64,000 nt of DNA from contig CADBDT010000010.1 in assembly GCA_902793465.1 (NCBI GenBank), positions 1 through 64,000 of the forward strand, written 5' to 3'. Positions 1 to 64,000 of the stretch are shown here, piece by piece. This DNA comes from an uncultured Coriobacteriaceae bacterium (GTDB lineage Bacteria > Actinomycetota > Coriobacteriia > Coriobacteriales > Atopobiaceae). The notes beneath the pieces are model-generated. The model did not search any database, had not been told where the DNA came from, and saw only the letters and a program-made list of their open reading frames with translations. The position numbers and the translations under genes are program-made. Within the stretch, counting starts at the first letter, position 1; each line of letters opens with the position of its first letter.

Positions 1-201
1 GCGTTGCCGCTGTACGACCGCGGCATGAAGACTGCTCCGTTTGCCGTTATAAACGCGCGTCTTACAAACCTTCCTTCCGCGTTGTACGAAATATGCTTTA
101 TCTCGAACGCGGGTGACATGAGGACGTACCAGGCGCACAAGGAACAAGTTGCCAAGGCGATTGCCGCTGGACTGTATCAGGCATCCACGGAGGGGTTCTA
201 A
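1..201 (+). CDS. N-acetylmuramoyl-L-alanine amidase, C-terminal end (5' partial)
   Basis: The reading frame is open from base 1 and stops at 199-201, so only the last 66 residues lie in the window. The segment VINARLTNLPSALYEICFIS followed by N-A-G-D matches the end of the Amidase_3 (PF01520) fold, where a polar strand and a LxE/F-I-S-N motif precede the last helix. Such zinc amidases cut the stem peptide from N-acetylmuramic acid in peptidoglycan and act outside the membrane. The next gene begins 34 nt downstream on the same strand and is also a wall hydrolase, so the two probably form a wall-remodelling unit. Substrate and any binding domains lie upstream and cannot be seen. Confidence 0.75.
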   Translation, partial: ALPLYDRGMKTAPFAVINARLTNLPSALYEICFISNAGDMRTYQAHKEQVAKAIAAGLYQASTEGF

Positions 202-889
202 GCTGCTGTCGAGCCAATCGAAAGGAAAGCCGGGCATGAAAAACAGAGTAATTGCTACAGGAGCGTCTGCCTTCTTTGCGGGAATGCTTTGCTTGGCGAT
301 GGTGCCATCGCCGGGCGTGGCAAGTGATTTGACGCAGGGCGATGGTGCCGGCAAGGCGCCTGCCACTACGGTCGGCGTATCTGGGAGCTCCAACGACGTC
401 GAGCTTACAGAAGATGCCGAAGCTGGCCAGGAGACAGCGACCAAGAACACAGGGGCTGGCAATAACGGTGCCACCCAAAAGAGCGAGGTTGCCGATTCCA
501 TTGAGATGAAGGCTCAAGAGGAGCTAGAGAATACCGAGGCCGCCGACGAGGCTCCAGCCGCCGAGGCGGTCGCGGCCGAGTCCTCGGCAGCCGACGCGAA
601 GGCCGCCGCCGACGCCAAGGTCGCCGCCGAGGTGTCCAAGGGCGACGTGAGCGCCTTCCTCGATACCGCGTCCGGGCCCACCGTGGCCTACCGCACGCAC
701 GTGCAGACCTACGGCTGGGAGGGCGGCTTCGCCACCAACGGCGCCCAGTCCGGCACCACCGGCGAGGCCAAGCGCCTGGAGGCCATCCAGATCGGCGTGA
801 GGGTGCCCGGCGTCTCGGGCGGCGTGCGCTACTTCGTGCACCGCCAGACCTACGGCTGGGAGAGCGGCTGGAAGTACGACGGCGAGCAG

Positions 890-985
890 TCCGGCACCAC
901 CGGCGAGGCCAAGCGCCTGGAGGCCATCCGCATCGAGTCCGGCACCACCGGCGAGGCCAAGCGCCTGGAGGCCATCCGCATCGAG
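890..985 (+). repeat. Exact 48-bp tandem duplication inside the ChW repeats
   Basis: A 48-bp unit at 890-937 is followed by an identical copy at 938-985. It encodes SGTTGEAKRLEAIRIE twice and stays in frame, lengthening the second ChW repeat by 16 residues. This is a fresh in-frame slippage or unequal-crossover product, and it shows that the block is recombinogenic. Confidence 0.95.
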
Positions 986-1538
986 CTCACCGGCGACCTG
1001 GCCAAGCAGTACTCCATCTTCTACCGCGTGCACGTGCAGACCTTCGGCTGGGAGGGCTGGGTCAAGGACGGCGCCCAGGCCGGCACCACCGGGCTCGCCA
1101 AGCGCCTGGAGGGCATCGAGGTGCGCCTGGTGCGCAAGGGCGCCGAGCAGCTGAGCCCCGTCTCCGGCGCGCTGGTCAACTACAACGTGCACTGCCAGAC
1201 CTTCGGCTGGCTCGACACCGTGAGGGCATCCACATCAAGCTCGGCTCGCAGGTCGCGGGCGGCATAGAGTACAACACGCACGTGCAGTCCCACGGCTGGC
1301 TGCCCACCTGGGCCAAGAACGGCCAGATGTCCGGCACCACCGGCGAGGCCAAGCGCCTGGAGGCCATCCAGATAAGGCTCACCGACGGCGCCCAGAGCAA
1401 GTACGACGTGTGGTACCGCGTGCACGCGCAGTCCTACGGCTGGCTCGGCTGGGCCAAGAACGGCGAGAAGGCGGGCACCGCCGGGCTTGCCAAGCGCCTG
1501 GAGTCCATCCAGATAAAGCTCCTGCCCCAGGGCTCCGC

Positions 1539-1560
1539 GGCGCCCGGCAGGCGCCCGGCA
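1539..1560 (+). repeat. 11-bp tandem duplication causing a frameshift
   Basis: GGCGCCCGGCA occurs twice without a gap (1539-1549 and 1550-1560). Eleven bases are not a multiple of three, so the second copy moves translation out of the frame of the glucosaminidase domain. Deleting either copy rejoins the ChW repeats to the enzyme domain. Confidence 0.95.
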
Positions 1561-2104
1561 CTACTAACAACCACTTTATTGCCGACGGCGATGTGCCCAT
1601 TATGGGAAGTAGCAAGGCTACGCAGAGCGCTTGCGTAAGGCATTATAAGAGCATTTCCAATTACCCTGGAAACGTATATGCGTCCAAGGGTGCCGCTACC
1701 ATAGAGGACTTTGTTCGCATTATGTTTGAGGAGGCTAACGCCGAGGGCGTGCGTGCAGACGTAGTATATGCCCAGTCCATGCTGGAGACCAATTACCTGC
1801 GCTTTGGTGGAGATGTTAGCGTTGGGCAGTGCAACTTTGCTGGAATTGGCGCAACAGGCGGAGTTCCGGGCAATAGCTTTGCCGACGTCCGGCAGGGACT
1901 TCGTGCACAGGTTCAGCACCTCAAGGCGTATGCAAGTACGGACCCCCTCAACAACACATGCGTAGACCCGCGATTCAACCTGGTCGATCGCGGTGTTGCA
2001 CCAATGCTTGACGGTCTGAGCCAACGCTGGGCAGGGGGAGCGAACTACGGCGAAGCCATAACCGTTATACTTAATAACGTTATTTCCATGAGTTAGGAAA
2101 AATC

Positions 2105-2722
2105 ATGAGGAAGCAGACTATCGCAACACTCACAGCATCCCTTATGCTCGCCCTCTCTTTGGGGGTTGGCGGATGCGGTAACTCTGCCAATCAAAAGGCA
2201 TCTGCGTCGGCAGCAAGCGGACAGCAAAGCGTGGCAGCCACATCGGCAGATGGTCAAGCTCAGCAGCCGGGAGAGCAAGCTTCTGGAACCATGGAGCTTG
2301 GAGAAGACATTTCGGTCACCTTTACCAATGGCACTGGATTTGAACTTAAGTCGGTTGCGTTCCGTGCTTCGGGTACTTCCGAATACGATGCGGATCACAC
2401 GTTTGAGGTTCAGGGCATGAGAGACGGTTCCATAACCACCCTTAAGTTCAAGCAGTTCCTCTCAAATGGCAGTCCCGTTAAGGAATACGACATCCTTGCC
2501 AAGACCACAGACGACTCCAATATTGAGGTGTTTGGCGTTAACCTGCTGGATGCCGAGGATCTTGTTTTAAAGTTTGAGGACAGCTTTGGTTACGTAGAGT
2601 ATCGCGTTGAGGGTAACGATCAAGTTATAAACAACCGCGAGCAGTCTGAGGAGCGCCTCATTAACGAGATGGAAAGCCAAGAGGAAGAGCCCACCTACGA
2701 CATGCAAAACCAGTTTGGCTAA
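2105..2722 (+). CDS. Putative secreted lipoprotein of unknown function
   Basis: The 205-residue product starts at ATG 2105, eight bases after the preceding stop, behind a TTAGGAAAA ribosome site. It has a lipoprotein signal: MRKQ, a hydrophobic core, then the lipobox V-G-G-C with Cys24 as the lipidated residue. A Ser/Ala/Gln-rich linker runs to about residue 60. The mature part (about 65-190) is rich in beta-type sequence, with GTGFELKSVAFRASG and FEDSFGYVEYRVEG, and resembles a small immunoglobulin-like fold. I recognise no catalytic motif. It should be anchored to the outer face of the membrane after modification by Lgt, which is also encoded in this window. Its position after wall hydrolases suggests an envelope role, but this is only context. 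The downstream palindrome at 2751-2896 probably ends its transcript. Confidence 0.75.
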   Translation: MRKQTIATLTASLMLALSLGVGGCGNSANQKASASAASGQQSVAATSADGQAQQPGEQASGTMELGEDISVTFTNGTGFELKSVAFRASGTSEYDADHTFEVQGMRDGSITTLKFKQFLSNGSPVKEYDILAKTTDDSNIEVFGVNLLDAEDLVLKFEDSFGYVEYRVEGNDQVINNREQSEERLINEMESQEEEPTYDMQNQFG

Positions 2723-2750
2723 GCTGTACGTAACGGACTACAAATAGGGA

Positions 2751-2896
2751 GCCTGCCCCTAAAGAAAAAAGCGTCAAATCCTTCCGGCGGCCCAGAAAGC
2801 GCCGTGCTCAAACAGTCCTCGCATAGCTGCGGAACTGCGCGCGGCTGCTTTCTGGGCCGCCTCACGGATTTGACGCTTTTTTCTTTAGGGGCAGGC
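2751..2896. repeat. 146-bp near-perfect palindrome between convergent genes
   Basis: Two 50-nt arms (2751-2800 and 2847-2896) are reverse complements except for four adjacent central positions. They surround a 46-nt loop that contains a smaller hairpin. Each arm carries an A-rich run (AAAGAAAAAAGCGTC), so on either strand the stem ends in a T-rich tract. The element lies between the stop of the lipoprotein gene and the stop of the convergent methyltransferase gene. It can serve as a two-way intrinsic terminator, although the stem is far longer than terminators need. The sequence differs from the GGTACATCGCG family elsewhere in the window. Confidence 0.9.
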
Positions 2897-2918
2897 TATT
2901 TGCGGTTCACACCTGGCG

Positions 2919-5150
2919 CTACCTTTCGCGCGTGACTACAAATGCGTGGTGAATACGCTTGTTGCGTGCGAAGTCCTCTGGAATCGTTTGCTCAGTAATG
3001 TCGTGAATCCTTACGCCTGCCTTGGCAAGCGCAGCCTCGTTGGGCTTAAACGAGCGCAGGTTGCAAGAAAACACGCAGGAGCCCGACTTCGTAAGCAGGC
3101 GAGAGACTCCAATAAGAAGCTCAACATGGTCTCGCTGCACATCGAAGGAGCGCCTGCCCATGCGGCTGGAGTTGGAGAAGGTGGGTACATCGCAGAACAC
3201 AAGGTCCCAACGGTTCTTGGTGTGCCGCTGCTCCTGTACCCAGGAAACAACATCTGCCTGCACGAATTCATGCTCCTTGCCTTCGAAGCCGTTGCGAGCC
3301 ATGTTGCGTCGCGCCCAGTCGAGGGACGGCCTCGAAAGATCGACCGTTGTGGTATAACGCATGCCGCCGTCCGCTGCATAGCACGTTGCGGTTCCGGTGT
3401 AGGCAAACAGGTTAAGGAATCGCTTTGATCCCTTAGTTTGCTTTGCCATCTCGCGAAGCATGGCGCGTGTCTCTCGATGATCCAAAAAGATGCCGCAGTC
3501 CAGACGGCTCGAGAAGTTGACCTCAAACGTCAGGCCGCCCTCGTCTATAAGATGCGCGCCGGGCGGGAGCTCCACTTCTCCCCGTCGCGTAGTGCGCGAA
3601 TACATACGAGGGGCCTTTGCCTCGCTGGCATACTGCGAGCCGCCCTTGTCGCGTCTGCGTACCCGCAAAAACGTATTGTTTGGAGGTACGTTAAGGACTT
3701 TGGGTGCAATGGCCAGCACGTCCATAAGACGGCTTTGCGCCAGGGTGAGGTCTACGCTCTTTGGTGCGGCATACTCGTAGATTTGGAGCCATCGCGTGCC
3801 GTCGGGTGTGGCCGCCTTTGGGTCTAAACCCTCAAAGAGGTCGAGCGATACTGCGTAGTCGGGCAGGTCGGCATCGTATACCCGGTAGCAGCTTACATCC
3901 TCGCGACGAGCCCATTTTGCGCGTGCCTTTGCCACCTTTTTTAGGCGCGCCGCAAACTGCTCGCTTCCAGGCACGAGCGTAGATACCACCGTCTTTTGGT
4001 TCAGCACTACCTTGCACTGGTCGTCGCTTGGGGCATATGGGCCAAAGGAGATAAGCAGCAGCTCGTCTCTTCCCCGTATGCTGTGTAGGGACTCGTCGCA
4101 CGGCTGTGCAAGGTAGGCCTCTGGGAGCATGTTGCGTGCCGCGACTGCCGTACGCGCGGGTTCAAGTGCGCGGGCTGCGCGTAAAAGCTCCTGCAGCCAC
4201 GAAGCCTCTCGCATTATTTCGTCTGCGCGTACGTCCGAAAGATCTGCAATGAGGGTTGGAGTTTTACCCAGCTTCTTTTCTATAAAGGACGACAACGGCA
4301 CAACGTTTGCGTTTATTCCCAGCGTGCGCAGCATTATTTTTGCCCGCGACGTGCCCTTGGCAAACGAGCGATACGCAAGGGGAAGCTCGGCATCTGGATT
4401 CATGCGATCCTTGGCTTCCTTTACCAAGGAATCCCATACTTTGCTGTTGTGCATTGCCCATCTATCGAACCCCCAGTGTCGTCGCATGAGGCCAGGGGCG
4501 TAGTGCGCGCTGGTGAGCGCCGCCTCCACAATAAGAACATCCGGATACTGGCCCATTGCAACAAGTGGGGTCTGCTTGGGCTCTTGTTCGTGCGACCATC
4601 CTCCAAGCCGCAGCAACGCGTTGGCATAGTCGGCTCTGAGGCCACGTTGGGACGTCTTCTTTCCGTGTTCGCGGGCAAACAGGGGCAATCCCGAAAGGTC
4701 GATTCCAACCGTTGCATGGTTTCGAGAAATGCGAACCACCACGCGCAAATTGGCGTTCTTTGGGTCCGTTATTGCGTGACGCCCCAGCAGGGCAAGACGG
4801 TCCGCTATGGCATCCTTTACGCGCAGGGCCGTATAGCGTGTGTCCTTTAGCTTTGCGTTGGTGCCAGATGCATCGACCGCAAACGTGGCGTCCGGTAAAA
4901 CATGGTCTTCCCAGCTAATGGCACTGGCACCGCTATAGAGCGCGTTGGCGTCTGTGGCGTCAAACCGCCCCAGGATAGCCACCACGCGAGATGCCAGCCT
5001 AGACCACAAGCAAAGCAGGTAGGCATCCCTCAATTGGCCAGAAAAGGAAACTTGTCCTTGCAGCGGTCGCGGCTTGTGGATTCCCAGGTCCCGCATTTCG
5101 GAAGCCAAAAGGCTCTCGAATCCTTTGGGGCAAGTTGCAAAGTAATCCAT
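2919..5150 (-). CDS. rlmL: RlmKL-like 23S rRNA methyltransferase with a degenerate N-terminal half
   Basis: The family enzyme methylates 23S rRNA: the N-terminal half makes m2G2445 and the C-terminal half m7G2069 (E. coli numbering). The 743-residue product is of usual length. I chose ATG 5150 because GGAGG lies five bases before it and MDYFATCPKGFESLL matches the family start. A THUMP-like region comes first. The first methyltransferase domain then reads GQYPDVLIVEAAL where the family has a Gly-rich CGSGTLLIEAA motif, and no NPPYG motif follows. The C-terminal domain keeps NLFAYTGTATC and DFARNKRIHHAF. Its catalytic motif reads D654-V-P-T-F-S-N-S instead of DPPTFSNS. I infer that the first domain has lost S-adenosylmethionine binding and that the second may be altered. 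Confidence 0.85.
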   Translation of the reverse strand: MDYFATCPKGFESLLASEMRDLGIHKPRPLQGQVSFSGQLRDAYLLCLWSRLASRVVAILGRFDATDANALYSGASAISWEDHVLPDATFAVDASGTNAKLKDTRYTALRVKDAIADRLALLGRHAITDPKNANLRVVVRISRNHATVGIDLSGLPLFAREHGKKTSQRGLRADYANALLRLGGWSHEQEPKQTPLVAMGQYPDVLIVEAALTSAHYAPGLMRRHWGFDRWAMHNSKVWDSLVKEAKDRMNPDAELPLAYRSFAKGTSRAKIMLRTLGINANVVPLSSFIEKKLGKTPTLIADLSDVRADEIMREASWLQELLRAARALEPARTAVAARNMLPEAYLAQPCDESLHSIRGRDELLLISFGPYAPSDDQCKVVLNQKTVVSTLVPGSEQFAARLKKVAKARAKWARREDVSCYRVYDADLPDYAVSLDLFEGLDPKAATPDGTRWLQIYEYAAPKSVDLTLAQSRLMDVLAIAPKVLNVPPNNTFLRVRRRDKGGSQYASEAKAPRMYSRTTRRGEVELPPGAHLIDEGGLTFEVNFSSRLDCGIFLDHRETRAMLREMAKQTKGSKRFLNLFAYTGTATCYAADGGMRYTTTVDLSRPSLDWARRNMARNGFEGKEHEFVQADVVSWVQEQRHTKNRWDLVFCDVPTFSNSSRMGRRSFDVQRDHVELLIGVSRLLTKSGSCVFSCNLRSFKPNEAALAKAGVRIHDITEQTIPEDFARNKRIHHAFVVTRER

Positions 5151-5321
5151 GTGTTCCTCCATGCGTGCCAAAACCCAAGCGGGTTACACCTCACCAGCTT
5201 ATCAAATCGACCGTCCCCCCGTTAACCAATGCCATCTGCCTACTCACAGAGTTTGCTTAGCTAAACCCTCTATAAAATCAAAGCATGTATGGCAAACACT
5301 CAAGTTTGGAGGGCTGCACCT

Positions 5322-7043
5322 ATGGACGCAAAAATTCAGGCCGTTATTGACGAGTGGCATGAGAAGGTTACTATAGCCGACCTCAAGGAAGAGCTGGATG
5401 CGCTTATTGCGGCTAACGACGAAGAAAAGCTGTTCGACGCATTCTATCGTAGCCTCGAGTTTGGCACGGCTGGTTTGCGTGGCACGCTGGGCGTTGGCAC
5501 CAATCGCATGAACGAGTACGTTGTTGCCCAGGCAACAAAGGGCGTCGCGGACTACCTTAACGCTCACTACGAGAACCCCACGCTGGCCCTGGCTCGTGAC
5601 TCCCGTCTTAAGGGCGAAGAGTTCCAGAAGACGGCCGCTGGCGTTCTTGCGCAGAACGGCGTAAAGGTATACCTGTATCCGCGCATCGAGCCCGTCCCCA
5701 CGCTGTCCTTTGCGGTCCGTTACCTTAAGACCAGTGCCGGCATCGTGCTCACGGCCTCTCACAACCCCGCTCCCTATAACGGCTACAAGGTATACAACGA
5801 CAACGGCGGCCAGATTGCCAACGAGGCTGCCGACGAGATTTCTGCAACCATCGCCAAGGTAAACCCGTTTGACGTAGAGGTCATGGACTTCGACGAAGGT
5901 CTGGAAAAGGGCCTTATTAACTGGATTGACGACGAGGTAATCGACGCCTTTATTGCCAACGTAAAGAAGGTATCCGTACCTGGCTTCAAGGCTGCCGACG
6001 GCTACAAGGTCGTCTACACGCCGCTCAACGGCACCGGCATGGAGTGCGTAACCAAGATCCTGAACGAGATTGGCGTTACGGACGTCTCCGTTGTTGAGGA
6101 GCAGAAGAACCCGGACGGCAACTTCCCCACCTGCCAGTATCCCAACCCCGAGTTCCGCGAGGCCCTCGAGCTTGCCCTCAAGCTGGCCGACAAGGTTAAG
6201 CCCAACCTCCTGGTTGCCACCGACCCCGACGCCGACCGCATGGGCACCGCCATTCCGCACGATGGCGACTACGTGCTAATTTCTGGCAACGAGATGGGCG
6301 TCCTGCTTATGGACTGGCTGGCACAGCAGGCCCAGAAGAACGGCGAGGACGTTAAGAGCAAGGTTGGCGTTACCACCATCGTATCGTCCTCCATGCCCGA
6401 TGCTCTTGCCAAGGACTGGGGCTTCGAGGTACGCCGCGTTCTTACCGGCTTCAAGTTTATTGGTGACCAGATCGACCAGCTCAAGGATGCCGGCGAGGCC
6501 GACCGTTACCTCATGGGCTTCGAAGAGTCCTATGGCTACCTTGCTGGCATTCACGCTCGCGACAAGGACGCCATTGTGGCCACCATGCTGGCCGTCGAGA
6601 TGGCCTCCGACTACGCCGCTCGCGGCATGGACCTCTATGAGGCCATGGAGGAGCTGTACAAGAAGTACGGCTACTACCTCAACGGCACCGTTAACGCCAG
6701 CTTCCCCGGCGCTTCTGGCGCAGAGAAGATGGCCAACATTATGCAGGGCCTGCGCGACAACCCGCCCACCGAGCTCGCTGGCTACAAGGTTGTAGGCGTA
6801 ACCGACTACGGCCAGGGCGTCGAGATGCCGCGCGTGGGTGGCCTGCAGAAGGAGGCCCCGCAGGTGCTTCCCGCCACCAACGTAATCGAGTTCCGTCTTG
6901 AGGGCGACAACAAGATTATCTTCCGTCCCTCTGGCACCGAGCCCAAGGTAAAGGCCTATCTGTTCTCCAAGGGCGCCACGCGCGCCGAGTCCGAGGCAGT
7001 GCGCGACAAGCTGCAGGCTGCTTCCGAGGCCGTCCTTTCGTAG
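5322..7043 (+). CDS. Phosphoglucomutase / phosphomannomutase (alpha-D-phosphohexomutase)
   Basis: The enzyme interconverts hexose 6-phosphate and hexose 1-phosphate in the cytoplasm and would supply glucose 1-phosphate for the dTDP-rhamnose and UDP-glucuronate genes of this window. The 573-residue product has GTAGLRG near residue 47, the phosphoserine loop TASHNP (Ser146), the metal loop DPDADR near residue 300, the sugar-binding loop GFEESYGYL and the phosphate-binding RPSGTEPK near residue 536, in family order. ATG 5322 is preferred over the in-frame ATG 5289 because GGAGGG lies eight bases before it. The gene is divergent from the methyltransferase gene. Length and motifs fit the PgcA-type enzymes of Gram-positive bacteria. 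Whether glucose or mannose phosphate is preferred cannot be told from sequence. Confidence 0.93.
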   Translation: MDAKIQAVIDEWHEKVTIADLKEELDALIAANDEEKLFDAFYRSLEFGTAGLRGTLGVGTNRMNEYVVAQATKGVADYLNAHYENPTLALARDSRLKGEEFQKTAAGVLAQNGVKVYLYPRIEPVPTLSFAVRYLKTSAGIVLTASHNPAPYNGYKVYNDNGGQIANEAADEISATIAKVNPFDVEVMDFDEGLEKGLINWIDDEVIDAFIANVKKVSVPGFKAADGYKVVYTPLNGTGMECVTKILNEIGVTDVSVVEEQKNPDGNFPTCQYPNPEFREALELALKLADKVKPNLLVATDPDADRMGTAIPHDGDYVLISGNEMGVLLMDWLAQQAQKNGEDVKSKVGVTTIVSSSMPDALAKDWGFEVRRVLTGFKFIGDQIDQLKDAGEADRYLMGFEESYGYLAGIHARDKDAIVATMLAVEMASDYAARGMDLYEAMEELYKKYGYYLNGTVNASFPGASGAEKMANIMQGLRDNPPTELAGYKVVGVTDYGQGVEMPRVGGLQKEAPQVLPATNVIEFRLEGDNKIIFRPSGTEPKVKAYLFSKGATRAESEAVRDKLQAASEAVLS

Positions 7044-7069
7044 GGACATGCCTTAACAGGTGGTAAGCT

Positions 7070-7100
7070 GGGGTGCGTGCCTTATAAAAGGCGCGCCCCC
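7070..7100 (+). terminator. Hairpin after phosphoglucomutase gene
   Basis: GGGGTGCGTGCCTT and AAGGCGCGCCCCC pair around ATAA with one bulge and a G-U pair, 27 bases after the stop codon. A strong T tract is lacking, so the terminator role is likely but not certain. Confidence 0.45.
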
Positions 7101-7125
7101 ACTATTTAGCAATATACGAAACCAC

Positions 7126-7160
7126 TTGATGGCGTTGGAGTATCCCCAATGTGCACGGCG
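7126..7160. repeat. Fragment of the intergenic palindrome family
   Basis: GAGTATCCCCAATGTGCAC (7138-7156) is identical to 57643-57661 in the element at 57.6 kb. The preceding CTTGATGGCG matches the outer arm at 57670 and the outer arms of the 9.1-kb element. No facing arm is present here, so this is a half element left by deletion or partial insertion. Confidence 0.75.
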
Positions 7161-7172
7161 TAGTCCAATAGC

Positions 7173-8387
7173 TTAGCTCTGTGTCTCGGTGCTTGTGGTC
7201 GAACTACTACTACTGGAAGAAGACGTGCCGCTGGAGCTGGTGCTGGTGCTCGTATCCGATCTAGAACTCGAGGAAGATGCAGCGTCCTCCTTCTCCAAAC
7301 TGGATGCAGTGTCTTTGGAGGGGCTAATGGCGTAGAACTTTGTGCTGGCCTCGGCTATGGTGCTGGGGTCCCAAGGACGGCTGGAAACCGCGGTTGAAGT
7401 TGGGTCAAACACGGTAACGGAGCCATCGGCATTAACGTTTACAACCAGTACCCAATGGGCGCTGTTGGTAAGCGTGCCCTCTTTTACCTCGGCAGCAATA
7501 ACGGTGGAATCGCCCAGCGAGGTGGAAAGAGTATCGGCCGCTGCATCGTACTCGTTTGCAGAAAGGCCCATAGTGGTGGGTAGCTTGGAAAACATTTCTC
7601 CCTTGCTGCCAGAGTCGCCGTCTGCATAGTTGGCCTTGGACGCTTGCTGGGCTATTTCGGTGGGAGAGAAGTCCGTCTTACCCGTAAGTCCCATATATGC
7701 CATCGCAAGGGCGGTGGGACCCGAGCCGGTTATAGCCAAAGGACCATTGCCATAAGTCACAGCTCCCCAATGCTCGTCCCAGGTAAAGAGCTGTGGAACC
7801 TCGCCACGCTTTACGCTCTCGTCGTAAGGCCGGCTTGACTTGTCGGACTTGGGATAAGCGGCAATAAAGTCGCGTGAGCTCGGCTCTGCCAACGCGAGCT
7901 CGAGTAATCTTGTGTCCTCATATTGATCCGCGTTTTTTGCAATGGTAGAAAGGGTGTCCGCAGAATCCAGCTCTTCGGTAAACTTAGAGGTTAGTGCAGC
8001 CGAAACCCCCGCGGCAACGCGTTCGTCCTGCTCGTTTTTGGGCTTCGTCTCCTCAATTTTTTGGCTGGTCGACTCGTGGCTACGCCTTATGCAGCTGCTT
8101 ATTCCCACAACCATTACCACGGCCACAACAACAAGGATAAGAATAAAAATAAGCACACGGGGACGAAGCAAAAACGAAAGAACGCCGGCGCCGCCAGGTT
8201 CGCGCCTAACTCGACGGGTGCGGAGGGAGTATCCCGTATCGGGCCGCGTGAGTGTGCCTCGGCGGCTTTGTCCTTGCGTCGAACGCTGGCGCGAGTCAGA
8301 TCGTGCTCCTCTCCGAGAGCCAGACGAACGTGCCTGACGCGAGGTTGTACGGTTCATGCGGCGGTTATCTCGCGTTGAGTTAGCCAT
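7173..8387 (-). CDS. Membrane-anchored C39-like peptidase-fold protein with Ser replacing the catalytic Cys
   Basis: The start ATG 8387 has GGAGG six bases upstream. Residues 1-70 are very basic and Ser/Arg-rich. A single membrane segment (about 75-98, LLRPRVLIFILILVVVAVVM) is followed by an extracytoplasmic domain of about 260 residues and a Ser/Thr-only tail. The outer domain resembles Peptidase_C39_2 (PF13529): the ITGxGPTALAMAYMG motif, AHWVLVV with His311, and VFDPTS with the Asp. In the family the motif reads GCGPT with the nucleophilic Cys. Here codon TCG (7722-7724) gives Ser222. Family knowledge would therefore predict a pseudo-enzyme, or a Ser-dependent variant, that binds peptides or wall stem peptides outside the cell. 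The gene converges with phosphoglucomutase. Confidence 0.7.
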   Translation of the reverse strand: MANSTRDNRRMNRTTSRQARSSGSRRGARSDSRQRSTQGQSRRGTLTRPDTGYSLRTRRVRREPGGAGVLSFLLRPRVLIFILILVVVAVVMVVGISSCIRRSHESTSQKIEETKPKNEQDERVAAGVSAALTSKFTEELDSADTLSTIAKNADQYEDTRLLELALAEPSSRDFIAAYPKSDKSSRPYDESVKRGEVPQLFTWDEHWGAVTYGNGPLAITGSGPTALAMAYMGLTGKTDFSPTEIAQQASKANYADGDSGSKGEMFSKLPTTMGLSANEYDAAADTLSTSLGDSTVIAAEVKEGTLTNSAHWVLVVNVNADGSVTVFDPTSTAVSSRPWDPSTIAEASTKFYAISPSKDTASSLEKEDAASSSSSRSDTSTSTSSSGTSSSSSSSSTTSTETQS

Positions 8388-8554
8388 AGATTCCTCCGGT
8401 TAAACTGCGACGCCTCAAAATGAGACTCGTAAATATACACAATCATAAGACGTCGGCGGTTGCTGGTCTAGCAATTACAGACAACCAGTGTGTTTTGCTC
8501 GGTCGATGAGCTGTAAGGAAGAAAAAACTTGGAATAAGAAAAAACGAATGAATG

Positions 8555-8583
8555 TTGACAATTTTAAATGAGCTGATAGATTT
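8555..8583 (+). promoter_or_regulatory. Promoter of argR
   Basis: TTGACA at 8555-8560 is a perfect -35 box. With 16-17 bases of spacer, TAGATT or AGATTT at 8577-8583 serves as -10. Transcription would begin about 40 bases before the argR start at 8634. The short leader is AT-rich and could hold an ARG box, but I could not define one. Confidence 0.6.
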
Positions 8584-8633
8584 ATGCGCGAAAACGAAAC
8601 TTATTGCGCAAAAATGCACTCGGGAGAAATAAT

Positions 8634-9071
8634 ATGGCAAAAAGCAGAAATAGTAGACAAGAAGCCATACGAAATATTGTGCGTAATAACGCCATACGAA
8701 CACAGCGCGAGCTGGTGGAAGAACTTAGGGACCAGGGGTTCGTTTGTACGCAGGCAACGGTGAGTAGGGACATAGCCGATATGGGCCTGCGTAAACTGCA
8801 TGAAGGTATGTATGTGCTCGCAGAAGACATGCATCTTCAGCGAATGGTATCGGAATTCGTTGTTTCGTTAGAGGACATAGAAAGCCAGGTGGTTATTCGC
8901 TCGCGGGCGGGTACAGCTCCTGGCGTGGCTGCCGCAATCGACGCTGCTGAGCTCACAGGAATTGCGGGAACCATTGCCGGCAACGATACAGTGCTTGTAA
9001 TATGCCGCGGAAGAGAACGCGCGTCAAAAACAGTTAAGCTCATGCAGCAGCTAAGAAACTATCGCAAATAA
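8634..9071 (+). CDS. argR: Arginine repressor ArgR
   Basis: ArgR senses arginine and represses arginine biosynthesis genes, or activates catabolic ones, as a hexamer. The 145-residue product has the usual length. The N-terminal winged helix holds QATVSRDIADMGLRKL (recognition helix near residues 43-58). The C-terminal domain has RAGTAPGVAAAID and GTIAGNDTVLVI, the arginine-binding and trimer region. ATG 8634 is preceded by GGGAGA six bases away; an in-frame TTG at 8604 lacks a better site. No arginine gene is adjacent, so it is a free-standing regulator whose targets lie elsewhere. It converges with the penicillin-binding protein gene, with a large palindrome between them. Confidence 0.93.
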   Translation: MAKSRNSRQEAIRNIVRNNAIRTQRELVEELRDQGFVCTQATVSRDIADMGLRKLHEGMYVLAEDMHLQRMVSEFVVSLEDIESQVVIRSRAGTAPGVAAAIDAAELTGIAGTIAGNDTVLVICRGRERASKTVKLMQQLRNYRK

Positions 9072-9121
9072 AACCTTTTGTCACAATAGATAGCATCGCG
9101 CCCAGACTGTCCAAGGTGCGG

Positions 9122-9344
9122 CTAGGGGGATACTCCCAACGCCATTTAGTTAAGGGTCTGGGGGAGCTGCGCACAAAGGGGATACTCCCCATCGGGTACA
9201 TCGCGAGCAGGGCTTTCGTTGGAGGCAGGCCCATCCGCGATGTACCCGCAGGGGAATATCCCCTTTGTGCGCAGCGCTAACTTAACGGCGGTGGGGATAC
9301 TCCCCTCAGTCTCAAAATTGGAGACTGAGAGTATCTCCCTAGTC
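9122..9344. repeat. Composite intergenic palindrome, copy 1 of the GGTACATCGCG family
   Basis: The core has 40-nt arms at 9166-9205 and 9236-9275 with three mismatches around a 30-nt loop (9206-9235). Outside it, CTAGGGGGATACTCCC with AACGCCATTTAGTTAAG (from 9122) faces CTTAACGGCGGTGGGGATACTCCCC (from 9280). A further small hairpin, CTCAGTCTC/GAGACTGAG, lies at 9305-9329. The far right end GAGAGTATCTCCCTAG pairs with the far left end. It fills the 309-bp gap between the stops of argR and the PBP gene. A separate hairpin at 9346-9371 (CACTGAG/CTCAGTG) follows just before the PBP stop. Confidence 0.88.
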
Positions 9345-9380
9345 GCACTGAGAGGGGCGGGACCTCAGTGTGCAAGCCTG

Positions 9381-11678
9381 CTATACGCCGCCTCCGGCGT
9401 TTCCGGCATTCCCAGCATTCCCGGCATTCCCGCCAGTGTACCCCTCGTTACCGCCCGCATTGCCGCCTGTGCCCGTGGCATTGCCAGTGGTATCGGTGGC
9501 CGTGCCACCTGTGGCACCGTAGTCGGTGTTGTCGGTGTAGTTGTTGTAGTTGCTGTAGTCGTTTTGGTTGTAGGTCTGACCAGTGTTCTGGTTGTTCTGG
9601 TTATAGTTATTGGCGTAGCCGGACGAATCGTCCTCATTCTCGTCGTTGTTGTAGTTGTTGTAATTGTTATAGTTGTTGTTGCTGTAAGAGTTTGAGCCGT
9701 AGTTGGTGCCCACCACGCCGTCCTCACGCGAGCTCACCCATTTGTCGGTGTTGGAGAATTCCCACGACGAATTCTCGCGATAGTCTGGCTTGGCGCTTGT
9801 GGAGGGGAACTCCTCGCGCTTTGTGTTTTGCAAAAGCCGGTTGGTAAAGCTTGCAAATATCGGGCACGGTACGCTGTAGGGATGGCCTATGGATCGGCCA
9901 AGGTAGACCGTGGACTCTGTACGATATCCCGTCCAAACCGCAACCGAAATCTGAGGCGTGTAACCACAGAACCAAAGGTCACGATAGTTTTCTGAGGTGC
10001 CGGTTTTGCCGGCAACGGGCTGGTCGAAGGTAAGCATGGACTGCATTTGCTGTGCAGTGCCGTTGGGGGAGGAAATAACGGTTTCCAGCACCTCCGTCTC
10101 GGCTTGTGCCACGGCCTCGTCCATGGCGCGCTCGGGGGTGTCCTCGTGCTTGTATACCGTGTTGCCCTTACGGTCCTCAATGTGGGTAATGGCAACGGAA
10201 TCACGATGAATGCCACCTGTTGCAAGAGTCGCATACGCCTCTGCCATCTGCACGGGGGGAATGCCCACCGTACCAAGAGTGATGGAAGAATACGCAGGCA
10301 AGTCCTCGTCAACGCCCATGGCCTTGGCTTGCCGTACTATGGCTTCGGGTCCAATTGCTTCGGCAACCTGTACAAAGCCTGTGTTGGACGAGCGCGCAAG
10401 TGCCTCTGCGAGCATAATGTTTCCAAAGCTCGAGTTCTCGAAGTTCTGTACGCTCCAAGTGGGCGTAACTTGTATGGGCGAGTTGCAGTTAATAAAGATG
10501 TTGGGATTCATTCCTTCGGTAATGGCAGCGCCCAACGTAAACACCTTAAAGCAGGAGCCTGGCTGCCTGCGTGCCATGGTTGCCAGGTTGAACTGGTCTA
10601 CGTTGTAGTCGCGGCCACCAACCATTGCGCGAATGTGCCCCGTGTTAGGGTCGATGGCAACGAGGGCGGCCTCGAGCTCGTCGTTTCCATATTCCTCAAG
10701 ACGCTCTTTTACGGACTCCTCCGCCATGCTCTGAACAGACGGCTCGAGGGTCGTGTGAACCTTAAGTCCGCCCTGGAACACGGTTTCTTGGTCGAAGTCC
10801 TGGAGCAAAAGCTGCTTTACGTAGTCGGTAAAGTAGGGGTACGTGCTCGTCTCGTCCATAACCTGGCCAAGGTTGAGGGTAAGCGGCTCGGCCTGAGCTT
10901 TTTCGCACTCCTCCTTGGTTATGTCGCCCGCGGAGTACATGCGATCCAAAATGGTGTTGCGGCGCTGGATTGCGGCCTCTGGATTCTCCGTTGGATCGTA
11001 GAAAGACGGAGACTGGGGGAGTCCTGCCAGCAACGCCGCTTCTGCAAGCGTGAGGTTTTTTGCGTCCTTATTAAAGTACGTAATGGCTGCGGCTTGGATG
11101 CCGTATGCGGAGTGTCCGTAGTAGATGGTGTTGATGTACATCATAAGAATCTGATCCTTGGTGTACTTCTTCTCCATCTGGATGGCAATATAGGCCTCGC
11201 GCACCTTACGTTTGAGCGTTTGCTCAAACTGCTCCTCCGAAAGAACGGTGTTTCGCACGAGCTGCTGCGTAATGGTGGATGCACCTTCCGCACCGCCGGT
11301 AAACTGAGCTATAACGGCACGAACAATGCCTTGGGGGTCAATGCCGTTGTGCTGATAAAAGCGGATGTCCTCCATGTCTACGGTGCCCATAAGGACGTAA
11401 GGGGAAACCTGGTCCTTGGTTACGGTACGGCGGTTTTGGAGGTAGTACTCGGCAATAACGTTATTGTCGGCGTCGTAAACCTGCGTGGGCTCGGCCACCA
11501 AATAGGCGTCGGCAGACTGGTAGTCGGGCAGGTTGAGCAGCCACGAGTTAACCAGCGCACCAGCCGAAACGGCAAGCGCAATAACGAGCAAGGCCAAAAA
11601 ACCCAGGATGCCTGCTATGCCAAAACCAACGATATGCGTACGGGAGTGCTTGCGAGCCCTACGGTTGCGAACGCTCAT
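9381..11678 (-). CDS. Class A penicillin-binding protein (glycosyltransferase/transpeptidase)
   Basis: The enzyme polymerises lipid II and cross-links peptidoglycan on the outer face of the membrane. ATG 11678 has AAGGAGGC four bases upstream. Residues 1-16 are basic, a membrane anchor spans about 17-43, and the GT51 domain follows with E103-D-I-R-F-Y-Q-H-N-G and STITQQLVRN. The transpeptidase domain has the SxxK motif as PGSCFK near residue 375, S-S-N near 429 and KTGT near 557. Length is 765 residues. From about residue 655 the tail is low complexity: Asn/Tyr-rich, then Gly/Asn/Thr-rich with repeated G-N-A units. Such tails occur in Gram-positive class A PBPs but this one is long. A perfect TATAAT lies upstream. 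Confidence 0.95.
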   Translation of the reverse strand: MSVRNRRARKHSRTHIVGFGIAGILGFLALLVIALAVSAGALVNSWLLNLPDYQSADAYLVAEPTQVYDADNNVIAEYYLQNRRTVTKDQVSPYVLMGTVDMEDIRFYQHNGIDPQGIVRAVIAQFTGGAEGASTITQQLVRNTVLSEEQFEQTLKRKVREAYIAIQMEKKYTKDQILMMYINTIYYGHSAYGIQAAAITYFNKDAKNLTLAEAALLAGLPQSPSFYDPTENPEAAIQRRNTILDRMYSAGDITKEECEKAQAEPLTLNLGQVMDETSTYPYFTDYVKQLLLQDFDQETVFQGGLKVHTTLEPSVQSMAEESVKERLEEYGNDELEAALVAIDPNTGHIRAMVGGRDYNVDQFNLATMARRQPGSCFKVFTLGAAITEGMNPNIFINCNSPIQVTPTWSVQNFENSSFGNIMLAEALARSSNTGFVQVAEAIGPEAIVRQAKAMGVDEDLPAYSSITLGTVGIPPVQMAEAYATLATGGIHRDSVAITHIEDRKGNTVYKHEDTPERAMDEAVAQAETEVLETVISSPNGTAQQMQSMLTFDQPVAGKTGTSENYRDLWFCGYTPQISVAVWTGYRTESTVYLGRSIGHPYSVPCPIFASFTNRLLQNTKREEFPSTSAKPDYRENSSWEFSNTDKWVSSREDGVVGTNYGSNSYSNNNYNNYNNYNNDENEDDSSGYANNYNQNNQNTGQTYNQNDYSNYNNYTDNTDYGATGGTATDTTGNATGTGGNAGGNEGYTGGNAGNAGNAGNAGGGV

Positions 11679-11709
11679 GGTGCCTCCTTCTTATTTACAG
11701 TCGGAGAAC

Positions 11710-11715
11710 ATTATA
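11710..11715 (-). promoter_or_regulatory. -10 box of the PBP gene
   Basis: Read on the minus strand these six bases are TATAAT, about 32 bases before the PBP start codon. No good -35 hexamer stands 17 bases further up, so the promoter may rely on the -10 or an activator. Confidence 0.5.
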
Positions 11716-11870
11716 CATTGTATTTGGAGTGTGATGGTCTGTGTACGAACAGTTCAAATATCGAAATCGCGGCAGAATTTGCTGTGTTGAGTTGCACGCT
11801 CATCCGAACACCTTCCTTTTTGCTCAATACTCATCAGTACGCGTACGGATAAGTCCTGCACGGTAGTGCA

Positions 11871-11913
11871 TCCTTTCGTGAGTGGCGGGCATCCGCCCGC
11901 CCGCGCGAAAGGA
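11871..11913 (+). promoter_or_regulatory. Hairpin that can hide the transposase ribosome site
   Basis: TCCTTTCG (11871-11878) pairs with CGAAAGGA (11906-11913), and GGCGGGC pairs with GCCCGCC inside it. AAAGGA in the 3' arm is the ribosome binding site for TTG 11921, seven bases away. A transcript entering from outside the element would fold and mask this site. Such protection from outside transcription is known in IS10 and IS50; here it is inferred from the fold alone. Confidence 0.6.
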
Positions 11914-11920
11914 CACAGAG

Positions 11921-13242
11921 TTGGCAAAGCGAAAGGGAGAGAAGAGGTACTACAGACTCGACGTCAGGGAGAGGAGGTCGATAGAGCGCGGGCTGGACAG
12001 GCGTGAGAGCTGCAGGTCCATGGCAAGGGACCTGGGAAGGTCCGCGTCCACGGTGCACGACGAGGTGGTGAGGAACCGCGTCGTCACCAGGGGCCCGGGC
12101 AAGGGCGACAACGTGGAGGGCACCGACGGCCGGCACGCGAAGGGCCGGCGCACCTGCCCGAAGCTGCTGAGCTGGCCCTTCTGCTGCAACGGCTGCAGCT
12201 ACCGCCGCATGAGGTGCTCGTACGGGTGGAGGTGCGAGTACCTGGCCGACGACGCGCAGGCGTTCGCCGACGAGGACCAGGTCGGGCCCCGCCGCGGCGT
12301 GGACATGGACCGGGAGGGCTTCGAGCTCGCGGTCTCGCTCATCAGGGCCGACCTCGCGCGGGGCCTGTCGCCGCAGCAGATAGCGGAGGCCAGGGCGGGG
12401 CAGGTGGGCGTCAGCAAGTCCACGATCTACCGGTGGGTGGAGGAGGGCTACGGCGGCATGAGCAACGCGGAGCTGAGGCGCAAGGTGGGATACAAGCCAC
12501 GCAGGAAGGAGGGGCCCAGGAGGGCCACACACCACGGCCCCGAGCGCTCCTACCAGGCGTTCCTGGCGATCCCCGAAGGCGAGCGGGCGCGCGCCTGCGA
12601 GATGGACACCGTCTGCGGCAGGACCGGCGACTCGCAGTGCCTGCTCACGCTGTACTCCCGGGCGTGCAAGGCGCAGCTTCCGCTGCTGATGGCGGAGAAG
12701 ACGAAGACGGCCACGGTGGCCAAGCTCGACGAGGTGGAGCGGGCGATGGGGCTGGAGGCCTTCCGCCGCCTGTTCGGACTCGTGCTGACGGACAACGGCG
12801 GCGAGTTCGAGGACGCCGAGGGGATCGAGCGGTCGTGCACCGCCGAGGGCGAGAGGCGCTGCCGGGTGTTCTACTGCGACCCCATGCAGTCGCAGCAGAA
12901 GCCCGGGTGCGAGTCCGTATGTGCCATGGCACATACGCGCTCAGCACATATGAGCGCAACCACGTGGAGATCCGCAAGATGCTTCCGAAGGGCGTCGGCA
13001 TATCCTTCGACGACCTCGACGAGGTCGACGCCTGGTTCGTCGGCTCCAACGTCAACTCCGAGCCCAGGCCGTCGCTCATGGGCCTCTCCCCGCTCGCGAT
13101 GCTGCGCGCGGCCGAGCCGGCCGTCGCGCAGGCGCTGACCGACGCGCTCGGCATCTGCGAGCTGCCCTACGACCAGCTCGACCTGACGCTCGGCGCGGTC
13201 AACCGCGAGCGCGGGGCGAGGGGGCTGGCGCCACTGGCCTAG
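11921..13242 (+). pseudogene. IS30-family transposase, frameshifted
   Basis: The enzyme would cut and join DNA with a DDE catalytic triad. The first part is in frame 2, with a helix-turn-helix near the start (RRESCRSMARDLGRSASTV), a Cys-containing middle region and a second helix region (LSPQQIAEARAGQVGVSKST). The catalytic core shows EMDTVCG with the first Asp, LTDNGGEFED with the second, and YCDPMQSQQKPGCE with the Glu. Directly after this Glu the frame is lost, and frame 1 resumes with NHVEIRKMLPKG, as IS30 proteins have. The cause is the 41-bp insertion at 12917-12957. TTG 11921 (AAAGGA seven bases upstream) is the likely start; GTG 11882 is in the same frame. The element is probably not autonomous. 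Confidence 0.85.
12917..12957. repeat. 41-bp double palindrome inserted in the transposase gene
   Basis: The 20-bp perfect palindrome GTATGTGCCATGGCACATAC (12917-12936) is joined to a 21-base hairpin, GCGCTCA-gcacata-TGAGCGC (12937-12957). Together they are 41 bp, and removing them restores the transposase frame exactly (CESNHVEIRK). Because GAG stands before and inside the end of the block, the borders can also be drawn as 12914-12954. I see no other copy in the window. Confidence 0.85.
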
Positions 13243-13512
13243 CGGCGCCGAAAACCTGACAGCGCCAACGGCGCCGCAGCCTGTACGGATGAGTCTGGAC
13301 TGACCCCGGCGGGTAGGGACGCCCTTGCCCTTTTTGACTCAGCCGAACGCGTCGCGTTTCGGGTAACGCCAGGTAGGGGCCTCGCATGCGAGCTGCTTCC
13401 GTCTCTCCCGACCGTTCGGATATCTGCGGAAACGTCGCAACCGGTCCACCCGTTCGGATGACCTTGGGAATCAACCGGCAGAATTTGGCGGCCTGCCAAT
13501 GGGGCTGGGCCC

Positions 13513-13560
13513 AAAGGCACAACGCTTTGGACGGCCTGAGGAGTATTGCGGCGTTCGTTA
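13513..13560 (+). pseudogene. Truncated start of an acyltransferase-3 (OafA-type) gene
   Basis: In frame 3, residues RHNALDGLRSIAAFV match the very conserved opening of acyltransferase family 3 membrane proteins (LDGLRGIAAL). After 13559 the similarity ends and the frame runs into K-rich sequence. These proteins O-acetylate surface polysaccharides. Only this scrap remains, so a modifying gene was probably lost when the region was rearranged. The surrounding 13295-13617 stretch (323 bp) otherwise holds no recognisable gene. Confidence 0.5.
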
Positions 13561-13617
13561 AGAAAAAAGTATGCTACCGTAGGACAAAAAACGGATTATT
13601 AGAGAAAGAGTAATATT

Positions 13618-14577
13618 GTGAGTAGCAAATCTCGACCCTTGCCGCCTGGAACCGTGGCAGTCCTCATACCCTGCTACAACGAGGAGGTCACCATCGGAAA
13701 GGTGGTGGACGACTTCCGCCGGGTGCTGCCGGGCGCCGAGGTGTGGGTTTACGACAACAACAGCTCCGACGCCACGGCGCGTGTGGCGCGCGAGCACGGC
13801 GCGCGCGTGAGGCGTGAGCCCAGGCAGGGCAAGGGCAACGCGGTGCGGCAGATGCTGCGCGATATAGACGCCGACTGCTACCTTATGGTGGACGGCGACG
13901 ACACCTACCCGGCCGAGGCGGCTCCCGACCTCGTGCGGCCGGTGCTGGCTGGACGGGCCGACCACGTGGTAGGCGACCGCCTTTCCAACGGCACCTATGG
14001 CGAAGAGAACAAGAGGCAGTTCCACGGCTTTGGCAACGGGCTGGTGCGCTGGCTCATAAAGGTGCTCTACGGCTTCGACTACGCCGACGTGATGACGGGC
14101 TACCGCGCCATGAGCCGTCCCTTTGCGCGCACCTATCCTGTGCTTTCCCCGGGATTCGAGCTGGAGACGGAGCTCTCCATCCATGCGGTGGACAAGCGCT
14201 GGCGCATCGAGCAGGTGCCCATAGAGTACCGCGACCGCCCCGAGGGCTCGGAGTCCAAGCTCAACACCGTCTCCGACGGCCTCCCGTTCTTCATGCTCCT
14301 GGCCGTCCTGTGCCTGGTCCTGTGTCTGGCGTTCGGGCTTCCCGTGGTGGCGGAGTTCTCCCGCACGCACTTGGTGGAGCGTTTCCCCACGGCCTTCCTC
14401 GCCATGGGCTTCGGCATCCTGTCCGCGCTGTTTGTTGCCGTGGGGCTGATCCTGGACACCGAGGTAAAGGCCAGCCGCCGCGCGTGGGAGATCGAGTGCG
14501 GTAAGGTGTTCGAGCAGGACCGCGCGCTTCGCGCCCGCAGTCGTCGTGAGGATGTGCGTGCAGATGCGCAAAGCTAA
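13618..14577 (+). CDS. GT2 polyprenyl-phosphate sugar synthase-like (DPM1/GtrB type)
   Basis: The start is GTG 13618 behind an AGAGAAAGAG purine run. The 319-residue product opens with the GT2 fold: AVLIPCYNEEVTIGKVV, VYDNNSSDATARVA, the nucleotide/metal site MVDGDDTYPAE, then VVGDRLSNGTYGEENKR and DVMTGYRAMSR. Two membrane segments follow at about 222-243 and 260-282. This layout is that of dolichol- or undecaprenyl-phosphate sugar synthases, which move a sugar from a nucleotide donor to the lipid carrier. The two membrane proteins downstream (14789 and 16495) are possible users of the lipid-linked sugar. The gene is markedly GC-richer than those two and follows the insertion sequence, which suggests separate origin. 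Donor sugar unknown. Confidence 0.8.
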   Translation: MSSKSRPLPPGTVAVLIPCYNEEVTIGKVVDDFRRVLPGAEVWVYDNNSSDATARVAREHGARVRREPRQGKGNAVRQMLRDIDADCYLMVDGDDTYPAEAAPDLVRPVLAGRADHVVGDRLSNGTYGEENKRQFHGFGNGLVRWLIKVLYGFDYADVMTGYRAMSRPFARTYPVLSPGFELETELSIHAVDKRWRIEQVPIEYRDRPEGSESKLNTVSDGLPFFMLLAVLCLVLCLAFGLPVVAEFSRTHLVERFPTAFLAMGFGILSALFVAVGLILDTEVKASRRAWEIECGKVFEQDRALRARSRREDVRADAQS

Positions 14578-14788
14578 TGCAGACAAGATGGCAGGAAAAA
14601 AACTGGGCGTGGAGGCATGCAGTGGTGTTTAAGACTGACCTCTAGGCTAAAGCATCGCATCTGTTAATATGTTGCGCATTGCGTAGTCGTGCGGGCAGAC
14701 GCACTCTAAGTAGGTCCGCTTGCTGGGCCACGGAGGGTTTTCTATTGCCATTTTTGCCAATTAATCTTTCTCACGTTAGGCCGTTTTC

Positions 14789-16498
14789 ATGAATGTAAAA
14801 AAGGTGCTGCGACGTTTCGATGTTTTGGAAAAGAAAAAAATAACGGCAGTTGCGCTCCTAGCTATATTCACGCTCATTCGTATGTGGTTCTTCCTAAAGA
14901 CCCCTCTTCGCCTCCAAGCGGATGCTCTTTGCGACGATTTGCTCATGGTTAAGTATGCGCTGAGTATGCTTGATTTTGAGTGGCTTGGACCGTATGAAGA
15001 GTTGACCTTGGTAAAAGCTCCGGCATTTAGCGCGCTTCTGGCTGTGGGATACGTACTTAACCTTTCGTATTCGTTTATGCTGCTCGTTTGCTTTGTCTTG
15101 GCGTGTGTATTGTTTGCACGGTCCATGTATGCACTTACAAAATCACATGCTCTTGCCATGTTTTGTTACGTGTGTCTGCTGTTGTCGCCGGCAATGATGC
15201 ATGAGGAAAATGTCCAAAAGGTGTATCGAGGCGGCTATATAGTTGTATTTACCTTACTGGTAGTGGCGGCTTTCGTGGGCATGTATGCCTGTCGAAATAA
15301 AGAGCAAAGCATGCGCCGATGGGCTATACTCGGGGCGATTTCCCTGCCGATCTTCTGGTATCTTAAAGAGGATTCTATCTGGATAGCGCCCTTTACTGTT
15401 GTCGCGGGGCTAACCACGGCCTGCCTGATACTGCGTCAAAAAGATGCTGCCAAGAAGGCGCTCCGTGTCGTACTTATATTGGTGCCTTTTGTTTCGCTTT
15501 TGGTGGCTGGTATTTCTTATCGTGTGCTAAACAATCTGCATTATGGGGTGTTCATGACTACCGACCGACAGGAAGGTGGTTTTCACGACGTGGTAAGTGA
15601 CCTCCTGCGAATAAAGAGCGCTAACAAAGACCCCAACATTTGGGTGGCGCACGACCAGCTGGAGGCTGCTCTTTTTGTAAGCCCCACACTTAATGAGCTT
15701 ACCGGAGGGATTGAAGCCCTCGCGGCTGACGATGGCGAACACGCATTGTCTGGCGGAAATACTGTGGGAGACTTCTACATATGGCGGCTCCGTCACAAAG
15801 TAGCCGATCAGGGGTTTTACGAGAATGGCGCCGCTTATGTAAACGATAAATATGCCAAGGCACACCAGGAGCTCACCGCCGCTTTCGACGATGGTCGCCT
15901 TGAAGCTCGTGCGGGTGGAATCCAAGTATCGTCGCTGGCACCAAGCTTTACCTCCGAGGAGTTCATACGGTACTTTAGTAAGAGGTTTCCTGAGGCGCTT
16001 TCGTGCATTTTGACCTACGCAGAAAACCAAACGACTATAGAAGCTGCGTCAGGTGAGGGGGCCGATCTTGCCGCCATGGCAGAAATAACAAACTCATCGT
16101 ATATTTGGCCCGAAGGTGAGGAGTCTTTGGACAGATGGATGCGGCTTGCTGTGAACATTGAGAATGCGTTCGTGCGAGTGCTTCAGGCTACGGGATGGGT
16201 CGTGGTCGTTGTAGCGCTTATTGGCCACTTATTGCTGCTGTTCCACACCGTATTGCGGCATGAAGAGTTTTGCGGGCGACTGCTGCTTGTGTCTGCGGGG
16301 ATTCTGGCAACAGTTTTGGTGCTTCTGTTCGGTGTGCTTTGGTTCTGCGATTTCCTTACCATAAGGAAGGTCTACGATTACTTTTGTGGCGGCCTTATTT
16401 TGCTGGATGCTTGGAAATGTGTTGGAGTTTGGTATGTGTGCCATGCAGTCTGGCAGCGCGTGGTGAGCGGGCGAAGAAATACGGAGGGTCAGTTATGA
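14789..16498 (+). CDS. Multi-pass membrane protein, possible GT-C glycosyltransferase
   Basis: The 569-residue product starts at ATG 14789 with only a weak ribosome site (TTAGG). I count about ten hydrophobic segments: eight or so in residues 18-235, a large hydrophilic loop of about 200 residues (about 255-455), then two more segments at the end. The first outer loop carries an acidic pair, QADALCDD (Asp49-Asp50), as is typical of GT-C transferases that use polyprenyl-linked sugars. No family name is certain. The stop overlaps the next start (ATGA at 16495-16498), so the two proteins are translationally coupled and probably work together. The low-GC, non-conserved sequence is typical of polysaccharide-specific genes such as polymerases or transferases. 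Confidence 0.6.
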   Translation: MNVKKVLRRFDVLEKKKITAVALLAIFTLIRMWFFLKTPLRLQADALCDDLLMVKYALSMLDFEWLGPYEELTLVKAPAFSALLAVGYVLNLSYSFMLLVCFVLACVLFARSMYALTKSHALAMFCYVCLLLSPAMMHEENVQKVYRGGYIVVFTLLVVAAFVGMYACRNKEQSMRRWAILGAISLPIFWYLKEDSIWIAPFTVVAGLTTACLILRQKDAAKKALRVVLILVPFVSLLVAGISYRVLNNLHYGVFMTTDRQEGGFHDVVSDLLRIKSANKDPNIWVAHDQLEAALFVSPTLNELTGGIEALAADDGEHALSGGNTVGDFYIWRLRHKVADQGFYENGAAYVNDKYAKAHQELTAAFDDGRLEARAGGIQVSSLAPSFTSEEFIRYFSKRFPEALSCILTYAENQTTIEAASGEGADLAAMAEITNSSYIWPEGEESLDRWMRLAVNIENAFVRVLQATGWVVVVVALIGHLLLLFHTVLRHEEFCGRLLLVSAGILATVLVLLFGVLWFCDFLTIRKVYDYFCGGLILLDAWKCVGVWYVCHAVWQRVVSGRRNTEGQL

Positions 16499-17928
16499 CC
16501 GAGGAGTTGAAAAGAGGCGCCCATTTTTCTTTCTCCCCAAAGGGAGAAAGGCGGCTGAGCTCGCGTGCAGAGGTGCTTATTTCGCTTGCACTGCTTGCTG
16601 TTCCCAACATCATTGCGTGGGTGGTTCTGTATCCTGGGTTTTTTCAGGCGGACCATCAGTACTCCATGGGGCTCTTTATTCGAGGCGAGTTGGACCAGGG
16701 ACATTCGCTCGTGTGGTGTGCTTTAGCATACCCCTTTATATACCTTTCCCCCAGCTATGCGCTGTATGGATTGGTGCAGATTGCTGGCTTTGTTACTGCT
16801 GTGTTTTTTGCTATACGTAAGGTCAAGCGTGTAAAAGTTATAAAAAGCATGGTACCGCTTAGTGCGCTATTCGGCTTGTTCCCTACGTTTTTGGCTTACA
16901 ACGAGTTGTATTCGTCGGATATTTGCCTTGCCTACGCACTGCTATATATTACTGCGCTTGCTATAGAGCTTGTGCAAACGAAGGGTGAGGCCATTAGGTC
17001 TCTTTCATTTAAGCTTCAGCTGGCTGGTATTCTTGCTCTGGCCATATGTCTGCGCAAAAACGCACCCATCGTGGGCGTCCTCTTGTTGCTAATGATTCCA
17101 TTTATGGGTGCGTTGCAGAGGCGCCGCGAGTGCGTGTCGACCATTGCCTGCGGTCTTGCGTTAGGCCTTTTAATAGATTTATTCATATTTCCGACGGTGT
17201 TGCACGCCAAACCTTCGCGATCACAGGAGGTGCTTTCGGTGCCTGCTACGCAAATTGCACGCGTATTTGCGTATGAAGGCGATGTTCCCGACGAAGCAAG
17301 TTCGCTTTTGAGCATTCGATCGGCAGAGGAGTGGGCGGAAGCATATGAGCCGTTTATAGCTGACTTTGCAAAAGACGGTTTAAATTTATCGGCTGACTTT
17401 ATTAAAGACTGGGCAATACTTGGTGTACACAACCCAAAGGCTTATTTGTATGCCTACTTGGAGCTCGAGTATCCGTTTTGGACCTTTGGATATGTTCCCC
17501 ATGCGCAGACAGAGGTCGACTTTGGCGAGCATGATATTTTTACCGAGCACTCAACTAAAGGTGAGGCTCGCCCAGAATACCTTGCGCAGTTTAACGGAAC
17601 GGAGGGGAAATCCTGGCTGTGGAGAGAGTTGGGAAATCTTCCCGATGTCACGATGGGTCTTCATATACCGTTGGTGACTGAGATTTGCAGCGCGCTCCTG
17701 TTCAATCGTGGACTTCCGTTGTGGACGGTTGCAATGGGAATCTGTTTGAGCAAGAAGGGACATCGGAAGGAATTCCTTTTTGTGGCTTGCCCTGTGCTTG
17801 CCATTATGCTGGGTTTTTTGATGTTTGCTCCTGTTGCTTCCATGCGTTACGCCATGGAAGCCTATTATACGCTTCCGCTGTTGTGGATCTACTTCGCCCG
17901 CTGCACATCTAGGTGGCAGCAGGCATAG
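16495..17928 (+). CDS. Multi-pass membrane protein, possible GT-C glycosyltransferase or polymerase
   Basis: The start is ATG 16495, overlapping the previous stop, with GGAGGG about five bases before it. The 477-residue product has about ten hydrophobic segments, a first outer loop with PGFFQADHQYS (Asp53), an outer loop of about 125 residues (about 240-365), and three closing segments. The layout matches its upstream partner but the sequences are not closely alike. Family membership is unclear: it could be a GT-C transferase, an oligosaccharide polymerase or a transport partner. It stands at the end of the three-gene set that opens with a polyprenyl-phosphate sugar synthase. The next gene, tyrS, is housekeeping, so the set ends here. 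Confidence 0.6.
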   Translation: MTEELKRGAHFSFSPKGERRLSSRAEVLISLALLAVPNIIAWVVLYPGFFQADHQYSMGLFIRGELDQGHSLVWCALAYPFIYLSPSYALYGLVQIAGFVTAVFFAIRKVKRVKVIKSMVPLSALFGLFPTFLAYNELYSSDICLAYALLYITALAIELVQTKGEAIRSLSFKLQLAGILALAICLRKNAPIVGVLLLLMIPFMGALQRRRECVSTIACGLALGLLIDLFIFPTVLHAKPSRSQEVLSVPATQIARVFAYEGDVPDEASSLLSIRSAEEWAEAYEPFIADFAKDGLNLSADFIKDWAILGVHNPKAYLYAYLELEYPFWTFGYVPHAQTEVDFGEHDIFTEHSTKGEARPEYLAQFNGTEGKSWLWRELGNLPDVTMGLHIPLVTEICSALLFNRGLPLWTVAMGICLSKKGHRKEFLFVACPVLAIMLGFLMFAPVASMRYAMEAYYTLPLLWIYFARCTSRWQQA

Positions 17929-18051
17929 GATTGCAGATCGATTGCTGTGCCATTTACTAGTTTTTTGCGGGAGTGCCTTGGAGAAGTAAGTCTGCTACCA
18001 TGTTCGTGCACGACCGCCTGGGGTGGTTGGCGAAGAGCTAGGTTCAAGACC

Positions 18052-19287
18052 ATGCAGGAGGGCAGAGAATTGCTGCCAGTTGACGAGCAACTAAAGGTAA
18101 TCACTTCCGGTACTATGCAAATCGTACCGTTGGACGAGCTTAAGAAGAAGCTCGAAAAAGGCACGCCCCTCAACATAAAACTGGGCGTCGATCCCACAAG
18201 CCCCGACCTGCACCTGGGCCACGCGGTTCCGCTGCGCAAGATGCGCCAGTTCCAGGATTTGGGCCATCGCGTGACGCTGATTATAGGAAACGGCACGGCG
18301 CTTATTGGCGATCCCTCTGGTCGCGACAGCACGCGTCCCCCACTAACCGAGGAGCAGGTGGAGGCTAACGCCAAGACCTATGTTGAGCAGGCAATAAAGG
18401 TGCTTGATCCAGAAAAAACCACCATCGTGCACAACGGAGAGTGGCTAAAGCCTCTGGACCTGCAAAAGATGCTGCACCTTATGTCGCAGTTCAACGTGGC
18501 GCGCATTCTGGAGCGCGAGGACTTCCATAACCGCTACGCCAACCAGCAGTCCATCGCGTTGCACGAGTTTATTTACCCTGTGTTGCAGGCCTACGATTCT
18601 GTGGTCATAGACGCAGACTTGGAGATGGGCGGCAACGACCAGATATTCAACCTTCTTGCCGGCCGCGACCTTATGCGTGCCGAAGGCATGGAGCCGCAGG
18701 TTGCGCTTACCGTGCCACTGCTGGTGGGCCTGGACGGCCACAAGAAGATGAGCAAGAGCTACGGCAACTACGTGGGCCTTACCGACGAGCCTAACGACAT
18801 GTTTGGCAAGCTCATGAGCATTGCAGACGAGATTGTGCCCCTGTACTTCCGCCTGTGCTCAACGCTTTCCATCGACGAGATAGACGCCATCGAAGCGGAG
18901 TTCAAGAACGGGACCGCCGACCCCTACGCGCGCAAGCGTCAGCTCGCGCGCAACATCGTGGACCTCTACCACGGAAAAGGTGCTGGGCAAAAGGCGCAGG
19001 ATGCCTTTGACGCGCAGTTCAAGCGCGCCGAGATACCAGAGGATATTCCCGAATACCCCGCAAAGGATCTTGTTATAAACGACCAGGGTAAGGTCTACCT
19101 GGCCAAGCTCATGGCCGATGCCAAGCTGGCGGGGTCGGTAGGCGAGGCCCGTCGCTTTATAGACGGGGGCGGCGTAAAGATCAACGGCGAGGCTGTGGCT
19201 GCGAAGGCATACAACGTTGATCCAAAGATGCTTGTTGCGGGCACGGTTATCCAGCACGGAAAACGCAAGTTCGTGCGTCTGGTATAG
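18052..19287 (+). CDS. tyrS: Tyrosyl-tRNA synthetase
   Basis: The cytoplasmic enzyme charges tRNA-Tyr. The 411-residue product has the class I signatures HLGHA near residue 54 and KMSKS near residue 232, the tyrosine-site segments GDPSGRDSTRP and EFIYPVLQAYD, and a C-terminal S4 RNA-binding domain (GSVGEARRFIDGGGVKINGE). The length and the short KMSKS spacing resemble the TyrZ-like rather than the TyrS-like branch. I chose ATG 18052 because the family homology begins close by; the open frame extends upstream to 17947 without similarity. No T-box leader motif was found in the 123 bases upstream. Confidence 0.95.
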   Translation: MQEGRELLPVDEQLKVITSGTMQIVPLDELKKKLEKGTPLNIKLGVDPTSPDLHLGHAVPLRKMRQFQDLGHRVTLIIGNGTALIGDPSGRDSTRPPLTEEQVEANAKTYVEQAIKVLDPEKTTIVHNGEWLKPLDLQKMLHLMSQFNVARILEREDFHNRYANQQSIALHEFIYPVLQAYDSVVIDADLEMGGNDQIFNLLAGRDLMRAEGMEPQVALTVPLLVGLDGHKKMSKSYGNYVGLTDEPNDMFGKLMSIADEIVPLYFRLCSTLSIDEIDAIEAEFKNGTADPYARKRQLARNIVDLYHGKGAGQKAQDAFDAQFKRAEIPEDIPEYPAKDLVINDQGKVYLAKLMADAKLAGSVGEARRFIDGGGVKINGEAVAAKAYNVDPKMLVAGTVIQHGKRKFVRLV

Positions 19288-19329
19288 GCACAGCGCACAT
19301 AATGTTGCTTGTTGTATAACACGTTTGGT

Positions 19330-19358
19330 ATGCCCGTCGGAACTGTGTCGACGGGCAT
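19330..19358 (+). terminator. Hairpin between tyrS and the U32 gene
   Basis: ATGCCCGTCG (19330-19339) pairs perfectly with CGACGGGCAT (19349-19358) around a nine-base loop, 43 bases after the tyrS stop. A T tract is lacking, so it may end transcription weakly or stabilise the mRNA end. Confidence 0.5.
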
Positions 19359-19383
19359 TCGTAAATCTTGCCAGGGAGAGACC

Positions 19384-21852
19384 ATGACCAAGCCGATGCC
19401 AGAGCTCCTGGCGCCCGCAGGCGGGCCCGCAGAGTTCAATGCTGCCTTGGCGGCTGGAGCCGATGCCATTTATTGCGGATTTGGCAATACCTTTAACGCG
19501 CGACGTGGCGCGCAGAACTTTGACTCGACGACCTTCGAGCAGGCTTGTCGTCGTGCCCACATCGTGGGCGCCAAGGTATACGTTACGGTTAACGTTGTTA
19601 TACGCGACGACGAGCTTATGGTGGCCCTTGCCCTCGTGCGCCGTGCGTGGCTCCTAGGTGCGGACGCCTTCATAATCCAGGACTGGGGCCTTTTGGCGGA
19701 AGTACAGCGGCGCTGGCCGCACATAGAGTGTCATGTGTCCACCCAGGCAAATGTTCACGATGCTCGCGCGGTGGCGTGGTGCGCGTCGTTGGGGGCCAAG
19801 CGCGTAACGCTTTCGCGCGAGCTCTCCATTCCCGAGATTGCCCGCATTGCAAGGGAGGGCGTGGACCTGGAATGCTTTTGTCATGGGGCAATATGCATCT
19901 GCTATTCGGGTGTGTGCTGCATGAGCTCGTGTGCGGGCAGCCGCTCGGCAAACCGAGGTACCTGTGCGCAGCCATGTAGATTGCCCTATGAGCTGGTGGA
20001 CGCAAAGGGCATGCGCATCTCGCAAGAAGATTGGGGCAGGCCGCTGTGTCCCAAGGATTTCTATTCGTTTGACGACCTTTCCAACATGGCGGAGGCGGGC
20101 GTCTGCTCGCTCAAGGTGGAGGGGCGCCTAAAGGGACCCGACTACATAGCGTCCGTAATTGCCGCATATCGCGCCCAGCTCGACGACCTTTCCTGCGGCA
20201 TCGAACCAACGCCAGCAAATCTGGAGGAACGCCGCACGAAGCTCAAGCGCGTGTTTAACCGCGACTTTACCAGCGCATACCTGCATGGGACGTCGGGCAA
20301 CGAGCTTATGAGCTACGAGCGCTCCAACAACCGAGGGGAACTTGTGGGAGAGGTGGTTGCAACCAGGTCGTACGGCAAAACAAAGGTTCGCCGCGGAGGC
20401 GCCGGCGGGGGACGCGAGCGACTTCGCACGGTTGGTGTCGCAGAGGTGGACGTTGTGCTAAGCAAGTCCGTAGACAAGGGCGACCTGCTGGAGATTCGTC
20501 CCCTAAGCGACCCGAGCCAGTTTCTTACCGCTACGGCATCAAACGACGCAGCGGTTGGGGAGACCATTACCTGCCGCACGAGTCGTACCCAGGAGGTTGG
20601 GTCGCCTGTGCGGGTAATTCGCAGCAGACGTGCCATGGAGCTGGGCGAGCGCACTGCCTCCATGGACGTACCGCGCAAACGCCCCGTTATGGTAAAAATA
20701 CGAGCGCGTTTGGGAGAGCCGTTTGCGGTCGTGCTTCAAACAACAAATAAGGCTGTGCGTGTGGTGGCATGCGGCTCTGTTGTGGAAGAGGCTCGAACAA
20801 GGCAAGTTACCAGGGACGATCTTATAAAGCACGTTGGCCGTATGGGCTCAACGTTTTTCGAGCCTGCGTCGTACGAGGTAATATTGGACGAAGGTTGTGG
20901 CATGTCCTTCTCGGAGGTTCATGCCGTACGCGCACATGCCTGCGAAGAGCTGGAGCGCGCAATCCTAAAACCATATGCCGAACGCACGCTCGAGGATGTG
21001 GGGCCCTCTCGCACACTGCTTGGCTCTTTGAGCAGCTATGCGCGACCGGCCAACCAAGAGCTCGAGGTATGCGCTGTGGTGCCCAGCATAAGGCTGGCAC
21101 ATGTGGCGCGTAAGGCGGGCGCCGCAAGAGTGTATGTTTGCGTGGACGGAGCAGTGCAGGGGCAATGGCCCGAGTGGGCGGTGCCCGTATTGGACGAAGT
21201 GTGCCGTGAGGGCGATCACGGTCGTCTTGACCCCTGGATATCGAGCGCGAGGCCGGTGGCGGTCGGCAACGTTTCGGAGCTGGCGCTTGCCAAGGAGCAC
21301 GGGGCTCTTGCAGAGGTATTGGCCAGCATTCCCGTTCACAACAGGTCTTGTTTGCAGACGCTCGTAAAGGCCGGCGCCACTGGCGCATGGCTTTCTCCCG
21401 AGCTATCGTTGCAAGAAATCCAGGGCATAGGCGGTGGCTCTCCCGTACCCCTTGGCATTATGGTACTGGGCAGGGTGCGCGCCATGACCACAGAGCACTG
21501 CGTTTTGCAGGTTGCCAACAAATGCGCGCACAACTGCGCTGCTTGCAAGCTGCAAAAGCAGCCCACGTATCTAAAAGACGATAAGGGCAACCTCTTTCCC
21601 GTTACCACCGACCTGCAGGGAAGGTCGCGCGTATATGCCGCGCAGCCTCTGGACAACACGCCATACGTACCCGAACTCGTTGCGGCGGGGGTCACGCGCT
21701 TTGCGGCAGACTGCACGTTGTTGGAGGCGCAAGACGTGGTTAAGGCGGTGCGTGCCGTTTGTGATGCTGTGGAATCGGCGTTGCAGGGCAGAGCATCACG
21801 CAAGCAGATGAGCGAACATACGTCGGGACACCTCTTTGCTCCTATTAAATAG
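19384..21852 (+). CDS. U32-family protein (RlhA-like rRNA hydroxylase or related)
   Basis: Despite the name peptidase U32, studied members (RlhA, TrhP) hydroxylate RNA bases and carry an iron-sulphur cluster. ATG 19384 has GGGAGAG just upstream. The 822-residue product opens with PELLAPAGGPAEFNAALAAG and shows QDWGLLAEVQRRWP and STQANVHDARAVAW. The Cys-rich U32 signature follows: CFCHGAICICYSGVCCMSS, then TCAQPC. The middle (about 340-620) matches the DUF3656 insertion of RlhA-type proteins. The C-terminal part has another Cys set, CAHNCAACKLQ, and a second barrel-like segment. The length exceeds the roughly 650 residues of E. coli RlhA. I infer an RNA-modifying role; 23S C2501 is the best guess. 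Confidence 0.8.
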   Translation: MTKPMPELLAPAGGPAEFNAALAAGADAIYCGFGNTFNARRGAQNFDSTTFEQACRRAHIVGAKVYVTVNVVIRDDELMVALALVRRAWLLGADAFIIQDWGLLAEVQRRWPHIECHVSTQANVHDARAVAWCASLGAKRVTLSRELSIPEIARIAREGVDLECFCHGAICICYSGVCCMSSCAGSRSANRGTCAQPCRLPYELVDAKGMRISQEDWGRPLCPKDFYSFDDLSNMAEAGVCSLKVEGRLKGPDYIASVIAAYRAQLDDLSCGIEPTPANLEERRTKLKRVFNRDFTSAYLHGTSGNELMSYERSNNRGELVGEVVATRSYGKTKVRRGGAGGGRERLRTVGVAEVDVVLSKSVDKGDLLEIRPLSDPSQFLTATASNDAAVGETITCRTSRTQEVGSPVRVIRSRRAMELGERTASMDVPRKRPVMVKIRARLGEPFAVVLQTTNKAVRVVACGSVVEEARTRQVTRDDLIKHVGRMGSTFFEPASYEVILDEGCGMSFSEVHAVRAHACEELERAILKPYAERTLEDVGPSRTLLGSLSSYARPANQELEVCAVVPSIRLAHVARKAGAARVYVCVDGAVQGQWPEWAVPVLDEVCREGDHGRLDPWISSARPVAVGNVSELALAKEHGALAEVLASIPVHNRSCLQTLVKAGATGAWLSPELSLQEIQGIGGGSPVPLGIMVLGRVRAMTTEHCVLQVANKCAHNCAACKLQKQPTYLKDDKGNLFPVTTDLQGRSRVYAAQPLDNTPYVPELVAAGVTRFAADCTLLEAQDVVKAVRAVCDAVESALQGRASRKQMSEHTSGHLFAPIK

Positions 21853-21994
21853 GTCGGACAAATGGGCGTAACGAGCCCAATGGTTGCGACGCGGATAGCT
21901 GGCTGTGTGCGAAATTGGGGATGCACGGTATGCGAGATGCGTGTTTCGGGTATTATCGAGTGCGCATAACAGCATTTGCTTAAAGGAGGTCATA

Positions 21995-22255
21995 ATGTCA
22001 GAGGAAAATAAGAACGAAGGCATTAACCGCGAGCTGCTTGAGGCTACGCTCGACGTTATACGTCAGAGCCTGCAGGCGGACGGCGGAGATGTGGCACTGG
22101 TTGACGTAGACGATACGACCGGCACCGTTACTCTGGAGATGCAGGGCGCGTGCGCTGGCTGCCCGCTTTCTTCGTTTGATATGAGCGAAGGCATTGAGCG
22201 CATTTTGTGCGAGCATGTTCCCGGTGTAAAGCGAGTGGCGCCTGCGGTGTTTTAG
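21995..22255 (+). CDS. NifU C-terminal-domain iron-sulphur scaffold protein
   Basis: This small cytoplasmic protein (86 residues) consists of one NifU C-terminal domain. The motif GACAGCPLSS carries Cys53 and Cys56, which bridge a cluster between two subunits in Nfu proteins. SLQADGGDVALVDVDD is the usual N-terminal part of the domain. The start ATG 21995 follows a full AAAGGAGGT site four bases away, which points to strong translation. It probably delivers clusters to apo-proteins; the upstream U32 gene, which has several Cys clusters, may be one client, but that is only proximity. No other iron-sulphur assembly gene is nearby. Confidence 0.9.
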   Translation: MSEENKNEGINRELLEATLDVIRQSLQADGGDVALVDVDDTTGTVTLEMQGACAGCPLSSFDMSEGIERILCEHVPGVKRVAPAVF

Positions 22256-22327
22256 GCTGGGACGAACGTCCATTCACACGATATTATGCTTTAGACGCCG
22301 CTCGATATCCTAAAGACAGGAGACAAG

Positions 22328-24790
22328 ATGCCTCATAATTCTGCGCCCATGTATTTACGCAAAACGTGTCGCGGCATGGGAAAGATATACTCTTTGGTCC
22401 AGATTCCCGAGGAACTGCGGGGACAACAGCTCTCCGTGCGCTCGTGCATAGAAGACGGTACGGAGGTTCCTGCAAAGCTCTTGCCTTTTGACGACGTGTC
22501 AATGGTGCTTATTTTGGCTGTTCTTAACGTAGCCCAAACCGTTACCCTTGTAGCGCGCAACAGCGAGGGCAAAACGCTTGCCACTCTTAAGCGCGTTATG
22601 AGGCCGCAGGTTGCAAAGATGAGCTCGCAGGTCCATACCTTCCTGCGCGACCGCGAGATGGAAAAGATTCGCAACTTTGATGCCCAGGCGTCGTTTGGCG
22701 AGTTTGACATAGACCTCTCGCGCGTAATTCTTGCGCCAGACGAAATCGATGTGGTCCAGGGCGAGGCAACCTGCACCAGCGACAGTCGCGAATACCTTTC
22801 CGAGGAAGTGGAGGTGCTCTTTCTTACAAGAGATGGAAAGAACGCGGCGCTGGACAAAACCATTATTCTGCGCGACCGCATGGTGGACGTGCCGCAGTCT
22901 AATGGCTGTGTTACTCGCATAATCCAGTTCTCGGCGCGAATTCCGCGCAGCTTGGATTGCTTTGTTATTTGGATTCGCCCCAAGAGCTCCTCTGCCATAG
23001 GCCCTCAGGGATTCTATGCGCTTGAGCCGCATACACTGCGGTGGTGGCGTGGCATGTGGGATGTGTGGTCTGGTCCTGCGATGGTGGACCCGCGCTACAC
23101 AGACCGCTTTAACGTGGACTGGGTTGCGTCCAAAACCGATTTGGAGGTACAGCGCCGCACGCCGCTAAGCGTTTCCCCCAAGTTCTCGATTGTTGTGCCG
23201 CTGTACAACACGCCGCTCGAGTACCTTGACGACATGGTTGAATCGGTGCTGGGGCAGAGCTACGGCAACTTTGAGCTCATTCTGGTAAATGCCTCTCCCG
23301 AAAACAAGTCGCTGGCAAATGCGGTTACCAACTGGCGTACACGCGACAATCGAGTGGTCGTGGTATGGCTTAAGGAGAACCTTGGCATAACGGAAAACAC
23401 CAATGCCGGCATACGCGCTGCCACTGGCGACTTTATCTGCTTTTTGGACCACGACGACACCCTTACGCTCGACGCGCTGTTTTGGTACGCAAAGGCTTTG
23501 GAGGACTATCCCAACACAGACCTGTTCTATTCTGACGAGGACCACATGGAAGGCGGCCTGTACACGCACCCGTACTTCAAGCCCGACTGGGAGCCCGACC
23601 TTCTTCTGGGTATGAACTACGTTTGCCACTTTTTGGCCGTGCGAAAGAGCATCGTGGATACGATGGAGCCGCCTACCAGGGAACTTGACGGGGCGCAGGA
23701 CCACAACATGGCGCTCTATGTGTCGGAGCGTGCGCGCAACATATACCACTGCCGCCGTGTGCTGTACCACTGGCGCGTGCACCCCGGATCGACGGCAAAC
23801 AACATAGACGAAAAGCCCTATGCCGTGGAGGCGGGTAGGCTAGCCGTGCAAAAGCATCTGGATCGTTGTGGCATAAAGGCCAAGGCAATACACTCGCCGC
23901 GTGCCACCAATCGCTATGAGGTGCTGTACGACCTGGAGGAGGAGCCGCTCGTATCCATCCTCATACCCAACAAAGACGCAGTTCCCGTTTTGGACAACTG
24001 CCTAAAGTCGATTCGCAACAAGACCGACTATAGCAACTACGAGATTATTATTATTGAGAACAACAGCACGGATGACGAGACCTTTGCCTACTACAAGCGC
24101 GCCGAGCAGGAGGACGAGCGCGTGCGCGTGGTGTACTACGACGGCGGGTTTAACTTTGCAAAGATCAACAACTTTGGTGCAAAGTACGCAAAGGGCGACT
24201 ACATCCTTATGCTCAACAACGACACCGAGGTTATATCTACTCATTGGCTCAAGCGTATGGTATCGCTGTGCGCACGTGAGTCCACCGGTATCGTTGGAGT
24301 CAAGCTCCTGTATGCCGACCACACCATCCAGCATGCGGGTGTAATTAGCAACTCGGGCGGGCCGTGCCACGCAAACATGTATCGCGAAGCCTCCGAGATC
24401 GGTCCCTCGGACACCATTTGGCTCATGCAGGACGTCTCGGCCGTAACGGGCGCCTGCCTTATGGTTGCCCGTAGCATATTTGATGAGGTCGGAGGTATGG
24501 ACCCACAGTTTGAGGTGGACTACAACGACGTTGACTTTTGCTGGAAGGTTAAGGCGGCCGGATACCTTGTGGTATACGACCCCAGTGTAGAGCTTTACCA
24601 CTATGAGTCGGTGAGCCGCGGATTCCACCCAACGGACGAAAGCGCGATTCGCTTTGAACGCGAAAAGGGCCTGCTGCGCATAAAGTGGCCGGAGTACTAT
24701 GCTATAGCCGACAAAATGGGCAACCCCAACTATGACCAAGGCAATAGCTACTACAAGCTCGGCACGGCAGCGTATTCGCCCTTCCGATAA
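22328..24790 (+). CDS. Two-domain GT2 glycosyltransferase (rhamnan/O-antigen type)
   Basis: The 820-residue product starts at ATG 22328 after AGGAGA. Residues 1-265 form an N-terminal module without a known name. The first GT2 domain (about 285-535) shows FSIVVPLYNTPLEYLDDMV, GITENTNAGIRAATGDF, the metal site FLDHDDTL and YSDEDHMEGG. The second GT2 domain (about 545-790) shows SILIPNKDAVPVLDNCLKSI, IIENNSTDDET and LMLNNDTEV, then WLMQDVSAVTGACLMV and VDYNDVDFCWK. Proteins of this layout add two sugars, often rhamnose, at the cytoplasmic face. It opens the main polysaccharide locus, next to rfbA and rfbD. A paralogue of the same layout lies at 45763-48231, so the pair brackets the locus. Confidence 0.88.
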   Translation: MPHNSAPMYLRKTCRGMGKIYSLVQIPEELRGQQLSVRSCIEDGTEVPAKLLPFDDVSMVLILAVLNVAQTVTLVARNSEGKTLATLKRVMRPQVAKMSSQVHTFLRDREMEKIRNFDAQASFGEFDIDLSRVILAPDEIDVVQGEATCTSDSREYLSEEVEVLFLTRDGKNAALDKTIILRDRMVDVPQSNGCVTRIIQFSARIPRSLDCFVIWIRPKSSSAIGPQGFYALEPHTLRWWRGMWDVWSGPAMVDPRYTDRFNVDWVASKTDLEVQRRTPLSVSPKFSIVVPLYNTPLEYLDDMVESVLGQSYGNFELILVNASPENKSLANAVTNWRTRDNRVVVVWLKENLGITENTNAGIRAATGDFICFLDHDDTLTLDALFWYAKALEDYPNTDLFYSDEDHMEGGLYTHPYFKPDWEPDLLLGMNYVCHFLAVRKSIVDTMEPPTRELDGAQDHNMALYVSERARNIYHCRRVLYHWRVHPGSTANNIDEKPYAVEAGRLAVQKHLDRCGIKAKAIHSPRATNRYEVLYDLEEEPLVSILIPNKDAVPVLDNCLKSIRNKTDYSNYEIIIIENNSTDDETFAYYKRAEQEDERVRVVYYDGGFNFAKINNFGAKYAKGDYILMLNNDTEVISTHWLKRMVSLCARESTGIVGVKLLYADHTIQHAGVISNSGGPCHANMYREASEIGPSDTIWLMQDVSAVTGACLMVARSIFDEVGGMDPQFEVDYNDVDFCWKVKAAGYLVVYDPSVELYHYESVSRGFHPTDESAIRFEREKGLLRIKWPEYYAIADKMGNPNYDQGNSYYKLGTAAYSPFR

Positions 24791-24854
24791 AACTTGCGCT
24801 TATTGATGTAATAGACCCGACGGCGTTAACAAGGTACTACTACAAGAAACCGCA

Positions 24855-24863
24855 TGATAGAAT
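24855..24863 (+). promoter_or_regulatory. Extended -10 promoter of rfbA
   Basis: TGATAGAAT is a TGn plus -10 arrangement about 42 bases before the rfbA start at 24905. No clear -35 box is seen, which fits an extended -10 promoter. Confidence 0.45.
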
Positions 24864-24904
24864 TTTGCATTAAGAGCATATCCATACGTTATGGAGGTCA
24901 ATAT

Positions 24905-25810
24905 ATGAAGGGCATCATACTCGCAGGTGGCAGCGGAACGCGTCTGTACCCACTCACCACGGTAACGAGTAAGCAGCTCCTGCCGGTATACGACAAGCCA
25001 ATGATCTACTATCCGCTTGCCACGCTCATGCTGGCGGGCATCCGCGACATCCTGATTATTAGCACCCCGCGTGACCTCCCTGGCTTTAGGAACCTGCTGG
25101 GCGACGGCTCCGACTTTGGCGTCTCGCTCTCCTACGCAGAGCAGCCCTCGCCGGACGGCCTGGCTCAGGCGTTCGTTATAGGTGCCGACTTCGTGGCTGG
25201 CGAACCCGCTGCCCTGGTACTGGGCGACAACATCTTCTATGGCAACGGACTTGCCAAGAGGCTGCGCCATGCGGTGCATCAGGCGGCTGTAGGGCGGGCC
25301 ACTGTGTTTGGCTACCACGTGGACGATCCCGAGCGCTTTGGCGTGGTGGAGTTCGATGAGGATTACAATGCCATCTCCATAGAGGAGAAGCCCGCTCATC
25401 CCAAGAGCAACTACGCCGTAACGGGCCTGTACTTCTATCCGGCCAGCGTGACCGCCGAGGCGGCGCTGGTGGAGCCCTCCGCGCGCGGTGAGTACGAGAT
25501 AACCGACCTCAACAAGCGCTACCTGGACCGCGGCGAGCTGGACGTAATTACCCTGGGCCGCGGCTTCGCATGGTTGGACACCGGAACCATGGAGAGCCTC
25601 TTTGAGGCGTCCGAGTTCGTACGTACCGTAGAGCGAGCGCAAAACCTGCCGGTGAGCGTGCCCGAGGAGATAGCGTTCGCGAACGGCTGGGTTGGGCGCG
25701 AGCGCCTGATGGAGTGTGCCGAGCGCTATGGCAAGAGCGACTACGGTTCGCACCTTAAGAAGGTCGCCGAGGGCAAGGTGGTTCCCCACAAGAGCTTTTC
25801 GGGCGTGTAG
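24905..25810 (+). CDS. rfbA: Glucose-1-phosphate thymidylyltransferase
   Basis: First step of dTDP-L-rhamnose synthesis: glucose 1-phosphate plus dTTP gives dTDP-glucose. The 301-residue product starts at ATG 24905 with GGAGG upstream. It shows the nucleotide-binding signature [11 protein letters not shown] near residue 7, then [16 protein letters not shown], the metal site LGDNIFYG and the family end segments TGLYFYPA and [10 protein letters not shown]. Length and motifs are those of RmlA. The next gene, rfbD, catalyses the last step, while rfbB and rfbC lie 6 and 20 kb away. Confidence 0.97.
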
Positions 25811-25904
25811 CACTCGGATAACTAAGGAATCGATCGACTAGCAGCGCAACATAGTATGCGCCAATGGTCGGGCAGACAAACATCGTGCATTATGGAGGAT
25901 GAGC

Positions 25905-26771
25905 ATGCGTCTTCTTGTTACTGGATCAAACGGGCAGCTTGGTCGCGCGATTGGCAATGCGCTGGAGGCGGCGGATGCGCCGAGTGCCTACGAGGGCTGT
26001 GCGGTCGACTGGGTGGACCTTCCCGATTTGGATATTTCCAATGCCGAGGCGGTAAGCAAATGGTTTGAGGCGCACGAAGCATACGATGCGGTAATCAACT
26101 GCGCTGCGTTTACCAACGTGGATGGCTGTGAGGCAGACTTTCCCGCTGCGTTTGCCGCAAACGCGCTAGGACCTATGAACCTTGCGTGGGCATGCGCCTC
26201 ACAGGGCGCGACGCTCGTGCATGTTTCCACCGACTATGTGTTTCCCGGCAACGTGCCTGGCGAGCGCACGGAGGCCGACGTGCCGGCACCTATATCGGCA
26301 TATGGTCGGTCCAAGCTCGCAGGCGAGGGGCTTGCCATGGCTGCAAACGAGCGCACGCACGTGGTGCGAACCGCCTGGCTCTACGGCGACGGCAAGAACT
26401 TCGTTCGCACCATGCTGGGGCTCGGCAAGACGCACGACCAGGTTACGGTGGTGGACGACCAGCTGGGTAACCCCACGTTTGCCAAGGACCTTGCCCACGA
26501 GATTCTGCGCATTGCGCTAAGCGACTCTTACGGTGTGTGGCACTGCACCAACGAGGGCACCTGCTCCTGGGCAGACCTCACCGAGGCCGCCTACGAGCTA
26601 GCGGGAGTCGATTGCAAGGTAAACCGCTGCTCATCGGCGGACTGGAAGCGCATGAATCCTCAGAGTGCCGACCGCCCGGCCTTCTCGTCGCTCAAAAACG
26701 GCCACTTGGAGCAGACTATTGGCAACCAGATGCGTCCCTGGCGCGAGGCACTGGGCGATTACCTTGGATAA
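25905..26771 (+). CDS. rfbD: dTDP-4-dehydrorhamnose reductase
   Basis: Last step of dTDP-L-rhamnose synthesis, NAD(P)H-dependent. The 288-residue product has the Rossmann motif GSNGQLGRAI near residue 7, VINCAAFTNVDGCE, HVSTDYVFPG and the catalytic YGRSK segment, and VVRTAWLYG. Two ATGs are in frame at 25899 and 25905. The second is chosen because GGAGG (25894-25898) touches the first one but stands six bases before the second. It lies 94 bases after rfbA on the same strand and is probably cotranscribed with it. Confidence 0.96.
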   Translation: MRLLVTGSNGQLGRAIGNALEAADAPSAYEGCAVDWVDLPDLDISNAEAVSKWFEAHEAYDAVINCAAFTNVDGCEADFPAAFAANALGPMNLAWACASQGATLVHVSTDYVFPGNVPGERTEADVPAPISAYGRSKLAGEGLAMAANERTHVVRTAWLYGDGKNFVRTMLGLGKTHDQVTVVDDQLGNPTFAKDLAHEILRIALSDSYGVWHCTNEGTCSWADLTEAAYELAGVDCKVNRCSSADWKRMNPQSADRPAFSSLKNGHLEQTIGNQMRPWREALGDYLG

Positions 26772-26802
26772 AGAACTTTTTAGTTATAGCGATTGATATG
26801 AC

Positions 26803-28428
26803 ATGGCAATAATCGGAAAACACATTAGACCTAACAAGGAACCCGAGGCATCTCCAAACAAGTTTTCTGTTGCAGACTTGCCTGTGTTCGCTTGCATATG
26901 CATCGTATGCGTGCTCCTCGAAGGCATATACCTAATAGTATCTGCACCGGCAATACGTATAGTGCTGCTTGTTGCGATGGGCTGCTTGGTTGTTGCCGCA
27001 CTTGCTGTTTGGGTTTACTTGATTGGCAATCGGGAGGACGCGCCCGACCGCTTCGCGCTTCGCGTGTTTCCTATCTTGTTACTTGTGCTGGGACTTACAA
27101 ACCTCTTTTTCTTTGCCCCCAACAACGTGCCCGATGAGGAGGTCCACTATCGTGAGGTCTATGAGTATGCAAACCTGCTCGACCCCACAATGGGTCCGAC
27201 AGACATGCGTACTGAGGACTATGACTTCGTTAACGATTCTGAGCTGTATGCACGCGAAATTAATGGATCGTTTTGGTATCGCCAAAAGCAAGGCATACCT
27301 CTAACCGCAACCAAAACGGGAATAACGGCCAAAGAGACAGGGCTAACGCCAGTGGATGTGCGGGCAAATTTGCCGCAAACAAGAATTGTCGCTGCGCTGG
27401 GGGTTCTTCTTGGACGTGTTTTTGGCCTAAGTGGAACCGCTACATTCTACTTGGGAAGACTATTCAATTTTTTGTTCTCGTTTGCGTTTATTGTTATTGC
27501 GGTAAGGCTCATGCCCATAGGGCGTACCATCCTCATGACCATATCGCTGTTACCCATGACCCTACACCTTCTGGCCTCGTACTCTTATGATGCAGAAGTT
27601 ATAGGCTTTGCATTCCTGCTCATAGCGCTTCTTCTGCGAGTTATTTGTCTCGACGAGCGCCCATCGCGTGGTGTTCTTGTGGCAAGCGTTGTTGTGGCAA
27701 CGCTATTGACGCCGTGCAAGCTCGTGTATGTGTTCCTCTGCTTTGTGGCTTTGCTCGCGCCAAAAGAAAGGTTCTCTTCGAAGCGTGAGATGTTTACATG
27801 GAAAGCAGCGATGCTTGCAGCTCCACTTCTAGTCTTAGTCTTACTGCGGCTTAGTATGCTTGCAAAGGTCTCTGGTATTGGAGAGGACCCGAATGCAACG
27901 ACTTCGCGCTTAGGTGAGCAAGGCGTTATGGTTAGCGTCTCCAGCATCTTGTCCAATCCGCTTCACTCGATTCTCGTCTTCTTTAGAACGTTGTATCAAG
28001 AGGGTCCCGATTATCTCTTTACGCTCGTGGGGGGACGACTGGGTTGGTTGCAAATCAATACGGCCGGAAACGAAACCCAATCACTTGTTCTCTTTGCCAC
28101 TCTAGGAATATCGATGCTGCCGTCGGTTGGAGATAGGGCATGCATTCCTCGGCGTGTGCGGTGGTGGTTTGTGGTGTTATTCGTTGCTACGTTTGTTGCA
28201 ATATTGGCATCCATGTATCTTGGGTGGACGTTTGTTACCGAAGACACAATAATGGGGGTCCAGGGGCGCTACTTCCTCCCGGTTCTTCCGCTGCTTCTGT
28301 TGGCCATGCGAAACGACGCAATAGTTGCTCGCATTCATACGATGCCATACATTGCCATGGCAATTGGTGGCCTAGAATGCCTCTATCTCGCCCAGATTGC
28401 CTTTATTGCGTTGACTCCAGTGGCGTAG
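26803..28428 (+). CDS. DUF2142-family multi-pass membrane protein
   Basis: The 541-residue product has about eleven to thirteen hydrophobic segments. The first outer loop carries APNNVPDEEVHYREVYEY with Asp111-Glu112, the acidic pair that marks DUF2142 (PF09913) and GT-C transferases in general. A loop of about 80 residues follows, with further membrane segments to the end. Members sit in polysaccharide loci and are thought to be polyprenyl-sugar-dependent transferases or polymerases; none is well characterised to my knowledge. The start ATG 26803 has no evident ribosome site, so the true start or coupling to rfbD (stop 31 bases earlier) is uncertain. Codon use is lower in GC than in rfbA and rfbD. 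Confidence 0.75.
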   Translation: MAIIGKHIRPNKEPEASPNKFSVADLPVFACICIVCVLLEGIYLIVSAPAIRIVLLVAMGCLVVAALAVWVYLIGNREDAPDRFALRVFPILLLVLGLTNLFFFAPNNVPDEEVHYREVYEYANLLDPTMGPTDMRTEDYDFVNDSELYAREINGSFWYRQKQGIPLTATKTGITAKETGLTPVDVRANLPQTRIVAALGVLLGRVFGLSGTATFYLGRLFNFLFSFAFIVIAVRLMPIGRTILMTISLLPMTLHLLASYSYDAEVIGFAFLLIALLLRVICLDERPSRGVLVASVVVATLLTPCKLVYVFLCFVALLAPKERFSSKREMFTWKAAMLAAPLLVLVLLRLSMLAKVSGIGEDPNATTSRLGEQGVMVSVSSILSNPLHSILVFFRTLYQEGPDYLFTLVGGRLGWLQINTAGNETQSLVLFATLGISMLPSVGDRACIPRRVRWWFVVLFVATFVAILASMYLGWTFVTEDTIMGVQGRYFLPVLPLLLLAMRNDAIVARIHTMPYIAMAIGGLECLYLAQIAFIALTPVA

Positions 28429-28486
28429 TGTCATCTGGGCTCAGCGGTGGTAGAGTAAGAAAAACTCGCGTGAGAGGAAATAAGCC

Positions 28487-29629
28487 ATGATTGACTTTAA
28501 CGTGCCTCCATATATAGGGACAGAGCTCGCTTACGTAAAGGAAGCGGCGGAAAATCACAAGATCTGTGGCGACGGGCCCTTTACCAAGCGTTGCCACGCA
28601 TGGATGAGGGAGCGCTTTAACGCCGCCAAGGTCCTGCTTACCACCAGCGGTACCACGGCGCTCGAGATGGCCGCGCTCCTGTGCAGCATAGAGGACGGCG
28701 ATGAGGTAATCCTGCCGAGCTTTACGTTTTCCTCTACGGCAAATGCCTTCGTGCTGGCCGGTGCCCATCTGGTGTTTGTGGACGTGCGCCCCGACACCAT
28801 GAACATTGACGAAAACAAAATCGAGGCGGCCATTACCAGCAGGACCAAGGCCATATGCGTCGTCCACTATGCCGGCGTATCGTGCGAGATGGATACGATA
28901 ATGGACATCGCCCGCCGTCATGGCCTCAAGGTCGTGGAGGACGCGGCGCAGGGCGTTATGAGCACCTACAAAGGCAAGGCCTTGGGCACCATTGGCGACT
29001 TTGGGTGCTTCTCGTTCCACGAGACCAAGAACTACTCCATGGGCGAGGGCGGCGCGTTTCTTACCCAAAGCCTCGAGTATGGCGACAAGGCCGAGGTGCT
29101 GCGCGAGAAAGGAACTGACCGCTCCAAGTTCCTGCGCGGCCAAATAGACAAGTACACGTGGCAGGACTACGGATCGAGCTATCTGCCATCCGACATCAAC
29201 GCTGCCTACCTGCTCGCGCAGCTCGAGCAGGCAAACCACATAAACGACAACCGTCTGGCGTCGTGGAATGCGTACCATAAGGCCTTTGCGCCCCTCAAGG
29301 AGCGCGGGCTTGTGGAGCTGCCTTACATACCAGAGGACTGCGTCCACAACGCCCACATGTACTGGCTCAAGGCGCGCGACCTCAAGGAACGCACGGAGCT
29401 TATCGCGCATCTTAAGAAGCGTGATGCCCAGGCAACTTTCCACTACATTCCGCTGCATTCGGCACCCGCGGGCAAGAAGTTCGGGCACTTTGCCGGCAAG
29501 GACGAGTACACCACCAAGGAAAGCAACCGCTTGCTGCGCCTGCCCATGTATTACGGCCTTGCGTCCGAGGACCTTAATACGGTAGTCGATGCGGTCTACG
29601 AGTTCTACGGAGTTGCCCGGGAGGCATAG
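28487..29629 (+). CDS. wecE: dTDP-4-amino-4,6-dideoxyhexose transaminase (DegT/WecE type)
   Basis: The pyridoxal-phosphate enzyme moves an amino group to the 4-keto sugar made by RfbB and so diverts dTDP-4-keto-6-deoxyglucose from rhamnose to an amino sugar, usually dTDP-Fuc4N. The 380-residue product opens with IDFNVPPYIGTELAYV, has TTSGTTALEMAALL for cofactor phosphate binding, VVEDAAQGVMSTY with the cofactor Asp, and FHETKNYSMGEGGA with the Schiff-base Lys181. HYIPLHSAPAGKKFG near residue 320 is also typical of WecE. ATG 28487 follows GAGAGGAAAT. The polysaccharide therefore probably contains a 4-amino-4,6-dideoxyhexose. No acetyltransferase for it (WecD type) was seen. Confidence 0.88.
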   Translation: MIDFNVPPYIGTELAYVKEAAENHKICGDGPFTKRCHAWMRERFNAAKVLLTTSGTTALEMAALLCSIEDGDEVILPSFTFSSTANAFVLAGAHLVFVDVRPDTMNIDENKIEAAITSRTKAICVVHYAGVSCEMDTIMDIARRHGLKVVEDAAQGVMSTYKGKALGTIGDFGCFSFHETKNYSMGEGGAFLTQSLEYGDKAEVLREKGTDRSKFLRGQIDKYTWQDYGSSYLPSDINAAYLLAQLEQANHINDNRLASWNAYHKAFAPLKERGLVELPYIPEDCVHNAHMYWLKARDLKERTELIAHLKKRDAQATFHYIPLHSAPAGKKFGHFAGKDEYTTKESNRLLRLPMYYGLASEDLNTVVDAVYEFYGVAREA

Positions 29630-29680
29630 GGCTGCACGCACGGATTGTGGCGCCCTAAGCAAGTTCAGGGAGAAAAAACA

Positions 29681-31262
29681 ATGCTCAGCCTTACCTCAGA
29701 TAACGAGTTCGAAGTGTTTGTGGGAGACAAGCGCTTACTACATATTGGAAGGTTGCAACAGCTTGCAACGTGCCTTATTACAGCCGTGGCTTTTTGTCTT
29801 GCCGCATATGCAAGCCGCTATTTCAGCACTGCTTTTATGCACGATTCGCTGGAGATTGTTAGCGATCAAATTAGCTTCGACTGGCAAATTGGCCTCGGAC
29901 GTTGGCTGCAGCCGGTTCTCTGGGCCATTCGTGGGCACATTAATGCCCCGTGGTTGCTGGGTTTAGTTTCAATGCCCTTTTTTGCGCTTGCGTCATGGCT
30001 CATTACCGATGTCCTGCAGTTAGAAGGGAGAGTATCGGCAGTCTGTGTTACTGCTGTTATCGTTACAGCTATGCCAATTGCCCTGGGGCACGCCACGTAT
30101 ATTCCTTGGGTCGATGTGTATGCTATTGCCTTGTTTCTTTCGGTGCTGGCAGTATGGCTTTGCGTGCGTTCGCGGTATTGGTTTCTTGCTGCGTTGCCGC
30201 TAGCAGGATCGCTTGCGCTGTATCAATCGTACTTGCAATTCTTCACGGGATTGGTTGTGCTCGTTCTTATGCGTCGTTGTCTTTACAAAGACACAGACGC
30301 ACATGAGATTTGGAGCCTTTTTAAGGTTTTCGCTGGTCTTAGTGGCTGGCCTAGGCATTTACTGGCTCTCTACTATTTGTGCCTCTCGGATAACGGGCAT
30401 CGAAAAAGTCGAATCGTACAACGGAATTACCGAGGTGGGTACATATGACGGTGGCGTTAGGCAAGTAATGCTATTGTTGCGCGATGCGTGGTGTTTTCCT
30501 CTCTCTTGGTTTTGGGGTGCGACTGGTTTCGTACGCCGCTTTTTGGCGATTTCGCTCTGGCTTGGATCCATTGTGTTGGCGGCAAAAGCGCTGTGGGCTA
30601 GCCGTTTGTGGAAAAAGGTTCTTTTTGTTGTCTTACTCCTAGCTTTCCCTTTTGCGATTGATGTTGTGTACTTCGTATCTAAGGGAATGGAGCATGACCT
30701 TATGGTTCATTCCTTCTACTTGGCGTACGTGCTCCCGCTCATGCTCATAGATGTGACGAGCGAAGATAATAAAGGCCTTGGCAAATGGACGCTTGTTCTA
30801 AATAAAACAAGACGTCCCATACGTTTGGTAACGATGCTGGCTGTTTCTGTGCTAATGGCCATCTGCCTACTATCGGTGCGTTACGCCAACCAGATCATGC
30901 TCGAATGCCAATTGGAATATGAGTCAACACACGTTCTTATGGCGCGCGTTATTGACAGAATGGAGCAAACGGAGGGATACGTTGCAGGCGAAACGCCAGT
31001 GGTATTTATTGGTTTTCCAGGCGACGCCGTTGCGGAGAGACGCGCGGGTTTTCCCGAGCCACGCTGGGGAATGGAGTATTTAACAGGGCTCACCTATCAA
31101 AACCCCTACCGATGGTATTTTAGAACAGTGCTGGGGCTCCCTATCAACATCGTACCGGGCAACGAACTAAACAATACCCCCGAGGTAAAGGCGATGGGGG
31201 CTTTACCTGCTAAAGACAGTGTGCATATGGTTGGAGATACCCTCGTAGTAAAGTTATGGTAA
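29681..31262 (+). pseudogene. GtrII-like membrane glucosyltransferase, frameshifted copy
   Basis: The gene begins at ATG 29681 after GGGAGA and encodes a multi-pass protein of the Glucos_trans_II type (PF14264), with FMHDSLEIV as acidic first outer loop. Frame 2 holds to codon CAT at 30302, and frame 3 takes over at 30303 (MRFGAFLRFSLVLVAGLGIYW). The intact paralogue at 34298-35887 aligns across this point without a gap if two bases are missing here (CATGAG instead of CATATGAG). The part after the shift is well conserved to the end, so the lesion is recent, phase-variable or a sequence error. Enzymes of this family add a lipid-linked glucose-like sugar to a surface polymer outside the membrane. 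As it stands, a product of about 255 residues would be made. Confidence 0.8.
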
Positions 31263-31402
31263 GGGCTACGCGCGACTTCTTTTCACTTGTTCGGGGGCGG
31301 GTCTAGATGCAGCCCATCCCTCTGTATCCTTTGTGATGCTCCTTTTCATGGGCTAAGATTAAGGCGTTTAAGCATTTTAGACTGCGAAAGGGGCCCACAC
31401 CC

Positions 31403-32506
31403 ATGTCAACCTATCTCGTAACCGGCGGCGCCGGATTCATTGGCTCAAACTTCGTGCTGTACATGCTGCGCAAGCACGAGGATGCAAAGATCGTTAACCT
31501 CGACGCGCTTACCTACGCGGGCAACCTGGAGAACCTGCGCGAGGTGGAGGATGACCCCCGCTACACCTTCGTCCACGCGGACATCCGCGACGCCGAGGCC
31601 GTGGCCGCCGTGCTTGCCGAGCACGACCCCGACTACGTTATAAACTTTGCGGCCGAAAGCCACGTGGACCGCTCCATTGCCAACCCCAGCGTGTTCGCGG
31701 ACACCAACGTTATGGGCACCGTAAACATGCTCAACTGCTGCCGTGCCGCATGGGACGACGGCAAGGGCGGCTTTGGCGCGCACCGCTACCTGCAGGTGGG
31801 CACCGACGAGGTCTACGGCACCCTGGCCATCCCCGAGGCCATAAACGAGGACGGAAGCCCCGCGGACTCCGCCAACACGGACTACTTCCGTGAGGACACG
31901 CCGCTTAGCCCGCACAGCCCCTACAGTGCGTCCAAGACCTCTGCGGACCTGTTCGTAAAGGCCTACCACGACACCTACGGATTCCCCGCGGTAATTACGC
32001 GTTGCTCCAACAACTACGGTCCCTACCAGTTCCCCGAGAAGCTCATCCCGCTTATGATAAACAACGCGCTGCACCACAAGAGCCTGCCCGTATACGGCGA
32101 CGGTCTTAACGTGCGCGACTGGCTCTACGTGGACGACCACTGCAAGGCCATCGACATGGTGGCGCGCGACGGACGCCTGGGCGAGGTGTACAACGTGGGC
32201 GGCCACAACGAGCGCGCCAACATCTACATCGTAAAGACCATTATTACCGAGGTTGCGCGCGTTACGGGCGACGCAGACGTAAACGAGGGCCTTATTACCT
32301 ACGTGCAGGACCGCGCGGGCCACGACCGCCGCTACGGCATGGCTCCCGACAAGATAAAGGCCGAGCTCGGCTGGTACCCCGAGACCCCCTACGAGGAGGG
32401 CATCGTAAAGACCATTCGTTGGTACCTAGACAATCCCGAGTGGGTTGCCAATGTGACCTCCGGTGCTTACCAGGACTACTACGAGAAGATGTACGCGGGG
32501 AAGTAG
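31403..32506 (+). CDS. rfbB: dTDP-glucose 4,6-dehydratase
   Basis: Second step of the dTDP-rhamnose route: dTDP-glucose to dTDP-4-keto-6-deoxyglucose, shared with the WecE branch. The 367-residue product shows GGAGFIGSNFV near residue 8, HADIRDAEAV, the catalytic TDEVYG near residue 134, the YSASK active-site pair near residues 174-178 and RCSNNYGPYQFPEKLIPL. Length matches RmlB. The gene uses GC-rich codons, unlike the GtrII-like genes on both sides of its neighbourhood. It stands alone between the two GtrII copies, not beside rfbA and rfbD. Confidence 0.97.
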   Translation: MSTYLVTGGAGFIGSNFVLYMLRKHEDAKIVNLDALTYAGNLENLREVEDDPRYTFVHADIRDAEAVAAVLAEHDPDYVINFAAESHVDRSIANPSVFADTNVMGTVNMLNCCRAAWDDGKGGFGAHRYLQVGTDEVYGTLAIPEAINEDGSPADSANTDYFREDTPLSPHSPYSASKTSADLFVKAYHDTYGFPAVITRCSNNYGPYQFPEKLIPLMINNALHHKSLPVYGDGLNVRDWLYVDDHCKAIDMVARDGRLGEVYNVGGHNERANIYIVKTIITEVARVTGDADVNEGLITYVQDRAGHDRRYGMAPDKIKAELGWYPETPYEEGIVKTIRWYLDNPEWVANVTSGAYQDYYEKMYAGK

Positions 32507-32565
32507 TGCTGTTCCGAGGCCTCGTTTGCCATACCTTGCCCAAAATCATAATAAGTTCTTAGAGA

Positions 32566-32601
32566 GCTCCCGCACTTACAAGGAGGCGTAAGTGCGGGAG
32601 C
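32566..32601 (+). terminator. Perfect 14-bp hairpin after rfbB
   Basis: GCTCCCGCACTTAC (32566-32579) pairs with GTAAGTGCGGGAGC (32588-32601) around AAGGAGGC. It stands 60 bases after the rfbB stop. There is no T tract. The 463-bp gap 32507-32969 holds this hairpin, the long palindrome at 32776-32846 and the ugd ribosome site, and no gene that I can support. Confidence 0.6.
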
Positions 32602-32775
32602 CATTGCGGTTTGGGGGCTATTGGAAGCAGTGATGCTGTCGTTTTGGCGCATTCTGCGTCTTTGAAGGCATTATCCCTATAATACGTGTGGACGCTTGGA
32701 TTTGCGTTGAGGCTAGTATAATCAAATTAAATAATGCGATGTTTGCTGGTAGCCACACAAGGGCGATGTGCCTCG

Positions 32776-32846
32776 GCGGAGCAACTAGGGGACTGTCCCT
32801 TTGTTGTTTGGCTAACAACAAAGGGACAGTCCCCTAGTTGCTCCGC
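32776..32846. repeat. Perfect 33-bp inverted repeat with GGGACTGTCCC core
   Basis: The arms 32776-32808 and 32814-32846 are exact reverse complements with a five-base loop. Each arm contains the smaller palindrome GGGGACTGTCCC. The element lies 124 bases before the ugd start and 270 after the rfbB stop, both on the plus strand. Similar GGGACxGTCCC repeats in other bacteria go with REP-type elements mobilised by Y1 transposases; such a link here is inferred. Confidence 0.9.
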
Positions 32847-32969
32847 ATACCCGCCGCCTCGAACGAATGGGTCTGCGGCAAGGTGCGCGTTATTTAAAGT
32901 GGGCCATGCTAGGGCATGCGATTGGCTTCTCTTGCTTGGAGCAATCGTGCGATAGCGCTTGGAGGGTGT

Positions 32970-34175
32970 ATGAACATTGCGGTTGCGGGCACGGGCTATG
33001 TGGGCCTTTCGCTTGCCGTTCTTTTGGCCAAGACCCATTCGGTCGTGGCGGTCGATGTGGTCGAGAGCAAGGTGGACCTCATCAACCGAGGCGCCTCGCC
33101 CATCCGCGACGAGCTCATAGAGGGACGCTTGGCCGAAGGCGGGCTCGACCTTCGCGCCACGACCGATGCCGAGGATGCGTACGCGCGGGCCGAGCTTGTG
33201 ATAATTGCAACTCCCACCAACTACGACCCCAAGCTCAACTACTTTGACACGCGCCATGTGGAGGAGGTCGTGGAGCTCGTGCTGGACGCCAACCCGCAGG
33301 CGGTCATGGTCATAAAGTCCACGGTCCCCGTGGGGTACACGCAGCGGCTCTGCGAACAGTACCCCCAGGCGCGCCTGCTGTTCTCGCCCGAGTTTCTCCG
33401 CGAGGGCAGAGCGCTCTACGACAACCTGCATCCCTCGCGCATCATCTGCGGAGTGCCGCGGGACACGGCGTTCGACGGGGAGTTGCTGGCGCGGGCCCAG
33501 GAGTTCGTGGACATGCTTGCCCACGAGGCGGAGGAGCCCGAGGTCGAGCGGCTCGTGATGCGCGCCACGGAGGCGGAGGCGGTCAAGCTCTTTGCGAACA
33601 CCTACCTTGCCCTGCGCGTGGCGTACTTCAACGAGCTCGACACCTACGCGGAGTCGCGTGGGCTGGACACCGAGCAGATTGTGCGTGGCGTGTGCCTGGA
33701 TCCGCGCATAGGTGCGCACTACAACAACCCTTCCTTCGGCTATGGCGGATACTGCTTGCCCAAGGACTCCAAGCAGCTGCTGGCAAACTACGAGAACGTG
33801 CCCCAGAACCTCATGACTGCGGTGGTTGAGGCGAACCGCACGCGCAAGGACTTCGTCGCAGAGGAGGTCGTGCGGCTGCTGGAGGGCCTGGACAATCCGA
33901 CGGTGGGCGTGTATCGGCTTACCATGAAGTCGGGCTCGGACAACTTCCGCTCGTCCTCCATACAGGGCATCATGCGCCGACTGCAGGAGCGTGGAATAAC
34001 CATGCTCGTCTATGAGCCCACGCTGGGTCAGCCCGACTACTACGGTTCGGCCGTCACGCACGACCTCGAGTCGTTCAAGCGGAACAGCAGCCTTATTATT
34101 GCCAACCGCTGGAGCGACGAGCTGGGGGACGTGCGCGGTAAGGTGTACACACGCGACTTGTTTTTCAGAGACTAA
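32970..34175 (+). CDS. ugd: UDP-glucose 6-dehydrogenase
   Basis: The enzyme oxidises UDP-glucose to UDP-glucuronate with two NAD+, so the surface polymer may contain glucuronic or derived acid. The 401-residue product shows the Rossmann GTGYVG (residues 7-12), TPTNYD, VIKSTVPVGYT, SPEFLREGRAL, KLFANTYLALRVAYFNEL and the catalytic GYGGYCLPKD with Cys262. ATG 32970 has GGAGGG about four bases before it, and homology begins at MNIAVAGTGYVG; the frame extends upstream to 32916 without similarity. A UDP-mannose or UDP-GlcNAc dehydrogenase is a less likely alternative, since the length and the SPEFLREG segment fit Ugd. Confidence 0.93.
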   Translation: MNIAVAGTGYVGLSLAVLLAKTHSVVAVDVVESKVDLINRGASPIRDELIEGRLAEGGLDLRATTDAEDAYARAELVIIATPTNYDPKLNYFDTRHVEEVVELVLDANPQAVMVIKSTVPVGYTQRLCEQYPQARLLFSPEFLREGRALYDNLHPSRIICGVPRDTAFDGELLARAQEFVDMLAHEAEEPEVERLVMRATEAEAVKLFANTYLALRVAYFNELDTYAESRGLDTEQIVRGVCLDPRIGAHYNNPSFGYGGYCLPKDSKQLLANYENVPQNLMTAVVEANRTRKDFVAEEVVRLLEGLDNPTVGVYRLTMKSGSDNFRSSSIQGIMRRLQERGITMLVYEPTLGQPDYYGSAVTHDLESFKRNSSLIIANRWSDELGDVRGKVYTRDLFFRD

Positions 34176-34297
34176 GCTGCTGGCACGATCGACAGATTAA
34201 TTGTGCTACTGCGCTACATTGTTGGTACGTCCAGTTAATCGAGCGCTGTCGCATCCGATTGCCTTCCGTGCTAATGGCGAGTTCAAGGAGAAGTAGA

Positions 34298-35887
34298 ATG
34301 TGGATGGGTTCTGCGGATAACGAGCTGGAGCTTTTTGTGGGCGGCAGACGTGTGCTTGTTGTCGGCAGGCTGCGCCAACTCTTGGCGTGCATTGTTGCAA
34401 CAACGCTATTCTGCCTTGCTGCATATGCAAGCCGCTATTTCAATACAGCATTTATGCACGATTCGTTGGAAATCGTAAGCAATCAGACTAGCTTTAATTG
34501 GCAAATCGGTCTTGGACGTTGGTTGCAACCGATGCTTTGGGCTGTTCGCGGAAACATAAACGCACCTTGGTTGTTGGGGCTGGTATCAATACCCTTCTTT
34601 GCCCTTGCGTCGTGGCTGATAACCGATGTTCTGCGCATAGAGGACGTTGTCTCTTCGGTCTGCGTTTCAGCCATTATCGTTACGGCGATGCCGATTGCCT
34701 TGGGACACGCTACATTCATGCCCTGGGTTGACGTGTATGCGATTTCGCTGTTTCTTGCTGTGCTGGCGGTCTGGCTTTGCGTGCGTTCACGCTACTGGCA
34801 TCTTGCCGTGTTGCCTTTGGTAGGCTCGCTTGCCTTGTATCAGTCGTACCTGCAGTTCTTTACGGGGTTGTCCGTGCTCGCTCTTATGCGTTGCTGTTTT
34901 GACAAGCGCACAGACATACGCATGACCGGCGGGCTACTTGCAAAGATGCTATTCGTTCTTTTAATTGGTCTTGGAATCTACTGGTTTTCTACGGTACTTG
35001 CCACTCAAGTTACTGGTATTGAAAAAGTAGATTCGTACAACGGCATTTCTGAAGTCGGAGCATATGACGGTGGAATAAAGCAGGTGCTTTTGCTTCTGCT
35101 CGATGCATGGCGTTTTCCGTTCTTGTGGTTTTGGGGGGCAACGGGTCTTATTCGACGTTTGCTGGCCCTCGCTCTAGGAATCGTGGCTCTGGTACTTGCG
35201 TTTAACAAGGTGCGATTTTTGCCCACGGAAAAAAAGGCGCTCTTTGTTGTGCTGCTTGTTGTTTTTCCCTTTGCGATAAATATCGTCTATGTTATCTCTA
35301 AAGGAATGGAACACGACCTTATGGTCCATTCCTTTTATCTTGCATATGTTCTCCCACTTATGCTTATAGATGTTGCAGGCGACGAGAGGAAGGGCGAAAG
35401 CGCGTTCAGGTTTGCTTTTAACAAGACGGAACGGTCCTTGCGCGTGGGGATGACTTTTGCGACCTGCATACTTATGATAATTTCCTTGCTCTCGGTACGC
35501 TATGCCAATCAGATTATGCTTGAGCGTCAGTTGGAATACGAGTCGACACACGTAATAATGGCGCGCGTGATAGACAGGATGGAGTTGACGGAGGGATATG
35601 TTCCCGGTCAGACGCCCGTTGCGTTTATCGGCTCTCCGGGAGACGCGGTTCTTCATGGACGAGAGGGCTTTCCCGAGCCACGCTGGGGCATGAAATATCT
35701 TACGGGACTAACCTACAGCAACCCATATAGGTGGTATTTCGAAACCGTGTTGGGATACCCGATAAATCTTGCGCCAAACAATGATATACGCAATACATCC
35801 GAAGTCCTGTCAATGGGAGCGTTTCCTGCCAAAGACAGTGTTCGCATGGTTGACAACATGCTTGTGGTGAAGTTTGTGGATGAATAG
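34298..35887 (+). CDS. GtrII-like membrane glucosyltransferase, intact copy
   Basis: The start is ATG 34298 with AAGGAGA seven bases before it. The 529-residue product has a short cytoplasmic head (DNELELFVGGRR), then about ten to eleven membrane segments, an acidic first outer loop FMHDSLEIV (Asp55), LGRWLQPMLWAVRG and a C-terminal outer domain of about 130 residues ending in KFVDE. It belongs to the Glucos_trans_II type known from serotype-converting enzymes, which use undecaprenyl-linked glucose. It is a diverged direct duplicate of the frameshifted gene at 29681-31262; most codons of matching residues differ at third positions. It probably acts with one of the GT2 lipid-sugar synthases in this window. 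Confidence 0.8.
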   Translation: MWMGSADNELELFVGGRRVLVVGRLRQLLACIVATTLFCLAAYASRYFNTAFMHDSLEIVSNQTSFNWQIGLGRWLQPMLWAVRGNINAPWLLGLVSIPFFALASWLITDVLRIEDVVSSVCVSAIIVTAMPIALGHATFMPWVDVYAISLFLAVLAVWLCVRSRYWHLAVLPLVGSLALYQSYLQFFTGLSVLALMRCCFDKRTDIRMTGGLLAKMLFVLLIGLGIYWFSTVLATQVTGIEKVDSYNGISEVGAYDGGIKQVLLLLLDAWRFPFLWFWGATGLIRRLLALALGIVALVLAFNKVRFLPTEKKALFVVLLVVFPFAINIVYVISKGMEHDLMVHSFYLAYVLPLMLIDVAGDERKGESAFRFAFNKTERSLRVGMTFATCILMIISLLSVRYANQIMLERQLEYESTHVIMARVIDRMELTEGYVPGQTPVAFIGSPGDAVLHGREGFPEPRWGMKYLTGLTYSNPYRWYFETVLGYPINLAPNNDIRNTSEVLSMGAFPAKDSVRMVDNMLVVKFVDE

Positions 35888-36056
35888 CATAGGAACGGAT
35901 TGCCAGTAAACGGACTGAGGAGCGGGGCTTTAGTGCGGCCCATGCTAAAATTGCGTTATCTGGTTTTTCCGAACACAGGAGATGGCGAACTACGAACAAG
36001 GCTACGCGGGTGGATACGCGACTGCTCGTAAGTCCGCATCTCCGTCAATTACCTTG

Positions 36057-37253
36057 CTACCATCGGCCTTCGTAGTAGCGGCTGAGTTCCCGATCGGTTT
36101 CGAGAGAGGATACAAACTCCCGACCATCAAAGATCGGTACATGTGGGTTTCCACCCCGATTGCGCAGTCTGTAAAGAACCTCGTACCAAAGGCGTCTCTT
36201 GAGCTCTTTACCACCTTTGATAGCTGCTGCGCCTTCGAGCGTGAGGCCATGGTCGCGCGCATAACGGCGTACGTTGTCGTTTATATCGACCACAAAAGGA
36301 CCAGAGGCCCCCACAGGGCGTGGCGAAATATGCGCGTCTACATAGCACACCCTTAAATCGCGCGCCTGGTTGACGCCAACCTGCCTGTATACAGGTTTGT
36401 AGGACTTCCTAAAAATGGTAATGCTTGCCCCGCTATGCGCGAACATCATGTTGTGGGGGATGGTACCGCTCAGGCAGGCAATGTTGCGCGCCAGGCGAAC
36501 GGTGGCAATCTGCTGTGCCAGAGACAAAGTCTCGGGAGCAACTATCTCGTATCCGTTGGCGGCATGAATCGCTTCCAGGTCTTCCTCGCCTACCTCGTAA
36601 GGTATGCGACGCTTGAGGTGCGTGCGCGTAAGATAGACATCCCTGTCCTTGTAGGCGTCCAGGTCCTCAACTTCTCGAAGAGCGCGTTCTGCAACGTACT
36701 CAAACAGCTCGGTAAACGCAGGGTACACAAAGCGCCCCGGTACATGTGAGCACTCTGGAACGACCACGGTCTCAAACGTTGTCGGCTGATCTATGCGCAT
36801 GAGTTGTTGTGCGCCTATACCTAAGTACCTAAAAAAGGATTCATAGACATCACCAAGATCATCCTCCCCATCGTAGACTATGGGAATATCTGGCTCCACT
36901 TCCCGCACGTACCACAGGCGGGATACAAGGTCCATAAGAAAGTGCCCCCAATGGCGCCAGAGGCGTCCTAGGTACATAACGCGGGGTACCTTGCTCATTT
37001 CCGTTGTGCTTACTTCATACGAACCCGACCACGAGTCCACAGGAGAGAGAGCGTCGAACGACGACAGGTCAACATAGCTCCCGTACTCATCTACGACGCC
37101 CGCCGCACGCCTTCCGTCTTCCGCACGAAAAGGCAGAACCGTAGCCATGGGGACTTCGCGTACTTGCGGCTTGGAGTCTCGAAGAAGGGGAAGGCCCTCC
37201 AACGCACGGTAGCTTTCGAGAAAAATGGGGTCAAGATAGGTATAGTCGCTCAT
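36057..37253 (-). CDS. GT61-family (DUF563) glycosyltransferase
   Basis: The 398-residue product starts at ATG 37253 after AGAAGGAAC; the open frame extends upstream but similarity does not. Recognisable GT61 features are RLWRHWGHFLMDLVSRLWY (the conserved GHF/W-H region near residues 100-118), VVPECSHVPGRFVYPAFTEL, the segment YLTRTHLKRRIP and the late region LSGTIPHNMMFAHSGASITI. Members transfer varied sugars onto polysaccharides or glycans in the cytoplasm or Golgi. The gene converges with the GtrII-like gene and diverges from the GT2 at 37542. Donor and acceptor unknown. Confidence 0.75.
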   Translation of the reverse strand: MSDYTYLDPIFLESYRALEGLPLLRDSKPQVREVPMATVLPFRAEDGRRAAGVVDEYGSYVDLSSFDALSPVDSWSGSYEVSTTEMSKVPRVMYLGRLWRHWGHFLMDLVSRLWYVREVEPDIPIVYDGEDDLGDVYESFFRYLGIGAQQLMRIDQPTTFETVVVPECSHVPGRFVYPAFTELFEYVAERALREVEDLDAYKDRDVYLTRTHLKRRIPYEVGEEDLEAIHAANGYEIVAPETLSLAQQIATVRLARNIACLSGTIPHNMMFAHSGASITIFRKSYKPVYRQVGVNQARDLRVCYVDAHISPRPVGASGPFVVDINDNVRRYARDHGLTLEGAAAIKGGKELKRRLWYEVLYRLRNRGGNPHVPIFDGREFVSSLETDRELSRYYEGRW

Positions 37254-37291
37254 GATGCTCGTTCCTTCTAACAAACTTCTTATGAAGACAA

Positions 37292-37310
37292 GAATACGAC
37301 TCCCGTATTC
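37292..37310. promoter_or_regulatory. Inverted repeat in a divergent promoter region
   Basis: GAATACG (37292-37298) and CGTATTC (37304-37310) form a 7-bp inverted repeat, and a further GAATAC stands at 37321. It lies between the divergent GT61 and GT2 genes (37254-37541, no gene) and could be an operator. No regulator is known. Confidence 0.3.
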
Positions 37311-37541
37311 CCATATTGCTAGAATACAGGTAGGGAAAGGCGAATGGATGTGGGTTTTGTTTGGCGTGGTTGCGGGCAAGGGGTGCGTAGGGCTTTTCGC
37401 ATGTGGTGTGCCACTGGCCCGTTTGGTATGGTTGAGTGGATTGGTTGGGCCACGGCGTATTAATTCGTGCGTTCACACGCCTGAACTGGCCGTCACACCC
37501 GACTGGCTGAGACCAATTCCATGAATTCAAGGAGATGCCCA

Positions 37542-38501
37542 ATGCGTACGAGCATTCCAGATCACCAGCTCGGATTACCAAAAATCAATGACGGCAAGCT
37601 CCAGCGCGTATCGATGGGCTTTAGCATCCTGCACTATGAGGCGTACGAGATGACCTGCGCCTGCATCGATGCGCTTCTGAGGACTTTCGAGAACCAGTCT
37701 GTGGTCATTGTTGTGGTTGACAACGCGTCTCCAAACGGTTCTGGCGCAATGCTCGAAGCGAAGTACAGGGAGCAGCCGAGCGTGCACGTTCTGCTTGGTG
37801 ACACCAACTTGGGTTTTGCAAAAGGAAACAACGTTGGGTACCAATGGCTGCGAGAAAACTACTCAACTAACTACATAACGGTTATGAACAACGACGTAAT
37901 CGTTGAGCAGGCCGATTTTATAGAGACAGTGGATCGCATACATCGGGAACAGGGATTTGCGGTACTTGGCCCCGACATCGTTGAGCCTGGTTCTGGGCGC
38001 CACAGGAACCCGTATCGTGCTCACGGCTATACTCATGAGGAGGGTGTAGAGCTACTTAACAGCATGCATCGTTGGGACAGATGCTTTGCTCCGCGTTATC
38101 TTGCGCTTCGATACTTGGACGCTAAAAGCAGGAGAGAGGCTGCGGCAATCCGCAACGGCAAGGGGGGCGTATCTGGGCCTTGGGAAAAAGATGCAGTTGG
38201 ATGCATGTTGCAGGGTTCCTGCTATGTTTTTTCACGCGAATACCTTGCCGTTCGTTCCATAGCGTTTTGTCCACAGACCTTCCTATACTTTGAGGAGGCG
38301 ATTCTGGCGCGGGATTGTGAGAAGCTCGGCCTAGTTATGAGGTACTCTCCGCAGGTCCGCGTGCTGCACGTCGGTGGTGTCTCCACAAAGACTCAAGCGT
38401 ACTCCGGGTATGCGCGCGAGAAGCAAAAGAACCAGAAGCACCTTGACTCCGTTCGTGTGTTTGTGGAACGATACTACGACGAAGATGTGACGGATCGCTG
38501 A
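37542..38501 (+). CDS. GT2 glycosyltransferase
   Basis: The 319-residue product starts at ATG 37542 behind AAGGAGAT; an earlier ATG at 37521 lacks a site. It shows the GT2 start GFSILHYEAYEMTCACIDAL, VVVDNASPNGSG, LGFAKGNNVGYQW and the metal site MNNDVIV, then a long segment that ends in GSCYVFSREY, FLYFEEAILARDCEKLG and VLHVGGVSTKT. The order resembles rhamnosyltransferases of the WbbL/RfbF sort, but the acceptor cannot be inferred. It lies ten bases before the next GT2 gene and is cotranscribed with it. Confidence 0.85.
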   Translation: MRTSIPDHQLGLPKINDGKLQRVSMGFSILHYEAYEMTCACIDALLRTFENQSVVIVVVDNASPNGSGAMLEAKYREQPSVHVLLGDTNLGFAKGNNVGYQWLRENYSTNYITVMNNDVIVEQADFIETVDRIHREQGFAVLGPDIVEPGSGRHRNPYRAHGYTHEEGVELLNSMHRWDRCFAPRYLALRYLDAKSRREAAAIRNGKGGVSGPWEKDAVGCMLQGSCYVFSREYLAVRSIAFCPQTFLYFEEAILARDCEKLGLVMRYSPQVRVLHVGGVSTKTQAYSGYAREKQKNQKHLDSVRVFVERYYDEDVTDR

Positions 38502-38511
38502 GGAGGTCAGC

Positions 38512-39357
38512 TTGCACGACGAACTCGTAAGCGTAGTTATTCCCTCGTACAATCGCGCCTACTGCATTGCCGACTCTGTTGGAAGCGTGTTGGACCAGAC
38601 CTACGGGAACCTAGAGGTGATAGTCGTTGACGATGGGTCTAATGACAATACGGAGGAGGTTGTTGCTTCCATAGACGATGGGCGCGTGAGATACGTGAGG
38701 CAGAACAATGCCGGCGCATGTGTCGCCCGCAATCACGGTGTCGACCTTGCGCGGGGATCCCTCATTGCGTTTCACGACAGCGATGACCTCTGGTTGCCGC
38801 AAAAGCTCGAGCGCCAGGTGCATGCGCTGCAGAGCTCCGGAGCAGACTTCTGCTACTGCCGAATACAAACGTTCAGAGAGGACTCGCGCACCGGGTTGCG
38901 GAGGCTTGTGCATATTATGCCTAAGGAGAACGTGGAGCTTGCCGACCTCACCTTCGAGCGTCTTATTGAGCGAAACTTTATAAGCACCCAAGTGCTCTTG
39001 GGGCATCGCGACATCTTTGTTGAAGAGCGCTTTGACCCGCAGATGCCCCGTCTTCAGGATTGGGACATGGCCCTTCGGCTGTTCAGGAGGTTCATTCCCG
39101 TTTTTGAGCCCGAGGTGCTGGTGAGCCAGATCATTAGGCCAGACAGCCTCTCAAGTGACGTAAGCAAGTTCTGCCAAGGGCTTGAGCTCATAGAGCAAAA
39201 GAACGAGGACTATCTGTTTCTGCACAAAGATGTCCACGCAAAGATGCTCTTTAACGCCGGCATGGCACTGCTCGGTCATCCGATTGTTCTGGCACGCTTG
39301 ATTCGCAAGCGACTCATGTGGGTCAATCGTCCAAGGGGTCGTGAATCCCGCGCCTAA
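38512..39357 (+). CDS. GT2 glycosyltransferase
   Basis: The 281-residue product starts at TTG 38512, with AGGAGG five bases before it. This site begins at the last base of the preceding stop, so the two genes are tightly linked. Features are the opening SVVIPSYNRAYCIADSVGSV, VIVVDDGSNDNTEEV, AGACVARNHGVDLARG and the metal site FHDSDDLW, then RLQDWDMALRLFRRF. It lacks membrane segments and should act at the cytoplasmic face. Its last 35 bases overlap the end of the convergent GT2 gene at 39323-40204, so the two transcripts are antisense at their 3' ends. Confidence 0.87.
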   Translation: MHDELVSVVIPSYNRAYCIADSVGSVLDQTYGNLEVIVVDDGSNDNTEEVVASIDDGRVRYVRQNNAGACVARNHGVDLARGSLIAFHDSDDLWLPQKLERQVHALQSSGADFCYCRIQTFREDSRTGLRRLVHIMPKENVELADLTFERLIERNFISTQVLLGHRDIFVEERFDPQMPRLQDWDMALRLFRRFIPVFEPEVLVSQIIRPDSLSSDVSKFCQGLELIEQKNEDYLFLHKDVHAKMLFNAGMALLGHPIVLARLIRKRLMWVNRPRGRESRA

Positions 39358-40204
39358 AGTGCTTGGCTCCAAGACGCATGTATCGCAACCGCTCGGCCCT
39401 GTCTGCGCTGGTGGCAAGTCGTAGGCCCGCTTGGATGGTGGCCTCGTACAGAAGAACCGCCTTGCTGGCAAGCGGCACGTAAGGCTTTCTGAGCAGGTAC
39501 AGGCGGTCGCGCATTTGGTAGTATTCCCTAAACGGCTTTGATTGGGAAATGTTGTGCGCGAGCACGCCCGACGCTGACTCGCCAATCTCGTGTACTATTA
39601 CGCTCCTTGTGGTAAGGGCTATCACATACCCACGATCGGCCATCTTCCAACACAGGTCATAGTCGGCCATGTCCAAAAAGATGTCGCCACTCCAAAAGCC
39701 TACGGACTGCAGATTCTCGTAAGTGGTGAGCATGGATGAGGTAATCACCTTTTCCACGAGCATGCTCGTGGGACTTACTTCCTTGCGTAATTTTGGTATG
39801 CGCGTCTTCTGCGCGTTTGTCTCGTAGTAGGCGGGACCAATACATCCCACCTTGTAACCTAGCCGGTTCAGTGTGTCGAACTCTTCTATTAGCGCGGCTA
39901 TGTGATTCGGCTCTATGTGCGTATCTTGATCGAAGAACACAACGTAGTCGTCTGCATTCCACGCAAAGTGACGGGAGTCTGTCAAACAAGTGTTGAAGGC
40001 TGTGGAGAGTCCGAGGTTGCTGCCGTTGGCTATGTAGCGGATCTTTTCGTCTTCGGGTCGCGAGCCAAACAGGCGGCTGTTGTCTGAGCGGCTGTTGTCC
40101 ATAACAATGGTGGAATCACTTTGTGCCGCAATGGCGCGCACATTGTTGGCATTGGTACTGTTTGGGTCAAAAAACGTTACGAGGGAGACTATTCTTCCGG
40201 CCAT
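39323..40204 (-). CDS. GT2 glycosyltransferase, rhamnosyltransferase-like
   Basis: The 293-residue product opens with VSLVTFFDPNSTNANNVRAI, followed by STIVMDNSRSDNSRLF, GSNLGLSTAFNTCL and the metal site FFDQDTHIEPNHIAAL. FWSGDIFLDMADYDLCWKM and the His-containing VIVHEIGES follow near residue 190. The start of the domain and the D-x-D-T-H segment resemble the rhamnosyltransferase subfamily (TIGR01556 type), which suits a locus that makes dTDP-rhamnose. It is the last gene of a minus-strand run of three with the flippase and the GT2 at 41750. The 3' end overlaps a convergent gene by 35 bases. Confidence 0.82.
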   Translation of the reverse strand: MAGRIVSLVTFFDPNSTNANNVRAIAAQSDSTIVMDNSRSDNSRLFGSRPEDEKIRYIANGSNLGLSTAFNTCLTDSRHFAWNADDYVVFFDQDTHIEPNHIAALIEEFDTLNRLGYKVGCIGPAYYETNAQKTRIPKLRKEVSPTSMLVEKVITSSMLTTYENLQSVGFWSGDIFLDMADYDLCWKMADRGYVIALTTRSVIVHEIGESASGVLAHNISQSKPFREYYQMRDRLYLLRKPYVPLASKAVLLYEATIQAGLRLATSADRAERLRYMRLGAKHFRRGIHDPLDD

Positions 40205-40206
40205 AT

Positions 40207-41709
40207 TTACTGCTCATCCGTTTCGCTGCCGATGGTGCGGGTGTATTGAATAAAGCCAAGAGATTGTTTTTCTCCCAGCAGCAGGAGCGATCCAAGAAGG
40301 AGTCCGGTTAGGACGCAGCCTCGTATGGCGAGGTTGGCAAGGGGAGGCGTGCTGGGCAAGATGGCGCTAAGCAAATAGAACGCTAGTGCCGTAAGGCAGG
40401 TGGCGCCGGCAATGCGGGCAAACTTCCATACGGTCTTTACAACCGAGTGCCCGAGTCCCTTTTTCCCGATAAAGAACAGGTTCACGCACGCATGGCCCAA
40501 ATAGGCAACAGAAACACAGGCCCCAAGTGCCTCGATGCGCCTAAACACTATGACACCGGCCAATATGCAAGCAACAGAGATACAGGCGTCTATAAGGCCT
40601 GAGGCAAACAGGTAGTCTGTGTGTTCGATGCTCTGAAGAATTGCCCCTCCTGTGGAATTGACCATTTGGAGTGCAATAGAGAGGCTCAGCATTTGGAGAG
40701 CTGGAATGGCGGGTGTCCATTGGGGGCCATAAAGTATCAAGACGATGTCCTCTGCGCAAAAAAAGATGACCAAGGACGCCCATATGCCCAAGATGGCGAG
40801 GAACTTTGACATACGAATCCAAAAGTCATACACACGATCGGGCTTGTCAGAATAGGCTGCCAAATAAGGCTGCAACACTGACGAGAAAATGCCGGACAAG
40901 TATGTACTGGGCATTTGCATGAGCTTGTATGCCTTGTCGTACTGTCCAAGAGTCTCTGGACCCATATAGGCTCCAGTAAGCAGGTTGTCCAAGTTGCGCG
41001 AGAAGTAGTTTACAAACTGAAATGCGGTCTGAAATCCCGAAAAGCTCGCGATGCGCCTTAGCGACGATCGCACGCCGCCAAAGCCAAAACCGACTTTGGT
41101 ATGCAAGCGATTCCATATAAAGGTCGTGACAGCGAGTACGATGGACTGTGCAACGAGGGCGTAGCAGCCAAAGCTCAAAAAGGCTGCTCCTACCCCAACG
41201 ATACCCGACACCAGAGTGGCAACTATAATGCCGCCTCCTATGACGCCAAACTGCTTGTTTCGAAGAAGGAGTCCGTTGGGAACCATGTTTATCGTGCTAA
41301 AGAACACCGCGGCCGAAGTAAGGTGAAAGAGCGGAACAAGCTGTTGGTCTCCATAGACTGCGGCAATCGGCCAGGAGAGAAGGAAAAAAGCGATGCTGGC
41401 AACAATGGCTACAAGAGTGGAGAAGGAAAACAGCGCGTTGATGTCGTCTTCCTCCAAGTCGGGAAACTGTACGATTGCCGGACCAATGCCGAGGTCGGCA
41501 AACACGGCAAAGAACGAGGTGAAAACGCTCACGATTGCAACGGTGCCAAACTCTTGGGGGGTAAGGAGCCGTGCGAGCACGGCCGTAAGAACAAGTTGCA
41601 TTGCAACGTTTGCATAGCGGGAGCCAAACTGTATGGCCGCCGCCCCAAGCATGCTCGGCTGCTTTTTTTCATGGTGCAAATGTTCGCGATTTGTTCTTCC
41701 GATGCTCAA
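40207..41709 (-). CDS. wzx: Wzx-type polysaccharide flippase (WzxC-like)
   Basis: The integral membrane protein would move the lipid-linked repeat unit to the outer face. The product (about 500 residues) has twelve to fourteen membrane segments. The family marks are GSRYANVAMQLVLTAVLAR near the start, LLTPQEFGTVAIVSVF, ADLGIGPAIVQ and NYFSRNLDNLLTGAYMGPE. I prefer TTG 41709 as start since AAAGG stands seven bases before it; the first ATG in frame is 20 codons later, and an open frame reaches back into the preceding gene. The stop is two bases from the next start, so it is coupled to the GT2 at 39323. Presence of a flippase points to Wzx/Wzy-type export, but the polymerase is not identified. 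Confidence 0.85.
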   Translation of the reverse strand: MSIGRTNREHLHHEKKQPSMLGAAAIQFGSRYANVAMQLVLTAVLARLLTPQEFGTVAIVSVFTSFFAVFADLGIGPAIVQFPDLEEDDINALFSFSTLVAIVASIAFFLLSWPIAAVYGDQQLVPLFHLTSAAVFFSTINMVPNGLLLRNKQFGVIGGGIIVATLVSGIVGVGAAFLSFGCYALVAQSIVLAVTTFIWNRLHTKVGFGFGGVRSSLRRIASFSGFQTAFQFVNYFSRNLDNLLTGAYMGPETLGQYDKAYKLMQMPSTYLSGIFSSVLQPYLAAYSDKPDRVYDFWIRMSKFLAILGIWASLVIFFCAEDIVLILYGPQWTPAIPALQMLSLSIALQMVNSTGGAILQSIEHTDYLFASGLIDACISVACILAGVIVFRRIEALGACVSVAYLGHACVNLFFIGKKGLGHSVVKTVWKFARIAGATCLTALAFYLLSAILPSTPPLANLAIRGCVLTGLLLGSLLLLGEKQSLGFIQYTRTIGSETDEQ

Positions 41710-41749
41710 AACCAGACCTTTGCTTGTGATGGATGTGAGGCTGCGCGTA

Positions 41750-42658
41750 CTAGAAGCCAAGGAGCAGGAGCAGCCGGAGCGCGGCGTCATCCAAGCGTTT
41801 CTGGCGTAGCCTTCGTGGGCAGACAGACTTTAGGGGCGCCGGTCCTTGGGTAAACGCGTACAGCAATCGCCGTTGCTCCTTGGTTAGCATGGGGCCATAC
41901 TCGTTTAGAAATGCCAGATTCTGCCTGTTTATACGCTCAAACTCGCCGCCTGCCAAAAATGTGCGTACGCGAAACGCCAGGAGTCTGAGCGGGCTGGATC
42001 CCGTGGGGCTGGCGTTGCTTCCGGTCCTGCGGTACTCAAGGCAAGGTTCGGTGTCGTAGGCAATCGAGCCGAAGAACGAGGCGGCGAGCGCGAGCCACCA
42101 GTCGTGGCAGTACACTTCGTCCAATCCGTGTTCCAACACGAGCGCAAGCAAGGCTCGATTAAACACCATGGTATTACCGGAGCACACGTTTTCGTACAAC
42201 ATACGTGATGGCGTAATTCCAATGCGGTTGAGCGAAGAGGTACCGGTACGCTCCATGAGCTCATTGCAAAAGTTATATTCGGAACAATAGAGCGATGGTT
42301 TTTCTTGGCTCAAATTGTCCAGAACCTCCATCGCACGGGCAAGCTTGTTGGGATGCCATACGTCGTCCTGGTCGCATAGCGCTATGTGGGTGTATTCCGG
42401 CGATACCATGCGCATGGCACAAAAGAACGACCCCACGACGCCACGGTTGCGACCTCGCTCGATGACCATGGGCACCTTGCTTGCTTGTGCCAGGTGCTCC
42501 AATATCGTCACGGTGTTGTCGGTAGACCCGTCATCGCGCACGAAGATGCCAAAATCCACGCCCTCTTGCAAAAGCACGCTCTCTACCTGTTGCGCAACGT
42601 AGTCTTGCCCGTTATAGGTGGACATTACCACGGCAATCTTTTGAGAACTCGTGCTCAA
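41750..42658 (-). CDS. GT2 glycosyltransferase
   Basis: The 302-residue product opens with KIAVVMSTYNGQDYVAQQVESV and shows IFVRDDGSTDNTVTIL, NRGVVGSFFCAM and the metal site ALCDQDDVWHPNKL, then CHDWWLALAASFFG and CLEYRRTGSNAS. This set (CDQDDVW followed by H-D-W-W) is typical of alpha-glycosyl or rhamnosyl GT2 enzymes of O-antigen loci. It leads the minus-strand run with the flippase and another GT2. The C-terminal 50 residues are Arg/Leu-rich without a known motif. Confidence 0.87.
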   Translation of the reverse strand: MSTSSQKIAVVMSTYNGQDYVAQQVESVLLQEGVDFGIFVRDDGSTDNTVTILEHLAQASKVPMVIERGRNRGVVGSFFCAMRMVSPEYTHIALCDQDDVWHPNKLARAMEVLDNLSQEKPSLYCSEYNFCNELMERTGTSSLNRIGITPSRMLYENVCSGNTMVFNRALLALVLEHGLDEVYCHDWWLALAASFFGSIAYDTEPCLEYRRTGSNASPTGSSPLRLLAFRVRTFLAGGEFERINRQNLAFLNEYGPMLTKEQRRLLYAFTQGPAPLKSVCPRRLRQKRLDDAALRLLLLLGF

Positions 42659-42761
42659 GACATACCTCTTCCTGCGTTGGCTCGAACTTGGTTTAAATAG
42701 ATGATAAGCTATCCATTGGCCAAAGCGACGGCAAATGGTCTCTTGTGGAGAGGAGACGGGC

Positions 42762-43817
42762 TTGAACGAGCAACAAGACAGCGTTTGCGTAAGTATAATC
42801 GTTCCCTGCTACAAGGTGGAGCGCTACCTCCCCAAGTGTCTGGCCTCGCTGGTCGGGCAGACCCTGCAAAACATCGAGATTATTTGCATCAACGACGGTT
42901 CCCCCGACGGCTGTCTGAATATTATGCGCGAGTGGGAGCGGCTCTACCCCAACAAGATCGTTGTAATAGACAAGAAGAACGAGGGCGTATGGCGCGGACG
43001 TTGGGATGGCGTTCGCGTAGCTCGAGGAGAGTACATTGGCTTTGTGGACAGCGATGATTACGTGGAGCCCGACTTCTCAGAGCTCTTGTACGCCGCTGCA
43101 AAGGCGGCGGATGCAGACCTTGCGGTTGGTGGGTTCAGCCGCATAGACCTGGACACCAGCAAGATTCTTTCGCGCGAATTCTGCGAGGAGCGTTCGCCTT
43201 TTACCTTCCAGGAGGACCCGGGACGCATGATCGAGCTCAATGGGGCACCTTGGAACAAGCTGTTTAGGGCATCCATCCTCAAGGGCCTTCGCGATCTAAA
43301 TTCGCCGCCTCCGGTATTGGATGATCTGGCATTCCACCTCATTGCGTATCCAAAGATGAGCAAGAGCGTCGTATTTGTCCCACACTCGCTGGTAAACTAC
43401 ATGGTTCGGGCTGGCTCCATAATCAATAGCATAACCATGGACCAAGTTGATGCCGTCTATGTGGCAATGAGCGAGGTGAAGGAGCGCTATGTTGAGGAGC
43501 AGTGCTCCCGGCAGATGATAGAGGCTCTCGACGCCGTCGCATTCTTGCATTTGGGCGTATCGTTTAATTACCGGCTTGCATCCAGCAGCGATTGTGACCT
43601 TACGCAAGCCATCGATGCCTGCACCTCGTTTCTCAACAAGGAGTTTCCCACCTGGAAGCGTTCCCCATACATTTGTGGCTCGTATGCCAGGACGCATGGA
43701 CCTGCATACAAACGCTTGCATACGGCATGGAGGTTTTATCGGCTGGGGCTCTTCAAGGCCTTCTTGCAAGCTTACGACTGGGTGCTCAACACACTGCACA
43801 TAGACATTAAGTGGTAG
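42762..43817 (+). CDS. GT2 glycosyltransferase (EpsJ/WaaB-like fold)
   Basis: The 351-residue product starts at TTG 42762 with GAGGAGA five bases before it. Features are SIIVPCYKVERYLPKCLASL, IICINDGSPDGCLNIM, NEGVWRGRWDGVRVARGEY and the metal site FVDSDDYVEPDF, then APWNKLFRASIL and SIINSITMDQ. It belongs to the branch that has a longer C-terminal helical part and adds sugars during exopolysaccharide synthesis. It is divergent from the flippase run and stands alone on its strand, converging with the DUF2304 gene. Confidence 0.86.
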   Translation: MNEQQDSVCVSIIVPCYKVERYLPKCLASLVGQTLQNIEIICINDGSPDGCLNIMREWERLYPNKIVVIDKKNEGVWRGRWDGVRVARGEYIGFVDSDDYVEPDFSELLYAAAKAADADLAVGGFSRIDLDTSKILSREFCEERSPFTFQEDPGRMIELNGAPWNKLFRASILKGLRDLNSPPPVLDDLAFHLIAYPKMSKSVVFVPHSLVNYMVRAGSIINSITMDQVDAVYVAMSEVKERYVEEQCSRQMIEALDAVAFLHLGVSFNYRLASSSDCDLTQAIDACTSFLNKEFPTWKRSPYICGSYARTHGPAYKRLHTAWRFYRLGLFKAFLQAYDWVLNTLHIDIKW

Positions 43818-43931
43818 CGGGGACCCAACCTCGCGAAGTTCGATCTGCGTGCTACTCCCCGTTGTTGTCGGTGACACAAGTGGGGTACCTTTGCGTTGCC
43901 TCATGCGAATGAATTCGTGGCGAAGTGTACG

Positions 43932-44306
43932 TTATTTTAAGCTGGTCATACCAGATGCTGCCGCAGTACCATCTTTTTTCTGTCGCGTCTCAAGCGCCTG
44001 CTCCTGTGTGAGCTGGTCCACCTTGTACGAGAGCCTAGAAACGTCGCACGAAAGACCAAAGAGCTTTACGAGCAAAAGGAATATTACGGTTACAAACACA
44101 AAGTTGCTCGGAGACAAGAACCCAAGCATAGACGAGCACCAAAAGGCGATTTGCGGAAAGACGGCAAGCAAAAGCAAAAGCAGGGCAGAAAGAATCCAAA
44201 AGACCGACTCGGATATTCGGATGTGCTCCTTGCGTACACCACGAGCAACAATAACAACGGCAATGAGCGACCCCACTATGAGTGCGATGCGAAGAGTTAG
44301 CGACAT
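43932..44306 (-). CDS. DUF2304 small membrane protein (GacJ-like partner)
   Basis: The 124-residue product has membrane segments at about 5-22, 33-55 and 65-85, then a short polar tail with SYKVDQLTQEQALE. KEHIRISESVFW between the first two segments is the DUF2304 (PF10066) mark. In streptococci the DUF2304 protein GacJ binds the GT2 enzyme GacI and boosts formation of polyprenyl-phosphate GlcNAc. Here it follows the GT2 gene at 44315-44995 by only eight bases, the same arrangement. I infer a two-part lipid-sugar synthase. Confidence 0.85.
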   Translation of the reverse strand: MSLTLRIALIVGSLIAVVIVARGVRKEHIRISESVFWILSALLLLLLAVFPQIAFWCSSMLGFLSPSNFVFVTVIFLLLVKLFGLSCDVSRLSYKVDQLTQEQALETRQKKDGTAAASGMTSLK

Positions 44307-44314
44307 AGCAACCT

Positions 44315-44995
44315 CTATCTAAACCACTGGAACAGCAGGATGGAAAAACAGGTGCGCAGCATGTAGCGAATGCTGCTGGTAAAGCCCAGGTAGCTAACCC
44401 CGCCTTGACGATCGAGCATCTTTGCCGGAACCTCGGCAACGCGCATGCCCTCGCGTGCAAAAAGGGCAATTGCGTCGGGTTCGGGCGCCAGATCGAAGCT
44501 CCTTGCGTAGCGGTGGATGAGCTTTCGGTCAAACATGCGCATGCCCGAAGTGGGGTCGGATATATGCGTGCGCGAGGTTAGGCGAATGAGTGCGGCAATT
44601 AGCTTGGAGCCAACGGCGCGACTTCCCGCGAGCTTCTCTCCTGCCAGAATTCTGGAGGCAATTACTATGTTGGCCTTGTCCTCTTTCATCTTTTGAGCCA
44701 TTGCGGGAATGTATTCCGGAAGATGCTGCCCGTCTGCGTCAAACTGAACCGCGGCATCGTAGCCGTGACGCTCCGCATACTTCATGCCCGTTTGAAAGGC
44801 GGCCGTAAGACCCGAATTTACTGGCAGGCTCACGTGCCTAAGGTGTTTTTTTCTGCAAATGGCCCCGGTATTGTCGGACGATCCGTCGTTGATCACCAAA
44901 TAGTCGATGTTGGGACAGGCTGCCACGAGCGAGCGAACCGTCTGCTCAATGCAGTCCTCTTCGTTATATGCGGGAATGATGGCAAGAATACGCAT
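44315..44995 (-). CDS. GT2 polyprenyl-phosphate sugar synthase-like (GacI-like)
   Basis: The 226-residue product starts at ATG 44995 after GAGGA; a frame extension to 45028 lacks similarity. It shows ILAIIPAYNEEDCIEQTVRS, LVINDGSSDNT, NSGLTAAFQTGMKYA, the metal site FDADGQHLPEYIPAM, SRAVGSKLIAALIRL and ISDPTSGMRMF. This is the DPM1/GtrB/GacI branch of GT2. It has no strong membrane segments, and the DUF2304 partner beside it would hold it at the membrane. It is the second such synthase in the window beside 13618, and it is a likely sugar donor source for the GtrII-like and other multi-pass transferases. Confidence 0.86.
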   Translation of the reverse strand: MRILAIIPAYNEEDCIEQTVRSLVAACPNIDYLVINDGSSDNTGAICRKKHLRHVSLPVNSGLTAAFQTGMKYAERHGYDAAVQFDADGQHLPEYIPAMAQKMKEDKANIVIASRILAGEKLAGSRAVGSKLIAALIRLTSRTHISDPTSGMRMFDRKLIHRYARSFDLAPEPDAIALFAREGMRVAEVPAKMLDRQGGVSYLGFTSSIRYMLRTCFSILLFQWFR

Positions 44996-45074
44996 ACACA
45001 ATCCTCGGGAAATGACCAACATAGTCAACTATAATCTAATTGCTTAATAATGGGTACCGAGGGAGTTCATACAA

Positions 45075-45758
45075 ATGTCCACCATAACATCCGGAAACTT
45101 TACCTTTACCACCACGTCCATCGAAGGTGTAATTATCGTAGACGTAAAGTCCTACGGCGATCACCGCGGGTACTTTATGGAAACCTACAAGCGGCCTGAC
45201 TTTGTTGCGGGCGGCATTGACTGCGAGTTTGTGCAGGATAACCAGTCCTCGTCTACGCGCGGCGTGTTGCGTGGCATGCACTTCCAAAAGGAGCATCCGC
45301 AGTCCAAGCTCGTGCGTGTGGTGCGTGGGTCGGTGTTCGACGTATGCGTGGATCTGCGCGAGGGGAGTCCCACCTACGGTAAGTGGGAGGGTGTGGTGCT
45401 TACGGCCGAAAACCATCGACAGTTTTTTATCCCGCGTGGTTTTGCCCATGGCTTCCTCGTGCTTTCCGACGAGGCGGAGTTCTGCTACAAGTGCGACGAC
45501 ACCTACCATCCGGGTGATGAGGGTGGCATTATGTGGAACGACCCGCAAATAGGTATTAAGTGGCCCCCTCTGGAGGGGGATAAGCTGTTTGACCCGGCAA
45601 AGCTCGTGCTGTCCGACAAGGACCTCGTGCATCCCGCGCTCGAGGCCATACGCGATCAGATGTCTCAGTTTGCCGGGTTCGTTCGCGCGGGAATAGAGCC
45701 GCTCATAGACAGCGCAATTGGCAAGGAGCAGCCTGCAGACAACGACGCACGGGAGTGA
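45075..45758 (+). CDS. rfbC: dTDP-4-dehydrorhamnose 3,5-epimerase
   Basis: Third step of the dTDP-rhamnose route. The 227-residue product is a cupin: GVIIVDVKSYGDHRGYFMETY, QDNQSSSTRGVLRGMHFQ with the catalytic His region, VVRGSVFDVCVDLREGSPTYG, FFIPRGFAHGFLVLSD and WNDPQIGIKWP. The tail after residue 185 is longer than in most RmlC proteins and has no known motif. It starts at ATG 45075 and is followed after four bases by the second two-domain GT2 gene. It is 12.6 kb from rfbB. Confidence 0.95.
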   Translation: MSTITSGNFTFTTTSIEGVIIVDVKSYGDHRGYFMETYKRPDFVAGGIDCEFVQDNQSSSTRGVLRGMHFQKEHPQSKLVRVVRGSVFDVCVDLREGSPTYGKWEGVVLTAENHRQFFIPRGFAHGFLVLSDEAEFCYKCDDTYHPGDEGGIMWNDPQIGIKWPPLEGDKLFDPAKLVLSDKDLVHPALEAIRDQMSQFAGFVRAGIEPLIDSAIGKEQPADNDARE

Positions 45759-45762
45759 CTCC

Positions 45763-48231
45763 ATGAAAAAGCGCGAGGATAAGGCCAAGAATCCATTGCG
45801 CGTAGTGGCTCTTTGCAGGGGCGAGGGGCTGGGATATGTTTTGGTGGCAGACGCAGTTGACCGTTCGCTTGAGGTTGTAGCAACGTGCGACAATGGCGCT
45901 ACGGTGCCATGCTCATGCTTTGCCGTACGTGATGGTTTTTTGCGCGGCGCTGCACCAGAAGCGGCACGGGTGTGGATTGTTGTTTTACCGCTGCTGTCCA
46001 TAGACTGCGCGCTGCGTTTTTTCAGCGACGGCAAGGAGCTTCTGACCACGGTCTTTTCTGTTGTTCGATCCAAGGTCTCCTCGCGCCTGCTTTCGTTGCG
46101 AAAGCCTGGTATTGCACAGGCGTTGCGAGGATACGAGCGGCGTTGCGGGGCAGGGCATACGAGTGTGCGCATCCGCGAGGTATGGCCTGGCGAGCCTGGC
46201 TGGGCGGTTTGGCGCATACGAGTCCAGACGCCCTACGCAGACGGTAAGACCGGCGCGGACCTACGAATATACGATGCCAGCGCGAACGAGTGCGTGTGCG
46301 ACGTTGTTGTTATGGAGGATCAGGTGGTCCCGAGCGAGCGGAGCAAAGGACAGCTCGTTCGCCTACTAACGTATTCCTGCACGCTTCCCGAGGGCATGCG
46401 TGCGTTTTATGCGACATGTTATGCGGCGGGCAGCGAGGTTTTGGGTCTCGATGGCATGAATGCCCCGCGCGCGGAAGCCATGCTTGCGGACACGCGCCGC
46501 CTTATTGGCGGGGCGCCTGTAAACGGCGATTACGAGGGATGGTTTAAGAGGAATTGCGTTACCGAAGCCGAGCTTGCGCAGCAGCGGGCTGCTGTGCAGG
46601 AAGTGAACGAGAGCGAGCTTCCGCTCTTTAGCTTGGTAATGCCGGTGTACAGGACGCCGCGCGCTTTTTTGCGTGAGGCGCTGGAATCTGTGGTTGCGCA
46701 GTCGTACCCAAAGTGGGAGCTGGTGGTTGTTAACGCCAGCGGTGCGTATCCCGAGGTGGATGAGACGCTGGGTGCGTTTGCAGATGAGCGTATTCGCGTT
46801 GTGCAGGTGGAAAACCGCAGCATATCCGAGAACACGAACGCGGGAATTGCCAAAGCCCGAGGCAACTACGTTGGTTTTTTGGACCACGACGACCTTCTTG
46901 AGCCGGATGCCCTCTGGTGTATGTGGCAAGAGATAAGCGCGCATCCTACGGTAGACGTGCTGTACAGCGACGAAGACCACCTGGACGGAATTCATGTTCA
47001 CGGACCAGCGTTCAAAACGTTTCCCAACTACGGCAAGCTCTATGAGCATAACTACGTTACGCATCTCCTTATGGTGAGTCGCTACGTGTTGGACAATACC
47101 GAGCGATCGGGGGCAGACGTGGCAGGGGCCCAAGACTACGACCTTACGCTCAAGGCGTTTGAGGTTGCTCGCAAGGTCGTGCATGTGCCGCGGGTGCTTT
47201 ACCACTGGCGAGAGCACGAGGGCTCAACCTCTGGCGGGGGAGACCAAAAGCCGTACGCTCATGTTGCGGGCCAGCGTGCGCTGGAGGCACATTTTGCGCG
47301 TAGAGGGATTGCGGCAAAGGTGGACGATGGGGCAATACCGTACACGTATCGTGTGCGATATGAGCTGCCAGAGCCCGCGCCAAAGGTGAGCGTAATTGTT
47401 CCCACGCGCGATCACGCGGACCTGCTAGAAGCATGTGTTACCAGCGTGCTCCAAAGATCCACCTACAAGAACATTGAGGTGGTGCTGGTGGAAAACAACA
47501 GCGAGCAGAGCCAAACGTTCGAGTGCTACAAGCGTCTTAAAGCCCAGGACAGTCGCGTTCGAGTTGTGGAGTGGCGGCCATCTGAGCCGGGAGACTTTAA
47601 CTATTCGGCCATCGTCAACTACGGTGTTGAGCAGTCCATAGGAGAATACCTGGTGCTCCTTAACAACGACACCGAGGTAATAGAGGAAAGCTGGATAGAG
47701 GAAATGATGGGATGCCTTATGCGTCCCGAGGTGGGTGTAGTTGGTGCCAAGCTCCTCTTTGCCGACGGCCTTATTCAGCATGTGGGCATGGCAGGCAACC
47801 CCGAAGGCTACTTTTGTCATGTGTGCCAAAACCTTACGCGCGACGCGCTTGGCCCAGGATATGCGGCCGCTATGCCGGGGGACTACTCCATGGTAACTGG
47901 TGCCTGTCAAATGATGCGTCGCTCGCTCTTTGAGGAGCTTGGCGGCTACGACGAAGAGTTGGCAGTGGGCTATAACGACGGTGACTTTTGCCTTCGTGCT
48001 CGCGAGGCGGGGTATGCGGTTACCGTATGCGCACATGCGCTCCTTCATCACCGCGAGTTCTCGTCGCGTGGGCGTGAGTCTACCGACGCGCGTCTTAAGG
48101 CCCGCCATCTTCGCGAACGTGCCCTTGTGCTGCAAAGGCATTCCGAGTTCTTTGCCGCCGGCGACCCCGCTCTCAATCCCAACCTGGATCCCTTTAGTGC
48201 CTACTTCGACATTCCTCGAGATCTCGGGTAG
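45763..48231 (+). CDS. Two-domain GT2 glycosyltransferase, second copy
   Basis: The 822-residue product starts at ATG 45763, four bases after the rfbC stop. An N-terminal module (1-285) precedes GT2 domain one (about 290-535: FSLVMPVYRTPRAFLREALE, SISENTNAGIAKARGNY, FLDHDDLLEPDALW, YSDEDHLDG) and GT2 domain two (about 540-790: SVIVPTRDHADLLEACV, LVENNSEQSQT, LLNNDTEVIEESW, GACQMMRRSLFEELGGYDEE). The layout and motifs match the gene at 22328, and the two are paralogues. Coupling to rfbC supports rhamnose as donor sugar. The last base of its stop codon is also the first base of a long palindrome. Confidence 0.88.
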   Translation: MKKREDKAKNPLRVVALCRGEGLGYVLVADAVDRSLEVVATCDNGATVPCSCFAVRDGFLRGAAPEAARVWIVVLPLLSIDCALRFFSDGKELLTTVFSVVRSKVSSRLLSLRKPGIAQALRGYERRCGAGHTSVRIREVWPGEPGWAVWRIRVQTPYADGKTGADLRIYDASANECVCDVVVMEDQVVPSERSKGQLVRLLTYSCTLPEGMRAFYATCYAAGSEVLGLDGMNAPRAEAMLADTRRLIGGAPVNGDYEGWFKRNCVTEAELAQQRAAVQEVNESELPLFSLVMPVYRTPRAFLREALESVVAQSYPKWELVVVNASGAYPEVDETLGAFADERIRVVQVENRSISENTNAGIAKARGNYVGFLDHDDLLEPDALWCMWQEISAHPTVDVLYSDEDHLDGIHVHGPAFKTFPNYGKLYEHNYVTHLLMVSRYVLDNTERSGADVAGAQDYDLTLKAFEVARKVVHVPRVLYHWREHEGSTSGGGDQKPYAHVAGQRALEAHFARRGIAAKVDDGAIPYTYRVRYELPEPAPKVSVIVPTRDHADLLEACVTSVLQRSTYKNIEVVLVENNSEQSQTFECYKRLKAQDSRVRVVEWRPSEPGDFNYSAIVNYGVEQSIGEYLVLLNNDTEVIEESWIEEMMGCLMRPEVGVVGAKLLFADGLIQHVGMAGNPEGYFCHVCQNLTRDALGPGYAAAMPGDYSMVTGACQMMRRSLFEELGGYDEELAVGYNDGDFCLRAREAGYAVTVCAHALLHHREFSSRGRESTDARLKARHLRERALVLQRHSEFFAAGDPALNPNLDPFSAYFDIPRDLG

Positions 48232-48335
48232 TGCCGCTTGGGGATACTCCCCATCGGGTACATCGCGGATAGACCACCTCGTAAGGGAGCGGCTTACTCG
48301 CGATGTACCCGTAGGGGAGTATCCCCAAGCGGCAC
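48231..48335. repeat. Intergenic palindrome, copy 2 of the GGTACATCGCG family
   Basis: The 37-nt arms 48231-48267 and 48299-48335 are reverse complements but for the central AT/TA pair in CCCCATCGGG versus CCCGTAGGGG. The loop is 31 nt (48268-48298). The element fills the space between two convergent stop codons (48231 and 48338) almost to the base. Confidence 0.93.
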
Positions 48336-48337
48336 CC

Positions 48338-49477
48338 CTAGCGATGCACTTTGCGATACAGCTCGTGAAGCTGCTCGCGCTTTTGTCCGTTCTTGCCGGC
48401 AACGCGGTTCGCGAGCGGAGTAAGTATCTTCTGGTACACGAGCTCCTTAAACATGAGGCTAATAGGTCGGTTTTCGTAGCGCTTGAGCTCGTCGTCTATG
48501 CTCTGAATCCATGCGCGTGTTTCCTCGAGCTGTGCGGAAACACGTTGTACGCCCTGCGAGGACATGCGACAGATTATGACCTCATAGAAAGGGGTCTGCT
48601 TGGCATAGCGCCAAAAATGCTCGGCAAAGTCGCACTCGGCGTCGTCCCATGGCTTTATGGGGCCCGCGTAGTGCACGATGCGCGGGTTCTCGCGCGCGGC
48701 CATATACTCGGCGCGAAGCTCGGGCGTGGTGCGCGAAATTATGTCGCGAATGCGAAAACCGCAGTTGTCAAACATTACGTTCCATGCCATGTCCACATGG
48801 AGCGTGCGACCTTGGCAGAAGTAGTTAAGAACGTCTTGGTCCAGCAGCTGCCACTCGTTGGATTGGGCGAACTTAAAAACCTCGTCCACGCTAATGGACT
48901 TGCGCCACTCGTCCAGGTTAAACAGGATGGTCCCTGCTTGGAAATACTCGTAGGGGTTCTTTATCTTTAGAACGTTGTCCATGTAGTTGCGCTTGTCGGG
49001 CTGGCCTAGATCGACGTCCACGCCGTTGTAGATGCCGGTGGTGTCTGGGTCTTTGCAGGCTGCAACAAGGTAGTTTTCTATGTTGGTGTCAAATAGCGGT
49101 GCCACGTCGCTCAGGCATACCATGTCGGCATCCAAATACAACACCTTATGGTGGTCGGGGAGAATTTGGGGAAGCAGCAGCCTAAAGTATGTCTCGCGTT
49201 TAAAGTGCGCCCAAACGCGCAGCTTGTCTTTATAGGGACGCATGGGCTCGCTAACGTCCAGTATGCGCAGGCTCACGTTGGGCCGCTCTACCAGCTGGCG
49301 CAGCTGCCTAATGTGCAGCTGGGTAAAGTCTTCGCAAAGTACAATGAACTCGTATGTACGCTGGGGGTTGCAGTGGTCCACAATTGACGCAAGCAGCGTG
49401 CCAAGGTAGGGCACGTAATAGTCGTTTGAGGCAAATACGACCGATACGGTTTTGCTGGACGGAGATTGCTCTGCCAT
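48338..49477 (-). CDS. GT8-family glycosyltransferase
   Basis: The 379-residue product starts at ATG 49477 with AGGAGC upstream. GT8 features are VSVVFASNDYYVPYLGTLLASI, KRETYFRLLLPQILP, the metal site VLYLDADMVCLSDVAPL near residue 117, YFQAGTILFNLDEWR, LLDQDVLNYF and VHYAGPIKPW. Members transfer glucose or galactose onto lipopolysaccharide cores or teichoic-type polymers in the cytoplasm. The last 70 residues are helical and basic. It diverges from the GlfT2-like gene, with a long palindrome between them. Confidence 0.9.
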   Translation of the reverse strand: MAEQSPSSKTVSVVFASNDYYVPYLGTLLASIVDHCNPQRTYEFIVLCEDFTQLHIRQLRQLVERPNVSLRILDVSEPMRPYKDKLRVWAHFKRETYFRLLLPQILPDHHKVLYLDADMVCLSDVAPLFDTNIENYLVAACKDPDTTGIYNGVDVDLGQPDKRNYMDNVLKIKNPYEYFQAGTILFNLDEWRKSISVDEVFKFAQSNEWQLLDQDVLNYFCQGRTLHVDMAWNVMFDNCGFRIRDIISRTTPELRAEYMAARENPRIVHYAGPIKPWDDAECDFAEHFWRYAKQTPFYEVIICRMSSQGVQRVSAQLEETRAWIQSIDDELKRYENRPISLMFKELVYQKILTPLANRVAGKNGQKREQLHELYRKVHR

Positions 49478-49570
49478 AAACGCTCCTAAAGAAAAAAAGA
49501 ATAACGCACATTCCAAAGCATTGTACAAGGAAAGTTGCTTTTTTGTGCAACGCAAAATGAAGAGCGGCAG

Positions 49571-49638
49571 AGCCTATCAAGGGGGAGTACCCCTCTTGAT
49601 TGGCACCAATCAAGAGGGGTACTCCCCCTTGATAGGCT
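49571..49638. repeat. Perfect 33-bp inverted repeat between divergent genes
   Basis: The arms 49571-49603 and 49606-49638 are exact reverse complements. Each arm is itself an imperfect hairpin (ATCAAG...CTTGAT around GGGGAGTACCCC). The element is in the 271-bp gap between two divergent start codons, so it cannot be a simple terminator. A related half copy stands at 61994-62016. Confidence 0.92.
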
Positions 49639-49748
49639 AAGGTATAGTTCTTAAAGCTATTTTGCGTAAGTTGGGTGCGGGACGTGCGGGTGATGCGCTA
49701 GCATACGAGTGTTATTACAAAAAAAGCCACTGCTCGGAGGTTTATATC

Positions 49749-51611
49749 ATGGCTATAGACTACCGCCTTTGTAATGTGTTGCTTACCGACGGCGCTAGGT
49801 TCGAGGAGCATCCAGAGCTCTATGTACGTCAGAGCCCTGTGATTCGAGCAGATGCAGATGGCAGTGCATCCTTGCTTCCCGAACGCATGAGATACGACTT
49901 TGCAACCTACCTTAATGCCTTCTCTAATATTAAATGGCGCAAGTACGCCACCGTTAGCAACGTATGGCTTAGACTTGTTGTTCGCGGTGCGTTTGAGGTG
50001 GTATACACGGGCTATGACCTCATGTTGCAAAAGCCCCAGCGCACCGTATTCGAGCGCAAGACGTACGAGCTCGATGAATACGAGACTTTGGATTTTTGCT
50101 ATCCCGCAGACAACACGACATTCTTGTCGTTTGAAATAATTACTGCAGGCGAGCTGTCGATTGCCCAGGCGTACTACTACACAAAAGTGGATGAGGCCGA
50201 TCTGCGTCCCGTAGAGCTCGCCGTTTGCACCACCACGTTTTGCAAAGAAGAGTACGTGGTGCCCAACATCGAGCTGTTTAGGGACCGCATACTGGGGTGC
50301 GACGAGCCCATTGCCAAGCACTTTACGCTGCATGTGGTGGACAACGGACGCACGCTTAGCGTCGAGGAACTGCAGTCGGACCGCATAAAGGTGCATCCCA
50401 ACCCCAACGTGGGTGGAGCCGGCGGCTTTTCGCGCGGGATGATAGAGGCGCTGGAGCAGGAGCCCAAGGCTACGCATGCCCTGCTTATGGACGATGACGT
50501 GCAAATTCACCCAGAGGCCATCAAGCGTACCTATAACCTTCTTACCCTTCTTCGCGACGAGTATTTGGGTCACTTTATAAGCGGTGCCATGCTTTGTCTC
50601 GAAGAGCCCAACATGTTCCACGAGGATGTGGGATACATGCACGAAGGCGGCGGATACTTTGCCACCAAGCTCCCAAACTTCGAGCAACGAACAATAGACG
50701 TTTCCAAGCTCGAGTCGTGCATGCTGCTTGAGACCTTTACGCCCAGGGTAAACAACAAGTACGCCGCATGGTGGTACTGCTGCATTCCCATAAGTACCAT
50801 TGAGAAGAACGGCCTTGCGCTGCCCCTGTTTATTCGTGGCGACGATGCCGAGTACGGCAACCGTGCCGCCAAGGGCTTTATTACCATGAACGGCATTTGC
50901 ATTTGGCATCTTTCAAACGCTGGCACGTTTCGCGCCGCGCTCGAGCGTTACTACCCTCTGCGCAACTCCCTTATTGCTCAGTCGGCGTCTGGAATATATG
51001 GCGACGTGAATCTTATTGACACGGTTCACCACTTCTTTGGAATTGACCTTAAGACGTTTAACTACGATGCGGCGGAGCTCTGCCTTAAGGGGTTTGAGGA
51101 CTACCTCCGAGGGCCTGAGCATCTTAAGTACATAAAGACCGAAAAGAACAATCGCGAGCTTGCCGCACTCAACGAAGAGCTCCTCCCCATAGAACAGATT
51201 GAGGAAGAGCTTGGGTACTATGTTCCGTTTAACCATCAGGCCCTGCCTACGAGCATACAGGACCGTAATATATTTACCAAGGCATACGACTACGCTACCT
51301 TTAACGGTCAGCGCGGTCCAAAGCAGTTGGCTCCTGGCGGCGTTGCCGTAATTGCGTACGATGGCTGGTTCTACCCGGCAAACACGATTCGCGGCAAGGA
51401 TACGCTGCTCGCCATTACGGCAGACGGAAAGATGGGCGTGCTTCGCAAAAAGGACCGCGTGCGGTTCGACCAGCTCGAAAAGCGCTATAAGGCGTTGAGA
51501 AAGATCTACAAGGAGCACAAGGACGAGATACGCGAGGCCTGGGCTGCTGCCCAGCCCGAACTCACCTCCATCGAGTTCTGGAAGCAGTATCTAAAGGAAC
51601 AGGCAGAATAG
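49749..51611 (+). CDS. GlfT2-like galactofuranosyltransferase
   Basis: The 620-residue product starts at ATG 49749 with GGAGG upstream. An N-terminal beta domain of the GlfT2 type (about 1-150) is followed by a GT2 domain: ELAVCTTTFCKEEYVVPNIE, LHVVDNGRTL, NVGGAGGFSRGM and the metal site ALLMDDDVQIHPEA near residue 247. FIRGDDAEYGNRA and CIWHLSNAG near residue 391 supply the usual Asp-Asp and His. Mycobacterial GlfT2 adds galactofuranose from UDP-Galf to arabinogalactan, so galactofuranose is a likely component here. No UDP-galactopyranose mutase gene is in the window; it must lie elsewhere if this is right. Confidence 0.85.
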   Translation: MAIDYRLCNVLLTDGARFEEHPELYVRQSPVIRADADGSASLLPERMRYDFATYLNAFSNIKWRKYATVSNVWLRLVVRGAFEVVYTGYDLMLQKPQRTVFERKTYELDEYETLDFCYPADNTTFLSFEIITAGELSIAQAYYYTKVDEADLRPVELAVCTTTFCKEEYVVPNIELFRDRILGCDEPIAKHFTLHVVDNGRTLSVEELQSDRIKVHPNPNVGGAGGFSRGMIEALEQEPKATHALLMDDDVQIHPEAIKRTYNLLTLLRDEYLGHFISGAMLCLEEPNMFHEDVGYMHEGGGYFATKLPNFEQRTIDVSKLESCMLLETFTPRVNNKYAAWWYCCIPISTIEKNGLALPLFIRGDDAEYGNRAAKGFITMNGICIWHLSNAGTFRAALERYYPLRNSLIAQSASGIYGDVNLIDTVHHFFGIDLKTFNYDAAELCLKGFEDYLRGPEHLKYIKTEKNNRELAALNEELLPIEQIEEELGYYVPFNHQALPTSIQDRNIFTKAYDYATFNGQRGPKQLAPGGVAVIAYDGWFYPANTIRGKDTLLAITADGKMGVLRKKDRVRFDQLEKRYKALRKIYKEHKDEIREAWAAAQPELTSIEFWKQYLKEQAE

Positions 51612-51624
51612 GCAGGGGTAACAC

Positions 51625-52443
51625 GTGTTCCTAAACGACTTGTATCATGCGCTAGACCCGGTGGCGTTTTCTATAGGTCCGTTTGCCGTTAGGTGGTACG
51701 GGCTTGGCTATTTGGCTGGCTTTGTGCTGGGCGGCATACTTTTGTATCGCATTGCAAAGCGCTGGAAGCTCGACCTGTCGTCCGACGACGTGCTCAGCAT
51801 CATGACAGGCATCTGTCTGGGCATTATTTTGGGAGGACGCCTTGGATACGTGCTGTTCTATGGCGCTGGCTATTATCTGAGCCACCCCTTGTCCATCTTT
51901 GCGCTCAACGAAGGCGGCATGAGCTTTCATGGCGGGTTGGTTGGCGCCATTGTGGGCGGCTCGATTGTGTGCAAAAGGAGCCGCATTTCCATTCCGACCA
52001 TTTGCGACATTGGGGTGTGCGTGGCGCCGGTGGGCATCTTTTTGGTGCGCTGTGCAAACTTTATTAACGGCGAGCTATGGGGCAAGGAAACAGACCTACC
52101 CTGGGGCGTAATGTTTGAGACGGGCGGCAACGTGTACCGGCATCCCTCGCAGCTCTACGAGGCGGTTTTGGAAGGTCTCGTAATGTTTGTGCTGCTGTGG
52201 ATCCTGTGGCGAAAGCTGCCCCCTCGTCCGCAGGGTACGTTTATGGGCATCTTTTTGCTGTGGTACGGCGTGTGTCGCATTCTTATTGAGTTCGTGCGCG
52301 TGCCCGACGAGCAGCTTGGCTATCTGTTTGGCGGATTCGTTACCATGGGGCAGCTGCTCTCGCTGCCGCTGATAATAGCTGGCATTGCCCTGCTCGTGTG
52401 GGCGCACAAGTACCAGCGCCCACAGGTGGGGCATGTAGAGTAA
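51625..52443 (+). CDS. lgt: Prolipoprotein diacylglyceryl transferase
   Basis: The membrane enzyme attaches diacylglycerol to the lipobox Cys of lipoproteins, such as the one at 2105. The 272-residue product starts at GTG 51625 and has seven membrane segments. Marks are AVRWYGLGYLAGFV, GGRLGYVLFYG, GMSFHGGLVGAI and the signature RCANFINGELWGKET, then YRHPSQLYEAVLEG and RILIEFVRVPDEQLGY. It lies 13 bases after the GlfT2-like gene, and it is separated from the convergent deoC by a palindrome. Confidence 0.96.
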   Translation: MFLNDLYHALDPVAFSIGPFAVRWYGLGYLAGFVLGGILLYRIAKRWKLDLSSDDVLSIMTGICLGIILGGRLGYVLFYGAGYYLSHPLSIFALNEGGMSFHGGLVGAIVGGSIVCKRSRISIPTICDIGVCVAPVGIFLVRCANFINGELWGKETDLPWGVMFETGGNVYRHPSQLYEAVLEGLVMFVLLWILWRKLPPRPQGTFMGIFLLWYGVCRILIEFVRVPDEQLGYLFGGFVTMGQLLSLPLIIAGIALLVWAHKYQRPQVGHVE

Positions 52444-52469
52444 GGTGAGTTAGGGCGGACCGTCCGAGG

Positions 52470-52580
52470 GGGGTGCCGCTTGGGGATACTCCCCCATCGG
52501 GTACATCGCGAGTAACCCATTTCATCATGAGAGGACTATCCGCGATGTACCCGTAGGGGAGTATCCCCAAGCGGCACCCC
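52470..52580. repeat. Intergenic palindrome, copy 3 of the GGTACATCGCG family
   Basis: The arms 52470-52510 and 52541-52580 enclose a 30-nt loop. The left arm has one additional C. The loop is in the orientation opposite to that in copy 2 although the arms point the same way. The element lies between the convergent lgt and deoC stops. GGACCGTCC just before it recurs upstream of the copy at 57.6 kb. Confidence 0.92.
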
Positions 52581-52598
52581 GCTCCGGGTTCCCGGACC

Positions 52599-53303
52599 CT
52601 ATCGCTTGGCAAGCTCCTCGAAGATGGCAATGCCGGCAGAGGTGCCAATGCGGTCCACGCCGGCGTCCACAAACGCAAGGAACTGCTCGGGAGTGCGAAT
52701 GCCGCCCGCGGCCTTAATCTTTACCTCGGGGTCGGTGTGTTCGCGCATAAGGCGCACGTCCTCCAGCGTGGCGCCTCCCGTGCCAAAGCCGGTGGAGGTC
52801 TTTATAAAGTCGGGCTTTACGTCGCTGGCAATGGTGCACAGTGCGATCTTCTCGTCGTCGGTAAGGTAGCAGTTTTCGAAGATTACCTTGCAGACGGTGG
52901 GATCGCTGGCGCCAAGGGTTCCGCCGCCGCGGCCCTCGCGGCAGAGGGCTACGATGCATTCCATTTCTTCGCGCACGTAGTCCCAGTTGCCGTTTTTTAC
53001 CTCGGTTAGGTTTACCACATAGTCGATCTCGTCTGCGCCGCACTCAATGGCGTCGTGAGTCTCTTGGATCTTGGAGTAGATGCTCGTTTGGCCCAAGGGG
53101 AACGAGATTGCTGCGTCCACGTGCACGTTGCTGTCTTTAAGGAGTTCGCAGCAGAGCCTGGACTGCACCTGGTTTATGGCAACGGAGGCAAAGCCCCAGG
53201 CCATGGCTTCGTTGCAGAGTACCTGTATGTCCAAATTGCTTGCGTCTGCATGCAGATTGGTGTGGTCCACGAGTTTTGCAAGTGCTTCTATGTCGTACGA
53301 CAC
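52599..53303 (-). CDS. deoC: Deoxyribose-phosphate aldolase
   Basis: The cytoplasmic enzyme splits deoxyribose 5-phosphate to acetaldehyde and glyceraldehyde 3-phosphate in nucleoside use. The 234-residue product starts at GTG 53303 behind a GGAGATGG purine run. It shows KLVDHTNLHADAS, AISFPLGQ, the substrate loop DEIDYVVNLTEVKNG, DFIKTSTGF with the Schiff-base Lys168 and VKIKAAGGIRT with the second Lys. No other deo gene is adjacent. It is followed on the minus strand by lgt in convergence, and its upstream neighbour is the M16C protease gene. Confidence 0.95.
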   Translation of the reverse strand: MSYDIEALAKLVDHTNLHADASNLDIQVLCNEAMAWGFASVAINQVQSRLCCELLKDSNVHVDAAISFPLGQTSIYSKIQETHDAIECGADEIDYVVNLTEVKNGNWDYVREEMECIVALCREGRGGGTLGASDPTVCKVIFENCYLTDDEKIALCTIASDVKPDFIKTSTGFGTGGATLEDVRLMREHTDPEVKIKAAGGIRTPEQFLAFVDAGVDRIGTSAGIAIFEELAKR

Positions 53304-53357
53304 GCTCTACCATCTCCTCAATACGTGGTTTGCCCGCTTATGGGCGGTTACGCCATC

Positions 53358-56258
53358 TTACCCTATGAGCTCCACTACTTGCTCGAACTCTACGGTGGAC
53401 GCCTCTATGGCCTCGCGCGGGCCAAACACCACTACGGTGTTGCCTTGCTTTATGTAAGAAAGAGGTTGCGCAAGCGCCTGAATGTCCTGGGCAGTGGCGG
53501 ATAGCTCGTCCTTTCGAACCTGCTCGCGCCAGCCTTCGGGCCTGCACGACAAGAGCATGCTGTCTTGTCTGCGCGCAAGCGCACGCGGCTTTTGGGGCGT
53601 GTCGTGGGTTGCCACGGTGGAAACCACGTAGCCTACCATTTCCTCCTTGGTGGGCGTCCACGATGCGAGCCAGTCGGCCGTGGCCTGGTAGCGTGCCAGT
53701 GTGGCATCGATGCCGGGGTCGCGATACGACCAGAATTGCACAAGTCCCTGCAGGGTGCGACGGAAGCCCGTTCCGTAGGCGCCGCCCTTTACGCGCACCT
53801 CGTTCCACAGGTAGTCGTATGAGAGCACGCGCTGAGCAACGCACCATGTGCCAAACGCCGCTTGGTCTTTTGGCGACGCACCCATGCCTTGGCCCACGTA
53901 GCTTACGCTGGAGGGAATTACAAAGGCCTCGTTGCGCCTTGTGAGCTCGGGTATAACAAGGGCGTGCTTGTTCGTGTTGGCGGCCTTTAGGCCCAGGCAG
54001 CCACCTTCGGCCCAAAAACGCTTGCGCTCCTCTGGTGCGCCAATAAAGCTCACGAGCACGTTGCTTGCGGTAAACACGCGGCTGCTTAGCTCGGCGAGCC
54101 GTGCAGAAAGGTCCTGCTTGCGCTGGTCCCAGCTGGCAAGAAGTTCTTTGAGGAACAGGTAGTAGTCAATGCCGCCCTGGGCTCCCGCCACCTTGGCGGT
54201 CTTGGAGTACTGGGTGGTAAGGCGCGACATAGCGGCGGCATGGCCCGCATTAACGAAGCGCTGCTCGAGCGCGATGCGGCGCTGCTGCAGGATGGCGTAT
54301 ATGCGGTCGGTGTCGTCAAAGAGCGTCTTTGCCCAGACCTCCTGGGGAAGGATGGCCAGCTGCTCGACGTTTTCTGCAAGTGCGCTGGCACCAACCACAA
54401 AGTAGGGCCGCACATCCTCTGGGTTGTTGTGCACTGAATGGGTTTCGGTAAAGAAGTCCAGGGTTCCCAAGTTGAGCTCCACAAGCGTGTCGAGTTCGGA
54501 AGCGCTGTGCTCGCTTGTGGCAAGCTTGCCCAAAAGGTCGCTTAGGACGCCGGTGTACGCTAGGTCTTCGTAGGTTAGGTGGCGCAGGTCAAAGTAGTGG
54601 TACACGTAGTCTATGTGGCGCGTGTCCAGCTCGTGGGCTATGCAGGGCAGCGGTGCCTCCACGGTAAGCGTGGCGGGTTCGGGCTTGTTTTCTCCAATGT
54701 CGGAAAGCTCCAGCCGGGGCAGCTTTGCCAGATCTTCCGGGGCATCCGGCGCCTCCTGCTCGACGCGCAAGGCTTCTACCTCGGCGTTAATGCGGGCAAT
54801 ATCGTTGTCGTTTAGTGTGGCGCGTTTTGCAAGGAGCTCCTCTTCCTCCCACGCGTTGGCTGCGTCGTCGGTTGGAACCAGCTCGACCTCGGCGCAGTGG
54901 GTGCTGTTGCACACCAGCTCTGCCAGCAGTCGCTCAAAGTAGCCGTTGTCCAAGCCCTCCTTCATGTGGCCCAGGGCCTCCTCGTAGCGCAGGTAGTCAA
55001 CGGGACGCTGGTCGTCGTAAAGCCAGCTGGACATAACCTGTATGGAAAGGGCAATACCGGTGGGATAAGAGCCAAAGTCCTGCTCGCGAAGGTTGAACTC
55101 TGCCTGAGCGAGGGAAGCGCGCAGCTGGTCGCGGCCAATGCCCTCCTTTGCAAGCCTGGCGCATTCTTTTTCTACAAGAGCGCGGAACTCCTGTGCCGCG
55201 CCCTCCTTTGCGCCTTTGAGCTGGAGCACTACGCGTGGCTGGATTTCGCCGTCTACGAGCATGGCGTTAAAGTCGTCCGCAAGCCCCGCGTCCAGTACCG
55301 CGCGCTTAAGGGGCGCCTCGTTGGATCCCGCCAGAGCGTCGAGAAGGACGTCGCAGGCAAGAACTCGCTCGCGGTCTGCAAAGGTGCCCACCACATACGC
55401 CAAGGCGACCGCCGCGTTCTCGGGCGCGGTGGACATGAGCACCTTGCTGGGCTCGGCGCGCAGCGGCTCCTGAAGCCCAAGCGAGTTGGGCGCGCCTGCA
55501 CGGCGAGGCTCCACGGAGCTCAGGCGCTCGTCTATAAACGCGAGCTCGCGGGCAATGTCCATGTTGCCATACAGGATTATGTAGCTGTTGGAAAGGTCGT
55601 AGTGGCGACGGTGGTTGTCCAAAAACTCCTCGTAGGTGAGGGTGGGAATGGCGCGCGGGTCGCCACCGGACTCAAAGCGATAGGCGGTGGAGGGAAAGAG
55701 CGCGCGGTCTATGCCCAAAAACAGCACGTCGTCTGGATCGGACGTGGCGCCCTTCATCTCGTTAAACACAACGCCGTTGTATACGAGCTTGTTGTCCTCG
55801 GTCGTCTCGTAGTGCCAGCCTTCCTGCTCAAAGATGCGCGGGCGGCTGTAGATGGCGGGGTGGAGCACCGCGTCCAGGTACACGTCCATAAGGTTTTCCA
55901 GGTCGGTCGTGTTGGTGGACGCCACGGGATACATGGTCTTGTCTGCAAAGGTCATAGCGTTAAGGAAGGTTTGCATGGACGTTTTGAGCAGGTTTACAAA
56001 CGGCTCCTTTACCGGAAAACGCTCGCTTCCGCAGAGCACCGAGTGCTCAAGGATGTGAAACACGCCCTTGTCGTTTGCGGGCGGCGTCTTAAACGAGATG
56101 GCAAACGACTTGTTTTCGTCGTCGCACGCAAGCCACAGCGCGCGTGCGCCGCTCTGCTTGTGGCGCATTACGTACGCCGTGCCCGAAAGCTCGTCCAGCG
56201 GAATGCTTTCCAAAACGTCGAAGCCGTGTACCAACGTGCCTATTTCGAGCGTGTCCAT
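53358..56258 (-). CDS. M16C metalloprotease (PreP/Cym1-like)
   Basis: The 966-residue product starts at ATG 56258 with AGGAGGAATT. Zinc proteases of this type have two halves that close over short peptides. The first half holds the inverted zinc site H68-I-L-E71-H72 in VFHILEHSVLCGSERFPVKEPF and the distal Glu region NLMDVYLDAVLHP. The M16C-associated middle domain follows (about 470-720), and the second half ends with GGAYGTGFRRTLQ, where Arg/Tyr substrate residues lie. No signal peptide is seen, so it should be cytoplasmic. In bacteria its substrates are little known; it presumably degrades peptides. The length suits the family. Confidence 0.92.
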   Translation of the reverse strand: MDTLEIGTLVHGFDVLESIPLDELSGTAYVMRHKQSGARALWLACDDENKSFAISFKTPPANDKGVFHILEHSVLCGSERFPVKEPFVNLLKTSMQTFLNAMTFADKTMYPVASTNTTDLENLMDVYLDAVLHPAIYSRPRIFEQEGWHYETTEDNKLVYNGVVFNEMKGATSDPDDVLFLGIDRALFPSTAYRFESGGDPRAIPTLTYEEFLDNHRRHYDLSNSYIILYGNMDIARELAFIDERLSSVEPRRAGAPNSLGLQEPLRAEPSKVLMSTAPENAAVALAYVVGTFADRERVLACDVLLDALAGSNEAPLKRAVLDAGLADDFNAMLVDGEIQPRVVLQLKGAKEGAAQEFRALVEKECARLAKEGIGRDQLRASLAQAEFNLREQDFGSYPTGIALSIQVMSSWLYDDQRPVDYLRYEEALGHMKEGLDNGYFERLLAELVCNSTHCAEVELVPTDDAANAWEEEELLAKRATLNDNDIARINAEVEALRVEQEAPDAPEDLAKLPRLELSDIGENKPEPATLTVEAPLPCIAHELDTRHIDYVYHYFDLRHLTYEDLAYTGVLSDLLGKLATSEHSASELDTLVELNLGTLDFFTETHSVHNNPEDVRPYFVVGASALAENVEQLAILPQEVWAKTLFDDTDRIYAILQQRRIALEQRFVNAGHAAAMSRLTTQYSKTAKVAGAQGGIDYYLFLKELLASWDQRKQDLSARLAELSSRVFTASNVLVSFIGAPEERKRFWAEGGCLGLKAANTNKHALVIPELTRRNEAFVIPSSVSYVGQGMGASPKDQAAFGTWCVAQRVLSYDYLWNEVRVKGGAYGTGFRRTLQGLVQFWSYRDPGIDATLARYQATADWLASWTPTKEEMVGYVVSTVATHDTPQKPRALARRQDSMLLSCRPEGWREQVRKDELSATAQDIQALAQPLSYIKQGNTVVVFGPREAIEASTVEFEQVVELIG

Positions 56259-56314
56259 GCAATTCCTCCTGCTTGGCTATTTGCTTGTATCTTGTATCTA
56301 TGGATATGTAGTGC

Positions 56315-57421
56315 CTATATTCCGTCCATCTCGTTGGCAACGCTGGAATACCACTCCTCGTAGTTGGGAGGACAATAGCGTTGGGCGCCGTCCAGCGTAA
56401 GGGTGCCGTCGTACCCCTTGGCAAGTCCCTCTACCTGGTCGTATATGGCGGACTCCCAGTCCGAATAGCTGCTGTTGCCCCAGCCCCAGGCGTTGTGGTC
56501 CTTAAAGCATACGCTGCCCTTGCCACTCTCGATGGTGGAGATTGCGGGCGAAAGGCGCGGGTCCACGCCGTAGGTGGCTGCCGCCTGGGCAAACGTTTCG
56601 CCGTACCCCTCAAGTGGCGAGCCGGCCAAATATGCGTTAATGCGTGCGGCCCAGTCGGAGGTCTCGCTGGAGGTAATGTTGCTTAGCAGGGGGTCGGTGC
56701 TCACGTCCGCGGATGCGGGAACCTGCAGCACGGCTTCGTTGCCCGAGCTAGTGGCAAAGGTAACTGGCGAGTCCGAGGTGGACTGGAGGGCCTCCTGTGC
56801 AACCTTTATGGCTTGGGCCCTGTTGCCTTGCTCGGATGCAGCAACCGCAATGGCGTGCGCCTGCAGCTCCGTCCGAGCGTTGCGGGCCTGCTTGAGCGCC
56901 TCCAGGGCTTCGTCCTTCTTTTGTACGGCCGCGTCGCGCTGGGATACGAGCAGCGCCTTGGTTTTGGCCAGATCGTCCACCATGTTGTTGAGCTCGATCA
57001 CTTCCCGGGTGTTGTGCTCGTGGACGGTGTCCAGGTAGTGCAGCGACGACAAAAACTCGTCGAAGCTTTCCGACGATAGGATAAGTTCGAGCAGGTTGCT
57101 TGAAGACTGCTGGAACTTGTACATGGTCTTTACGGATGCCGCCGCTCGTGCGCGTTGCTCGGGTAGCTGCTGTTCGAGCTCGCTTGCATGCTCTTCGTTT
57201 TGAGCAATCTGCTCCTCAAGCGTGTTTACGGCCTCTTCTGCCTCGCGATAGGTGGTAGTCGTCTCGGAAATCTTTGACACAAGAGCGTCCGCCTCCGACT
57301 CGAGCTGCTGGATGCTCGAGGGTGCTTCCTGGGCGCGGGTTGCTGGTGGTACGGGGGCGCCCAATAGGGCGAGTGTGCATGCGGCTGCCGTCGCCGCACA
57401 GATGAGCTTTTTGCGTTTCAT
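56315..57421 (-). CDS. Secreted coiled-coil protein with lysozyme-like C-terminal domain
   Basis: The 368-residue product starts at ATG 57421. A signal peptide (about 1-30, cleaved after TRA) is followed by a coiled coil (about 35-205) of the CwlO/PcsB type, which in those proteins is held by FtsEX. A linker leads to a C-terminal domain (about 255-368) with YGVDPRLSPAISTIESGKG (Glu near 296), then HNAWGWGNSSYSDWESAI and YCPPNYEEWYSSV. The E-S-G motif and the N-A-W-G-W segment resemble lytic transglycosylase or glucosaminidase folds. It is therefore a probable peptidoglycan hydrolase under division control. FtsEX is not in the window. A tandem paralogue lies upstream. Confidence 0.75.
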   Translation of the reverse strand: MKRKKLICAATAAACTLALLGAPVPPATRAQEAPSSIQQLESEADALVSKISETTTTYREAEEAVNTLEEQIAQNEEHASELEQQLPEQRARAAASVKTMYKFQQSSSNLLELILSSESFDEFLSSLHYLDTVHEHNTREVIELNNMVDDLAKTKALLVSQRDAAVQKKDEALEALKQARNARTELQAHAIAVAASEQGNRAQAIKVAQEALQSTSDSPVTFATSSGNEAVLQVPASADVSTDPLLSNITSSETSDWAARINAYLAGSPLEGYGETFAQAAATYGVDPRLSPAISTIESGKGSVCFKDHNAWGWGNSSYSDWESAIYDQVEGLAKGYDGTLTLDGAQRYCPPNYEEWYSSVANEMDGI

Positions 57422-57555
57422 GCTGCGTCTTTCTGGTTGAGCTCGTCATACGGTTGGCTCATATACTAGCAGCGTGTGGGTGTCAAACATGAAAAATCAC
57501 AAATAGGGAACAGACCTGGGCACAGCGGCGGACCGTCCCCATTGCCTGAGGAGTG

Positions 57556-57704
57556 GGGTGCCGCTTGGGGATACTCCCCATCGGGTACATCGCGAGCAGG
57601 GCTTTCGTTGGAGTCCGGCCCATCCGCGATGTACCCGTAGGGGAGTATCCCCAATGTGCACAGCGCAAACTTAATGGCGGTGGGAGCATCCCCAAGCGGC
57701 ACCC
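57556..57704. repeat. Hybrid intergenic palindrome, copy 4 of the GGTACATCGCG family
   Basis: The core arms (57556-57594 and from 57625) enclose a 30-nt loop that matches the loop of copy 1 but for four adjacent bases. The right arm is interrupted by about 41 extra bases (AATGTGCACAGCGC...GGGAGCATCCCC) before AAGCGGCACCC closes the outer stem at 57704. The extra part matches the outer arms of copy 1 and the fragment at 7126-7160, so this copy is a hybrid. The 310-bp gap 57422-57731 between two same-strand genes holds this element and no gene. Confidence 0.9.
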
Positions 57705-57731
57705 AGTAACTGGATCTGGCGCAGCTAGCCG

Positions 57732-58946
57732 CTAGATGGAGTTCATCTCGGCAAGAACGCTGGAGTACCACTCCTGGTAAGTGGGCGGGCAGTAACGCAT
57801 TGCACCCTCGAGGGTAAGCGTTCCGCCGTAGCCCGAGGCGAGGCCAGCCACGTGGTCGTTAATGGCCTCCTCCCAAGAGCCCCAACTCGAGCTGCCCCAG
57901 CCCCAGGCGTTGTGGGGACGGAAGCAGATGGCGCCCTTGCCACTCTCTATGCAGGAGATGGCAGGGGAGAAGCGCGGGTCTACGCCGTAGGTTGCGGCGG
58001 CCTTGGCAAAGGTGGCTCCATAGCCCGCAAGCGGCGACCCTGCCAGATAGGCGTCGATTCGAGCTGCCCAGTCTCCCGTTTCCTGGTCGGTCGTGTTGCT
58101 TGCAAGCGGCTCGGTGCTAACGCTGGTCATATCCTCCTGGGGCACCTCTACAACGGCGGTGTATCCCGAGGACGTGGTAAACGTTGCCTCATCCTTGGCC
58201 TCAGGCTCGCTTGGCGCGGGCTGCTCTTCTTCCTTGTTGGCCTGCTCCTGCTCCTGTTGCTGCTTCTTTTGGGCTTCCTCCTGCTCGCGCTTTTGGCGGG
58301 CCTCCTCAATTGCCTTCTGGGCGGCGGCAACGGCTTCTGCTCGCTGGCGTGCCTCGGCCGCGGCAATGGCGTCGGCACGCTGCTGCAGCTCGCGCTTTGC
58401 CGCGCGTGCCTGTTCCAAGGCGGCAAGCGCCTCGTCCTGCTTTTGCGCGGCTACCTCGTGCTGCGTTTCGAGCTCGCTCCTTGCTTGCGAAAGCTCGTTG
58501 TTAAGACGATTAAAGCGGTCGATCTCGTCGGTATTGCGCTGATGGATGGTATCTATGTAGCGCACGGTGGTAATAAACTCGTTAAAGCTCTCGGACGAAA
58601 GTATGAGCTCAAGCAGCCCCGGCGTGGACTGCTGGAACATGTAGAGCGTCTTAATGGACGCAGCGGCCTTTTGGCGCTGCTCGGGAAGCTGCTCTTCGAT
58701 CTCGGCGGTGCGGCCTTCGTTTTCTGCAATCATTTCCTCGATGGTGGAAACCTCAGCGGCAGCGTTCTGGTACGAAGTCGTAGCCTGCTCGATTTTTTCG
58801 GACATCTGATCGGACTGCTTGCGTAGGCTTTCGAGCTCCGACGCGTTATCTGCTCGTGCGGTAAGGGGGCAAAGTGCTCCACACAGCGCTAGCGTAAGCG
58901 CCCACACAACTGCCGCGCGCGTTTTGGGTGTCTTGTTAGGCAGCAA
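57732..58946 (-). CDS. Secreted coiled-coil protein with lysozyme-like C-terminal domain, paralogue
   Basis: The 404-residue product starts at TTG 58946 with GAGGAGAT upstream. It repeats the layout of its neighbour: signal peptide (cleaved after TARA), coiled coil (about 30-225), an additional Glu/Gln/Lys-rich segment (about 215-250), then the C-terminal domain with YGVDPRFSPAISCIESGKG (Glu near 334), HNAWGWGSSSWGSWEEAI and YCPPTYQEWYSSV. The C-terminal domains are nearly alike while the coils differ, as expected if each is held by different partners but cuts the same bond. The longer coil and charged linker distinguish it. Confidence 0.75.
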   Translation of the reverse strand: MLPNKTPKTRAAVVWALTLALCGALCPLTARADNASELESLRKQSDQMSEKIEQATTSYQNAAAEVSTIEEMIAENEGRTAEIEEQLPEQRQKAAASIKTLYMFQQSTPGLLELILSSESFNEFITTVRYIDTIHQRNTDEIDRFNRLNNELSQARSELETQHEVAAQKQDEALAALEQARAAKRELQQRADAIAAAEARQRAEAVAAAQKAIEEARQKREQEEAQKKQQQEQEQANKEEEQPAPSEPEAKDEATFTTSSGYTAVVEVPQEDMTSVSTEPLASNTTDQETGDWAARIDAYLAGSPLAGYGATFAKAAATYGVDPRFSPAISCIESGKGAICFRPHNAWGWGSSSWGSWEEAINDHVAGLASGYGGTLTLEGAMRYCPPTYQEWYSSVLAEMNSI

Positions 58947-58981
58947 GGCTCATCTCCTCGTTTAGGCAGCAATTACAAATA

Positions 58982-59015
58982 CATGGTCCATAATCTTAGA
59001 GCAAAATAGACCATG
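58982..59015. promoter_or_regulatory. Inverted repeat upstream of the secreted-protein gene
   Basis: CATGGTC (58982-58988) and GACCATG (59009-59015) face each other with 20 bases between, and TAAGAT, a -10-like box for the minus strand, lies inside. The site is 36-70 bases before TTG 58946 and could be an operator. No regulator can be named. Confidence 0.35.
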
Positions 59016-59081
59016 CCACGGGATATCCATGACTAACAAAACGAGCTTAAAAGGTTAAAAATGCCAATGAGCTGGGGTTTT

Positions 59082-59543
59082 CTACTTGACCACCAGTGTG
59101 TCGCATCCTGGAATGCGCGAAAGGAACGTGGACGTGGATCCCATAAGCGCATAGCGGAAGTTGGAAAGACCCAGTGCGCCACAAATAATGAGGTCGGGCT
59201 TTACGACGTCTATTATCTCGTTGCGCAGCGTCTCGCGAACGCGGCCGATCTTTACGATGAGCTCGACCTTGCGGATTTGCGGCTCCTGCTCGGCCTCGGA
59301 AATCTGAGGTGCAATGCCCTCGCGGAAGCTCTTTTCCAGCGTGCCCAAAAGCTCCAGCGGGTACGAACCGGCGGTCTCGAGCGATGTGGCGTCAACCACG
59401 TGCCCTATGTAGAGCTCCGCATTGTTGTTTGCGGCAATAATAATGGCACGCTGGATAACAAGCTCTTGCTGGGGGGTGCCATCTACGGCAACGAGTATGC
59501 GGTCGTAGCCCAAGGATTGATAATTAGGTGCGGGAACGTTCAT
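59082..59543 (-). CDS. Universal stress protein (UspA family)
   Basis: The 153-residue product starts at ATG 59543 behind GGAGGT; the open frame extends upstream without similarity. It is one Usp domain: YDRILVAVDGTPQQELVIQRAI, a middle with KVELIVKIGRVRETL, then the ATP-binding type segment ICGALGLSNFRYALMGSTSTFL followed by CDTLVVK. The usual loop is GxxGxxxxxxxxGS; here it reads GALGLSNFRYALMGS, which fits the ATP-binding type. Such proteins respond to starvation or oxidative stress. It is divergent from uppP with 100 bases between the starts. Confidence 0.92.
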   Translation of the reverse strand: MNVPAPNYQSLGYDRILVAVDGTPQQELVIQRAIIIAANNNAELYIGHVVDATSLETAGSYPLELLGTLEKSFREGIAPQISEAEQEPQIRKVELIVKIGRVRETLRNEIIDVVKPDLIICGALGLSNFRYALMGSTSTFLSRIPGCDTLVVK

Positions 59544-59643
59544 GCGTACCTCCTTAGATGCTCTGCGGTAGTATTGTAACCTCCAAGTGGATACTTCGTT
59601 GGGCAATACGCTCAGTGGCATGTGTGAAAGGTTGGGACGAGCG

Positions 59644-60549
59644 GTGGATCTTATAGAGTTGCTTAAGGCAGCCCTCTTTGGACTGGTTGAAGGAATTACG
59701 GAATGGCTGCCAATTTCGAGCACGGGACACATGCTGTTGCTCGATCAGTTTGTAAAGCTCAACGTGAGCAAGGACTTTTGGGACATGTTTTTGGTGGTCA
59801 TCCAGCTGGGGGCCATCCTTGCTGTGTGCGTGCTGTTTTTTAGGCAACTCAATCCGTTTTCTTTCAAAAAGACCAAGGAAGAGAAGCGTGGTACCTGGCG
59901 CCTGTGGGGGCAGGTGATTGTTGCCTGCTTACCGGCGGCGGTAATCGGCATACCCCTGGACGACTGGATGGAGGAGCATCTTGGGAGCCCCTTTGTGGTT
60001 GCGGGCGCCCTTATCGTCTACGGTATTGCCTTTATTGTTATAGAAAACCTGCGCGAGTCCAACGGCCGTCGCAGTGCCGGCGCGCACTTTTCTAACGCAG
60101 GCTCCAAGGGAGGCCTTGCCCTTACCTCCGACGAGAACGCGCGCGTGCAGTCGGTGCAGGAGCTCGGATGGGGTACCGCACTGGGCATTGGGGCGTTCCA
60201 GATTCTATCCATAGTGCCGGGTACCTCGCGCTCGGGTTCCACGATTATAGGTGGCCTGCTTTTGGGTTGCTCGCGCGCCGTTGCAGCGGAGTTTACGTTC
60301 TACCTCGCAATCCCGGTTATGGTGGGAGCCAGCGGCCTGCGCTTGGTAAAGTACTTCCTTAAGGGCAACACCTTTACCTCAAGCGAGTTTGCCATCTTGG
60401 GAGTTGGGTGCGTTGTGGCATTTGTCGTTTCTATTCTGGCCATTCGCTTTTTGATGAACTTCGTAAAGAAGCACGACTTCAAACCCTTTGGCTGGTACCG
60501 CATTGTGCTGGGCATTGCCGTAATTGCTTACTTCCTGCTGGCTCGATAG
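59644..60549 (+). CDS. uppP: Undecaprenyl-diphosphatase
   Basis: The membrane enzyme recycles undecaprenyl diphosphate to the monophosphate, the carrier for peptidoglycan and for the surface polysaccharide of this window. The 301-residue product has about eight membrane segments, the motif [17 protein letters not shown] near the start and [17 protein letters not shown] near residue 195. A hydrophilic insertion (about 130-165, with [16 protein letters not shown]) is longer than in E. coli. GTG 59644 is the likely start, as homology begins at once; ATG 59620 is possible. It is also a bacitracin-resistance determinant in general. Confidence 0.95.
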
Positions 60550-60554
60550 GCGGA

Positions 60555-60659
60555 GGTGCTGTTGGGGGATACTCCCCTACGGGTACATCGCGGAAAGTCC
60601 CCTCATATGAGACGGGTTTCCCGCGATGTACCCGATGGGGAGTATCCCCCAACAGCACC
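60555..60659. repeat. Intergenic palindrome, copy 5 of the GGTACATCGCG family, inverted
   Basis: The 38-nt arms 60555-60592 and 60622-60659 enclose a 29-nt loop. The outer arms read GGTGCTGTTGGGGG and CCCCCAACAGCACC: they differ from those of copies 2, 3, 4 and 6 at matching positions on both sides, so pairing is kept. The central marker is CCCCTACGGG on the left, which shows this copy lies in the reverse direction. It stands five bases after the uppP stop and before glycerate kinase, both on the plus strand. Confidence 0.93.
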
Positions 60660-60714
60660 CCCGCTTGTGCTACCAGTTTGTTGTATGTCGTCCCAAAGAG
60701 AGAGGGCCGTTACG

Positions 60715-61854
60715 ATGCGCTTTTTGTTTGCATCCGACTCGTTTAAGGGCACCATATCGTCCGCTCGTGCGGCAGAGTTGCTGGACGCTGCGGCGCGGGA
60801 GGTTTTTCCCCATGCTGTGACGTGCGGCGTTGAGGTGGCCGACGGAGGCGAGGGAACGGTGGCTGCCGTCGTTGCTTCTGCGGGCGGGACGCTGCGTACG
60901 GTAAACGTGCAGGGTCCACGCGGTGGCGAGGTTGCGGCGTCGTATGGCGTGTTGGGGGATGGTCGTGCCATTGTGGAGATGGCTGCCGCGTCGGGGCTGC
61001 CGCTCCTTGCGGCAGACGAGCGAGATCCGCGCTATACCAGCACGTTTGGCACGGGCCAGCTTATCTTGGATGCGCTGGACGAGGGCGTGCGGGACATCTC
61101 ACTTGCCATTGGCGGCTCGGCTACCAACGACGGCGGCATGGGCTGCATGCGTGCCTTGGGTGCGCGCTTCCTCGATGCGGACGGGGCGGAGCTTGAGGGC
61201 GTGGGCGGCGACCTGGCCCGGGCGTCGCGGATCGATCTTGCGGGAATGGACCCGCGTGTTGGCAAGACCTGCTTTCACGTAATGTGCGATGTTAACAATC
61301 CCTTGCTGGGAGAGCGGGGGGCGACCTATGTGTTTGGCCCCCAGAAGGGTGCCACGCCATCGATTGCCGACGAGCTTGAGCGTGGCATGCAAAGCTACGC
61401 CCGCGTGCTCGAGGCAACTTTTCCGGGCATCGATGTTGCGGCGCCTGGTATGGGGGCAGCTGGCGGCCTTGGTGTCGCAGCCAGCGCGTTCTTGCGGGCA
61501 GAGCTGCTGCCGGGCATCGAGCAGGTGCTCAACCTCGTGGGCTTTAACGAGCTGCTTGAGGGGTGCGACCTGTGTGTGACCGGGGAGGGCCACGCCGATG
61601 CCCAATCCGCACATGGCAAGGTGGTCAGTGGCGTTGCGGCTCGGTGCCGCGCGGCGGGAGTTCCCTGCGTGGCCCTGGTCGGAGGCATGGACGCGGATGC
61701 CATGGAGCTTACGGGCTGTGGTGTGAGTGCGCTTGTTCCCACGGTAATCGACGTCGGAACGCTTGACGAGGTGCTTGCGCATGCCGAGTGCAACTACACG
61801 CTTGCCGCAGAGCGACTTTTTGCGTTGCTGCGGTTGGGAATGGGCCTTATCTGA
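60715..61854 (+). CDS. Glycerate kinase (GlxK/GarK type)
   Basis: The cytoplasmic enzyme phosphorylates D-glycerate, usually to 2-phosphoglycerate. The 379-residue product starts at ATG 60715. It shows the family opening FASDSFKGTISSARAAELL, GVEVADGGEGT, VEMAAASGL, the catalytic-type GGSATNDGGMGCMRALGA, DVNNPLLGERGATYVFGPQKG, GMGAAGGLGVA and CVTGEGHADAQSAHGK. Length matches PF02595 members. The open frame reaches back into the palindrome at 60555 but the ATG used is the first with similarity. The gene is flanked by two copies of the palindrome family. Confidence 0.93.
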   Translation: MRFLFASDSFKGTISSARAAELLDAAAREVFPHAVTCGVEVADGGEGTVAAVVASAGGTLRTVNVQGPRGGEVAASYGVLGDGRAIVEMAAASGLPLLAADERDPRYTSTFGTGQLILDALDEGVRDISLAIGGSATNDGGMGCMRALGARFLDADGAELEGVGGDLARASRIDLAGMDPRVGKTCFHVMCDVNNPLLGERGATYVFGPQKGATPSIADELERGMQSYARVLEATFPGIDVAAPGMGAAGGLGVAASAFLRAELLPGIEQVLNLVGFNELLEGCDLCVTGEGHADAQSAHGKVVSGVAARCRAAGVPCVALVGGMDADAMELTGCGVSALVPTVIDVGTLDEVLAHAECNYTLAAERLFALLRLGMGLI

Positions 61855-61875
61855 GTGGCGCTGCGTCCGAAAACG

Positions 61876-61986
61876 GGGGTGCCGCTTGGGGATACTCCCC
61901 ATCGGGTACATCGCAAGAGGCCCGTTTCCCTACGAGAAGGCTTATCCGCGATGTACCCGTAGGGGAGCATCCCCAAGCGGCACCCC
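61876..61986. repeat. Intergenic palindrome, copy 6 of the GGTACATCGCG family
   Basis: The arms 61876-61914 and 61948-61986 enclose a loop of about 33 nt. The right arm has GGGGAGCATCCCC where others have GGGGAGTATCCCC. The loop is in the same orientation as in copy 3 and opposite to copies 1, 2 and 4. It lies between glycerate kinase and pcrA, both on the plus strand. Confidence 0.92.
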
Positions 61987-61993
61987 ACACCAA

Positions 61994-62016
61994 TCAAGAG
62001 GGAGTACCCCCCTTGA
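61994..62016. repeat. Short imperfect hairpin related to the 49.6-kb palindrome
   Basis: TCAAGAGGG and CCCCCTTGA face each other with AGTACC between. The preceding CCAA plus this segment matches the right half of the palindrome at 49606-49633 with few changes. It adjoins copy 6, so two repeat types are joined here. Confidence 0.7.
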
Positions 62017-62101
62017 GAGGTGCCATTGTTGCTAATATTTGTCCACTCTTCGCGTTACAATTTGTCACCAAAACCAACTGTCGCGCATCTTGGAGGAAAG
62101 C

Positions 62102-64000
62102 ATGATAGATATCTCCAGCCTTAACCCAGCCCAACGAGAGGCCGTCCTGTGTACGGAAGGGCCGCTGCTCGTGCTGGCTGGCGCCGGCTCGGGCAAAACG
62201 CGCGTGCTCACGCAGCGCATCGCCCATCTGGTGGGGGACTGCGGCGTTATGCCGTGGCAGGTGCTGGCCATCACCTTTACCAACAAGGCCGCGGCAGAAA
62301 TGCGCGAACGCATTGCCCAGGTGGTCCCCAGCACGCGCGGAATGTGGGTGTGCACCTTCCACGCCATGTGCGTGCGCATGCTGCGTGACGATGCGGAAAG
62401 GCTTGGCTTTGGCTCGAACTTCTCCATATACGACGACGACGATTCCAAGCGCCTGGTGCGCCAGATTATGACGGATTTGGATATAAGCCAAAAGAGTTAT
62501 CCGCTGCCCGCCATTCGTTCGCGCATATCGGCAGCAAAAAATGCCATGGTGGGGCCAGATCGCATGACGCGCGAGGCATCGGACCCGCTTGGCCGCGTGT
62601 CTGCGCGCGTGTACGGCGAGCTGCAGCGCCGTCTTGCCCGTGCCAACGCCATGGACTTTGACGACTTGCTGGTAAACGCGCACGAGCTCTTGCTAAAGAA
62701 CGAGGATGTTCTGGACGCGTACCAGGAGCGGTTTAGGTACATAAGCGTGGACGAGTACCAGGACACCAACCACGTGCAGTACGCCATTACCAACCTGCTT
62801 GCCTCAAAGTACGGCAACCTTATGGTGGTGGGTGACGACGACCAGTCCATCTACAGCTGGCGAGGCGCAGACATCCAAAACATCCTTGCGTTCGAGAAGG
62901 ACTATCCGCAGGCAAAGGTGGTAAAGCTCGAGCAGAACTATCGCTCCACAGGCCATATTCTGGCCGCGGCAAACGCCGTGGTGGCAAACAACTCGCGCCG
63001 CACGTCCAAGCACCTGTACACCCAGGCGGGCGACGGCGAGAAGATCCACGTGTTCCAGGCTTCCGACGAACGCGACGAAGGCCGCTGGATAGGCGCGCAA
63101 ATAGAGAAGCTCCACGATGCCGGCACAAGCTACGACGACATGGCGGTGTTCTATCGAACCAACGCCCAGTCGCGTGTTTTGGAAGACATGTTTTTGCGGG
63201 CAGGCGTGCCTTACAAGCTGGTGGGTGGCACGCGCTTTTTTGACCGTGCGGAGATTCGCGATGTTATGGCCTACCTCAAGCTGGTTGTTAACCCAGACGA
63301 CGACGTAAGCGCCCTCCGTATAGTAAATACTCCGCGTCGCGGCATTGGTGCGGCAAGCATCCAAAAGATAGAGGCCTATGCGGCTCAAAATGGGCTCTCG
63401 TTCTTTAGCGCGGCGCAGGCGTGCGTGGCAGAGGAGGGCGTTCTTGGCGCTCGTGCCCGCAACGCGCTGGCCGAATGGACCGGCACCATTGAGCATGCGC
63501 GCCACTTTTCTGGCGACCTAATGGAAGTGGTACAGGCCATCGTTGACCGCTCGGGGCTTATTGGTGCGCTGGAAGCCGAGCACAGCGTTGAGGCTGATGG
63601 CCGTATAGAGAACATCCGCGAGTTCTATGGCGTTGCGGCGGAGTTCGACGAGACTCACCTGGACCCCTCGGAGACGCTCGAGAGTCTGCGACAGCTACGA
63701 GAGGCCGGCACGGAAGGCGCGGACGAAGCCGTCTCCGCCACTGTCCCTGCGAACCCGCCCGTGGCTGCCAAACAGCTGCCCGCCTTTATGGAATGGCTTG
63801 CCTTGCGCAGCGACTTGGACACGTTGGCGGGGCAGACGCACGCAGTAACCATGATGACCATCCACTCCGCCAAGGGACTCGAGTTTCCCGTGGTATTTGT
63901 TGCTGGCATGGAAGATGGGATTTTCCCTCACGTTAGCGGGCGTAACGAGCCGGGGCATATGGAGGAGGAGCGCAGGTTGGCATACGTGGCCATTACGCGT
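62102..64000 (+). CDS. pcrA: UvrD/PcrA-type DNA helicase (3' partial)
   Basis: The ATP-driven 3'-5' helicase acts in repair and replication. ATG 62102 has GGAGGAAAG just upstream. 633 codons are open to the window end. The Q motif is LNPAQREAV (residues 7-15), and Walker A is GAGSGKTR (27-34). Then come TFTNKAAAEMRER, the Walker B pair in VDEYQDTNHVQY, GDDDQSIYSWRGAD, LEQNYRS, FYRTNAQSRVLE, TIHSAKGLEFPVVFV and the start of the ERRLAYVAITR motif at the very end. The order is that of superfamily 1A. About 100 or more C-terminal residues are expected beyond base 64000. Confidence 0.95.
   Translation, partial: MIDISSLNPAQREAVLCTEGPLLVLAGAGSGKTRVLTQRIAHLVGDCGVMPWQVLAITFTNKAAAEMRERIAQVVPSTRGMWVCTFHAMCVRMLRDDAERLGFGSNFSIYDDDDSKRLVRQIMTDLDISQKSYPLPAIRSRISAAKNAMVGPDRMTREASDPLGRVSARVYGELQRRLARANAMDFDDLLVNAHELLLKNEDVLDAYQERFRYISVDEYQDTNHVQYAITNLLASKYGNLMVVGDDDQSIYSWRGADIQNILAFEKDYPQAKVVKLEQNYRSTGHILAAANAVVANNSRRTSKHLYTQAGDGEKIHVFQASDERDEGRWIGAQIEKLHDAGTSYDDMAVFYRTNAQSRVLEDMFLRAGVPYKLVGGTRFFDRAEIRDVMAYLKLVVNPDDDVSALRIVNTPRRGIGAASIQKIEAYAAQNGLSFFSAAQACVAEEGVLGARARNALAEWTGTIEHARHFSGDLMEVVQAIVDRSGLIGALEAEHSVEADGRIENIREFYGVAAEFDETHLDPSETLESLRQLREAGTEGADEAVSATVPANPPVAAKQLPAFMEWLALRSDLDTLAGQTHAVTMMTIHSAKGLEFPVVFVAGMEDGIFPHVSGRNEPGHMEEERRLAYVAITR

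Follow-up and report, generated by a model that had tools for sequence, protein, structure and literature searches.

A palindromic block in an IS30 transposase gene as the very probable attachment-site scar of a RIT element

The interrupted IS30 element

The window studied here, a 64,000-nucleotide stretch from the genome of an uncultured Coriobacteriaceae bacterium (contig CADBDT010000010.1), contains an IS30-family insertion sequence whose transposase gene is divided by a 41-bp block (Table 1). The terminal inverted repeat of the element (I1) is 79% complementary, and the same ends are present in G012, a genome of the same genus. The 5' part of the transposase matches the NCBIfam IS30 model NF033563 (E=2e-18) up to profile position 230 of 267; its score of 67 bits comes from the 5' part alone and lies below the curated cut-off of 80, which is meant for the whole protein. 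Profile match and conserved Glu together place the gene in the IS30 transposase family. Among 11 uninterrupted related proteins, 10 align an E at this position, and the eleventh (L029) stops just ahead of it. The 3' half of the transposase resumes at GAGCGCAACCACG (from 12952), and the halves lie in different frames (open reading frames 11882-13138 and 12214-13242). The window sequence, the reading frames, and the alignment confirm the original prediction of a 41-bp insert that frameshifts the transposase directly after the catalytic Glu. Because of this frameshift, the transposase is presumably dead. A viral search found no relatives of it. A direct repeat of 12 bp, CGGCAGAATTTG (11770-11781 and 13476-13487), borders the IS30 copy on both sides, with four extra bases (CTGT) on the left. 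The repeat is possibly a long target duplication; IS30 target duplications are usually 2-3 bp, and 12 bp would be unusual.

Table 1. Features of the interrupted IS30 element, in coordinates of the window
Feature	Position	Strand	Remarks
IS30-family insertion sequence, host of the putative scar	11786..13475	+	bounded by 24-nt imperfect inverted repeats
Transposase, 5' part, 331 aa	11921..12913	+	last codon is the conserved catalytic Glu, GAG 12911-12913
5' spacer GAGTCC, 6 bp	12911..12916	+	unlike GAGCGC on the other side
Perfect palindrome, 22 bp	12916..12937	.	core GTATGTGCC-AT-GGCACATAC at 12917-12936
Inner spacer GCGCTC, 6 bp	12937..12942	+	reverse complement of the target spacer GAGCGC
Lone remaining arm of the putative RIT end, 9 bp, AGCACATAT	12943..12951	+	identical GCGCTCAGCACATATGAGCGC adjoins the RitC stem-loop in G012
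Target-site spacer GAGCGC	12952..12957	+	as in intact IS30 relatives L054, L058-L060, and L065
Transposase, 3' part, other frame	12952..13242	+	begins ERNHVEIRKMLPKG, ends GLAPLA and stop

The order of sequence across the junction is GAG (12911-12913)-TCC-GTATGTGCCATGGCACATAC (12917-12936)-GCGCTC-AGCACATAT-GAGCGC (12952-12957)-AACCACGTGG. Since GAGNNN stands on both sides, the insert can be written equally well as 12914-12954 or 12917-12957. The palindrome, first described as 20 bp, is perfect over 22 bp; the adjoining hairpin of 21 bases (12937-12957) stands as described. We read the palindrome core as two recombinase-type arms placed back to back. It is the sole perfect palindrome of at least 20 bp in the window, where simulation gave a mean of 0.09 (first-order Markov, 100 runs); the runner-up, CCACGAGCATGCTCGTGG (39754-39771), measures 18 bp. 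The 41 nucleotides fold into two adjacent hairpins (z = -4.66), and none of 200 shuffles was equally stable. A dispersed repeat was ruled out, as the 3.1-Mb genome contains a single copy of the full 41 bp, even with up to 3 mismatches allowed, and the exact 20-mer had no match in viral contigs.

A first DNA search with the window's IS30 sequence covered 16 genomes of the genus and returned brief extra matches at the palindrome. A motif search gave 13 matching rows besides the window, of which 10 (representing 9 loci) are intact and 3 are interrupted (L084, L085, and L188). The intact rows continue from the GAG codon with CGC, AAG, or AGG followed by AACC, without any block (for example, GAG followed by CGCAACCACG). 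G007 and G015 also carry this palindrome after the equivalent Glu codon, but there it leads into another gene in reverse orientation; the window's 20-mer is identical in G007, where the palindrome lies 57 bp from the contig end, and has one mismatch in G015. The condition that would have refuted the original prediction, every related IS30 carrying the 41 bp in a working frame, does not hold: intact relatives lack the block, and the palindrome-bearing relatives are broken as well. Many of the relatives compared are draft genomes. Arm-less palindromes join two target genes head to head at L084 11797-11828 (G007), L085 3225-3256 (G015), and L214 ~1501 (G120), and the partner genes in G007 and G015 are of the same kind (ELKAQGE motif).

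RIT ends and an occupied homologous site

The block finds its closest counterpart at the ends of RIT elements, which consist of a trio of overlapping tyrosine recombinases with inverted repeats at the termini, one end being overlapped by a palindrome. In G012, a gene for a tyrosine recombinase of 283 aa has a stem-loop behind its stop codon, then the window's hairpin (21 of 21 bases identical) and the next few bases of the transposase. This stem-loop ends GGCACATAAC and leads into CGCGCTCAGCACATATGAGCGC and IS30 sequence. Relatives of the G012 recombinase repeat the arrangement: after the stop codon come a stem-loop whose arms are TATGTGCC.../...GGCACATA, ~8 bp, an arm of 9 bp, and 6 bp, in many cases followed by a palindrome of 20-22 bp. 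The better-covered relatives are preceded by two further tyrosine recombinases, which identifies the G012 protein and its relatives as RitC; that it was a solo gene had been considered and was dropped after this comparison.

We surveyed end anatomy in 41 trio-related loci. The general layout is target-6 bp-(palindrome-6 bp inverted)-arm-8 bp-stem-loop-RitABC-stem-loop-8 bp-arm-6 bp-target, with the palindrome mostly at one end. A script detected the palindrome in 17 of the 41 loci, and 5 further imperfect palindromes were judged by eye (L132, L152, L188, L192, and L197). Stem-loop, arm, and palindrome are combined in this way next to the RitABC trios of other Coriobacteriia, and also next to those carried by named Streptomyces, Mycobacterium, Rhodococcus, Methylocystis, and Bradyrhizobium plasmids. 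The window has the palindrome, the 6-bp inverted spacer, the 9-bp arm, and the 6-bp target spacer in this order, yet with one arm only, oriented as the far end. Some loci showed other arrangements. In L139 (G087) and L156 (Paraburkholderia plasmid pBN3), the RIT lies between inverted copies of the same target half (an IstB 3' half and a group II intron, respectively), as though an inverse duplication of the target had taken place. L140 (G131:C36) has two RIT-like trios on one contig, and the palindrome of one end lies where another tyrosine recombinase gene has its RH motif region, perhaps a RIT inserted into a RIT.

An occupied form of the site is found in G341, which belongs to another family of the same order. 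Here a full RIT splits the homologous IS30 transposase at the same codon (L188), in the order ...QQKGACE, GAGCGC, palindrome CTATGTGTTTAAGTACATAG, GCGCTC, arm, RIT, arm, GAGCGC, NHVELRKMLPK..., and the half beyond the RIT is homologous to the 3' part of the window transposase. The far junction reads arm-GAGCGC-AATCACG, and 3383 bp separate the two junctions. The window, A5'-GAGTCC-palindrome-GCGCTC-(one 9-bp arm)-GAGCGC-A3', has the same layout, including GCGCTC at the equivalent place; the RIT body and one arm are absent. The window genome (a draft, 98.7% complete, in 68 contigs) contains no set of three adjacent overlapping tyrosine recombinase genes: its four PF00589 places lie on four separate contigs, and a RitC search likewise returned no trio. 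Therefore, the window holds a RIT remnant and not a RIT, and the scar is orphaned in this genome.

Origin of the scar

We consider it very probable that the block is the attachment-site scar of a RIT that inserted at the catalytic-Glu codon of the IS30 transposase and later lost its body. In this respect, the early suggestion that the block was a target of a recombinase was well founded, as its structure is that of a RIT end or attachment site. An element with RitA, RitB, and RitC would have entered at this codon, giving the layout target-6 bp-palindrome-inverted 6 bp-end arm-RIT-end arm-6 bp-target. By analogy with other tyrosine recombinases, its enzymes would bind the arms, and strand exchange would take place at the 6-bp spacer. 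The 6 bp beside the arm would be exchanged and could travel with the element, as is described for SE elements (PMC10214605). The 5' spacer GAGTCC was probably carried in from an earlier site, as it differs from the 3' GAGCGC and recurs in G015, G066, and G120 next to palindromes of this type.

The body would then have been lost, with palindrome, inner spacer, and one 9-bp arm staying behind. Against this reading, no RIT-occupied copy of the locus is known in this species, so the loss stays an inference. The arm beside the window's inner spacer points opposite to the arm in occupied sites, that is, it is the far-end arm, so the excision would not have been clean. The body was probably removed by a deletion with one endpoint at GGCACATAC-GCGCTC, next to the palindrome, and the other at GGCACATAACCGCGCTC, on the right-hand end of a RIT of the G012 type. 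Both endpoint sequences exist, the second of them in G012. A simple deletion does not account for the arm-less palindromes that join target genes head to head in G007, G015, and G120.

These palindrome-only joints are also what would be expected if the palindrome and arm were a tiny gene-less derivative, powered by a RIT and inserted directly, instead of what is left of a full element. Such a derivative would account for the arms at the two ends, which point outward (GTATGTGCC at the left, AGCACATAT at the right) like those of a complete element. However, there is a single copy in the genome, the block is too short to form a double-stranded circle, and in the relatives in G012 and G341 the equivalent place holds RIT genes, partial or full. 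We therefore regard direct insertion as unlikely, while keeping it in view. The miniature insertion named in the original prediction is right in the sense of a gene-less remnant and otherwise only partly so.

Far less probable than direct insertion is an assembly artefact in which repeats were joined through the palindrome. Palindromes are hard for assemblers, and the genome is a draft in many pieces, but the contig around the block is 137,916 bp long, and comparable anatomy occurs in complete named plasmids. Template-switch or palindrome-templated repair, which would have made both hairpins by chance near the Glu codon, is hardly credible. The hairpins are adjacent and have common sequence, and GCGCTC is the reverse complement of the nearby GAGCGC, but the palindrome occurs independently at this codon in G007 and G015, as well as next to RITs in other places, which contradicts this mechanism; although it was among those first proposed, it is not needed. 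A programmed frameshift or ribosome bypass, with GAG take-off and GAG landing 41 nt apart on either side of a stable hairpin, has the smallest chance of being correct and was rejected, as the block is absent from intact relatives instead of being conserved in functional homologues, and other palindrome-bearing genes are fused to unrelated sequence.

Target choice and comparison with known systems

A search for the palindrome elsewhere, as had been suggested, was productive. The pattern TATGTGCNNNNGCACATA is rare and specific: across 396 genomes of the class it turned up 12 times, never more than once per genome, and the reversed control pattern gave 0 among the matches listed for the same genomes. 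When both flanks are read toward the palindrome, ten of these places are RIT-type sites, and eight of the 12 lie directly after a transposase Glu codon, either of IS30 (G000, G007, and G015) or of IS3 (G049, G014, G337, G066, and G120, the last assigned to IS3 by motif alone). One palindrome is in an Abi_2 gene (G056) and one in a phage head gene (G003); two are imperfect and look like chance matches (G012:C10 and G260:C22). The Glu codon is thus a recurring insertion point of RIT elements, and not the incidental place that it had been taken for.

Junction positions in the target proteins are also reproducible. By the ends of NCBIfam alignments, IS30 junctions fall at profile positions 230 (window), 230 (G007), and 231 (G341), and the IS3 junctions at 318, 319, 319, and 320 (4 of 4 tested). 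Insertions in IstB start at Pfam position 104 in three of three cases, in the Walker A region as judged by motif. Because insertions in these three families recur at the same profile positions, we think that the element may pick DNA that encodes catalytic motifs. This is not a universal rule, as 9 of 26 scanned flanks are other genes. The flanks scanned for protein families came from the 41 trio-related loci, of which 12 others extended beyond their contig, lacked a recognisable end, or had no flank identification; L082 (plus strand), L133, and L135 were judged from sequence alone. Not every flanking gene is proven to be the one interrupted, and with this proviso the 26 comprise 14 DDE-type transposases (several under the curated cut-off), 3 IstB, and the 9 others: Abi_2, AlbA_2, another tyrosine recombinase, PolyVal metallopeptidase (two), group II intron reverse transcriptase, a phage head protein, an ACT-domain gene, and one unknown. 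By eye, some of these nine have a conserved motif at the junction, and others have none. In L136 (G056), the RIT end lies within the Abi_2 gene at an RNGCAHN motif, and in L196 (G012:C33), it lies beside an AlbA_2-type gene at an ANAIVH motif; by description, both are defence-like or regulatory genes struck at conserved motifs.

We are evenly divided on the broader proposal that RITs are site-specific parasites of mobile elements. Their recombinases would recognise catalytic-motif DNA (the DDE Glu of IS3 and IS30, Walker A of IstB, and IS66/IS21 motifs), each insertion would kill the transposon at its active site, and the palindromic scar may outlast the RIT. If so, genomes now without RITs would still document earlier RIT attacks, legibly, in their scars, and a gene-less scar of known layout would serve as a sequence signature of past activity. 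That the same transposase codon is struck repeatedly suggests a targeting rule that is simple and testable, comparable to the persistence of inteins and homing elements through the targeting of invariant motifs. IS200/IS605-derived palindromic miniature elements, like the window block, have short palindromic ends without genes. In contrast to these, the window palindrome is tied to tyrosine recombinases, and no relation to an HUH transposase was seen; a reading of this type was dropped once the tyrosine recombinase was found.

Several components of this picture are in print. Two papers describe the RIT trio, its approximate inverted repeat, and the palindrome, as well as single RIT insertions into an IS66 or Tn6049-like transposase or radC (PMC3414803, PMC2864759); in one of them, ritA1B1C1 inactivates an IS66 tnpA and another trio lies in radC (PMC2864759). 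A further paper describes the RitC grouping (PMC8138268). We found neither a catalytic-codon target rule nor a gene-less scar in the portions of the RIT literature covered, a weak absence given that the main RIT paper (Ricker et al. 2013, Plasmid) falls outside them. RITs are widespread, but how they move and choose their targets is listed as untested; a 2023 table gives target specificity and the empty site as not formally tested (PMC10214605). The window differs from a RIT in having no recombinase gene, only a palindrome, a spacer, and one arm. SE elements, as described in the same paper, lack the RIT trio and carry the genes intA-tfp-intB-srap; they resemble the window and RITs in their tyrosine recombinases, inverted end motifs, and travelling 6-bp spacer (PMC10214605).

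Follow-up and report, generated by a model that had tools for sequence, protein, structure and literature searches.

REPINs/BIMEs are built from two inverted small-hairpin units round a less conserved spacer, so arranged that the whole can form one large hairpin; they are extragenic and number well over 100 copies (Bertels and Rainey 2011; PMC3116915). In E. coli, REPs have conserved stem mismatches, which are required by TnpA-REP (PMC8266576). TIRYT/TIRtron elements have a RAYT-like gene between palindromic terminal repeats that lack GTAG and are also found dispersed (Di Nocera 2013, PMC3733652). Inverted spacers between inverted repeats have been described before, in chloroplasts and, on the scale of a few bases, in yeast genes. 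Chloroplast loops of 25–27 bp, flanked by an inverted repeat of at least 18 bp, occur in both directions within species (PMC2903610), and in yeast genes arm homogenisation together with spacer inversion is the signature of template switching between inverted repeats (PMC8604942). For REPINs, no report of loop inversion was found in the open-licence literature, and the passages of PMC3116915 consulted mention none. Here we describe a palindrome whose loop stands in both directions relative to its arms. The genome searched (G000) comprises 3.1 Mb in 68 contigs, and the window, the whole stretch of DNA analysed, corresponds to positions 1–64000 of contig 10 (64,000 nucleotides).

A REPIN-like palindrome and the RAYT-like gene

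The palindrome is REPIN-like and probably mobile: two small hairpin units stand as an inverted doublet on either side of a loop. It is about 110 bp long and consists of two arms of about 40 nt, a loop of 29–31 nt and one 2x2 mismatch. Towards the loop each arm reads ...TGCCGCTTGGGGATACTCCCC-NN-CGGGTACATCGCG; at NN, one arm has AT and its partner TA. This AT/TA mark, already singled out in the preliminary description, becomes in the hairpin an A.A/T.T internal mismatch in an otherwise paired stem, and is separated from the loop by a perfect inner arm of 13 bp (CGGGTACATCGCG). Folded as single strands, three window copies gave energies of -49.4 to -52.6 kcal/mol (z about -13). A strict pattern found at least 167 copies in the genome and its reversed-pattern control none. 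The six window copies (Table 1) lie between likely genes, as judged by eye from a mechanical list of open reading frames covering the window only.

Like the REPINs of PMC3116915, the element has two conserved units in inverted order around a more variable spacer, can form one hairpin and is present in high copy number (167 strict copies in 3.1 Mb); even the unit spacing is close, at 74 bp as compared with 71 bp in GI of SBW25. Unlike them, it has GTAG or GCAG on one arm only, as found in 133 of the 142 copies with an asymmetric mark, the opposite arm having GATG. A further difference from the REPINs of that account concerns the RAYT gene. The only RAYT-like gene of the genome, located outside the window, encodes a 248-aa protein with a Y1/HUH domain (PF01797, 35.5 bits in the genome search and 33.9 with the protein, against a cut-off of 23) and the motif SNHVHL; NCBIfam model NF047646 gave 53.7 bits (E 2e-14), which is below its cut-off of 80. 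On both sides of this gene stand 66-bp palindromes (ACCTCTCAAGGGGGAGTACCCCTCTTGATTGGTACC...) of another family, family 2, which amounts to 80 units in 1.23 Mb and has the small hairpin GGGGAGTAYCCCC, and nothing else, in common with the present element (family 1). We term the element REPIN-like, although it lacks one defining property of REPINs: the RAYT gene is not flanked by copies of the element itself.

Family 2 itself has the organisation of TIRYT/TIRtron elements, with the transposase gene between inverted, GTAG-less palindromic TIRs that are also dispersed. Unlike in the elements described in PMC3733652, however, a second and more numerous palindrome family without a transposase gene of its own is present here. 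Counting the present genome, RAYT-like homologues occur in 14 of 16 genomes from the genus, with 31–67% identity in most of the genus. At seven of the nine relatives' loci inspected, palindromes lie close on both sides of the gene, and in several relatives these fit the TIRYT motif GGGGWSAS (PMC3733652). A scan of the RAYT protein against the genome-contig collection gave no confirmed match.

No Rfam family was found in the window, and the viral contigs scanned gave nothing; the 28-nt arm pattern was without match in the genome-contig collection, and a search of the PDB by sequence gave no match. In same-genus genomes we found one strict copy, in G002, and one weak half-copy, in G012, so that the genus offers no orthologous copies for strain comparison.

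Table 1. Palindromes of the window and the RAYT-like gene. Loop score, forward minus reverse with the AT arm set left.
Feature	Positions	Strand	Loop	Marks	Loop score	Remarks
Palindrome copy, family-A loop forward	9166–9275	+	9206–9235	AT 9191–9192; TG-type (GCAG) 9249–9250	+25	Inside longer nested element
Palindrome copy, family-C loop reversed relative to mark	48228–48338	+	48268–48298	AT 48253–48254; TA 48312–48313	-19	The window's only reversed copy
Family-2 palindrome	49571–49638	.				Arms AGCCTATCAAGGGGGAGTACCCCTCTTGATTGG, spacer 2 nt; type flanking the RAYT-like gene
Palindrome copy, loop forward	52470–52580	+	52511–52540		+15	Between two convergent ORFs
Palindrome copy, family-A loop forward	57555–57664	+	57595–57624		+30	Chimaeric
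Palindrome copy, mark on opposite strand	60553–60661	-	60593–60621	TA 60578–60579; AT 60635–60636	+17	Loop forward once arms are set alike
Palindrome copy, family-C loop forward	61876–61986	+	61916–61946		+14
Single family-2 unit	61990–62025	.				Adjoins copy 61876–61986
RAYT-like gene	C10:72715–73455 (L002:1111–1857)	-				Outside window; PF01797; the only one in the genome

Some sites are of interest in themselves. At the gap 52443–52599, the pair of convergent genes is found in four relatives (L075–L078) too, but there it encloses unrelated, species-specific palindromes, which would fit a favoured site or a hairpin with the role of a terminator; each species thus seems to own its families. 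The minus-strand ORFs 56315–57421 and 57732–58946 have diverged direct repeats in common, 1417 bp apart and 70–75% identical over 144–230 bp, which suggests an old tandem duplication with one palindrome copy between. Elsewhere in the genome, the palindrome has probably been duplicated locally in tandem, as two copies (L018:7746–7799 and 7847–7900) have one and the same loop sequence and are 101 bp apart.

Direction of the loop and likeness of the arms

Loop direction was analysed in 158 copies from 1.23 Mb of the genome. Exactly one arm carries AT in 142 of them, the opposite arm having TA in 103 and TG in 30. With the AT arm set left, the loop is forward (AG...TATC) in 107 copies and reverse in 35, a ratio that departs from 50:50 with a binomial probability of 1e-9. 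Both directions are present in three of the four loop families (forward:reverse 34:7 in A, 21:20 in B and 39:8 in C, as against 13:0 in D). For the 135 copies whose loop measures 30 or 31 nt, a four-class model that uses no reference families agreed on the direction throughout, at posteriors above 0.99 in 130; in view of these posteriors and of the near-identity of the loops, chance similarity is rejected. From the 107:35 ratio and the agreement of the reference-free model it follows that loop direction is neither random nor fixed.

The palindromes, the AT/TA mark and the two loop directions reported in the preliminary description are hence all confirmed, and the check that it proposed, orienting the genomic copies by the AT arm, indeed yields near-identical loops both ways. 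Its count of three copies each way in the window was wrong: by loop scores five are forward and one is reverse (48256–48310). Likeness had been misassigned: CTCGTAAGGGAG is a reversed family-C loop, whereas TTTCGTTGGAG, with which it was paired, is a forward family-A loop. That the loop has been inverted relative to the arms is supported by the genome-wide count (35 of 142) but not on the six window copies alone (5:1, not 3:3). The interval given for it, 48268–61947, has five of the copies in or beside it; the first copy lies outside.

The loops stand both ways relative not only to the mark but also to the outer flanks. About 30 family-A copies are embedded in a longer element, the flanks of which are conserved and asymmetric (GGGTCTGGGGGAGCTGTGCACATT next to the AT arm, AATGTGCACAGCGCTAACTTAATGGCGG on the opposite side), and 27 forward family-A copies match these flanks cleanly and in the same sense. 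In three family-A copies (L033:5322, L036:13699 and L062:1323) the mark and outer flanks are kept and the loop alone is inverted. The reversed loop at L033 is letter-identical to the forward loop at L060:13924, and three further reversed A loops are one step from a forward loop. Moreover, a T at position -9, outside the mark, remains on the TA-side arm in reversed copies (7 versus 1), which argues that the loop turned and not the mark. In two copies (L009:7354 and L021:17448) mark and loop are jointly inverted relative to the far flanks; the breakpoints are therefore not at one site, and some fall in the outer arms. As to the nested element, one at window positions 9120–9320 holds a family-A palindrome within the flanks CCGCCATTTAGTTAAGGGTCTGGGGG / GCGCTAACTTAATGGCGG, and about 26 further copies are located elsewhere; the nested element is bounded by another pair of small hairpins, of family 1 or family 2 type, and looks like a palindrome within a palindrome.

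Parsimony on the loop tree counts 26 direction changes, only 2 of them forced by well-supported branches, and the 31 columns are too few for the poorly resolved tree to give an exact number of inversion events. The occurrence of both directions in families A, B and C suggests about three events or more, if the families are sound. These would be historical events, which we infer from paralogous copies.

The two arms of a copy resemble each other closely. In 122 of 154 copies the two arms agree in full over an 11-nt outer-arm word (9.2 expected), and at seven outer-arm positions matching is about 0.8–0.9 within a copy versus 0.3–0.5 between copies. The inner arms are nearly invariant, mostly 97–100% alike within a copy. 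Six copies have the same rare mark (CT, TT, CG or CC) on both arms, a number reached in none of 20,000 shuffles (mean 0.13). Against this homogenising background the mark matches between arms in only 8–9% of copies; the mismatch, kept in about nine-tenths of them, appears to be actively maintained. By analogy with the stem bulge of E. coli REPs, it is probably held by selection for recognition by a transposase.

Template switching as the probable mechanism, and its alternatives

We consider replication template switching at an extruded hairpin to be the best explanation of loop inversion, with a probability of roughly two in three. The element would spread, probably, by means of a RAYT/IS200-type single-strand transposase, and the inserted palindrome would fold as a hairpin in the single-stranded DNA at replication forks, where the nascent strand may leave one arm and go on copying from the other. 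Such a change of template inside one arm would render the arms alike; if the nascent strand passed to the opposite strand and returned within the 13-bp stretch that separates mark from loop (CGGGTACATCGCG), the loop would be turned and the mark and outer flanks left in place. What favours template switching is that arm homogenisation and spacer inversion, with the arms unchanged, are found in the same repeats, as this is its joint published signature.

The preliminary description had named recombination between the arms as the agent; the inversion itself holds, but its agent need not be recombination, and we place template switching before it. Several observations do speak for homologous recombination or gene conversion, be it inside a single copy or among dispersed copies that pair in inverted register, but the explanation is an unlikely one. 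On each side of the loop the arms are near-identical over up to about 40 bp, at least 167 near-identical arms exist in the genome, and the traces of gene conversion between copies aligned in this way could look the same as those observed. One loop family is found in several outer-arm contexts, and chimaeric copies join two outer-arm types, such as the window copy at 57555–57664, whose left outer arm is standard (GCCGCTT) and whose right side is of the nested type (ATGTGCACAGCGC...). On the other hand, 35 of 142 copies would require a tract that stops in the 13 bp separating mark from loop, a length that is short for RecA pairing. Agreement of outer-arm words is also much commoner inside a copy than among different copies, so that the dominant exchange occurs within copies. 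Alternatively, a RAYT-type Y1 transposase might move the loop and inner arms as a single-stranded cassette between the outer arms; the symmetry of the inner arms would allow either strand to be re-inserted, hence both directions. The genome does possess one RAYT-like gene, the palindromes flanking it have the same small hairpin, and TnpA-REP of E. coli cleaves single-stranded REP strand-specifically and needs a stem bulge (PMC8266576), a feature that is kept here. Yet it is family 2 and not the inverting element that flanks this gene, TnpA-REP works at REP hairpins and not at the inner CGGGTACATCGCG, and inversions have other breakpoints too (mark plus loop relative to the far flanks), all of which leaves the cassette rather improbable. 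Nor do we give much credence, if slightly more, to the idea that loop inversion belongs to the life cycle of the element, whereby a RAYT-type transposase, or the hairpin made by it, would swap the loop together with the inner arms as a strand-neutral cassette and the conserved 2x2 mismatch would choose the strand processed.

It is very improbable that the loop never turned, be it that the mark switched sides by mutation or conversion, that the similarity of loops is due to chance, or that the assembly is in error. Symmetric marks, found in 12 of the 158 copies, do show that marks can be overwritten. However, a flipped mark in place of a flipped loop is rejected on account of the -9 base, which stays with the mark, and of the three copies whose loop alone is reversed, their mark and outer flanks being concordant; the loops, besides, are near-identical, not vaguely alike. 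Simple assembly error is rejected, as the mark lies only 13 bp from the loop and k-mers of about 20 or more fix the phase. Least credible of all is a site-specific invertase that acts on the inner 12-bp inverted repeats, in the manner of a phase-variation switch. These inner arms, placed on either side of the segment that inverts, do vary very little, but only 54 bp separate the outer edges of the sites, which is very short for synapsis of duplex DNA; more than 160 dispersed sites would also recombine among themselves, and neither the 13:0 ratio of family D nor the outer-arm inversions fit such a scheme. Nothing in these data supports reading loop inversion as a regulated switch.

Comparison with spacer inversion in other genomes

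The inversion of the loop is real and best explained, in our opinion, by a known mechanism, on an unusual scale and on an element apparently undescribed so far. With at least 167 copies in one genome, each with a built-in polarity mark, the rate, breakpoints and direction of inversion become countable. The contrast between arm positions that homogenise and a mismatch that does not gives a hint as to the bases that a transposase may need. Dispersed palindromes in general call for an alignment of their loops in both directions before any history is deduced from them. Chloroplast minute inversions (trnH-psbA; PMC2903610) resemble the present case in having loops of similar size that occur repeatedly in both directions; they concern, however, one locus across plants, as opposed to many copies in one bacterial genome, and here a fixed mismatch gives the phase of the loop. 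Yeast template switching (PMC8604942) has arm homogenisation and spacer inversion in common with our element, but its spacers are a few bases long and situated in genes, whereas those described here measure about 30 bases and belong to a dispersed repeat.
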